The notes under the pieces were generated by a model. It was not told where the DNA came from. It made no database searches and saw nothing but the letters and a program-made list of their open reading frames with translations. Shown piece by piece: positions 1 through 33,491 of a DNA stretch of 33,491 nt (position 1 is the first letter of the stretch; each line of letters starts with the position of its first letter). The translations under genes were made by a program, and so were the position numbers. The stretch spans positions 1-33,491 of the forward strand of contig CACWIS010000019.1 of assembly GCA_902761055.1 (NCBI GenBank), written 5' to 3'. This DNA is from Oscillospiraceae bacterium. Its GTDB lineage: Bacteria > Bacillota > Clostridia > Oscillospirales > Oscillospiraceae.

Positions 1-1407
1 GCGCGCCACGGCCGCGGCCGCGGCGTCCTGCCCGATCACGCGGCGGCGGAGCTTCTCCTCGAGCCGCAGCAGCCGCTCCTTCTCCCCGCTGCCCGGCACG
101 CTGACGGGGACCTCCGCCCACTGCGCCGCCACCTCGGCGATGTCGGCGGCGCCCAGTTCCCCGCCCGTCCCGGCGAGACGCAGCGCGGCGGCCGCCTCGT
201 CGAGCAGATCGATGGCCTTGTCGGGGAGCCGGCGCTCCGGCAGATAGCGCTCGGAGAGTTCGCAGGCCGCCGTGAGCGCCTCGTCGCCGATCTGCACGCG
301 GTGGTGCCGCTCGAGCGCGGGGCGGAGCGAGCGCAGCATGCGCAGGCTCTGCTCCCGGTTCGGCTCGGCGATGCGGACCGGCTGGAAGCGCCGCTCGAGC
401 GCGGCGTCCTTTTCGATGCAGCGGCGATATTCCTCCGGCGTCGTGGCGCCGAGGATCTGGATCTCGCCGCGGCCGAGCGCCGGCTTGAGGATGTTCGCCG
501 CGTCGATCGCGCCCTCGGCGCTGCCCGCGCCGACGAGCGTGTGCAGCTCGTCGACAAAAAGGATCACGTCGCCCGCGCGCTGCACCTCGCGCAGCACGGC
601 CTTGACGCGCTCCTCGAAATCGCCGCGGTACTTCGTCCCGGCGAGCAGCGAGGGGATGTCCAGCGAGCAAAGGCGCTTGCGCGACAGCTCCGCCGTCGCG
701 CCGCCGCGCGCCATCAGCACGGCCAGGCCCTCGGCCACGGCCGTTTTGCCGACGCCGGGCTCGCCGATGAGGACGGGATTGTTCTTCGTGCGGCGCGAGA
801 GGATGCGGATCGCACGGCGGATCTCCTCGTCGCGGCAGACGACCGGATCGATCGCGCCCGAGAGTGCGAGCGCGGTCAGATCGCGGCTGTACTGGTCGAG
901 CGTGCGCGTTTCCGCGCGGCGCGCCGCGGCCGCCTTGAGGATGCCGCCGGACATGCCCTGTGTTTCGCCGCCCGCGCCGAAGAGCTCCGCGAGCATGGCG
1001 CCCAGCTCCGCGGCGTCCGTACCGCCCGCCTTTAGGAGCCGCAGCGCGCAGCAGTCCTCGAGCGCGAGCATGGCCAGCAGGAGATGCTCGGTGCCGATAT
1101 AGCCGCGGCGGCGCGCTCTCGCCTCGCGTCCGGCCCGTTCCATCACGCGCCGCGCCTCCTCGTTGAGCCCCTGCGCGGGCGCGCCGGGGCTTCCGCAGCC
1201 CTTTTCCTCCGCCGCGAGACGCCGCAGCTCTCCCGCGTCGGCGCCGCAGCGCCGCAGGGCGCGGGCGCCGAGCGAGTCCCGCTCGGCGAGGATGCCGAGC
1301 AGCAGGTGCTCGCTCCCGACGCAGCTGCGTCCCAGGGCGCGCGCCTCCTCCAGCGCGTTTTCGATCGCGCACTCGGCGCGCTGCGTGAAGCTCTCGTTGC
1401 TTTTCAT
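1..1407 (-). CDS. clpC: ClpC-like AAA+ unfoldase, C-terminal part beyond window
   Basis: This is an ATP-dependent Clp protease ATP-binding subunit that would unfold substrates and feed them to ClpP. The 469 residues visible start at the ATG at 1407, behind an AAGGAG site 10-12 bases upstream, and run off the left edge. Two Clp N-repeats lie near residues 6-70 and 80-145, each with an EHLLL motif. The first AAA+ module has Walker A GEPGVGKT (215-222), Walker B with DE at 286-287, and LERRF (338-342). The start of the second module, RRRVIGQD, is seen at 454-461. Only about 15 residues separate the DEAA of module 1 (403-406) from the ADIAEVAAQW segment (421-430), where ClpC normally carries a long coiled-coil middle domain; the layout is ClpA-like although the sequence is ClpC-like. 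No CtsR-type operator was recognised upstream. The family call is firm; the ClpC subclass is inferred. Confidence 0.9.
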   Translation of the reverse strand, partial: MKSNESFTQRAECAIENALEEARALGRSCVGSEHLLLGILAERDSLGARALRRCGADAGELRRLAAEEKGCGSPGAPAQGLNEEARRVMERAGREARARRRGYIGTEHLLLAMLALEDCCALRLLKAGGTDAAELGAMLAELFGAGGETQGMSGGILKAAAARRAETRTLDQYSRDLTALALSGAIDPVVCRDEEIRRAIRILSRRTKNNPVLIGEPGVGKTAVAEGLAVLMARGGATAELSRKRLCSLDIPSLLAGTKYRGDFEERVKAVLREVQRAGDVILFVDELHTLVGAGSAEGAIDAANILKPALGRGEIQILGATTPEEYRRCIEKDAALERRFQPVRIAEPNREQSLRMLRSLRPALERHHRVQIGDEALTAACELSERYLPERRLPDKAIDLLDEAAAALRLAGTGGELGAADIAEVAAQWAEVPVSVPGSGEKERLLRLEEKLRRRVIGQDAAAAAVAR

Positions 1408-1561
1408 GTTCGACCGCTCCTTCCGCCCGCGCCGGAAAAGAGGGCGCGGATCGCTCCATTATCCCCCGGCGCGGGCAGGCGAAAAGGGCGAAGCGTGGCG
1501 GGGGCATCGAAATTATCGCCAGCTTTTCGGGAATTGTTATCATCTTATTCAAATTTAATAA

Positions 1562-1589
1562 TTGATTTTTATAAATCATGTGTTACAAT
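1562..1589 (+). promoter_or_regulatory. Promoter of the ferredoxin gene
   Basis: A -35-like TTGATT (1562-1567) is followed after 16 bases by TACAAT (1584-1589), preceded by TG one base upstream (extended -10). It sits in an AT-rich island in an otherwise GC-rich region. Transcription would start near 1596, about 50 bases before the ferredoxin ATG. This is read by eye from consensus. Confidence 0.65.
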
Positions 1590-1645
1590 GGTAGCGCAAA
1601 AGCGGTCCGGAGAGCCGGATCAAAAAAGATACGGAGGTTACATAC

Positions 1646-1816
1646 ATGGCTTTTGTTATCACCGACGAGTGCCTGTCCTGCGGCACCTGCGCTGCCAACT
1701 GCCCCGCCGAGGCCATCGACATGGGCGATCTGCACTACGAGATCGACGCCGACAAGTGCGTTGAGTGCGGCACCTGCGCTGCCAACTGCCCCGCTGAGGC
1801 GATCGTCAGCGAGTAA
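1646..1816 (+). CDS. 2x[4Fe-4S] ferredoxin, clostridial type
   Basis: This is a 56-residue electron carrier, the usual length for clostridial 2[4Fe-4S] ferredoxins, expected to be a soluble cytoplasmic low-potential donor or acceptor. The eight cysteines form two CxxCxxCxxxCP motifs (C9, C12, C15, C19 and C38, C41, C44, C48), one per half. The start at 1646 has a GGAGG site at 1633-1637. The gene has its own promoter and terminator, so it is monocistronic. The two halves share an identical 29-base stretch (1679-1707 and 1766-1794), so the internal duplication is still visible in the DNA. A natural partner in this window is the flavoprotein pair at 9560-11750, but that is inference. Confidence 0.95.
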   Translation: MAFVITDECLSCGTCAANCPAEAIDMGDLHYEIDADKCVECGTCAANCPAEAIVSE

Positions 1817-1841
1817 AACCTCATCCTGCGTTGAGGGACCG

Positions 1842-1875
1842 ATGAGAGGACGTGCAAACGTCCTCTCATTTTCTT
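1842..1875 (+). terminator. Intrinsic terminator after ferredoxin
   Basis: A perfect 12-bp stem, ATGAGAGGACGT (1842-1853) with ACGTCCTCTCAT (1858-1869), has a GCAA loop and is followed by a short T-rich tail. The tail runs into the ribosome binding site of the next gene, so readthrough would feed it. Confidence 0.8.
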
Positions 1876-1889
1876 AAGGATAGGATACG

Positions 1890-2603
1890 ATGAACGATTT
1901 TTGCGAGCTCTGGCCGGGCGGGCCTCTTTTTGCGCGGCAAGGCGGCTTTCCGCTCGGGACCGACAGCGTGCTGCTGGCCGACTTCATCGCGCCGGGGAGC
2001 GCGAAGCGCGGCGTCGATCTCGGCTGCGGCACGGGCGTCCTGTCGCTGCTGCTGCTGGAAAAAAGCGAAAAACTGCACATGACGGGGCTGGAACTGCGGA
2101 GCGAGGCCGCCGCGGCCGCGCGCGCCAATCTCGCGGCCAACGCGCTCGAGGCGCGCGGCGAGATCGTCTGCGGCGATATCCGCGCGGTGAGGACGCTGTT
2201 TCGGAGCGGCTCGTTCGATCTGGCCGCGGCCAATCCCCCCTATTTCCCGACGGAGCGCGGCGCCGTCGCGCCGGAGGACGCGCGCGCCGCGGCGCGCAGC
2301 GAGCGCTGCTGCACGCTCGAAGAGCTCTGCGCCGCGGCGGCCTTCCTGCTCCGCACGGGCGGGCGCTTTTGTCTGGTCCATCGCCCGGAGCGGCTCAGCG
2401 AGGTCTTCGTCTGCCTGCACGGCCACGGCGTCGAGCCGAAGCGGCTGCGTCTCGTCTGCGCCGGACCCGGGCGCGCGCCGAGCCTGGCGCTGATCGAGGG
2501 GCGCCGCGGCGGCGGCGCGGGACTGTCGATCGAGCCGCCGCTGCTGCTGCGCGGCGCGGACGGGAACGAGAGCGAGGAGCTGCGCCGCATTTACCGCAGA
2601 TAA
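1890..2603 (+). CDS. trmN6: tRNA1(Val) adenine-37 N6-methyltransferase-like protein (TrmN6/YfiC family)
   Basis: This is a Rossmann-fold SAM-dependent methyltransferase of 237 residues. Motif I, DLGCGTG, lies at 43-49, and the NPPY motif typical of N6-adenine and related N-methyltransferases at 115-118. The N-terminal GGFPLGTDSVLLA is characteristic of the TrmN6/YfiC group, which methylates A37 of tRNA1(Val). The ATG at 1890 has an AAGGA site at about 1876-1880. It lies between the ferredoxin terminator and a bidirectional terminator, so it may be transcribed by readthrough or from a promoter not recognised here. Substrate is inferred from family; other RNA or protein targets remain possible. 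Confidence 0.85.
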   Translation: MNDFCELWPGGPLFARQGGFPLGTDSVLLADFIAPGSAKRGVDLGCGTGVLSLLLLEKSEKLHMTGLELRSEAAAAARANLAANALEARGEIVCGDIRAVRTLFRSGSFDLAAANPPYFPTERGAVAPEDARAAARSERCCTLEELCAAAAFLLRTGGRFCLVHRPERLSEVFVCLHGHGVEPKRLRLVCAGPGRAPSLALIEGRRGGGAGLSIEPPLLLRGADGNESEELRRIYRR

Positions 2604-2648
2604 AAAGCATACCGCCCTTTCCCGAACGGAAGGGGCGGTATGCTTTTT
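2602..2648. terminator. Bidirectional terminator between convergent genes
   Basis: A long hairpin (2602-2648) has an A-run on one side and a T-run on the other, with stem AAAAAGCATACCGCCC paired with the matching 3' arm and a CGAA loop region. It can stop transcription of the methyltransferase (+) and of the AbrB-like gene (-). Confidence 0.9.
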
Positions 2649-2666
2649 CAATGAGCCGGAGGGCTT

Positions 2667-2912
2667 TCAAAGCCTGGCTTTGAGCTTGCTGATGCATTCG
2701 GGGCAAACGTTCTTGCCCATAAAACTGACGATATCCTTTGTGTTTTCGCAGAAAATACAGGCCGGATGGTACTTTTTGAGGATGATGCTCTCCCCGTCGA
2801 CGTAGATTTCCAGCGCGTCTCTTTCCGCAATATCGAGCGTGCGGCGCATCTCGATCGGCAAAACGATGCGGCCGAGTTCGTCAACTTTCCTGACAATCCC
2901 TGTTGATTTCAT
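2667..2912 (-). CDS. abrB: AbrB-family transition-state regulator with paired cysteines
   Basis: This 81-residue DNA-binding protein's first ~47 residues match the AbrB/MazE/SpoVT swapped-hairpin domain closely (STGIVRKVDELGRIVLP and DALEIYVDGESIILKKY). In Bacillus, AbrB is a global repressor of stationary-phase genes. The C-terminal part differs from Bacillus AbrB: it holds two CxxC pairs (C52/C55 and C70/C73), which suggests a small zinc-binding or redox-sensitive element. The start at 2912 has an AGGAAGGAG site and its own extended -10 promoter. It is divergent from yitT. Family is firm; the regulon cannot be told. Confidence 0.92.
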   Translation of the reverse strand: MKSTGIVRKVDELGRIVLPIEMRRTLDIAERDALEIYVDGESIILKKYHPACIFCENTKDIVSFMGKNVCPECISKLKARL

Positions 2913-2951
2913 GTGAAAAACTCCTTCCTAACGCTGCACTCCGGCGAGTAT

Positions 2952-2979
2952 ATTATATCACAGCGCGCGGAAAGTGCAA
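2952..2979 (-). promoter_or_regulatory. Promoter of the AbrB-like gene
   Basis: On the minus strand, TTGCAC (2979-2974) and TATAAT (2957-2952) are separated by 16 bases, with TG in the extended -10 position. Transcription would start near 2945, giving a leader of about 30 bases. Confidence 0.75.
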
Positions 2980-3077
2980 GAACTTTCGTTCATGCTTGGG
3001 TATAAATTCACATATTGTTGATTTATGACGAAAAAAACGATTAAATATTCTCCGGTCTCTCTGCCGCCGGCGCCCTC

Positions 3078-3106
3078 TTGGTTTTTGCGCCCGCATGTGA
3101 TAGAAT
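3078..3106 (+). promoter_or_regulatory. Promoter of yitT-like gene
   Basis: TTGGTT (3078-3083) and TAGAAT (3101-3106) are 17 bases apart, with an extended -10 TGA just before. It lies 35 bases upstream of the chosen yitT start, which argues against the longer frame beginning near 3025. Confidence 0.6.
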
Positions 3107-3141
3107 CAAGTGACAGGAATTGCCTGTTCGGGAAGGACGCC

Positions 3142-4008
3142 ATGAAAAAACTGTTTGAAATCTCAACGCCGCTGGAACTCGCGTACGACCTGCTCTTTAC
3201 CGTGATCGGCACCGCGCTCGTCGGCTTCGCGCTGGCGATGTTCACGATCCCCAACGACATCGCCCCGGGCGGCGTTTCGGGTCTCGCGACCGCGCTGGCC
3301 TACATCACGCCGATCCACGTCAGCATCTGGACGCTGCTGATGAACATCCCGCTGATGATCGCCGCCTGGCGGCGTCTCGGGCCGCGGACGATCTTCTTTA
3401 CGATCATCTCCACGCTGCTGCTCTCGCTGTTCATCGAGCTCGGAACGCTTTATCTGCCGCAGTACCGCTCCGACACGCTGGCCGCCTCGCTGCTCGGCGG
3501 CGTGGTCAGCGGGCTGGGCATGGGGCTGCTGTTTATCCGCGGCGTGAGCACCGGCGGCACCGATCTGCTGGCGCTGATCCTCAAGAAGCTGCTGCCGAAC
3601 GTGCCGACCGGCACGCTGCTGATGGTCGTCGATGCGGCCGTCGTCGCCGCCGCGACGCTGATCTTCCGCGATTTTGACGTGGCGATCTACTCCGCGATCA
3701 CGATCTTCACGACCTCGAAGCTGATCGACACGATCACGCAGGGCGTGGATTACGCCAAGGTCATCTACACCGTCACCGAGCACGGCGAGGAGATCGCTCG
3801 CGTGCTCAACGAATCCACTCCGCGCGGCACGACGCTGATCCCCGCCGTCGGCGGCTACACGGGCGAGGGCAAGCAGATCGTCATGACCGTGACCAAGCGC
3901 AGCGTGCTCGCCCAGACGCTGCGGCTGATCCGGCAGGCCGACCCCAGGGCCTTCACCTTCGTCACCGACTCGACCGAGGTCCACGGCGAGGGCTTCCGCA
4001 GCGACTGA
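3142..4008 (+). CDS. YitT-family membrane protein
   Basis: This 288-residue integral membrane protein has an N-terminal block of about five hydrophobic segments (residues ~12-195), including the family signature around PGGVSGLA and RGVSTGGTDLLA. It ends in a soluble DUF2179-type domain (~205-288, with AVGGYTGEGKQIVMTV). Members are widespread in Firmicutes; their transport or signalling role is not settled. The start at 3142 is chosen because it has a GGAAGG site and lies downstream of a promoter; the frame is open further upstream but crosses that promoter. A strong bidirectional terminator follows. Confidence 0.9.
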   Translation: MKKLFEISTPLELAYDLLFTVIGTALVGFALAMFTIPNDIAPGGVSGLATALAYITPIHVSIWTLLMNIPLMIAAWRRLGPRTIFFTIISTLLLSLFIELGTLYLPQYRSDTLAASLLGGVVSGLGMGLLFIRGVSTGGTDLLALILKKLLPNVPTGTLLMVVDAAVVAAATLIFRDFDVAIYSAITIFTTSKLIDTITQGVDYAKVIYTVTEHGEEIARVLNESTPRGTTLIPAVGGYTGEGKQIVMTVTKRSVLAQTLRLIRQADPRAFTFVTDSTEVHGEGFRSD

Positions 4009-4032
4009 ACCCGGCGCCGCCCCGAAACAGCG

Positions 4033-4074
4033 AAAAAGCACCCGCTTCGTCAAAACCGAAGCGGGTGCTTTTTT
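4033..4074. terminator. Bidirectional terminator
   Basis: Stem AAAAAGCACCCGCTTCG pairs with CGAAGCGGGTGCTTTTT around a seven-base loop, with A- and T-runs on the flanks. It separates the convergent yitT-like and E2-like genes. Confidence 0.9.
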
Positions 4075-4085
4075 GCCCCGTGCGT

Positions 4086-4964
4086 TCAGCGGACGTCTTC
4101 GACGACGCGGGTGGGGGCCTTCTCCAGGATCTCGGGGTGCTGGAAAATGTAGCGGTAGGCCTGGAGGAACTGGGCGTAGTAGTGCCCGTCGGCGATGCGC
4201 TCGTCGAGCACGAACTTGCAGTCCACGTACTTGTTGTCGTCGACCTTGCCCCGGCGGTTGATCTCATAGGCGTGGCGCCTCGCGCCGAAGGCGATGAAGA
4301 CCGGCAGCGTGCCGAAGTTGTAGATGTGGTGGAAAACCGGGCCGATGCGCAGCGAGCCGAGGTCGGTGATGATCATCGAGCCGTGGAAGGGGCTGGCCTC
4401 GATGAGCGAGTCGGGGATCAGGCCGAAGTAGTCGAGCATGCGCAGGACGGCGATGATGAAGCGCAGCAGGAAGCGCGGCGCCCGCGTGAGCGTCTCGGCG
4501 ACCTCCTCGGTGTTGTTGTCCTCTTCGCTGGTCTTGATCTCCTCGATCTTCTCGTTGAGCTTACGGTAGACGTCGAAGATCGTGTCGGTCGGCTCGAAAT
4601 GGATCTTGATGGTCGTCTCGGTCGCGTCGACGGACAGGGAGCGCTTGACGGCCATGACGACGGTGATGTCGTCGTGCGCGTAGATGCGGCGGCCCGCGAC
4701 GAAGCGGTTGATGCCGGGCAGCATCGAGATGCAGCGGATGTGCGTCGCGATCAGGAAGTGCAGCATGCCGATGCCCTTGTAGCCGTCGACACGGAGACGG
4801 CGCAGGAAGCGGTCGACCGCGGAGACCTCAAAGCTCTCGTCATAGAGGATGAAAGCGTCGTTGCGCGTGGGCATGATGTAAGGGATGAATTTGGAAAAGG
4901 CAGGCAGGCTGCGCAGCAGGCGGCCGTCTCTTCTGTCGCCGGCGCGGCGTCTTGTCTTGCTCAT
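4086..4964 (-). CDS. Stand-alone E2 acyltransferase-fold protein lacking the catalytic histidine
   Basis: This 292-residue protein resembles the catalytic domain of 2-oxoacid dehydrogenase E2 / chloramphenicol acetyltransferase enzymes, with no lipoyl or E1/E3-binding domain. The C-terminal signature, normally a DHRxxDG or HHxxCDG motif, reads DERIADG at residues 254-260, so glutamate (255) replaces the catalytic histidine. A hydrophobic stretch is seen near residues 168-185. No E1 or E3 subunit gene lies nearby. The start at 4964 has a GGAGG site and a good promoter. It is most likely a specialised or non-catalytic member; similar stand-alone proteins exist in Clostridia, but a function is not known to me. 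Confidence 0.75.
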   Translation of the reverse strand: MSKTRRRAGDRRDGRLLRSLPAFSKFIPYIMPTRNDAFILYDESFEVSAVDRFLRRLRVDGYKGIGMLHFLIATHIRCISMLPGINRFVAGRRIYAHDDITVVMAVKRSLSVDATETTIKIHFEPTDTIFDVYRKLNEKIEEIKTSEEDNNTEEVAETLTRAPRFLLRFIIAVLRMLDYFGLIPDSLIEASPFHGSMIITDLGSLRIGPVFHHIYNFGTLPVFIAFGARRHAYEINRRGKVDDNKYVDCKFVLDERIADGHYYAQFLQAYRYIFQHPEILEKAPTRVVEDVR

Positions 4965-4999
4965 GGATGGTCCTCCGAAATGTTTTATGATTTGAAGCG

Positions 5000-5028
5000 A
5001 TTATACCGCATCGGTGTCGCTTTTACAA
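5000..5028 (-). promoter_or_regulatory. Promoter of the E2-like gene
   Basis: Minus strand TTGTAA (5028-5023) and TATAAT (5005-5000) with a 17-base spacer. The transcript leader would be about 30 bases. Confidence 0.75.
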
Positions 5029-5049
5029 GTAAAAAGGATTCTTTCGGCT

Positions 5050-5898
5050 TTATCGGCCGTCTTTTCCGGCCGCGCGCTTGAGCTCGTCAAGGAAGGCGAG
5101 GGGGACCTCGAGGCCGCCCTTGCCGTCGCCGAGACGGATCTCCGGCTTGATGCTGCCGTGGAAATCGCTGCCGCCGGTCCGGATCAGGCCGTATTCCGCG
5201 GCGAGGGCCTCGAGATAAGCGCTCATGGCCGCGTCATAGCCGGAATAACGGCACTCCATGCCGCGCAGGCCGCTGCGCATGCACAGCTCGATCAGCGCGC
5301 GCAGCCCCGCGTCGTCGCGCTTGTACTGAAAGGGATGGGCCAGCACGGGAACGCCGCCCGCCTCGCGGATCAACTCGATCGAACGCTCGATGGGCAGGAA
5401 GCTGCGGCCCTGATAGTATTTCCGGCCCTTCTCGACATAGAGATCGAAGGCCTCGTGCATATCGTGCGCGAGACCCCGCTCGACCAGGATCTCGGCAAAA
5501 TGGGGCCGGCCGATGACCTCGCCGAAGCGCGCGCGCATCTCGCCGTAGTCCACGTCGATGCCGTCGGCGCGCATGAGGGCGCAGATCTTTTCGTTGCGCT
5601 CGTCCCGGTCGCGCACGATCCAGTCGAGCACCTCCTGCAGCGCGGGGGAATCGACGTCGATGTAGTAGCCGAGGATGTGCACCGCGCCGCCGTATTTCGT
5701 GCTGATCTCGATGCCGGGCACGACCTCGACGCCGAGCTTCGCGCCCTCCGCGGCCGCCTCGCGGTAGCCGTCGCAGGTGTCGTGGTCCGTCACGGCGATG
5801 GCGGCAAGGCCGAGACGCGCGGCCTCGCGCACGACGGCCCCGGGACTCTCGGTGCCGTCGGAGGCCGTGGTATGGATATGCAGGTCGATGCGTTTCAT
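5050..5898 (-). CDS. PHP-domain phosphoesterase (TrpH / RNase AM-like)
   Basis: This 282-residue PHP-family metal-dependent phosphoesterase is the usual length of the TrpH/YciV group, which includes nucleoside 3',5'-bisphosphate phosphatase and 5'-3' exonuclease activities. Metal-binding motifs visible are DLHIHTTASDG (H7, H9) and VTDHDTCDG (D38, H39, D40), and a later GGSDFHG. The ATG at 5898 is used rather than an upstream in-frame ATG because it begins the conserved MKRIDLHIHT block. It lies one base after the stop of the amidohydrolase gene, so the two are probably translationally coupled. The exact substrate is inferred from family only. Confidence 0.85.
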   Translation of the reverse strand: MKRIDLHIHTTASDGTESPGAVVREAARLGLAAIAVTDHDTCDGYREAAAEGAKLGVEVVPGIEISTKYGGAVHILGYYIDVDSPALQEVLDWIVRDRDERNEKICALMRADGIDVDYGEMRARFGEVIGRPHFAEILVERGLAHDMHEAFDLYVEKGRKYYQGRSFLPIERSIELIREAGGVPVLAHPFQYKRDDAGLRALIELCMRSGLRGMECRYSGYDAAMSAYLEALAAEYGLIRTGGSDFHGSIKPEIRLGDGKGGLEVPLAFLDELKRAAGKDGR

Positions 5899-5899
5899 G

Positions 5900-7168
5900 T
5901 TACGCTCCGATCTTCCGGACGAAGGCGCGCGCCTTCTCATAGATGCGCTCCGCGCTCTCGCCGACGAAAAACTCGCCCCGCTCGTAGCGCACGACGCCGT
6001 CCACCATCGTCAGGCGGACGTTCTCCTTCGAGCCGGCATAGACGACGTTCTTGATGATGTTGTTCTCCGGCTGCATGTTCGGCCGCCGCAGGTCGAGCAC
6101 GACGAGGTCGGCGCACATGCCCGGCGCGATATCCGTGCAGTCGTCGAGGCCCATCGCGCGCGCCCCGCCGACACAGGCCATCTCCAGCACCGCGTCCGCC
6201 GGGCAGGCCGCGGCGTCTCCCTCCGTCACCTTCTGCAGCGCGGAGACGAGATACATCTCGCGGAACATGTCCAGCGCGTTGTTCGAGCCCGCGCCGTCCG
6301 TGCCGATGGCGAGGGGCACGCCGGCGCGGCGCAGCTTCTCGACCGGCGCGACGCCGCTCGCGAGCTTGAGGTTGGAGGCCGGACAGGTGACCGCGTACAG
6401 GCCGCGGCGCGCGAAGAGCTCGATATCGTCCCCGTTCATCCAGATGCAGTGGAAGCCGCCGCCGCCGTAGCGGAAGAAGCCCAGCCTGTCGAGCACCTGC
6501 GGAGGGGTAAGGCCGTAGCGGCCGATGCAGCCCTCCGTCTCGGCCTTCGTCTCGCACAGGTGCGTGAAGCAGGGCGCCTCGTATTTCTCCGCGAGCCCGG
6601 CGAGGTACTCCAGCCGCTCGAGGCAGGTGGTGTATTCGCCGTGGATGCCGAGACGGTAGCCGATCAGCGGGTGGAGGGAGTTGAAGCGCAGATACTCCCG
6701 CTCGATGTTCTCCACGTCCTTGTCGAAGTCGTTGAGCGCCGAGCAGAAGACCGAGCGGAAGCCGCAGTCGATATTCGCCTGCGCGACGGCCTCGTTGTGG
6801 ATATACATGTCGAAGCTCGCCGTGATGCCCGAGGAGAGATACTCGAGGTCGCCGAGGCGCGTGAGATCGTAGACAGCCTCCGCGTCGAGCTTCGCCTCGT
6901 TGGGCCAGACCTCCTCGGAGAGCCAGCGGTCGAGCGGCATGTCGTCGGCCAGCGAGCGCAGGAAGGTCATGGCCGTGTGAGCGTGCGCGTTTTTGAAGCC
7001 CGGCAGCAGCAGATCGCCGCCGAGGTCGATCTCCCGCTCGAAGGCGGGCCTGTCCTCCCGCGGCGCGCCGACGTAGACGATGCGCCCGCCGTCGGTCCAG
7101 ACCTCCTCGTCCGTCAGACGGGCGCCGCCGTCGAAGCGCAGCGTCTTTCCGTTGTAAAAACGTATCAT
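5900..7168 (-). CDS. mtaD: Amidohydrolase, MtaD/SAH-deaminase type
   Basis: This 422-residue TIM-barrel amidohydrolase is related to 5-methylthioadenosine / S-adenosylhomocysteine deaminases and TrzN/AtzA-like enzymes. The metal motif HAHT follows GFKN (H62, H64), and further on are HGEYTT, THLCETKAE, FHCIWM and TDGAGSNNALDMF, all diagnostic of the group. The reaction expected is hydrolytic deamination of an adenine- or related ring-containing nucleoside. The start at 7168 begins the conserved N-terminus, with an AAGGA site; an earlier in-frame ATG at 7252 is less likely. It pairs with the PHP gene, which suggests nucleotide salvage or clean-up. Confidence 0.85.
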   Translation of the reverse strand: MIRFYNGKTLRFDGGARLTDEEVWTDGGRIVYVGAPREDRPAFEREIDLGGDLLLPGFKNAHAHTAMTFLRSLADDMPLDRWLSEEVWPNEAKLDAEAVYDLTRLGDLEYLSSGITASFDMYIHNEAVAQANIDCGFRSVFCSALNDFDKDVENIEREYLRFNSLHPLIGYRLGIHGEYTTCLERLEYLAGLAEKYEAPCFTHLCETKAETEGCIGRYGLTPPQVLDRLGFFRYGGGGFHCIWMNGDDIELFARRGLYAVTCPASNLKLASGVAPVEKLRRAGVPLAIGTDGAGSNNALDMFREMYLVSALQKVTEGDAAACPADAVLEMACVGGARAMGLDDCTDIAPGMCADLVVLDLRRPNMQPENNIIKNVVYAGSKENVRLTMVDGVVRYERGEFFVGESAERIYEKARAFVRKIGA

Positions 7169-7276
7169 GGCTCTGTTTCCTTTGTATATTGGATTTGCCC
7201 CGGGCGGGCGGAGGGACGGCAGGCGCTCGTCCCGCCGGTCCTCAAAAGCCAAAAAGCCGGGGCCGGAAGCCGGAAA

Positions 7277-8008
7277 TCAAATCCGCGCGCTGATCTCGTC
7301 GTGGGCGGCCTGCTCCGCCGCGTCGTCGAGGGGCGCGAGCTCGCAGCGGCCGTATTTGCGCTCGAGCGCGGCGGCGAGGAGCATGTCGCAGAAGGCGGGG
7401 TTTTTCGGCAGCATGGGGCCGTGGCTGTAGGTGCCGAAGAGATTTTTGTAATGCGCGCCCTCGGTGCCGTCCTCGCCGTTGTTGCCGAAGCCGGCGAGCA
7501 CCTTGCCCAGCGGCTCCAACCCTGCGCCGAGATACGTGCGGCCGCTGTGGTTCTCAAAGCCGACGACCGTGCTGCCGCCCGCGGAGGGCGTGCATGCGAA
7601 CTTGTAGTTGCCGATCATGCGCTTCTTTCCGCCGACCGTCGTGAGGTCGATCGCGCCGATAAAGTCGCAGCGCTTGCCGTCGTAGGTCTCATACCAGTGG
7701 CCCATCATCTGGTAGCCGCCGCAGATCGTGAGGAAAACGACGCCGTCCTCGATCGCGGCGCGGATCTCGCGGTCGCGGCCGCGGTGCAGATCCTCGAGCA
7801 GGACCTGCTGCTCGAAGTCCTGGCCGCCGCCGATGAACACCAGATCGTAGGGCGCGAGCGAGCCGGACGCGCCGATGGGCAGCTTCGTGACCTCCGCGCC
7901 GACGCCGCGCCAGAGCAGGCGCCGCTTCATGCACAGGATATTGCCGCCGTCGCCGTAGAGGTTGAGCACGTCGGGGTAAAGATGGCAGATCTTCAGTTCC
8001 TGTTCCAT
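7277..8008 (-). CDS. gatD: GatD, glutaminase subunit of lipid II isoglutaminyl synthase
   Basis: This class I glutamine amidotransferase of 243 residues supplies ammonia to MurT for amidation of D-glutamate in lipid II. The nucleophile is C96 in TICGGYQ and the partner histidine H196 in TYSHGP, positions close to those described for Staphylococcus GatD. The N-terminus (ICHLYPDVLNLYGD) is typical of the CobB/CobQ-like branch. It lies 12 bases downstream of murT in the same direction, with an AAGGAGGG site, so the two subunits are made together. The pair indicates an amidated Gram-positive wall. Confidence 0.93.
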   Translation of the reverse strand: MEQELKICHLYPDVLNLYGDGGNILCMKRRLLWRGVGAEVTKLPIGASGSLAPYDLVFIGGGQDFEQQVLLEDLHRGRDREIRAAIEDGVVFLTICGGYQMMGHWYETYDGKRCDFIGAIDLTTVGGKKRMIGNYKFACTPSAGGSTVVGFENHSGRTYLGAGLEPLGKVLAGFGNNGEDGTEGAHYKNLFGTYSHGPMLPKNPAFCDMLLAAALERKYGRCELAPLDDAAEQAAHDEISARI

Positions 8009-8020
8009 GTCTCTCCCTCC

Positions 8021-9394
8021 TTATTCCCAGAAATCGGCGCCGCCGCAGTGTCGGATCATGACCTCGCGCAGCTCGAGCATGGCGGTGTAGGTCGGCATGA
8101 AGTACACGTCGCGCTCCTGTCCCTCCAGCTTGCCGACCAGCGTCTCGTAGTCGCGCTCGACCGCGATGGCCTCGTCGGGGATGCCGGCGTATTTGATGCG
8201 CACGCGCATGTCCTGCGCCCGGTCGCCGGAGACGATGACCTTTTCGATATGCCCGGCGATCGAATGGAGCCGCTCGAACTCCGCGTCCCAGATCCAGGAG
8301 ACGTCCGTCCCGTCGGCCGCGCGGTCGTTGAGACAGATCACCAGCACGAAGCGGTCCTTCACGTTCTCGAGGAAGTCGAGGACCTGGTTGCAGCCCGCGG
8401 GATTTTTCACGAGCATCATCTTCGCGCCGACCGAGCCGAGCCGGAACTGCTCCATGCGGCCGAAGCCGCACTTGAACGCGCCGAGCGCGCGGATCGCCTC
8501 GTCGGCGCCGACGCCCGTCTCCATCGCCGCGGCGAGCGCGCCGACGGCGTTGTAGACGTTGTAGAGCGCGGGCAGGTTGATCTCCGCGAGACGCCGCTCG
8601 CCGCGGATCGACAGCGCGATGCTGCTGCCGTCGGGGCGCTGCTCGATCACGTCGGTCACGGCGTAATCCGCCGCGTGGCGGCGATAGCCGCAGGCCGGGC
8701 AGCGGAAGCCGCCGAGATGGCCGTAGCTGATGTAGTCGTATTCATACTCCGCCTTGCAGCGGATGCAGTGCGGCGCGTCGGAGATCTCCGACTTTGCGCG
8801 CGAAGGCACGGCCCCCTGCTCGAGCCCGAAGTACACGATGCGGTTGGGCAGCGTGAGCGCGAGCGAGGAGCACAGCGAGCAGTCCGCGTTCACGCAGAGC
8901 GTCGCCCCCGGGACGGAGGAGACGGCCGTGCGGATGTTCTCGAGCGTGTGCGTGACCTCGCCGTAGCGGTCGAGCTGGTCGCGAAAGAGGTTCGTGACGA
9001 CCACGGCCTCCGGCCGCAGCTGCGGAAAGACCTTCACGGCGGCGGCCTCGTCGCACTCGATGACGGCCCAGCGCCTGCGCGGTCTGCCGGAGAGCGTGCT
9101 GTTCATGACGAATTCGGTCGTGATGCCGTCGAGCAGATTGGCGCCGCTGCGGTTGGCCAGCACGCCGCGGCCCGCCTCGGTGAAGGCCTGCTCGACGATG
9201 CGGGCGCTGGTCGTCTTGCCGTTGGTGCCGGTGATGGCGACGGTGCGCACATCCTTCGCCAGACGCGCTAGAAGATCGGGACAGAGCTTGAGCGCCCAGC
9301 GTCCGGGCATGGCGGTGCCGCCGCGGTGCAGCAGACGCGACACGCCGCGCAGCATCCGGCATACAAGGATGGCAAGTATGGCTTTGAAATTCAT
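8021..9394 (-). CDS. murT: MurT, Mur-ligase subunit of lipid II isoglutaminyl synthase
   Basis: This 457-residue Mur-ligase-fold protein uses ATP to activate the D-Glu alpha-carboxyl of lipid II for amidation with GatD. A hydrophobic N-terminal segment precedes the P-loop TGTNGKTT (55-62). An inserted zinc ribbon is visible as CIRC and CPAC (roughly residues 207-232), as in known MurT proteins. The C-terminal DUF1727-type domain carries NPAGCNQVLDFL. The start at 9394 has a GGAG site about ten bases upstream and a promoter of its own. murT is first, gatD second. Confidence 0.93.
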   Translation of the reverse strand: MNFKAILAILVCRMLRGVSRLLHRGGTAMPGRWALKLCPDLLARLAKDVRTVAITGTNGKTTSARIVEQAFTEAGRGVLANRSGANLLDGITTEFVMNSTLSGRPRRRWAVIECDEAAAVKVFPQLRPEAVVVTNLFRDQLDRYGEVTHTLENIRTAVSSVPGATLCVNADCSLCSSLALTLPNRIVYFGLEQGAVPSRAKSEISDAPHCIRCKAEYEYDYISYGHLGGFRCPACGYRRHAADYAVTDVIEQRPDGSSIALSIRGERRLAEINLPALYNVYNAVGALAAAMETGVGADEAIRALGAFKCGFGRMEQFRLGSVGAKMMLVKNPAGCNQVLDFLENVKDRFVLVICLNDRAADGTDVSWIWDAEFERLHSIAGHIEKVIVSGDRAQDMRVRIKYAGIPDEAIAVERDYETLVGKLEGQERDVYFMPTYTAMLELREVMIRHCGGADFWE

Positions 9395-9445
9395 ATCCTA
9401 CGCTCCGATACTGTGAGTTGCTTTTATTATAGTTGCCGACAAAGT

Positions 9446-9474
9446 ATTATATCACCCCGTCGCGGTGAGAGCAA
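9446..9474 (-). promoter_or_regulatory. Promoter of murT-gatD
   Basis: Minus strand TTGCTC (9474-9469) and TATAAT (9451-9446) with a 17-base spacer and extended -10 TGA. A second TATAAT at 9431-9426 has no convincing -35 partner. Confidence 0.75.
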
Positions 9475-9512
9475 GGCTTTGTTCCGCGGCGCAGCGAGGC
9501 GGAGGGACGTCA

Positions 9513-9546
9513 AAAGACCGGGGACGGAATCCCGTCCCCGGTCTTT
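9513..9546 (-). terminator. Terminator after the flavoprotein operon
   Basis: A 15-bp stem, AAAGACCGGGGACGG with its complement, has a four-base loop and ends in a short T-run on the minus strand. It lies 13 bases past the stop of the gene at 9560. Confidence 0.8.
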
Positions 9547-9559
9547 GCGTCTGTGTTTT

Positions 9560-10891
9560 TTACTTCTTGCTCTTGATGTAGGCGTCGATGGACTTCGCGC
9601 CGGCCTTGCCCGCGCCCATCGCGAGGATGACGGTCGCGCTGCCGGTGACGGCGTCGCCGCCGGCGAAAACGCCCTCGCGCGCGGTCACGCCGCCCTCGTC
9701 CGCCACGATGCCGCCCTTCTTCGTGAAGGTCAGGCCCTCGGTGGTGTTGCGGATCAGCGGGTTGGGGCTGGTGCCGATGGCGATGACGACGGTGTCGACG
9801 TCCAGGATCCAGTTGCTGCCCTCGACGGCGACAGGCTTCCTGCGGCCCTTCTCGTCGGGCTCGCCGAGCTCCTGGCGCACGAGCTCGATGCCCGTGACGT
9901 GGCCGTCCTCGCCGCCGTGGATGGCGACGGGGTTGTTGAGCAGGTTGAACTCGATGCCGTAGCAGATGAAGACGTGCTCGGCGCCGAGACGCTTGGCCAC
10001 GCGCGCCGCGTCCATCGCGACGTTGCCCGCGCCGACGACCGCCACGCGGCCGAAGCGCTTGATGGGCGTGTCGTAGTCGTCGCGGTAGGCCTTCATCAGG
10101 TTGACGCGGGTGAGCAGCTCGTTGGCGGAGTAAACGCCCAGCAGGTTCTCGCCCGGGATGTGCAGGAACTGCGGCAGGCCGGCGCCGGAGCCGATGAACA
10201 CGGCCTCGAAGCCGTCCTCGAAGAGCTCGTCGACGGTCTCGGACTTGCCGACGATGGCGTTGTTGACGATCTTCACGCCCATGGCCTGGAGGTTCTCGAT
10301 CTCGGCGGCCACGATCTCCTTCGGCAGACGGAACTGCGGGATGCCGTACACCAGCACGCCGCCGGACTTGTGGAAGGCCTCGAAGATCGTCACGTCGTAG
10401 CCGAGCTTGCGCAGGTCGCCCGCGCAGGTCAGGCCCGCGGGGCCGGAGCCGACGATCGCGATGCGGTGGCCGTTGGATTCCGGCGCCTTGACGGCGGCCT
10501 TCTTTTTCTTGTTCATGTGGTAGTCCGCCACGAAGCGCTCGAGGCGGCCGATGGCCACGCTCTCGCCCTTGATGCCGCGGACGCACTTGGACTCGCACTG
10601 CTTCTCCTGCGGGCAGACGCGGCCGCAGACCGCGGGCAGGGAGTTGGTCGAGGTGATGATCTCGTAGGCGGCGTCAAAGTCGCCCTCGGCGACCTTGGCG
10701 ATGAACTCCGGGATGCGGACGGAGACCGGACAGCCCGTGCGGCAGCGCGGCTCGCGGCAGTTGAGGCAGCGCTTGGCCTCGTCGATGGCGGCCTCGGCGC
10801 TGTAGCCCAGGGCGACCTCGTCGAAATTGCCGGCGCGGACGATCGGGTCCTGCTCGGGCATGGGGTTCTTTTCCATCTTCATGTTAGCCAT
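9560..10891 (-). CDS. gltA: NfnB/GltA-type NADPH-dependent flavoprotein with an apparent internal deletion
   Basis: This 443-residue flavoprotein is of the glutamate synthase small-subunit / NfnB / SudA group. N-terminal iron-sulfur cysteines are seen in RCLNCREPRCRTGCP and CGRVCPQEKQCESKC. The FAD site GSGPAGLTCAGDL follows, then the second dinucleotide site VVGAGNVAMDAARVAKRLGA and the C-terminal ATVILAMGAGKAGAKSID. Right after the second site the family normally carries a YRRS/T...ELPAR...HAKEEGI block of about 20 residues; here Tyr311 joins directly to Gly312-Ile-Glu-Phe. The arginines in that block normally hold the 2'-phosphate of NADPH. The shortened length fits a usual ~463. It overlaps the upstream partner gene by 8 bases. 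With that partner it could form a ferredoxin:NADP oxidoreductase of Nfn or Sud type. The deletion is judged from memory of the family. Confidence 0.88.
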   Translation of the reverse strand: MANMKMEKNPMPEQDPIVRAGNFDEVALGYSAEAAIDEAKRCLNCREPRCRTGCPVSVRIPEFIAKVAEGDFDAAYEIITSTNSLPAVCGRVCPQEKQCESKCVRGIKGESVAIGRLERFVADYHMNKKKKAAVKAPESNGHRIAIVGSGPAGLTCAGDLRKLGYDVTIFEAFHKSGGVLVYGIPQFRLPKEIVAAEIENLQAMGVKIVNNAIVGKSETVDELFEDGFEAVFIGSGAGLPQFLHIPGENLLGVYSANELLTRVNLMKAYRDDYDTPIKRFGRVAVVGAGNVAMDAARVAKRLGAEHVFICYGIEFNLLNNPVAIHGGEDGHVTGIELVRQELGEPDEKGRRKPVAVEGSNWILDVDTVVIAIGTSPNPLIRNTTEGLTFTKKGGIVADEGGVTAREGVFAGGDAVTGSATVILAMGAGKAGAKSIDAYIKSKK

Positions 10892-11750
10892 TTCTCTTCC
10901 CTCCCGTCATGTTGCAGATGTGCTGCGCGGCGGCGTCCTGCTCGTCCTTGTAGAAGGCGGCGCGCTTGAGCAGACTGTCGAAATCGACCTCGTGCGCGTC
11001 GAAGTCCGGCCCGTCGACACAGGCGAACTTGGTCTCGCCGCCGACGATGACGCGGCAGCCGCCGCACATGCCGGTGCCGTCCACCATGATCGGGTCGAGC
11101 GAGATGATGGTCTTGATGCCGTAGGGACGCGTCACGTCCGCGAGGAACTTCATCATGATGTCCGGGCCGATGGCGATGACGCGGTCGAACTGCGGCTTGC
11201 CCTCGGCGATGTTCGCCTCGATCTCGTTCTTGAGGAAGACAGTGGTAAAGCCCTTCTCGCCGTAGGTGCCGTCGTCCGTGCACATGACGAGCTTGTCCGA
11301 GGCGGCCTTGAGCTCCTCCTTGAGGATGACGATGTCGGCGCTGCGGAAGCCCGCGATGAAGGTGACCTCGATGCCCTTTTCGTGCATCTCCTTGGCGATG
11401 GGGTAGGCGATGGCGCAGCCCACGCCGCCGCCGACGACGCAGACCTTCCTGAGGCCTTCCATCTCCGTCGCCTTGCCGAGCGGCCCGACGATGTCGGTGA
11501 TGTAGTCGCCCTCGGCCACCGTGTGCAGCATCTTCGTGGTGCGGCCCGCGGCCTGCACCATGACCGTGACGGTGCCCTTCTCGCGGTCGTAGCCCGCGAC
11601 GGAGACCGGCACGCGCTCGCCCTGCTCGTCCAGACGGAAGATCACGAACTGGCCGGCCTGGGCGTGCCGGGCGATGAGAGGCGCCTCGATCTCAAAGAGG
11701 CAAATGGTCTTCGCGTCGTTGAGAAAACGCTTGGTCACTACTTTGTACAT
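10884..11750 (-). CDS. NfnA/SudB-type FAD/NAD-binding reductase subunit
   Basis: This 288-residue protein of the ferredoxin-NADP reductase superfamily is related to sulfide dehydrogenase beta, NfnA and dihydroorotate dehydrogenase electron-transfer subunits. It has an N-terminal FAD barrel, the nucleotide motif CVVGGGVGCAIAYPIAKEM, and a C-terminal [2Fe-2S] motif GTGMCGGCRV with a later FACVDGPDFDAHEVDF. In Nfn complexes this subunit binds NAD(H) and transfers electrons to the NfnB-type subunit. The start at 11750 has a GAGGTGG site; the open frame further upstream crosses the promoter region and is rejected. It is the first gene of a two-gene operon. Whether it bifurcates electrons cannot be told here. 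Confidence 0.9.
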   Translation of the reverse strand: MYKVVTKRFLNDAKTICLFEIEAPLIARHAQAGQFVIFRLDEQGERVPVSVAGYDREKGTVTVMVQAAGRTTKMLHTVAEGDYITDIVGPLGKATEMEGLRKVCVVGGGVGCAIAYPIAKEMHEKGIEVTFIAGFRSADIVILKEELKAASDKLVMCTDDGTYGEKGFTTVFLKNEIEANIAEGKPQFDRVIAIGPDIMMKFLADVTRPYGIKTIISLDPIMVDGTGMCGGCRVIVGGETKFACVDGPDFDAHEVDFDSLLKRAAFYKDEQDAAAQHICNMTGGKRNG

Positions 11751-11857
11751 GTTCCACCTCTTACCTTTCTGTATTATGCTTGCCGATCGGCCCGTCCTCT
11801 CCCGCCCGCGGCGGAGAAAGCCGGGCGCGGTTTCGGCTGCGGTTTTCAATCCGATTT

Positions 11858-11886
11858 ATTATATCATGGACGGCGGACGAATACAA
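11858..11886 (-). promoter_or_regulatory. Promoter of the flavoprotein operon
   Basis: Minus strand TTGTAT (11886-11881) and TATAAT (11863-11858) with a 17-base spacer and extended -10 TGA. The leader would be about 100 bases. Confidence 0.75.
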
Positions 11887-11931
11887 TCCGGTCCTTGCAT
11901 GAATCTGCCAAAAAACGGCGTATCCGGAAAT

Positions 11932-11970
11932 CACGGACAGGGACGGAGAAAAACTCCGTCCCTGTCCGTG
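11932..11970 (-). terminator. Terminator after galU
   Basis: A 17-bp perfect stem, CACGGACAGGGACGGAG with its complement, around five A/T loop bases, lies 19 bases after the galU stop. The T-tract is short, so it is called on stem strength and position. Confidence 0.65.
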
Positions 11971-11989
11971 CGGACGCCTCCGAAGCGCG

Positions 11990-12865
11990 TCAGCGGAAGC
12001 TCTCGGCCTTATCCAGGATGAACTGGCGCAGCCAGTCGCCCGCCTCCTCGTTTTTCAGCGCGAAGTCGATGATCGCCTCGAGATAGCCCTTGAGGTTGCC
12101 GGTGTCGTAGCGGCGGCCCTCGAAGTCCACGGCGCACATCTTTTCGCGGCGGCAGAGCTCCTTCATGCCGTCGGTCAGCTGGATCTCGTTGTTGCGGCCG
12201 GGCGCGGTGTGCTCGAGGATATCGAAGATCGCCGGCGTCAGCACGTAGCGGCCGAGGATCGCGTAGTTCGAGAGCTTCTCGTCGAGCCGCGGCTTTTCGT
12301 TCATGTCGCTGATGCGGTAGACCCGCTCGGAGAGCCGCTCCTCGAGCTTGACCGAGGAGTATTTCACGATCAGCTCGTCCGGCTCCTCGCGGACCGCGAC
12401 GGCGCTGCAGCCGTTCGCCTCCGCCGCGGTGACGAGCTGCTTGAGGACCGGCGTTTCGGCGAGCATGATGTCGTCGCCGAGCAGGACGGCGAAGGGCTCG
12501 TCGTTGACGAAGCTCCGCGCGCGCCAGACCGCATGGCCGAGGCCCTTGGTCTCCTTCTGACGGACGAAGTACACGTCGGCCATGTCCGCGACCTCGCGGA
12601 CGATGCGGGCGTCGTCCTCTTTCCCGTCGGCAAGCAGACGCTCCTCGAGATCGGGCGCGTAATCGAAATAATCTTCGATCGGGCTCTTGCCGCGGTTCGT
12701 GACGATCAGGATCTTTTCGATGCCGGCGGCGACGGCCTCCTCGACGATGTACTGGATGACGGGCTTGTCGACCAGCGGCAGCATCTCCTTGGGGATGCTC
12801 TTGGTGTTGGGGAGCAGTCTCGTTCCGAGACCGGCGGCGGGAATGATGGCTTTCCTGACTTTCAT
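11990..12865 (-). CDS. galU: UTP-glucose-1-phosphate uridylyltransferase
   Basis: This 291-residue enzyme makes UDP-glucose from UTP and glucose-1-phosphate for surface polysaccharide and glycolipid synthesis. The nucleotidyltransferase signature AAGLGTRLLPNTKSIPKEML lies at residues 10-29. Further family motifs are KGLGHAVW, VLLGDDIM, EIQLTDGM and RRYDTGNLKGYLEAI. The start at 12865 has an AAGGAG site; the open frame further upstream overlaps queT and is not used. It lies 31 bases downstream of queT on the same strand, so the two may share a transcript. The surface O-acetylation genes near 30545-33200 could use downstream products, but that is inference. Confidence 0.95.
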   Translation of the reverse strand: MKVRKAIIPAAGLGTRLLPNTKSIPKEMLPLVDKPVIQYIVEEAVAAGIEKILIVTNRGKSPIEDYFDYAPDLEERLLADGKEDDARIVREVADMADVYFVRQKETKGLGHAVWRARSFVNDEPFAVLLGDDIMLAETPVLKQLVTAAEANGCSAVAVREEPDELIVKYSSVKLEERLSERVYRISDMNEKPRLDEKLSNYAILGRYVLTPAIFDILEHTAPGRNNEIQLTDGMKELCRREKMCAVDFEGRRYDTGNLKGYLEAIIDFALKNEEAGDWLRQFILDKAESFR

Positions 12866-12896
12866 GGAACTCTCCTTTCCCCGGTTTCCCGGGCGC

Positions 12897-13430
12897 TTAC
12901 CGGTTGACGCGATCGACAAATGCGCGGAAGGATCTGATCCTCGGCAGCTGGCGCAGCAGCGTGTAGCCGATGAAGTACAGCACGCCCAGCTCGCCGACGC
13001 CGACGCTGGCCGCGTTGAAGACGAAGGATTTGATCGGCTCGGGGGCGGGCCGGATCTGATAGCCCCAGGTGAGGACGGCGCCGACGATGACGGCATTGAA
13101 CAGCACCGGCATCAGGCAGCCGAGAAGACGGTTTTTGACCGTGTCCCCCTTTTTCCCGAAGTATGCCGTGAACAGTGCGGCGAGCAGCGTGGCCAGCGAG
13201 CCGAAAACGATGTCGATCACGCTGCCGGTATAGAGATTGGCGAGGATGCAGCCGATCCAGAGGCCCCAGATCGTGCAGGGCATGAGGAAGGGCAGGACGG
13301 TGAGCGCCTCGCTCACCCGGAACTGGACCGCGCCGTAGCTGATCGGCGCGAGCGCAACGGTCAGCGCGGCGTAGGCGGCGGCCACGACGGCCGCAGTCGT
13401 GATGCGAAGGGTCGGGATTCTTTTTTGCAT
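12897..13430 (-). CDS. queT: QueT-family queuosine precursor transporter
   Basis: This 177-residue membrane protein is the proposed substrate-binding (S) component of an ECF-type importer for queuosine precursors. The family block ISYGAVQFRVSEALTVLPF lies near residues 31-49, and about five hydrophobic segments follow. The start at 13430 is chosen over 13448 because GGAAGGA lies nine bases ahead of it and is part of a preQ1 riboswitch. No promoter is seen between the riboswitch and the ImmA-like gene stop 26 bases upstream. queH, another queuosine gene on the same strand, lies 15 kb away on the other side of the virus-like cassette. Confidence 0.92.
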   Translation of the reverse strand: MQKRIPTLRITTAAVVAAAYAALTVALAPISYGAVQFRVSEALTVLPFLMPCTIWGLWIGCILANLYTGSVIDIVFGSLATLLAALFTAYFGKKGDTVKNRLLGCLMPVLFNAVIVGAVLTWGYQIRPAPEPIKSFVFNAASVGVGELGVLYFIGYTLLRQLPRIRSFRAFVDRVNR

Positions 13431-13439
13431 GATTTGCGT

Positions 13440-13480
13440 TCCTTCCATTTTTTATTACACAGGGTGTGGAAACCTGTGGA
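13440..13480 (-). promoter_or_regulatory. preQ1-I riboswitch controlling queT translation
   Basis: On the minus strand, stem P1 is CACAGG (13478-13473) with CCTGTG (13463-13458). The loop UUUCCACAC contains UUCCA (13471-13467), which can pair with UGGAA (13447-13443) after an A-rich linker, giving the H-type pseudoknot of class I preQ1 aptamers. The ACACCC segment matches the family consensus. The 3' pseudoknot strand overlaps the Shine-Dalgarno GGAAGGA (13446-13440), so ligand binding should hide it and lower QueT synthesis. A CCCTGT just upstream (around 13489-13484) could compete for P1. Confidence 0.8.
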
Positions 13481-13506
13481 AATACAGGGGGGCGCCCGCC
13501 GCGGTC

Positions 13507-14130
13507 TCAGTCTCTCTCGACCGGGATCGGGCGCAGGGGGAAACGGCGCGCAAGGCCGTGCGTGTCGCAGACGATGGGCTTGGCCGTAAAGAGCGCCCGC
13601 AGCTCGTCCTCGTTCTCCTCGTACCAGCGCGCGGCGCTGTGCTCGCAGCTCTCCGAGATCCGGCAGAGCCGGGCGATGGCGGCGGGCGCGCAGACGCTGC
13701 GGTAGCGGAAATACACCGAGGGCGGCAGGAGCAGCATGGCCGCGGCGCGCTTGGCCTCGGTCTCGTAGCGCTGATAGCTCTCCTCGTCGTAGCTCTGGCG
13801 GGCGAGCGCGAAGCGCCGGTCCTCCGTGTGGCCGAGAAGCAGATGCATCAGCTCCTCCGCCATCGTAAAGCGGATGCGGTTGGGCGCCGTGCGGTCGTTG
13901 TAGCCGATCGTCCAGCGGCGGCCGGAGGACATCGCCACGCCGTCCGGGTTGCCCCAGACCGCGAAAACGGCGCTGCGCGCCATGCCGCCCTCCGTCAGTT
14001 CGCTCAGGGGCATCAGGCGCGCGCCGCAGACGCGGCAGAGCGCGGCGACGTCCACGGGCAGGCGGTATACGTATTTGCGGACAAGCTCGTTGACGACCGC
14101 GACGGCGGCGCGGTCAGATCCCGTCAGCAT
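13507..14130 (-). CDS. ImmA/IrrE-like protein with altered zinc motif
   Basis: This 207-residue protein resembles the ImmA/IrrE family, which in mobile elements cleaves the neighbouring repressor upon DNA damage. The family region reads FTMAEELMHLLLGH; the HExxH motif is EELMH at residues 92-96, so the first zinc-binding histidine is glutamate. The later LLGH and a downstream acidic, helical region are kept. The gene overlaps the end of the XRE repressor gene by 17 bases, typical of an anti-repressor/repressor pair. It may still bind the repressor without cleaving it, or may use another metal geometry. Transcription can continue into the queT leader. Confidence 0.75.
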   Translation of the reverse strand: MLTGSDRAAVAVVNELVRKYVYRLPVDVAALCRVCGARLMPLSELTEGGMARSAVFAVWGNPDGVAMSSGRRWTIGYNDRTAPNRIRFTMAEELMHLLLGHTEDRRFALARQSYDEESYQRYETEAKRAAAMLLLPPSVYFRYRSVCAPAAIARLCRISESCEHSAARWYEENEDELRALFTAKPIVCDTHGLARRFPLRPIPVERD

Positions 14131-14470
14131 CGCGGAACTCCTCCGGAAAGGCGATCTGCAGCAGGCGGAGCATGTCCTGTCGCCGCTCCGGCGACATCTT
14201 TTTGCCCGCGCGGGCGATCATCGTGATCTCCGGCAGCTCCTCCGCGCTCTGTTCCCGCGCGTCCGCCCCGTCCCAGGGAGCCAGCGCGGAGGCGGGCAGG
14301 CCGAGCGCCGCCGAGAGCCGCAGCAGGCGGTCCATCGGGATCTTCTCGGTCGCGCCGGTCGCATAGCGCTGGATCGCGGATTTCGGGACGCCGGTGATCC
14401 GGGAGAGCTCACCGTAGCTGATCCTGCGTTCTATGATCGCGTCGTAAAGACGCTTTGCGATCTCATTCAT
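14114..14470 (-). CDS. XRE-family helix-turn-helix repressor
   Basis: This 118-residue protein has an N-terminal lambda-repressor-like HTH (residues ~5-60, with GELSRITGVPKSAIQRYATG as recognition region) and a C-terminal tail, MSPERRQDMLRLLQIAFPEEF, common in phage repressors. It should hold the rightward operon silent and control itself. ATGs further upstream lie inside the -10 box of its own promoter and are excluded; 14470 and 14476 remain possible. With the predicted start of transcription near 14480 the leader is only a few bases, and a GGTG sits at its very end. The GTCCCA repeats in the intergenic space are its likely operators. Confidence 0.85.
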   Translation of the reverse strand: MNEIAKRLYDAIIERRISYGELSRITGVPKSAIQRYATGATEKIPMDRLLRLSAALGLPASALAPWDGADAREQSAEELPEITMIARAGKKMSPERRQDMLRLLQIAFPEEFRDADGI

Positions 14471-14486
14471 GTTCATCACCGGGAGC

Positions 14487-14515
14487 ATCATAGCACATCT
14501 GTCCCAAAAATGCAA
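14487..14515 (-). promoter_or_regulatory. Promoter of the repressor operon
   Basis: Minus strand TTGCAT (14515-14510) and TATGAT (14492-14487) with a 17-base spacer. A GTCCCA half-site (14501-14506) lies inside the spacer, which suggests autorepression. Confidence 0.75.
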
Positions 14516-14596
14516 TAGTGTTTGGCTGTGTTTTTATTTTTGTCCCATTTTCGGGTTGACAATCCGCCCTCTTTGTGCTATGATAGGATCGTCCCA
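14500..14596 (+). repeat. Three direct GTCCCA operator half-sites
   Basis: GTCCCA occurs at 14501-14506, 14542-14547 and 14591-14596, each followed by an A/T run. They lie within the repressor promoter, just upstream of the -35 of the rightward promoter, and just downstream of its -10. Their spacing is 41 and 49 bases, roughly four to five helical turns. They are likely repressor-binding sites; this is inference from position and repetition. Confidence 0.65.
14556..14584 (+). promoter_or_regulatory. Strong promoter of the particle operon
   Basis: A perfect -35 TTGACA (14556-14561) and TATGAT (14579-14584) with a 17-base spacer form the best promoter in the window. It is the only clear one for the genes from 14723 to 28428, which are packed with overlaps and short gaps. 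Confidence 0.85.
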
Positions 14597-14655
14597 AAAA
14601 TAAAACGATACATGATCCACCGCGCCGCAGAGGGTGCGTGGGTTCCTTTTTTGCG

Positions 14656-14683
14656 CCATTCGTCCCAATAATGGGACGAATGG
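14656..14683. promoter_or_regulatory. Palindromic operator or hairpin upstream of terS
   Basis: A perfect inverted repeat, CCATTCGTCCCA (14656-14667) and TGGGACGAATGG (14672-14683), is separated by ATAA. Its core is GTCCCA-N6-TGGGAC-like and reuses the half-site found three times upstream. It may be the strongest repressor site or an RNA hairpin in the operon leader. Confidence 0.65.
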
Positions 14684-14722
14684 CGGGACGGGCGGCTCCG
14701 CCCTTCGGAAGGGAGGCTTGCA

Positions 14723-15175
14723 ATGGAAAAACCGGACTGGGACGCGATCGCCGCGGCCTACGTCGAGGGCGCGGAGAGCATGCGCGCGGTCGCGCGCCGC
14801 TTCGGCGTGCCGCTGACGACGCTGCGCGGTCACGCGCAGCGGGAGCGCTGGGAGCAGCGCCGCCGGGCGCGGCAGTTCGAGGCGCTCGCGCAGGAGCGGG
14901 CGGCGGGCGACGGCGGCGAGGCGATCTTCCGATTGACCGACAAGCTCGTCCGCCGGGCCGAGGAGCTGGTGGACGGCGGGGCGGAGATCAACGCGCGCGA
15001 GCTCGGCGAGCTGATGCGCGCGCTCAAGGGCGCCAAGGAGATCCGCATGCTGCGCTCCGCGCTCGACGAGCGCGAGCAGGCGGCGCGCGTCCGGGCGCTG
15101 GAGGAAAAGAACGCGCCGCCGGACAATGTGCTGCGCATCGAATTCGGCCCCGGCACGGAGGAGGCGGCGCAGTGA
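14723..15175 (+). CDS. terS: Terminase small subunit
   Basis: This 150-residue DNA-recognition subunit of the packaging motor has an N-terminal helix-turn-helix (residues ~20-45, with AVARRFGVPLTTLRGHA) followed by RERWEQRR, as in phage small terminases. A helical oligomerisation region follows (~55-135). The ATG at 14723 has a GGGAGG site. The stop overlaps the GTG start of the large subunit by four bases. It should choose which DNA enters the capsid; the recognised site (cos or pac) was not identified in the window. Confidence 0.88.
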   Translation: MEKPDWDAIAAAYVEGAESMRAVARRFGVPLTTLRGHAQRERWEQRRRARQFEALAQERAAGDGGEAIFRLTDKLVRRAEELVDGGAEINARELGELMRALKGAKEIRMLRSALDEREQAARVRALEEKNAPPDNVLRIEFGPGTEEAAQ

Positions 15176-16614
15176 AGCTGCTCATCCCGCCGCCCTCGGA
15201 GAAGCAGCGGCTGTTTTTGAACGACGCCCACCGCTACGTCGCCTTCGGCGGCGCGCGCGGCGGCGGCAAGAGCTGGGCCGTGCGCGTCAAGGCCGTGATG
15301 CTGTGCGAGGCGCACCCCGGCATCAAGGTGATGATCGTGCGCCGCACCTACGGCGAGCTGCGCGCGAACCACATCGTCCCGCTCTGCGCGCTGCTGCGCT
15401 GCGGCGAGGAGGGCGCGCGGCGGCTCGCCGTCTACAACGACACGAAGAAGGAGCTCGCCTTCCCCAACGGCAGCCGGATCCTGTTCCGCTACTGCGACAC
15501 GGACCGCGACGCCGACCGTTTTCAGGGCACCGAGGTGGACGTGCTGTTCGTCGACGAGGCGACGCAGCAGCCCGAGGAGCGCATGGACAGGCTGCGCGCC
15601 TGCGTGCGCGGCGTGAACAGCTTTCCGAAGCGCGTCTATTATACCTGCAACCCCGGCGGCGTCGGCCACGGTTGGGTCAAGCGGCTGTTCCTCGAGCGGC
15701 GCTTCCGTCCCGGCGAGCGGCCGGAGGACTATGTCTTCATCCCCTCGCGCGTCACGGACAACCTGGCCCTGATGCGCGCCGATCCTGAGTATCTGCGGCG
15801 GCTCGAGGCGCTGCCGGAAAAGCTGCGCGAGGCCTGGCTGAACGGGAACTGGGACGTTTTCGAGGGCCAGTTCTTCGAAGAATTCCGCACGAGCCCCGAT
15901 CTCGCCGCGGCGCGCGCGGCCGGCTGCGAACTCGGCGAGGACGAGCTGCGCCGGCAGGGCCGCTGGACGCACGTGATCGAGCCGATCGATCTCTCCCGCG
16001 GCGCGGCCGCGGGCTGGAAGATCTGCCGCAGCTACGACTTCGGCTACGGCAAGCCCTTTTCCTGCGCGTGGTGGGCCGTGGACTACGACGGCGTGATCTA
16101 CCGCGTGCTGGAGCTCTACGGCTGCACGGCCACGCCGAACGAGGGCGTGAAGTGGCCGCCGGAGAGGCAGTTTTCCGAGATCGCGCGCATCGAGCGCGAG
16201 CACCCCTGGCTGCGCGGCAAGACGATCGCCGGCGTGGCGGACCCGTCGATCTGGGACGCCTCGCGCGGCGAGAGCGTGGCCGAGACGGCGGCGCGCTGCG
16301 GCGTGGTTTTCACGCCCGGGGACAACAAGCGCGTCGCGGGCTGGATGCAGCTGCACTACCGTCTGCAGTTCGACGAGAACGGATACGCGCGGATGTACGT
16401 GTTCTCCGGCTGCAGGGCCTTTATCCGCACGATCCCGCTGCTGCTCTACGATCCGCGCGTACCGGAGGATCTCGACACTTCGCTGGAGGATCACGCCGCG
16501 GACGACGCGCGCTATTTCTGTATGTCGCGGCCGGTGCGCGCGCTGCGGAGCACGGCGGAGCCGGAGGTCTTTTTCGATCCGCTGGATCAGATGAAACGGA
16601 AAACCAGGAGGTAA
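15172..16614 (+). CDS. terL: Terminase large subunit
   Basis: This 480-residue packaging ATPase and nuclease has Walker A GGARGGGKS (residues 26-34), Walker B VLFVDE (124-129) and coupling motif YYTCNPGG. The nuclease part is marked by SYDFGYGKPFSCAWW, GVADPSIWD and a final EDHAADDARYF, giving the acidic metal ligands. The start is GTG at 15172, overlapping the small subunit stop, with GGAGGAGG just upstream. All key motifs are intact, so the motor appears functional. The full length and intact catalytic residues argue against a decayed remnant. Confidence 0.95.
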   Translation: MKLLIPPPSEKQRLFLNDAHRYVAFGGARGGGKSWAVRVKAVMLCEAHPGIKVMIVRRTYGELRANHIVPLCALLRCGEEGARRLAVYNDTKKELAFPNGSRILFRYCDTDRDADRFQGTEVDVLFVDEATQQPEERMDRLRACVRGVNSFPKRVYYTCNPGGVGHGWVKRLFLERRFRPGERPEDYVFIPSRVTDNLALMRADPEYLRRLEALPEKLREAWLNGNWDVFEGQFFEEFRTSPDLAAARAAGCELGEDELRRQGRWTHVIEPIDLSRGAAAGWKICRSYDFGYGKPFSCAWWAVDYDGVIYRVLELYGCTATPNEGVKWPPERQFSEIARIEREHPWLRGKTIAGVADPSIWDASRGESVAETAARCGVVFTPGDNKRVAGWMQLHYRLQFDENGYARMYVFSGCRAFIRTIPLLLYDPRVPEDLDTSLEDHAADDARYFCMSRPVRALRSTAEPEVFFDPLDQMKRKTRR

Positions 16615-16620
16615 TCAAGC

Positions 16621-18450
16621 ATGGACCAACAAACAAGCGCCCCGATCGTGGACAGCGCCCGTCTCGAGGAGCTGACGCGCATCCTGCAGCGCTACAAGAG
16701 CGGCAAGGCGCAGCTCGAGCGGCGCGTCGTCGCCGCGGAGAACTGGTGGAAGCTGCGCAACGGCGCCGAGGAGAGCCGCGAGAGCGCCTTCTCGGACGGC
16801 GGCTTCCGCTCGAAGAGCGGCTGGCTGCACAACGTCATCGTCTCCAAGCACGCCGACGGCATGGAGGCCTACCCCGAGCCGCTGATCCTGCCGCGCGAGC
16901 CGGACGACGCGGCGGAGGCCGGGATGCTCACGGCCGTCGTGCCGGTCGTGATGGAGCAGAACCGCTTTGAGGACGTGTACAGCGACGCGCTGTGGGCCAA
17001 GCTCAAGACCGGCACGGGCGTGTACAAGATCGTTTGGGACGCCTCGAAGCTCGGCGGGCTGGGCGATATCGCGATCTGCCCGGTCGATCTGCTCAATCTG
17101 TTCTGGGAGCCGGGCGTCAAGGACATCCAGGACAGCCGCTATTTCTTCCATACCGCGCTCGAGGACAACGATCTGCTCGCCGAGCGCTGGCCGCAGCTCA
17201 AGGGCGCGCTGCGCCCCGGGGCCTTCGCGGCGACGAAGTTCCTCTACGACGACGCGGTCCCGACCGACGGCAAGAGCACGGTGATCGACTGCTACTACAA
17301 AAAGTGGGACGGCGGCCGGCAGCTGCTGCACTACGTCAAGTACGTCGGCGACGTCGTGCTCTACGCCAGCGAGAACGAGGGCGCGCCGCTCTACGAGCAC
17401 GGGCGCTATCCCTTCGTGTTCGACCCGCTCTTTCCCGTCGAGGGCAGTCCCTGCGGCTACGGCTTCGTGGATCTGTGCAAGAATCCCCAGACGGCGATCG
17501 ACCTGATGGACAGCGCCTTCATCCGCAACACGATGGTCGGCGCGATGCCGCGCTATTTCAAGCGCCAGGACGCCGGGATCAACGAGGAGGAGCTGCTCGA
17601 TCTTTCCAGGCCGCTGGTCGCCGTGGACGGCAATCTCGGCGAGGACGCGCTGAAGATCATCGACTTCAGGCCGCTGTCCGGCAATTACATCGAATACCAG
17701 CGCGAGCGCATCCGCGAGCTGCGCGAGACCTCCGGCAACACGGAGACGGCCACGGGCAACCTCGCCCAGGGCGTGACCGCGGCCTCGGCCATCGCGGCGC
17801 TGCAGGAGGCCAGCGGCAAGGGCAGCCGCGACAGCACGCGCGGCAGCTACCGCGCCTATACGGCGGCGGTCGAGCTCGTCATCGAGCTGATCCGCCAGTT
17901 CTACACCCTCCCCCGCCGCTTTCGCATCGCCGGACGGAGCGGCGCGGCGGAATTCGTCTCCTACTCCAACGCCGCGCTGCGGCCGCAGGATCAGGGGGCG
18001 CTCGCCGGACAGGAGCTGGGGCTGCGCATGCCGCTGTTCGATATTGAGGTCCGCGCCCGCAAGTCCAGCCCCTACACGCAGGTCAGCCGCAACGAGCTCG
18101 CGCTGCAGTTCTACAACCTCGGCTTCTTCGACCCGGGCCGCGCCGAGCAGGCGCTGCTGTGTCTGGACATGATGGATTTCGACGGAAAAAGCGAGCTGAT
18201 GGAAAAGCTCCGCGCGCTCGGCGGCGAGCGGGAAAAGCTGCTGGCCTTCCGTTCGCTGGCGCTCGCGCTGGCGGCGAAGTACGAGCCGCAGCTCGCCGAG
18301 GGGCTGGCCGACAGCGCCGGAGACGAGACGCCGCGGTCAAAGGCCGGACCCCTGCCGCGGCTGCGCGGCGGGGAGAAGACGGAGCGGCCGCAGCTGCGCG
18401 CCGTCCGGGAGCGCACGCGCGCTGCGAGCCAGCCGGAGGCGGCGCGATGA
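16621..18450 (+). CDS. Portal protein
   Basis: This 609-residue protein would form the dodecameric ring through which DNA enters and leaves the capsid. It follows terL after six bases with an AGGAGGT site. Size, position and features such as NWWKLRNGAEE near the N-terminus, a CYYKKW strand, and the helical AIAALQEASGKGSRDS stretch fit large portals of podovirus-type elements. The C-terminal ~60 residues are Arg/Pro-rich and low in complexity. The stop overlaps the next start (ATGA). The call rests on context and resemblance. Confidence 0.85.
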   Translation: MDQQTSAPIVDSARLEELTRILQRYKSGKAQLERRVVAAENWWKLRNGAEESRESAFSDGGFRSKSGWLHNVIVSKHADGMEAYPEPLILPREPDDAAEAGMLTAVVPVVMEQNRFEDVYSDALWAKLKTGTGVYKIVWDASKLGGLGDIAICPVDLLNLFWEPGVKDIQDSRYFFHTALEDNDLLAERWPQLKGALRPGAFAATKFLYDDAVPTDGKSTVIDCYYKKWDGGRQLLHYVKYVGDVVLYASENEGAPLYEHGRYPFVFDPLFPVEGSPCGYGFVDLCKNPQTAIDLMDSAFIRNTMVGAMPRYFKRQDAGINEEELLDLSRPLVAVDGNLGEDALKIIDFRPLSGNYIEYQRERIRELRETSGNTETATGNLAQGVTAASAIAALQEASGKGSRDSTRGSYRAYTAAVELVIELIRQFYTLPRRFRIAGRSGAAEFVSYSNAALRPQDQGALAGQELGLRMPLFDIEVRARKSSPYTQVSRNELALQFYNLGFFDPGRAEQALLCLDMMDFDGKSELMEKLRALGGEREKLLAFRSLALALAAKYEPQLAEGLADSAGDETPRSKAGPLPRLRGGEKTERPQLRAVRERTRAASQPEAAR

Positions 18451-18761
18451 TCCGCGCGCGCTACGGCCGGCGGAGTCTTTCGCTGGAGCTCCGCGGCCAT
18501 GCGGCGAGCGCGCCCAGGGGCGAGGACCTCGTCTGCGCGGCGGCCTCCGTGCTGGCCTTTACGGCGGCGGAGGCGCTGCGGGACGAGAGCGAGCGCTTTT
18601 ATCCGCGCATCGTCACGCGCCCCGGCGAGCTGCGGATCGCCTGCGAGCCCGCGTCCGGCTCGCGGCGCGCCTGCCGCAGGCTGCTGGACACGATCTGGAT
18701 CGGATTCGAGCTGCTCGCGCGGGACTATCCCGCCTGTGTGAGCGCCGAGAAGGAGGATTGA
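18447..18761 (+). CDS. Prp-family cysteine protease encoded in the capsid operon
   Basis: This 104-residue protein matches the ribosomal-processing cysteine protease Prp (YsxB-like) family. The catalytic pair is H18 in RGHA and C30 in EDLVCAAAS, twelve residues apart as in the staphylococcal enzyme. Chromosomal Prp removes the N-terminal extension of ribosomal protein L27 and, in Staphylococcus, also trims phage capsid and scaffold proteins. Here the gene lies inside the head operon, overlapping the portal stop by four bases, and the scaffold and capsid proteins downstream carry QLFA and QFFA motifs. It probably acts as the prohead maturation protease. The start is fixed by the overlap. Confidence 0.85.
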   Translation: MIRARYGRRSLSLELRGHAASAPRGEDLVCAAASVLAFTAAEALRDESERFYPRIVTRPGELRIACEPASGSRRACRRLLDTIWIGFELLARDYPACVSAEKED

Positions 18762-18762
18762 C

Positions 18763-19905
18763 ATGTTGATGGCAAAAGACAGCGGCGGCGCATCGCCGCT
18801 GAAAAAGAACGGGACGGCGAAAAAGGTGAAAAACACGCCGCCCGCAACGATCAAAAAGCCCTCGCTGCGCGAGCTGCCGCCCGTCGAGGAGGCTCCGGCC
18901 ACGGCGCCGAAGCAGACGGCCTCCGGCGGCGCGTCCGGCGGCGGGAGCTCCGGCGGCAAGAGCAAGGGCGGCGCCTCCGGTTCCGGCGGCGCGGCCTGGA
19001 CGGTCGATCTCGGCAGAGAGATCGCCTTCGAGGCGCCCGCGGAGGACGCGGAGGCCAGAGCGAATTACAACAGCGCGCTCGAACGCCTCGGAGAGATCCG
19101 CGGCGCGGCGCCGCAGTACGACAGCCGCTATGACGAGCAGATCCAAAGCCTCTATGAGCAGATCACGGGGCGCGGCTCCTTCCGCTACGACCCCAACACC
19201 GATCCGCTCTACCGGCAGTATGCGCAGGACTATGCCGAGCGCGGCAAACTCGCGATGGAAGACACGATGGGACGCGCCGCCGCGCTGACGGGCGGCTACG
19301 GCTCGTCCTACGCGCAGGCCGTCGGGCAGCAGCAGTACGACGCCTATCTGCGGCGTCTGGCCGAGGTCCTGCCCCAGACCTACGGCATGGCGCTGGACGT
19401 ATGGAAGGCCGAGGGCGAGGGGCTGCAGCGGCAGCTCGAGACGACCGAGGCGCTGGAGCGGAGCGACTACGACCGCTACCTCGACGCGCTCGGAGAGCAC
19501 AACCGCGAGCTCGACCGCGCCCAGAGCGCGGCGGATCAGGCTTACGAGCGCATGATCGCCGGCGACGAGCGCGCCTACGGCCGCGCCGTGGACGACTACG
19601 GCCGCCGCGTGTACATGGAGGAGCGCGACTACGGCCGCAGGCAGGACTATTACGACCGCCTCGTGCGTCTCATCGCCGCGGGCTACAGCCCCCGTGCGAA
19701 GGATTACGCGCTCGCCGGCATGAGTCCCGCCCAGGGTGCCGCGCTGCGCGCGCAGTATCTCGCCGGCACGAGCCGCTCTTCCGGCGGCGGAGGCGGCCGG
19801 AAGAAAAAGGGAAAAGATAAAAAGACCCCGGGCGCGGGCGGCTCCTATGCGGGCGGGCTGAACAAGAGCGGCGCGTCGGACAGAAAGACGCCGAACCGAC
19901 GCTGA
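18763..19905 (+). CDS. Putative internal virion or ejection protein
   Basis: This 380-residue protein has no function I can name. The N-terminal ~85 residues are basic then Gly/Ser-rich. The core (~90-345) is helical, rich in Tyr, Arg and Gln, with a striking block FRYDPNTDPLYRQYAQDY followed by AMEDTMGRAAALTGGYGSSY. The C-terminus is again Gly-rich and strongly basic (GGGGGRKKKGKDKK). This block recurs, as far as I recall, in similar capsid loci of gut Clostridia. Long helices with basic tails between portal and scaffold fit a DNA-contacting internal protein or a substitute for a tape measure. The ATG at 18763 is preferred because AAGGAGG precedes it by six bases. Confidence 0.6.
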   Translation: MLMAKDSGGASPLKKNGTAKKVKNTPPATIKKPSLRELPPVEEAPATAPKQTASGGASGGGSSGGKSKGGASGSGGAAWTVDLGREIAFEAPAEDAEARANYNSALERLGEIRGAAPQYDSRYDEQIQSLYEQITGRGSFRYDPNTDPLYRQYAQDYAERGKLAMEDTMGRAAALTGGYGSSYAQAVGQQQYDAYLRRLAEVLPQTYGMALDVWKAEGEGLQRQLETTEALERSDYDRYLDALGEHNRELDRAQSAADQAYERMIAGDERAYGRAVDDYGRRVYMEERDYGRRQDYYDRLVRLIAAGYSPRAKDYALAGMSPAQGAALRAQYLAGTSRSSGGGGGRKKKGKDKKTPGAGGSYAGGLNKSGASDRKTPNRR

Positions 19906-20083
19906 CGCGGCCGTCCGGGCGGGCGGCGGGAAAAAAGCAGCCGGGGAAGGAGCAGACAGACGGGCGCGCCGATGCAGGCGCCTTTCGCGGCGCGATCCCG
20001 GTATTTGCAAGATGCGCGGGGGCGAGGTCCCCGGCGTTTTGAGAGCCGCGGGCTTAACCCGCAGAAAAAAGGAGGCATCCGAT
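19906..20083 (+). other. 178-base non-coding gap inside the operon
   Basis: This is the longest gap in the particle operon. No convincing gene is seen; an open frame upstream of and in phase with scaffold exists but lacks a ribosome site. A small hairpin GCGGG-CTTAA-CCCGC (20048-20062) sits directly ahead of the scaffold GGAGG site. Other GC-rich inverted segments occur around 19960-20035. It may hold an RNA element or a packaging-related site. Confidence 0.4.
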
Positions 20084-20791
20084 ATGCAAAACAGGTTTTT
20101 GGCCGATCTCCAGCTTTTCGCCGCCGATGAGAGCGCTCCGGCGGCCGCGGAGACGGCTTCGGGCGCAGAAGCTGCCGACGCCGGGCAGCAGAATCCCCTG
20201 CCGGACACGCCGGAAACGGCGCAGCCGGCGGAGCGCACCCCGGCCCGACGGAGCTGGGAGGAGGTCCGCGCCGAGTACAAGGACGATTTCGACGCGGAGG
20301 TGCAGAGCATCATCCAGAAGCGCCTGCGCGGCGTGCAGGACAGGCTGCGGCGCTACGCCGAGCGCGAGGAGCGGGAACGCTCGGCCGGGCAGCGGCGCCG
20401 CAGCGAGGCGGGCGAGCACTTTGAGCGCCTCTGCGAGCAGGCCGAGGCGCTGCGGGAAAAGCTGCCGGACTTCGATCTGGCGCGCGAGCTGCGCAGCGAC
20501 GCCTTCGCCTCGCTGACGCAGCCCGGCTCGCCCGTCACGCTCGAGCAGGCCTACCGGGCGCTGCACCCCGAGCTTCGGCTGCGGGAGGCGGAGGCCGTCG
20601 CCAGACGCGCGGCCGAGGCCGTGGGCGAGGCGGTGCGCGCCGGCGCGGCGAGGCCGCGCGAAAACGGCGCGCAGAGCGCCTCTCTCGCTTCCCCGTCCCA
20701 CCGCGGTCTCAGCCCGGCGCAGCGCGAAGAGCTGCGGCGGCGGATCTACGCCGCGGGCGCCCGCGGCGACCACCTCCCCGCCGGAGGCTGA
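20084..20791 (+). CDS. Scaffold-like protein with N-terminal Prp-type site
   Basis: This 235-residue, highly charged, largely helical protein lies immediately before the major capsid gene, the normal place for a scaffold. The first residues read MQNRFLADLQLFA, then an Ala/Pro-rich stretch, then coiled-coil-like charged helices (~60-200). The LQLFA ends at residue 13, as does IQFFA in the capsid protein, matching the L27-type cleavage motif. The start at 20084 has GGAGG and places this motif at the N-terminus; an upstream in-frame ATG at 20012 is less likely. Cleavage after Ala13 would leave a mature N-terminus ADES. Confidence 0.8.
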   Translation: MQNRFLADLQLFAADESAPAAAETASGAEAADAGQQNPLPDTPETAQPAERTPARRSWEEVRAEYKDDFDAEVQSIIQKRLRGVQDRLRRYAEREERERSAGQRRRSEAGEHFERLCEQAEALREKLPDFDLARELRSDAFASLTQPGSPVTLEQAYRALHPELRLREAEAVARRAAEAVGEAVRAGAARPRENGAQSASLASPSHRGLSPAQREELRRRIYAAGARGDHLPAGG

Positions 20792-20813
20792 ACCAAACAT
20801 TTCAGGAGGAATT

Positions 20814-21941
20814 ATGGAAAGGACTTTTGACTTCGACATCCAGTTTTTCGCCGACGCGGGCACGCTCGTGAACGCGACCGGCAACTACGTCAACGCAAAC
20901 ACCGGCGAGACGACCGCCTTCTCCGGCAGCAACACCCTGAGCGCCGAGATGAAGGACTTTTACGACACCGAGCTGCTGGAGAACGCGCGCGTCGAGCAGT
21001 TCTACGCGCAGTTCGCCAAGCGCCAGCCGCTGCCGAAGAACCACAAGGGCACCGTCGAGTGGCGCAAGTGGAACAGCTTTGCCCCGGCCGCCCAGCTGAC
21101 CGAGGGCGTGATCCCCACCGGCCAGAAGTTCGGCGTGAGCGCCGTCACCGGCACGATCAACCAGTACGGCACCTATACCGCCATCACCGACCGTCTCGAG
21201 CTGCGCGCCTACGACGACGTGATCCTCGGCGCGACCGAGGAGATGGGCGCCTCCGCCGCCGAGACGCAGGAGAAGCTGATCCGCGACGCGCTGCTGGTCA
21301 ACACGAACGTGCTGTACTGCGACAACATCGTGCTCGCCACCGGCGCGAAGACCGCCGACGCGGCCGCCTCGGGCGGCAACCCCGCCGTGAAGGGCACGCC
21401 CGACGCGCCGGGCTACATGCTCGACGACGGCACCAATCGCAGCGTGCTCACCCCGGCCATGGTCAACAAGGCCGTGACCATCCTCAAGAAGAACCGCGTG
21501 CCGCGCATCAACGGCCGCTACTACGCGGTCATCCACCCCTCCGTGGCGCACGACCTGCGCGAGTGCGAGGGCTGGATCGAGGCGCACAAGTACGCCGCGC
21601 CCGACGAGCTGTTCAACGGCGAGATCGGCGAGCTGCACGGCGTGCGCTTCATCGAGGACGTCTTCGCCCCGGTGCTGGGCGGCAGCACCTACAAAAACGC
21701 CCAGGAGGGCGTGACCTACGCCACTTACTTCTTCGGCAAGGACAGCTTCGGCTCGATCGATCCCGAAGGCGGGGCGCTGGAAATGATCATCCACGACAAG
21801 GGCGAGATCGGCGGACCGCTCAATCAGTTCTCGACCATCGGCTACAAGTTCGAGACCAACGGCGCGACGATCCTCTATCCCGAGCGCCTGCTGCGCGTCA
21901 TGAGCTGCAGCTCTTACAGCGCGAGCGATTCCACGAACTGA
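20814..21941 (+). CDS. Major capsid protein, N4-gp56 family
   Basis: This 375-residue HK97-fold shell protein is of the N4-gp56 type. Recognisable parts are SAEMKDFYDTELLENARVEQ near residues 43-62, KNHKGTVEWRKW, and ATYFFGKDSFGSID with TIGYKFETNGATIL near the C-terminus. The N-terminal MERTFDFDIQFFA carries a Prp-type site that ends at residue 13. An AGGAGG site precedes the ATG. It is followed by a terminator-like hairpin, which could raise its level over downstream tail proteins. The reading frame is intact and full length. Confidence 0.9.
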   Translation: MERTFDFDIQFFADAGTLVNATGNYVNANTGETTAFSGSNTLSAEMKDFYDTELLENARVEQFYAQFAKRQPLPKNHKGTVEWRKWNSFAPAAQLTEGVIPTGQKFGVSAVTGTINQYGTYTAITDRLELRAYDDVILGATEEMGASAAETQEKLIRDALLVNTNVLYCDNIVLATGAKTADAAASGGNPAVKGTPDAPGYMLDDGTNRSVLTPAMVNKAVTILKKNRVPRINGRYYAVIHPSVAHDLRECEGWIEAHKYAAPDELFNGEIGELHGVRFIEDVFAPVLGGSTYKNAQEGVTYATYFFGKDSFGSIDPEGGALEMIIHDKGEIGGPLNQFSTIGYKFETNGATILYPERLLRVMSCSSYSASDSTN

Positions 21942-21951
21942 TCCCGACCGG

Positions 21952-21976
21952 GAGGGCGGGGCGACCCGCCCTCTTT
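21952..21976 (+). terminator. Terminator-like hairpin after the capsid gene
   Basis: Stem GAGGGCGGG (21952-21960) and CCCGCCCTC (21965-21973) with a GCGA tetraloop, followed by only TTT. It is probably a partial terminator or an RNA-stabilising hairpin within the operon. Confidence 0.5.
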
Positions 21977-22001
21977 CACAAAACCATGACAGGAGGTCAA
22001 C

Positions 22002-22229
22002 ATGAAGGACAACGAGTGCTTTGTCGAGGTCTTTATCCCGCGCAGCGCGGCCAACAAGGACCCCAATTTTTACGTCGGCATCAACGGCGTGAGCTACCTG
22101 CTGCCCCGCGGCAGAAAGAGCCGCATCCCCGCCGCCGCGGCCGCCGAGATCGAGCGCGCGCGCCGCGCCGAGGAGGCGATGTACGAGGCGCAGGACGCGC
22201 TCAAGAGCAAGGCCGAGCCCGGCGCCTGA
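22002..22229 (+). CDS. Small head-associated protein, unknown
   Basis: This 75-residue protein starts behind AGGAGG. The N-terminal half is strand-like (CFVEVFIPR, NFYVGINGVSYLLPRG), the rest a charged Ala/Glu/Arg helix. Small proteins of this sort directly after N4-gp56 capsid genes are common and may decorate or join capsomers. I do not recognise a named family. Confidence 0.6.
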   Translation: MKDNECFVEVFIPRSAANKDPNFYVGINGVSYLLPRGRKSRIPAAAAAEIERARRAEEAMYEAQDALKSKAEPGA

Positions 22230-22244
22230 CGCGGGGGTGCGGCC

Positions 22245-22613
22245 ATGACCGTCAACGAACTGATCGCCGCGGTGGATCTCAAGGAGCCGAACAGCTGCAG
22301 CGCCGAGGAAAAGCGCCGCTGGCTCTCCGCGCTCGACGGCAAGATCCACGCGGAGGTGCTGCTCGGCCACGAGGGCGGACCGACCGCGGCCTTCGCCGCC
22401 TATACGGACGGCTCTGAGGAGCTGCTCATCCCCTTCCCCTACGCCGAAGGCGTCTATACCCACTACCTGATCGCCATGATCGCCGCGCTCAACGCGGAGG
22501 CCGCGCGCTACAACCAGCAGATCGCCATGTACAACGCGAACTTCAGCCAGTGGTGGAACGCCTATCACGCGGCGCACACGCCGCTGCACGCGGGGAAACG
22601 ATTTCTTTTTTAG
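22245..22613 (+). CDS. Possible head-tail connector protein
   Basis: This 122-residue protein starts at ATG 22245 after a G-rich site. It is helical, with a C-terminal helix rich in Asn, Tyr and Gln (EAARYNQQIAMYNANFSQWW). Its place between capsid and tail genes and its size fit a connector or head-completion protein. There is no firm family assignment. Confidence 0.55.
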   Translation: MTVNELIAAVDLKEPNSCSAEEKRRWLSALDGKIHAEVLLGHEGGPTAAFAAYTDGSEELLIPFPYAEGVYTHYLIAMIAALNAEAARYNQQIAMYNANFSQWWNAYHAAHTPLHAGKRFLF

Positions 22614-22625
22614 GAGGTGCGCATC

Positions 22626-24383
22626 ATGCCGCTTTATCCCAGGCTGCGTCCGACGCTGACGCAGCAGGATGTGATCGACTGCTTCGGCGGCTATGACCAC
22701 CGGCTCAGGATCCCCGACGGCTGCTGGTACGACACGAAAAACCTGAGCTCGGACCACGCGCCGATGCTCGCGAGCCGGCCGCCGCGGGGCGATACGCACA
22801 TCCGCGCCGCCGCCCTGGCCGAAAAGGACGCGCTCGCCTACGTCTCGGAGGACGGCACGCTGTATTACAATTTTCTGCCCACGCCGCTGACGGGCCTCGC
22901 CTCCGGCGACAAGCAGATCGTCGGCATGGGCGCCTATCTCGTGCTCTTCCCGGACAAGCTCTATCTCAACACCGAGGACCAGACGGACCACGGCTCGCTC
23001 GAGGCGCATTACCACGCATCGTCCGCGCACTATGAGATGGTGCGCGGCGACGGCGCCGCGATCGGCGCCGACTACATCCAGCCGCTCCCGCCCGCCGAGC
23101 CCGCCAACGGGGAGTACTGGATCGACACCTCCGGCGAGCGCCATGCGCTGCGGCAGTGGTCCGCCGCGCAGAACGACTGGGTCGGCATCGAGACGGCGTA
23201 CGTCAAGATCACCTTCCCGACGCTCGGCACGGTCCCGGCGCTGTTCCGGGAGGGGGACGGCGTGACGATCTCCGGGTCGGAAACGGAGGGCGTGAACGGG
23301 GAGAGGATCCTCTGCGCCCTCGGTGGCGGAGAGGAGGAGGCCGACTGGATCATGGTCACGGGTCTGCTGGAGCAGGCCGTGACCGACGGCGGCCTCACGA
23401 TCGAGCGCCGCGTGCCGCCGCTCGACTATGTCTGCGAATGCCAGAACCGTCTCTGGGGCTGCTGGTACGGAGAGGACGGCGGGCGCGCCGTCAACGAGAT
23501 CTTCTGCTGCGCGCTGGGCGACTTCAGGAACTGGCGGCAGTACCGCGGCCTGTCCACGGATTCCTGGAGCGGCTCGGTCGGCTCGGACGGGCCGTGGACC
23601 GGAGCGGTGAACTATCTCGGCTGCCCGACCTTTTTCAAGGCCGACCGCATCCACCGCGTCAGCGTCTCGGCGGAGGGCGCGCACGCGATCGGCGAGACCG
23701 TCTGCCGCGGCGTGCAGAAGGGCAGCGCGCGCTCGCTGTGCGTGGTCAACGAGACGCTGTATTACAAATCGCCCGGCGACGTCTGCGCGTACCAGGGCGG
23801 CTTTCCGCGCGGCATCTCCGCCGCCCTCGGCGAGACGCGCTTCCACGGCGCCGCGGCGGGCGCCGTGAACGGCAAGTACTATCTGTCGATGCTCGACGAG
23901 GCCGGGACGCCCTCCCTGTTCGTCTACGACATCGCGCGCGAGCTCTGGCTGCGCGAGGACGCGCTGCACGCCGCGGCCTTCGCGCGCGTCGACGACGAGC
24001 TCTACGCGATCGCGAACGGCGAGCTGCTCACCCTGCTCGGCTCGCTGCCCGTCCCGGGCGCGACGGGCGAGGGCAGCGTGGACTGGGAGGCCGTAACGGG
24101 CGTCGAGTACTACACGGTGCCGGAGAACAAGCGCGTGTCGCGCTACCAGATCCGTCTGCGCATGGCCCCGGGCGCGCAGTTCTCCGTTTTCGTGCAGTAC
24201 GATTCCAACGGCGTCTGGCGCAGCGCGGGCAGCATCAGCGCCGTGCGCGCGGAGACCGGCTCGCACCTCTTCCCCGTGCGGCCGCGCCGCTGCGACCATC
24301 TGCAGCTCAAGCTCGCCGGGAGCGGAGACGTCCGCGTCTTTTCGGTGGCGCGCATCCTGGAAGTGGGGAGCGATTACCGATGA
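22626..24383 (+). CDS. Tail nozzle-like (beta-propeller) protein
   Basis: This 585-residue protein resembles the tail-tube nozzle or stabilisation proteins of podoviruses. The N-terminus names listed ligand-like repeats (WYDTKNLSSDHAPMLASRPP), then QNRLWGCWYG and CCALGDFRNWRQYRG, typical of such propellers, in which blade repeats often read 'N.I..SALGD..NW'. The start at 22626 has AGGAGGT; an in-frame GTG at 22617 overlaps that site and is rejected. The stop overlaps the next gene (ATGA). A nozzle rather than a tape measure points to a short tail. Confidence 0.65.
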   Translation: MPLYPRLRPTLTQQDVIDCFGGYDHRLRIPDGCWYDTKNLSSDHAPMLASRPPRGDTHIRAAALAEKDALAYVSEDGTLYYNFLPTPLTGLASGDKQIVGMGAYLVLFPDKLYLNTEDQTDHGSLEAHYHASSAHYEMVRGDGAAIGADYIQPLPPAEPANGEYWIDTSGERHALRQWSAAQNDWVGIETAYVKITFPTLGTVPALFREGDGVTISGSETEGVNGERILCALGGGEEEADWIMVTGLLEQAVTDGGLTIERRVPPLDYVCECQNRLWGCWYGEDGGRAVNEIFCCALGDFRNWRQYRGLSTDSWSGSVGSDGPWTGAVNYLGCPTFFKADRIHRVSVSAEGAHAIGETVCRGVQKGSARSLCVVNETLYYKSPGDVCAYQGGFPRGISAALGETRFHGAAAGAVNGKYYLSMLDEAGTPSLFVYDIARELWLREDALHAAAFARVDDELYAIANGELLTLLGSLPVPGATGEGSVDWEAVTGVEYYTVPENKRVSRYQIRLRMAPGAQFSVFVQYDSNGVWRSAGSISAVRAETGSHLFPVRPRRCDHLQLKLAGSGDVRVFSVARILEVGSDYR

Positions 24384-25108
24384 TCCGCGAGCTGCCCCCG
24401 CAGCCGCAGGGAACGGCCGAGCAGCAGCTCGCCGCGCTGCGGGATTATCTTGTGCGGCTCGCGCAGTCTCTCGACGAGGCCGCCGGGAGCGCTCTCGCCG
24501 CTCCGCTCTCCTCCTCCGCGCTGCAGCGGCAGAACGAGAAAGCTGTGCGCGACAGCGCCGAGACGCTCAAGGCGCTGATCGTCAAAACCGCCGAGCAGAT
24601 CACCGAACGCGCGGACCGCAGGGCGGAGGAATACAAGGCGCTGTATGTGGCGCAGTCCGACTTCGGCAGCTATTACAGCGCGATCGAGTCGCAGGTGTGC
24701 GCCACGGCGCGGGGCACGGTGGAGAGCTTCCGCTATGACGAGGCCATCGAGGCGCTCGAGCGCTATACGCGCACGCTCGACGGCCAGATCCGGCGCGGCG
24801 CGGTCGAGGACCCGTACACGCACGAGATCCACCTCGGCATCGCGATCAGCGAAAAGCTGTCCTTCACCGGGGAGACCGTCACCGCGGACGGCCTCGCCTA
24901 CCGGAAGCTCGCGGCCGGGCAGACGCTGGGGCTCTACACCTCCAAAGGCTGGCAGTTCTGGATCGGCGGCGTGCGGAGCGGCTGGTTTTCCTCGGAGGAC
25001 AGCATGCTGCACATCGCCAACCTCGTCGTCGAGGAGCGGCTGCAGCTCGGCGCGAGCTGGGAATTCGGGGTCGACGGCGGCTTCGGCCTGCGCTACACGG
25101 GAGGATAA
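24380..25108 (+). CDS. Tail or fibre-adaptor protein, unknown
   Basis: This 242-residue protein overlaps the nozzle-like gene by four bases. The first ~130 residues are helical and coiled-coil-like; the rest is rich in short strands (LAYRKLAAGQTLGLYTSKGW, SWEFGVDGGFGLRYTGG), like the end of a fibre or adaptor. It ends one base before the start of the large fibre gene. It may link the nozzle to the fibre. No named family was recognised. Confidence 0.55.
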   Translation: MIRELPPQPQGTAEQQLAALRDYLVRLAQSLDEAAGSALAAPLSSSALQRQNEKAVRDSAETLKALIVKTAEQITERADRRAEEYKALYVAQSDFGSYYSAIESQVCATARGTVESFRYDEAIEALERYTRTLDGQIRRGAVEDPYTHEIHLGIAISEKLSFTGETVTADGLAYRKLAAGQTLGLYTSKGWQFWIGGVRSGWFSSEDSMLHIANLVVEERLQLGASWEFGVDGGFGLRYTGG

Positions 25109-25109
25109 G

Positions 25110-27077
25110 ATGGCATACGAATACGTCCGGACACAGTATATTGATATCGGCGGCACGGTCTACTGGAACACTCTCGGCACAAGGAGCTTCACCTATCGCT
25201 TCGCCCTCGCCGAGCAGTACGATCCGGAGGCGAACCGAACGCGGCTCAGTCTCTCCGCGGCGCAGCTCAGCGTGAACGTCAGTCAGCATGCGGCCGTTTA
25301 CGGCAAGCTGCTCCTCAACGGCTCCGTCGCCGCCCATTTCCGCGGCGCTTCCGTGACGAGCGTGCCGGGCAGCTTCGTCGGCTTCGGCTCGGGCGGCTCG
25401 GTCACGGTCGAGCACGACGCGCTCGGCGCGGCGCCCAACGTCTCGCTCAGCTTTGCCAAGGCCGACGGCGCGCCGGCCGGTCTCGGCAGCAACTTCGGCT
25501 TCACGCCGGAGAGCGGCGTCGTGGTCGGCTTTTCCGTCGGCACGAAACGCTCCGTCCCGATCACGACGCATCCGCGCGCCTCGTCGATCGCCTCCTGCCC
25601 CGCCTCCGTCGAGACCGGCGCGGAGCTCGTGCTCAACGTCACGCGCCATTCGCAGAGCTTCCGGCACAAGGCCGTGTTCCTGGTCGGGGAGGACGTGCTC
25701 GGCGTGAGCGAGGCCTTTGATACGACGCTGCGCTTCACGGTCCCGCGGAGCTGGTTCGCCAATTATCCGGCGCTCTCCGTCCTGGACGCGGCGGTCTGCG
25801 TGCAGACCTACAGCGACGAGGCCTGCGTCACGGCCGTCGGCAGCGCGGCGAGCGCGCCGCTCTCCGTCCAGGCCGACGCGGGCATGAAGCCGGCCGTCTC
25901 CGCCGGCTGGGCCGTGCTCTCGGCGCTCAACGGCGGCGCGGTCGAAGGGCTGAACGGCTACATCCTGGGCTATTCGCGCGCGCAGGCGCTCTTCGACCCG
26001 ACGAAGATCGACCTCACGGCTTCGCCCGGCGCGTCGATCGCCTCGTATGCGCTCGCCTGTCAGGGCGAGACCGTCTCGGCGAGCCCATACCGCACGGGCG
26101 TGCTGACCGCGCTCTCCGTCGAGGTCCTCTGCACGGTGACGGACACGCGCGGCCGCAGCGCGGGCGAGCGCTTCACGCTTTCCGTCATGGACTACGCGCC
26201 GCCGACGCTCGGCGGCGTCTCGATCTGCCGCAGCGACGAGGACGGCGCGCCGGCCGCAGACGGCGGGCATTGCGCCGTGAAAGCCGACGCCGTGTTCTCG
26301 TCGCTCGGCGGGCAGAACAGCTGCGCGCTGCGCTGCGCGATCATGCCGGCGGGCGGCGCCTACGGCGCGGAGAGCCGTCTTCAGAGCGGCGTGCGGAGCG
26401 TCTTCGATTCGATCTCGCCGGATCGGAGCTATACCGTGCGCCTCACGGCCGAGGACGCGCTCGGCAATACGGCGGTGTTTTACCGGAGCATCCCGACCCG
26501 CCGCTGGGCGATGAAGTTCCGCTCCAACGGGCGCGGCGTCGCCTTCGGCAAGGCGGCGGAGCACGACGACTGCTTCGAGGTCGGCGCGGACTGGAGCGTG
26601 AAGCTCGGCGCCCCGCTCGGGGTGACGAGCGGCGGCACCGGAGCGGACAGCGCGGCCGCGGCCCGCGCCAATCTCGGACTCAAGGGCGCGTCGACGCTCG
26701 AGCCCGGAGAGCTGCTCTCGCTGGTCTATCCGGTCGGCAGCCTCTATCTGTCCGTGAACTCGACAAACCCCGGCACGCTGTTCGGCGGGACGTGGGTGCA
26801 GATCGAAGACACCTTCCTTCTCGCTGCCGGCCAGACCTATACCGCAGGCGCCACGGGCGGCGAGGCGGCGCATACGCTGACGGTCGACGAGATGCCGAGC
26901 CATAATCACACGGTGGCGAGAGGCACCGGTACCGGCTCGGTCGAGTGGGGTCTCGTGCGCTACGGTTCGCAGAACTCAAGCGCGGACGGCACGCGCATCG
27001 CGCAAACCGGCGGCGGACAGCCGCACAACAACATGCCGCCGTATCTGGCGGTCTATATCTGGAAGAGGACGGCATGA
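25110..27077 (+). CDS. DUF859-like fibre with tail-collar-like tip
   Basis: This 655-residue protein has an N-terminal and middle region (~1-480) resembling DUF859 phage minor structural proteins, with many repeated strand segments. Then comes GVTSGGTGADSAAAARANLG, a fibre-type repeat, and a C-terminal tip with YPVGSLYLSVNSTNPGTLFG, TVDEMPSHNHT and HNNMPPYLAVYIWKR, as in tail collar and receptor-binding proteins. It would determine which cells are bound. The start at 25110 follows the previous stop after one base; GGAGG ends about four bases before it. The frame is intact. Confidence 0.8.
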   Translation: MAYEYVRTQYIDIGGTVYWNTLGTRSFTYRFALAEQYDPEANRTRLSLSAAQLSVNVSQHAAVYGKLLLNGSVAAHFRGASVTSVPGSFVGFGSGGSVTVEHDALGAAPNVSLSFAKADGAPAGLGSNFGFTPESGVVVGFSVGTKRSVPITTHPRASSIASCPASVETGAELVLNVTRHSQSFRHKAVFLVGEDVLGVSEAFDTTLRFTVPRSWFANYPALSVLDAAVCVQTYSDEACVTAVGSAASAPLSVQADAGMKPAVSAGWAVLSALNGGAVEGLNGYILGYSRAQALFDPTKIDLTASPGASIASYALACQGETVSASPYRTGVLTALSVEVLCTVTDTRGRSAGERFTLSVMDYAPPTLGGVSICRSDEDGAPAADGGHCAVKADAVFSSLGGQNSCALRCAIMPAGGAYGAESRLQSGVRSVFDSISPDRSYTVRLTAEDALGNTAVFYRSIPTRRWAMKFRSNGRGVAFGKAAEHDDCFEVGADWSVKLGAPLGVTSGGTGADSAAAARANLGLKGASTLEPGELLSLVYPVGSLYLSVNSTNPGTLFGGTWVQIEDTFLLAAGQTYTAGATGGEAAHTLTVDEMPSHNHTVARGTGTGSVEWGLVRYGSQNSSADGTRIAQTGGGQPHNNMPPYLAVYIWKRTA

Positions 27078-27943
27078 TGAAAGGCATCGATATTTCCAGC
27101 TGGCAGCGGGGCATCGATCTCGCGGCGCTCAAAACGGATTTCGTCATCTGCAAGCTCAGCGAAGGCTGCACCTGGGCGGACCCCTGCTTCGACGGCTTTT
27201 ACGACGCGGCGCTCGCCGCCGCGCTGCCTGTCGGCGCATACGTGTACTCGCGCGCGGCCTCGTCCGACCGCTCGAAGGCGGAGGCGGAAAAGGCGCTCTC
27301 GCTGCTCGCCGGCAGGAAGCTGCCGCTGGGGCTCTACCTGGACGTCGAGGATCGCGCGCAGCTCGCCCTGCCGCGCGCCGCGCTTGCGGACGTGATCCGG
27401 GTCTTCTGCAGCACCGTACGCGCCGCCGGCTATACGGCGGGCGTCTACGGCTCGGCCGGACAGCTCTGGGCAAAAGTGAAGCCCGCGGAGCTCGGCGAGC
27501 CGCTCGTTTGGGTCGCGAGCTGGGGCGCGAAGCCGCGCATGGACTGCGACCTCTGGCAGTACAGCGACCGCGAGCGTCTGCCCGGCTTCGACGGCAGGCT
27601 CGACGGCGATGAATCCGTTTCCGCGCGCTTCGGGGATCTGATCCGGGGCGACGGGACGCAGGACGCGCCGGCGCAGGACGCGTCCGGGAGCTTTACGCTC
27701 ACCGGCGTCCCGCTGCTGCGCGCCGGGGACGCGGGCGACGCCGTCAAAGCCCTGCAGGGCGAGCTGATCGCCTTCGGCTACCGCTGCGGTGGGCGGATCG
27801 TCGGCGGCGCGGAGATCCCCGACGGCATCTTCGGTACGCAGACGCGCGCCTCCGTCGCCGCCTTCCAGCGCGCGCACGGTCTCGCCGGGGACGGCGTCGC
27901 CGGGCGGGACACGCGCGCCGCCCTGCTGGGCATCAAAGGATAA
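27074..27943 (+). CDS. GH25 endolysin with peptidoglycan-binding domain
   Basis: This 289-residue lysozyme would cleave the MurNAc-GlcNAc bond of peptidoglycan. The GH25 domain spans ~1-205, with D6 in GIDISSWQ, D90 and E92 in LYLDVED, and DLWQYSD near the end. A C-terminal peptidoglycan-binding repeat (~225-289) has IFGTQTRASVAAFQRAHGL. The start at 27074 overlaps the fibre stop; ATG at 27077 is also possible. It is paired with a holin directly after it, so the lysis module is complete. Confidence 0.92.
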   Translation: MMKGIDISSWQRGIDLAALKTDFVICKLSEGCTWADPCFDGFYDAALAAALPVGAYVYSRAASSDRSKAEAEKALSLLAGRKLPLGLYLDVEDRAQLALPRAALADVIRVFCSTVRAAGYTAGVYGSAGQLWAKVKPAELGEPLVWVASWGAKPRMDCDLWQYSDRERLPGFDGRLDGDESVSARFGDLIRGDGTQDAPAQDASGSFTLTGVPLLRAGDAGDAVKALQGELIAFGYRCGGRIVGGAEIPDGIFGTQTRASVAAFQRAHGLAGDGVAGRDTRAALLGIKG

Positions 27944-27957
27944 GGAGAGAAAAGAAC

Positions 27958-28428
27958 ATGAACGCACCCGATAAAGCGACGGAGATCAAGGCCGTCATCA
28001 CGCTCGCGCTGAGCTTCCTCACGGGACTGTGGGGCTGGCTGGGCTGGGCGATCGCGGTCTTTGCGGTCTCGATGTGCGCGGATTATCTCACCGGCAGCTG
28101 GGCCGCCCGCGCCTGCGGCGAATGGTCGAGCGCGGCCGCCCGCCAGGGCCTGTGGCACAAGCTCGGCGAGATCGCGGCGCTGCTGGTGGCGGCGCTGTGC
28201 GATATCGCCGTACAGGTCATCCTGCACAGCACGGCCGCGCCGCTGCTCGGCGAGACCCCCTCGCGGCACTATCTCACGCTGATCGTCGCGATCTGGTATA
28301 CCTTCACCGAGCTCGGCAGCATCATCGAGAACGCCGGCAAGCTCGGCGCGCCGATCCCGGAGGGGCTGCGGCGCGGTATCGCCCTGCTGCGGGACAAAAC
28401 CGAAAGCGGGAGCCCGGACAAGGGTTAA
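27958..28428 (+). CDS. Phage holin, toxin-secretion/lysis family
   Basis: This 156-residue membrane protein has three likely membrane segments (about residues 12-42, 68-92 and 100-120). It belongs to the holin group including TcdE-like proteins, with features such as CADYLTGSWAA and WHKLGEIAALLVA. It should form the pore that lets the endolysin out. A GGAGA site precedes the ATG, and it is the last gene of the operon, followed by a strong hairpin. Confidence 0.88.
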   Translation: MNAPDKATEIKAVITLALSFLTGLWGWLGWAIAVFAVSMCADYLTGSWAARACGEWSSAAARQGLWHKLGEIAALLVAALCDIAVQVILHSTAAPLLGETPSRHYLTLIVAIWYTFTELGSIIENAGKLGAPIPEGLRRGIALLRDKTESGSPDKG

Positions 28429-28433
28429 AAAAG

Positions 28434-28466
28434 AAGAGGATGTGAGCGTGCTCACATCCTCTTTTC
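28434..28466. terminator. Bidirectional terminator between holin and queH
   Basis: A 13-14-bp stem, AAGAGGATGTGAGC with GCTCACATCCTCTT, has A-rich and T-rich flanks. It ends both the particle operon and queH. Confidence 0.9.
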
Positions 28467-28478
28467 TGTTTTCTCTCC

Positions 28479-29117
28479 TCAGCCCTCGAGCCCCTCCGGC
28501 GCGTCCTCCCGCCGCGACCGCAGCGAGAATTCGCAGCCGCAGTAGTCCTGGCGATAGAGGCCGTACTGCTCGGCCAGCTCCTGCGAGCGCCGCTCGCCGT
28601 CGCGCTTCTTGAAGTCCGAGGGCAGCCAGGCCACGCCGAAGGCCCTGCCCGCCTCCTCTCCGAGGAGGTTGATCCGCTCGGCGTCCTTGTAGCGCGAGAC
28701 GCTCAGGGTCGTGCAGAAGTAGTCGAAGCCGTACTGCTTCGCCAGCCGCGCGCACTCGACGAGGCGCAGGCGGAAGCACTCGGTGCAGCGCGCGCCGCCC
28801 TCCGGCTCGTCCTCCAGCCCCTTGACGCGGCGCAGGTATTCCTCGTGCTTCCAGCTCTCGGCAAGGACGGGGACGTCCTCGGCAAGGCCCATTTTCTCGA
28901 TGAGCTCAAGCTGCGTGCGGAAGCGCTTTTCAAACTCCGCCTCCGGGTAGAGGTTGGGGTTGAACCACAGCAGCGTCACCTCGAAGCTGCGCTCCAGCAG
29001 CTCGAGCACCGCGCTCGAGCAGGGGCCGCAGCAGCTGTGCAGCAGCACGCGGGGGCGTTTCCGGCCCTGCTTCTGTACGATCCGGTCATATTCTCTCATG
29101 TAATTTCTCTTGTTCAT
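28479..29117 (-). CDS. queH: Epoxyqueuosine reductase QueH
   Basis: This 212-residue protein of the QueH (DUF208) family performs the last step of queuosine synthesis in tRNA. Cysteines for the iron-sulfur cluster and active site are seen as HSCCGPCSS (C29, C30, C33), CTEC (C111, C114) and YCGC (C193, C195). The start at 29117 begins the usual MNKRNY N-terminus; a later ATG at 29099 is possible. A TATGAT box at 29129-29124 would place the transcript start at the ATG itself, making it nearly leaderless. With queT it shows a preQ1 or Q salvage route in this organism. Confidence 0.95.
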   Translation of the reverse strand: MNKRNYMREYDRIVQKQGRKRPRVLLHSCCGPCSSAVLELLERSFEVTLLWFNPNLYPEAEFEKRFRTQLELIEKMGLAEDVPVLAESWKHEEYLRRVKGLEDEPEGGARCTECFRLRLVECARLAKQYGFDYFCTTLSVSRYKDAERINLLGEEAGRAFGVAWLPSDFKKRDGERRSQELAEQYGLYRQDYCGCEFSLRSRREDAPEGLEG

Positions 29118-29169
29118 GCTTCGATCATACCACAGTCCGTTTCAAATTGCCACAGCGATTCATTATTCG

Positions 29170-29199
29170 TTGACTTGCGGCGCGGCGATGGGCTATAAT
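29170..29199 (+). promoter_or_regulatory. Promoter of the dCMP deaminase gene
   Basis: TTGACT (29170-29175) and TATAAT (29194-29199) with an 18-base spacer, 33 bases ahead of the ATG. It probably also serves the EFR1 gene and perhaps the genes after it. Confidence 0.75.
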
Positions 29200-29231
29200 C
29201 GAAGCACATACAGTATTACGGAGGGATCGCT

Positions 29232-29720
29232 ATGGACAGCCGTACCGACAAACAGAACTATTATCTCGACATCGCGGATTCCGTGCTGGAGCGTTCGACC
29301 TGCCTGCGCCGCAAATACGGCGCGATCATCGTGCGCAACGACGAGATCATCTCCACCGGCTACAACGGCGCGCCGCGCGGGCGGCGCAACTGTTCGGATA
29401 TCGGAGAGTGCACGCGCGAGAAGCTTCACATCCCCTCCGGCGAGCGCTACGAGCTCTGCCGCTCCGTGCACGCCGAGGCCAACGCGATCATCTCCGCCTC
29501 GCGGCGCGACATGATCGGCGCGACGATCTATCTCGTCGGCCGCGACGCGCTGACCAACGAGCTGCTGGCAAACGCCATGTCCTGCTCGATGTGCAAGCGC
29601 CAGATCATCAACGCCGGCATCGAGAAGGTCGTCATCCGCTCGACGCCGACCGAATACCGCACGATCCCGGTGCAGGACTGGATCGAAAACGACGACTCCA
29701 TCTTTGATCTGAGTCTGTAA
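29232..29720 (+). CDS. dCMP/cytidine-type deaminase (ComEB-like)
   Basis: This 162-residue zinc deaminase of the dCMP deaminase / ComEB family makes dUMP for thymidylate synthesis. The zinc motif is HAEANAI (H80, E82), with CSMC (C118, C121) as the second part. STGYNGAPRG is also typical. An ACGGAGG site is present. It lies 14 bases upstream of the EFR1 gene and is likely co-transcribed with it, though the two have no obvious joint function. Confidence 0.9.
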   Translation: MDSRTDKQNYYLDIADSVLERSTCLRRKYGAIIVRNDEIISTGYNGAPRGRRNCSDIGECTREKLHIPSGERYELCRSVHAEANAIISASRRDMIGATIYLVGRDALTNELLANAMSCSMCKRQIINAGIEKVVIRSTPTEYRTIPVQDWIENDDSIFDLSL

Positions 29721-29734
29721 AAGGAGAAAGCGCC

Positions 29735-30517
29735 ATGAGCAAGAACGTCATTTTCTGCTTTTCCGGCACCGGCAACTGCCTCGATATCGCAAAGAACATC
29801 GCAGGGGGCCTCGGCGACACGGACATCGTGATGATGCGCCGCGCTCCGGCGGTCACGGACGTGCGCTTCTGCGAGCGCGTCGGCTTCGTCTTTCCCTGCC
29901 ACGCGGGCCGCATGCCGCTGGGCATGGAGGAATCCCTCCGCATGCTCTCGGTCAAGCCCAACCCCTACACCTTCGGCGTGGTCAGCTATGCGGGCTACCC
30001 CGGGATCGGCCTCGCGCAGCTCAACGACATCATCCCGCTGGACTACTGGACCGGCATCTCCCACCAGAGCGCCTGCATCTGGCTGATGCCGCACACGCTG
30101 ATGTTCCCGCCGCTGACGCCCGAGAAGGCGCAGAAGCGCTCCGCGGAGCTCGCCGCGCAGGTCGCCGCGGACGTCAAGGTCTTCAAAAAGGCCGACAAGG
30201 CGCCCTCCGCGCCCCTCTTCAACCGGATCGAGGCCTCCGCGTGGCCGAAGATCGCGCCGAAGAAGGCCGAGGATTTCTCCGTCACGGGCAAATGCATCGG
30301 CTGCGGCCAGTGCGCGCGGCTCTGTCCGAAGGGCAACATCAGGATGATCGGCGGACGGCCGGAATTCGGCACGGACTGCATCCAGTGCCTCAGCTGCCTG
30401 CAGTTCTGCCCGCGCCGGGCGATCAACATCGGCGCGGCGAGCGAAACGCGCGAGCGCTGGCACAACCCCAACGTCACCGCCGACGAGCTCAACGAGAAGC
30501 TCATCCACATCGACTGA
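29735..30517 (+). CDS. EFR1-family flavodoxin-ferredoxin
   Basis: This 260-residue redox protein joins a flavodoxin-like N-terminal domain (CFSGTGNCLDIAK at 8-20) to two [4Fe-4S] clusters (C187, C190, C193, C197 and C215, C218, C221, C225). The family is called EFR1 in anaerobes; partners are usually not known. An AAGGAG site precedes the ATG. It lies between the deaminase and MBOAT genes with short gaps (14 and 27 bases), so it may be part of one transcript. Confidence 0.9.
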   Translation: MSKNVIFCFSGTGNCLDIAKNIAGGLGDTDIVMMRRAPAVTDVRFCERVGFVFPCHAGRMPLGMEESLRMLSVKPNPYTFGVVSYAGYPGIGLAQLNDIIPLDYWTGISHQSACIWLMPHTLMFPPLTPEKAQKRSAELAAQVAADVKVFKKADKAPSAPLFNRIEASAWPKIAPKKAEDFSVTGKCIGCGQCARLCPKGNIRMIGGRPEFGTDCIQCLSCLQFCPRRAINIGAASETRERWHNPNVTADELNEKLIHID

Positions 30518-30544
30518 TCCTTTACGAGGGGAGAGGCACCGAGT

Positions 30545-31963
30545 ATGTCGCTTGTCTCCACGCATTTTCTTTTTCTGTTCCTGCCCTGTGCCCTCGCCGT
30601 ATACTATCTGGCGGGCAAACGGCTGCGGGAATTCGTCCTTCTGGCCTTCAGCATACTGTTTTACTATTTCGAACCGAAACGTTTTCTGCTCCTCTTCCTC
30701 TGCACCGTCGCCTTTACCGTCCTTGTCGGCAGGCTCCTCGCGCGCAGCAAAAACGAAAGGTCCAGAAAGCTGCTGTTCCTCTTCGGCCTGGCTTTTCAGC
30801 TCCTCCCGCTCCTCTGCTGCAAGTATTCCGCCTTTTTTCTCGGAGAGCTGGGCCGTCTGACGGGGCGCGCGTATACGTTCGGCGCGCTCGCCCTTCCGCT
30901 GGGCATCTCCTTTTACACCTTCAAGGGCATCTCCTACCTGGCCGATCTTTACGGCAGGCGCGCTGTGCCCGAGGGCAGTCCCCTGCACGACGCGCTGTAT
31001 CTTTCCTTTTTCCCTCAGCTGCAGTGCGGCCCGCTGAGCCGTTATGACGCGCTCCGGCTGTCCGATCGCTTCGAAGCCGGGCGCTTCGCCTTCTTTTCCG
31101 GCGGCGTGCGCCGCTTTCTTGTCGGCTTTTGCAAGAAGGTCCTGCTGGCGGACGTCCTGTTCAACCTCGTCGAAGAGGTCTTTTCCGCGCCCTTCTCCTC
31201 CTTTTCCTGCTCCTACGCCTGGCTGGGCTCCCTGTGTTACTCGCTGCAGCTCTACTACGATTTTTCCGGCTATTCCGACATGGCGATCGGCCTTACCCGG
31301 ATGTTCGGCTACGACTGCTGCGAAAACTTCGACTACCCCTATCTGACGGACTCCGTCTCCCACTTCTGGCGCAGATGGCATATCTCGCTCAGTCAGTGGT
31401 TCCGGGACTATGTCTATATCCCGATGGGCGGCTCGCGAAGCGAAAGCCGGAGCCGTGTGTACTTCAACCTTCTGACCGTGTGGCTGCTCACAGGTCTCTG
31501 GCACGGCGCGAACTGGACCTTCCTGTTCTGGGGGCTCGGGTACTTTGTCCTGATCTCCTTCGAGCGCCTCACCGGGCTTCCCGGCCGGCTGAAGCGCGGC
31601 TGGGCCAGGGCCGCATGGCGCGTCGGGAGCCTGCTGTTCATCAACCTCCAGTGGATCGTTTTCCGCTCGCCTTCTCTGTCCTTTGCCTTCTCTTACATCC
31701 GCCGTCTGTTCCGATGCGCGGCAAACCCGCTCGCCGACAGCCGGGTGCTGTTCCTGCTGCGCGAATACCGCGTGTTCCTCATCGGCGCGCAGCTGCTGTG
31801 CTTTCCGCTGGGCGAGCGGCTGCGTCGGCTTTGCGCGAAGGACCGCCGGACGCAGTATGCCTTTGAGATCGTCTCGGCGCTTGTGATCGCTTTGCTTTTC
31901 CTTTGGGCGCTTTCCTATGTTTTTGCGGGGCAGAACAACCCCTTCGCCTATGCCAACTTCTGA
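30545..31963 (+). CDS. MBOAT O-acyltransferase (AlgI/DltB-like)
   Basis: This 472-residue polytopic membrane enzyme would move an acyl group across the membrane onto a surface polymer. MBOAT features seen are LPLGISFYTFKGISYL (117-132), QLYYDFSGYSDMAIGL (235-250), FWRRWHISLSQWFRDY (274-289) and LWHGANWTF with the catalytic H320. The ATG at 30545 has GGGGAGAGG about nine bases ahead. The next gene encodes an AlgX/DHHW-type partner, the usual two-part system for O-acetylation. Confidence 0.93.
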   Translation: MSLVSTHFLFLFLPCALAVYYLAGKRLREFVLLAFSILFYYFEPKRFLLLFLCTVAFTVLVGRLLARSKNERSRKLLFLFGLAFQLLPLLCCKYSAFFLGELGRLTGRAYTFGALALPLGISFYTFKGISYLADLYGRRAVPEGSPLHDALYLSFFPQLQCGPLSRYDALRLSDRFEAGRFAFFSGGVRRFLVGFCKKVLLADVLFNLVEEVFSAPFSSFSCSYAWLGSLCYSLQLYYDFSGYSDMAIGLTRMFGYDCCENFDYPYLTDSVSHFWRRWHISLSQWFRDYVYIPMGGSRSESRSRVYFNLLTVWLLTGLWHGANWTFLFWGLGYFVLISFERLTGLPGRLKRGWARAAWRVGSLLFINLQWIVFRSPSLSFAFSYIRRLFRCAANPLADSRVLFLLREYRVFLIGAQLLCFPLGERLRRLCAKDRRTQYAFEIVSALVIALLFLWALSYVFAGQNNPFAYANF

Positions 31964-32012
31964 AGCGGACCGTAAGCCTTTCGCCGTACGGCGTTCCCCG
32001 GGAGAGAACGTA

Positions 32013-33200
32013 ATGGGTAATGACCGCCTTCAAAACCGAATCCTGTCCGTCTTTTTCCTCGCCTTTCTGCTGCTGAGTTTTGTTCTCAACGGCTTCTGGC
32101 CCGCCGCGGTCGACGGATCCGCGCTGGAAGGGGTCTCGCTCCGGCCCGATCGCTTCCTCGCCGCGGTAAAGCTCGGCTTTCTGGAAAATCTTTGGGCTGA
32201 GGATGCGTTCATCAAGCTCAACGGGTCCGTGACCAAAGCGATGGACATGCGCAGCTACTACAGCTCCAGGTACGGCTTTTACCTCAACGACGAGGGCATG
32301 ATCGTCTCGGTCTACCCGCAGACCAGCACGGACTATGAATACGAGCAGCTGCTGGATTTCCGGGATTTCCTCGCCGCGAACGGCATCCGCATGCTCTACG
32401 TCTCGCTCCCGAACAAGTATCTGGACGACGCCGAGATCCGGGATGAGTTTTCCACGGAGAGCTACTGCAACCGCAATGTCGACCGCCTGCTTGAGCGGCT
32501 TCGTGCCGCGGACGTCCCGGTCCTCGATCTTCGGGAGGACATCGTCGGGGAGAAGCTGAACGTCTCCGATCTGTTTTACCGCACGGATCACCACTGGACG
32601 GTGGAGGCCGCCTTTTGGGCGGCGCGCCGCATCGCCGTCGGGGGGCTGGACCGCTTCTGCGGCTACGATATCGACCCCGCCCTGTACGACAAAGACCGCT
32701 ATCTTTTCCGTCACTGGGAAAGCTGCTGGGTCGGCGAGCAGGGCAGGAAGCTCTCGGAGAGCTACGTCGGCTGGGACGATTACACCCTGATCCTGCCTGA
32801 CTTTCCGACGCACTACCGCTTCAAGTCCGGCGACGGCACCTTCACGGAGGGCGGTTTTGAGGGCTTTATCGACACGGAACGTCTCAACGGGGACGGCCCC
32901 GTCCCCGGGAAGGGCCTGCACTACGCCTATCGGCTGCGCGACAGCGTCAATCTGGACGCAGCCGACGGAAAGGTCCTGCTGCTGCGCGATTCCTTTTCCA
33001 ATCCGCTGGCGCCCTTCCTCTCTCTCGGCATCCGCGAGCTCGACACGCTGGCGCTCCGCTCGTATGACAGCTCGTTCGACCTGCGTGAACGGATCCTGCG
33101 CGAGGGCTACGACACCGTGCTGATCTGCTATTCCACCGCGATGATCGGCGCGCACGATACGCCCGAATCCGCGAATTACCGCATGTTCGACTTTCACTGA
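32013..33200 (+). CDS. AlgX/DHHW-family O-acetylation protein
   Basis: This 395-residue protein has an N-terminal membrane anchor (residues ~8-28) and an extracellular SGNH-like domain. Motifs are TDHHWTVEAAFWAA (D192, H193, H194, W195) and LLLRDSFSNPLAPFLS with nucleophile S327. Such proteins take the acyl group from the MBOAT partner and place it on the polymer. The start at 32013 is preferred because of a GGGAGAG site and the hydrophobic anchor that follows; the longer open frame overlaps the MBOAT gene. The acceptor polymer is not revealed. Confidence 0.88.
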   Translation: MGNDRLQNRILSVFFLAFLLLSFVLNGFWPAAVDGSALEGVSLRPDRFLAAVKLGFLENLWAEDAFIKLNGSVTKAMDMRSYYSSRYGFYLNDEGMIVSVYPQTSTDYEYEQLLDFRDFLAANGIRMLYVSLPNKYLDDAEIRDEFSTESYCNRNVDRLLERLRAADVPVLDLREDIVGEKLNVSDLFYRTDHHWTVEAAFWAARRIAVGGLDRFCGYDIDPALYDKDRYLFRHWESCWVGEQGRKLSESYVGWDDYTLILPDFPTHYRFKSGDGTFTEGGFEGFIDTERLNGDGPVPGKGLHYAYRLRDSVNLDAADGKVLLLRDSFSNPLAPFLSLGIRELDTLALRSYDSSFDLRERILREGYDTVLICYSTAMIGAHDTPESANYRMFDFH

Positions 33201-33304
33201 TCCCGCCGCAGAAACGAAAAAACGCCCCTTCCGGCAAAGGCGGCGCAGATTAGGGACACTATGAAAACAGTGTTTTGAGCGGCGTCTTCAAGCGGGGAAC
33301 AAAG

Positions 33305-33349
33305 AAAGACCACATTTACTGAGATTACTCGGTAGATGTGGTCTTTTTT
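33305..33349. terminator. Long hairpin with T-run
   Basis: A 19-bp stem from AAAGACCACATTTACTGAG (33305-33323) and its partner (33328-33346), with three G-T pairs and an ATTA loop, is followed by Ts on the plus strand. It acts as a terminator for plus-strand genes or as a structural end of an element. Confidence 0.7.
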
Positions 33350-33372
33350 GTTCAAGCAAAAAATGCAGATAT

Positions 33373-33404
33373 AAAAAAGACCACTGGTTGCCGGCCCAGT
33401 AGTC
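33373..33404 (-). terminator. Minus-strand terminator
   Basis: On the minus strand GACTACTGG (33404-33396) pairs with CCAGTGGTC (33387-33379) with one mismatch, followed by six Ts (33378-33373). It would end a minus-strand transcript that begins outside the window. Confidence 0.6.
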
Positions 33405-33491
33405 GAAGCCTTTATACATCCCAAGCTATAAGCATAGGACTACAATGATATATTGATAGGAATCAGATATTTCCTTTTGAAAAAAGCAAAC

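Follow-up and report, generated by a model that had tools for sequence, protein, structure and literature searches.

The element described here very probably carries a self-supplied version of the Prp-dependent capsid processing known from phage 80alpha, in which a Prp cysteine protease of a viral branch would trim 12 residues from the N-termini of both scaffold and major capsid protein. Prp is mainly known for its essential part in ribosome maturation and as a candidate drug target, and its best-studied viral role is its borrowing by 80alpha. The element lies in the window, that is, the whole stretch of 33,491 nucleotides that was analysed, with the following features:

13507-28428, strand not assigned: whole virus-derived element of ca. 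14.9 kb between queT and queH, with regulators, terminase, head, tail and lysis genes
13507-14130, minus strand: ImmA/IrrE-type metallopeptidase regulator (PF06114, 44.8 bits)
14114-14470, minus strand: XRE-type repressor (PF13443, PF01381); an internal start is used, and the listed ORF extends to 14515
14723-15175, plus strand: small terminase subunit (phrog_1206, 6.6e-9)
15166-16614, plus strand: large terminase subunit (PF03237, PF04466)
16621-18450, plus strand: P22-type portal (PF16510, 82.5 bits)
18447-18761, plus strand: Prp-family cysteine protease of 104 aa, H18/C30 (PF04327, 55 bits; AlphaFold model)
18763-19905, plus strand: 380-aa protein, role not assigned (no Pfam or PHROG match; homologues in many related loci)
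20084-20791, plus strand: scaffold-like protein (phrog_13908, function unknown there; called scaffold by its position before the capsid gene)
20084-20122, plus strand: N-terminal Prp-type site of the scaffold, MQNRFLADLQLF/A, predicted cut before A
20814-21941, plus strand: N4-gp56 family major capsid protein (TIGR04387, 190.7 bits against a cut-off of 60; phrog_1357)
20814-20852, plus strand: N-terminal Prp-type site of the capsid protein, MERTFDFDIQFF/A, predicted cut before A
22245-24383, plus strand: 122-aa and 588-aa proteins, the latter of an internal virion protein family (phrog_12105, phrog_511)
25119-27077, plus strand: tail protein/fibre (PF21939, PF05895; phrog_372)
27041-28428, plus strand: GH25 endolysin and holin (PF01183, PF05105)

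An earlier note, made from the DNA letters, had placed a Prp-family gene with H18 and C30 in the head operon, and this was confirmed. The prp ATG overlaps the portal stop codon, and the protein matches PF04327 (MEROPS C108) at 9.7e-15, its 55 bits standing against a cut-off of 27. His18 and Cys30 do not vary in an alignment of 61 phage copies, the window copy included. The AlphaFold model (pLDDT 96.1) resembles S. aureus Prp (7kld) with a TM score of 0.85, and 14 PDB chains were matched at E <= 0.001, from entries 2g0j, 2g0i, 7kld, 7jvs, 1s12, 2idl and 4peo, the same entries that a Prp profile retrieved.

The N-termini of the scaffold (MQNRFLADLQLFA) and of the N4-gp56 capsid protein (MERTFDFDIQFFA) have an (L/I)Q-x-F/A site in common. 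The note was right that both proteins share a motif, but its end at residue 13 is no rule, as the distance from the start methionine varies in relatives. Cleavage had been expected after a QFFA-type motif, and hence after residue 13; excerpts of PMC5744158 and PMC9405229 describe Prp as cutting between F and A, so the predicted cut falls after residue 12, at F12/A13. The likeness to 80alpha, as far as the same excerpts describe it, extends to the protease family, the LQ-x-F/A type of site and its N-terminal position on both kinds of substrate. Specificity was assessed in 3,094 ORFs of at least 60 aa that have an ATG and Shine-Dalgarno start, drawn from 183 sequences (182 loci and the window). 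Of the capsid ORFs, 170 of 179 have the motif no more than 27 residues from such a start; the corresponding counts are 103 of 168 for scaffold ORFs and 16 of 2,747 for all remaining ORFs, which indicates that its presence on capsid and scaffold is not chance. With any start allowed, it occurs in 179 of 183 capsid rows, being missing in L078, L127, L151 and L159, the last of which is cut by its contig end. Many relatives have scaffolds without the site, and because the scaffold motif is thus less general than that of the capsid, the constant substrate would be the capsid rather than the scaffold-capsid pair. More distant capsids in the host genus (36-44% identity) also carry Prp and sites, and in one distant pair the sites have changed jointly, to DLRLF/NLKLF. 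The residue at P2 in the capsid site requires 16 changes on the Prp tree and 16 on the capsid tree, and thus fits the Prp tree no better. A structure model of the capsid protein, with a mean pLDDT of 44.2, was not used.

We propose that the viral-branch Prp, translated right after the portal, would remove the first 12 residues of scaffold and major capsid protein by cutting F12/A13 at the (L/I)Q-x-F/A site during procapsid assembly. The mode would be that of 80alpha processing by host Prp, but the element would supply its own enzyme and so would not depend on a host Prp. We infer that cleavage occurs, together with its timing and its importance for the particle. The cut may be dispensable, since 80alpha is viable with an uncleavable or pre-cleaved capsid protein and its uncleaved scaffold still assembles, according to excerpts of PMC5744158.

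The note had also described a self-contained module of protease and substrates and had suggested a survey of N4-gp56 loci, and linkage in many relatives bears the module out. In 100 dereplicated loci that include a portal gene, motif and Prp occur together in 93 (including L142, whose Prp lies just beyond its flank on the same contig), the motif alone in four, neither in three and Prp without the motif in none (Fisher 2e-4, kinship ignored). In the host genus, Prp is present in 17/20 genomes with this capsid family and in 0/17 without it (p 9e-8, kinship ignored), a test that shares phages with the 100-locus one.

Two kinds of exception are informative: loci in which motif and protease are jointly absent, and loci that lack the protease where the host has one. 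The three motif-less capsids require three changes on the tree, two of them forced by starred branches. Motif-less L151 and L127 have core identities of 91% and 88%, respectively, to relatives with Prp and motif, and their genomes have short L27 and no Prp that we could see. The motif-only loci L154, L155 and L157 reside in hosts whose prp adjoins a long L27, and they match the start of that L27 at 6-8 of the 9 residues before the cut, compared with only 2-4 of 9 (mean 3.1) for 17 Prp-carrying phages in long-L27 hosts. Enzyme and site travel together in viruses, go missing together and separate where the host offers an enzyme, which amounts to a natural experiment on the role of the cut. Six loci with a giant ORF upstream that appeared to be Prp-less (L092, L104, L124, L126, L161, L162) have Prp farther out on the same contig. 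Thirteen viral records were searched whole, with Prp found in six (L009, L010, L039, L063, L079, L082) and none in the other seven, most of which are short. Against the linkage stand motif-bearing capsids in genomes where no Prp was found, namely L088 and L094 (short L27) and L087 and L153 (L27 unclassed), although in all four the contig ends close to the head genes. The only candidate Prp of L121 lies on another contig; the contigs of L135 (long L27, Prp of the host only) and L141 are cut. In the record MT835607, the capsid bears the motif, and the 22.6 kb examined contain no Prp.

According to the note, the element had brought the host protease with it and could also act on host L27. The corresponding explanation, that the 104-aa protein is a ribosomal protease captured from the host and acting on, or interfering with, host L27, has in its favour that the protein shares its Pfam family with YsxB/Prp and that 17 long-L27 genomes hold one Prp away from L27 plus one beside it. 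We nevertheless regard it as highly improbable. An L27-processing prp lies between rplU and rpmA and accompanies a long L27; the host locus reads rplU-rpmA-obg without prp, so that the second prp that the note had proposed to look for next to rpmA was not found, and the element copy is the only Prp seen in the genome, which is 80.7% complete. A laboratory E. coli strain, searched as a control, yielded no Prp. Host L27 is the short form, beginning MAHKKG, with no upstream in-frame start, and so, judged by its sequence, is no target of the element Prp. The element, which encodes its own enzyme, differs in this from 80alpha, which takes its enzyme from the host chromosome. In our tree, a single branch (support 100/99) parts the phage Prps from every one of the 37 chromosomal copies included after dereplication (L255 and L272 were omitted, as their L27 neighbour missed the search pattern), and so offers no sign of a recent capture of host Prp by phage. 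The NCBIfam Prp equivalog models score the window protein far under their cut-off, at best 34.7 of 135 bits. The phage P2 residue is unlike that of host L27 in 17/17 long-L27 hosts of Prp-carrying phages, with kinship ignored, a difference that may simply be a clade-wide preference. For this host, we rejected capture with action on L27 on the grounds of the short L27, the tree split and the lack of a second Prp in what was seen of the genome.

Prp might instead serve assembly by binding the N-terminal peptides, as a chaperone or to set the timing, with cleavage secondary. Such a role is unlikely, albeit less so than capture. In its favour, the 80alpha scaffold requires its N-terminal sequence and not the cut, as excerpts of PMC5744158 report, and a chaperone role of Prp on L27 has been proposed, as excerpts of PMC9405229 state. 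Binding alone, however, would require neither the invariant His/Cys dyad nor the F/A pair that is kept in nearly all capsids of relatives. Processing by the element's own Prp is the reading we prefer. It would explain some of the Prp genes in short-L27 bacteria as a viral property, and it calls for caution with annotations, in which phage Prps are labelled 'ribosomal protein' or 'peptidase'. The order of origin of viral and ribosomal Prp can now be addressed by phylogeny.

The proposed processing would extend known cases. Pneumococcal phage Cp-1 trims the N-terminus of its major head protein with its own clan CR protease, which removes 48 residues according to excerpts of a review (PMC12445089). 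In contrast to the window, Cp-1 orf13, presumably that protease, matches PF04327 only under the cut-off (18.5 of 27 bits), and the capsid start lacks an LQxFA site. Closer are phiFL3A, Lj965, PLgT-1, BL3, phi9805, TP712, TMW 1.1365 P3 and DO134P1, from Enterococcus, Lactobacillus, Lactococcus, Brochothrix, Oenococcus, Latilactobacillus and Dorea. All eight carry Prp ('peptidase', DUF464), directly after the portal wherever a portal is annotated, and have an LQ-x-F site on scaffold and capsid. Their capsids are Gp13-like or Phage_cap_E, or, in PLgT-1 and TP712, PF25209 as in the window; no capsid model matched the DO134P1 protein. Because the sites occur on capsids of three or more Pfam families (PF20036, PF03864, PF25209), the site goes with the enzyme and not with one capsid family. 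We found no paper in the open-licence literature on phage-encoded Prp with matching sites, these named phages included.

The element consists of structural and packaging genes; no integrase or replication gene was recognised in it, although several genes lack a family match and a diverged one could escape. No direct repeats longer than 9 bases were found at its two ends. It occupies the same queT-queH site in eight genomes, the window and seven others, with one or both boundaries seen. Six of its genes have synonymous divergence similar to that of the flanks (galU, which has stops in the frame used, was left out of this comparison), as expected of a GTA inherited vertically at a fixed chromosomal site, and its tail and lysin genes have diverged more than those six. 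Thus, the 15-kb element looks vertically inherited and is possibly GTA-like. We put forward tentatively, as somewhat short of probable, that it is a vertically inherited, podovirus-type GTA-like system of Oscillospiraceae relatives, whose capsids would be matured by a dedicated viral Prp branch maintained by selection in a genus without any sign that Prp serves its ribosomes. If so, it would be a candidate source of GTA-like packaging that has been reported from gut Oscillospiraceae and to which no operon has been assigned. Compared by description, FpGTA of Faecalibacterium is likewise podovirus-like, with terminase, portal, scaffold, capsid, tail and lysis genes and no replication genes, as given in excerpts of PMC12946183, in whose main text the word 'protease' does not appear. 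It differs from the element in that, by the same account, its genes form two operons.

The gene in the head operon encodes a member of the Prp cysteine protease family (PF04327), whose chromosomal form cuts ribosomal protein L27 between F and A. It lies in a virus-derived element between queT and queH:

12897-13448, minus strand: queT, left neighbour of the element
13507-28428: virus-derived element, about 14.9 kb
18447-18761: Prp, 104 amino acids, Pfam match
28479-29117, minus strand: queH, right neighbour of the element

The protein scores 55 bits against a Pfam cut-off of 27, and G17, H18, D27 and C30 are invariant across 61 phage copies, upholding the family identity and the H18/C30 pair given in an earlier note on this DNA. 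NCBIfam models of chromosomal Prp score it far below their cut-off. A simple H...C pattern is satisfied by 137 of 141 phage Prp matches (the window's copy counted twice); two others have H and C but a different neighbouring residue, and two are shortened by contig ends. The predicted structure (mean pLDDT 96.1) matches 14 PDB chains at E ≤ 0.001, each from an entry also retrieved by the Prp profile, and the best TM score, 0.85, is with S. aureus Prp.

The shared N-terminal motif of scaffold and N4-gp56 major capsid protein stands as the same site in both, (L/I)Q-x-F↓A (arrow, cut); the predicted cut falls between F12 and A13 in each, not after residue 13 as first proposed. When ORFs with an ATG and a Shine-Dalgarno sequence were counted in 183 sequences, the motif came after the start in 170 of 179 capsid ORFs and 103 of 168 scaffold ORFs, against 16 of the 2,747 remaining ones; with any start allowed, it occurs in 179 of 183 capsid rows. 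The P2 residue, second before the cut, is identical between capsid and scaffold in 85 of 104 two-site phages (not dereplicated), with about half expected from the marginals.

The relatives comprise the top 80 of 91 viral matches, the top 80 of 95 genome matches and 22 additional loci drawn from the top 80 of 244 viral matches; portal-bearing loci dereplicated at 97% numbered 100. The suggested survey of N4-gp56 loci bears out the linkage: 93 loci have motif and Prp, four the motif alone, three neither and none Prp alone (locus L142 was scored positive for a Prp just beyond the fetched stretch of its contig). A more sensitive search revealed no hidden Prp in the seven exceptional loci. The motif-less loci L078, L127 and L151 require three changes on a quick capsid tree without bootstrap; no Prp was found in the genomes of L127 and L151, which have short L27 (lacking the N-terminal extension), or on the 12-kb contig of L078.

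Judged by sequence, loci L154, L155 and L157 look like users of the host Prp in the style of Staphylococcus phage 80alpha. In their genomes prp lies directly beside a long L27 (extension ending in F↓A) that starts MLKLNLQLF↓A or MLRLNLQLF↓A; their capsids start MIRLNLQHF↓A or MLKLNLQHF↓A and share 6-8 of nine residues with L27, compared with only 2-4 of nine for 17 Prp-carrying phages in long-L27 hosts. Because the three are close kin, the pattern may be one event. The sole candidate Prp of L121 lies at the edge of a different contig, adjoining a relative of the gene for a 380-amino-acid protein, and this contig may be the rest of that prophage. In the record MT835607 (L291) the capsid bears the motif, and the 22.6 kb inspected of its 25.4 kb contain no Prp. 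In six related heads the scaffold gene is immediately preceded by a giant ORF whose length is at least 2,500-2,900 codons, most of these ORFs running past the fetched stretch:

L092:2-8737, giant ORF
L104:1-8562, giant ORF
L124:117-8750, giant ORF
L126:1-8811, giant ORF
L161:2-8929, giant ORF
L162:1-8730, giant ORF

Among 79 host genomes, the window's included, 64 allowed L27 to be assigned to a class: short in 42, long in 22. Prp lies beside L27 in 21 of the 22 long-L27 genomes and in none of the 42 short-L27 genomes, 38 of which have it elsewhere. No Prp was seen in the other four: G002 and G004, hosts of the motif-less L127 and L151, and G043 and G044, whose motif-bearing loci (L088, L094) lie on contigs broken off close to the head genes. 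L087 and L153 (motif-bearing, no Prp found, L27 outside the 64 classed) are on similarly cut contigs, as are L135 and L141. The window's genus is represented by 37 genomes: of the 20 that have the capsid family, 17 also have Prp, against none of the other 17 (p = 9e-8, uncorrected for kinship, the phages being partly common to the locus set). The exceptions among the 20 are G316 (motif-less L151) and the pair G290 and G320, each with its capsid no further than about 520 bases from a contig end. The window's own genome (1.89 Mb, 80.7% complete) has the gene order rplU-rpmA-obg without the second prp that had been sought there, and its L27 begins with MAHKKG and no in-frame start lies upstream, which counts against the suggested action on host L27. 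For bacteria with short L27, a 2022 review suggests that Prp has other functions (PMC9405229); here the Prp of such a bacterium is a virus gene.

The idea that the element captured the host protease fares less well. In a tree of 98 phage Prps (one capsid family) and 37 chromosomal Prps (the top-scoring members from one class, together with the copies of the hosts themselves), a single branch (100/99) parts the groups. This speaks against recent capture in the sampled lineages, a reading confined to recent capture because Prp sampling was restricted and the alignment spans only 101 columns; older exchange is not argued against. Processing of 80alpha by host Prp is established, with the role of the cut described as unclear (PMC5744158). 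In phage Cp-1, a clan CR enzyme trims the head protein (PMC12445089); Cp-1 orf13 is only marginally Prp-like, and the Cp-1 capsid start lacks the LQ-x-F↓A type of site.

The element encodes XRE and ImmA regulators, small and large terminase, a P22-type portal, Prp, the 380-amino-acid protein, a scaffold-like protein, the N4-gp56 capsid, more structural proteins, a tail protein, a GH25 endolysin and a holin. A family search, in which several genes matched no family, recognised no integrase or replication gene. The same element genes adjoin queT in G016, G303, G312 and G318 and queH in G017, G291, G303, G311 and G318; the site is occupied in eight genomes. Of the 36 other genomes in the genus, 20 have queT next to queH. 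Compared with the window, six element genes have synonymous divergences of 0.29-0.85 and six flanking genes 0.20-0.78; non-synonymous divergence reaches 0.22. Counting against vertical descent, divergence is higher in the tail and lysin genes (synonymous values of 1.19 and 1.42 in G311), and in L086, L007 and L330 no more than 65 of the 302 lysin residues align. The whole fits a single old insertion followed by vertical descent with some gene exchange. At the queT site of G312 the capsid frame is broken (G312:C47; L158, L328), through either decay or an assembly fault. Prp is still under constraint in four genomes with the element at the site (dN/dS 0.10-0.31). Since the site is the same, most genes diverge like the flanks and no integrase or replication genes were recognised, the element is a candidate for a domesticated or gene transfer agent (GTA)-like entity. 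A 2026 paper describes a podovirus-like GTA in Faecalibacterium (FpGTA) and GTA-like packaging in Oscillospiraceae (PMC12946183). Extra DNA, absent in the window, separates the 380-amino-acid gene from the scaffold gene at L085:5334-9306 (about 4.0 kb) and L007:4758-7230 (about 2.5 kb).

More remote capsids, from the genus and from the order, likewise occur together with Prp and sites. Scaffold and capsid both have sites in L376, L377, L378, L382 and L379 (in the last, about 30 residues into the read capsid frame), and the capsid only in L380. In L375 both sites are altered, to DLRLF and NLKLF, with a basic residue at the usual Q position; because both substrates share the same kind of change, a protease of shifted specificity is suggested. 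L381 has NLRRF on the capsid and no scaffold site, and L383 lacks a site and comes from a genome without Prp. The capsids of phages Page and API480, which the profile does find, lack the site, and no Prp appears in the 12 kb viewed. Eight named Prp phages, chosen from two sets of 10 and 26 records, bear sites on scaffold and capsid alike; in several of them P2 is R, and in two the cut is followed by S or T. Their hosts are Enterococcus, Lactobacillus, Lactococcus, Brochothrix, Oenococcus, Latilactobacillus and Dorea, and their capsids, which the profile used for relatives does not detect, belong to PF20036, PF03864 or PF25209; those of DO134P1 (no capsid model match) and TP712 were assigned by position. 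In phiFL3A (gp45, L295) and PLgT-1 (Orf27, L297), both with a cut site on scaffold and capsid, Prp is named 'ribosomal protein' in GenBank and 'peptidase' in RefSeq.
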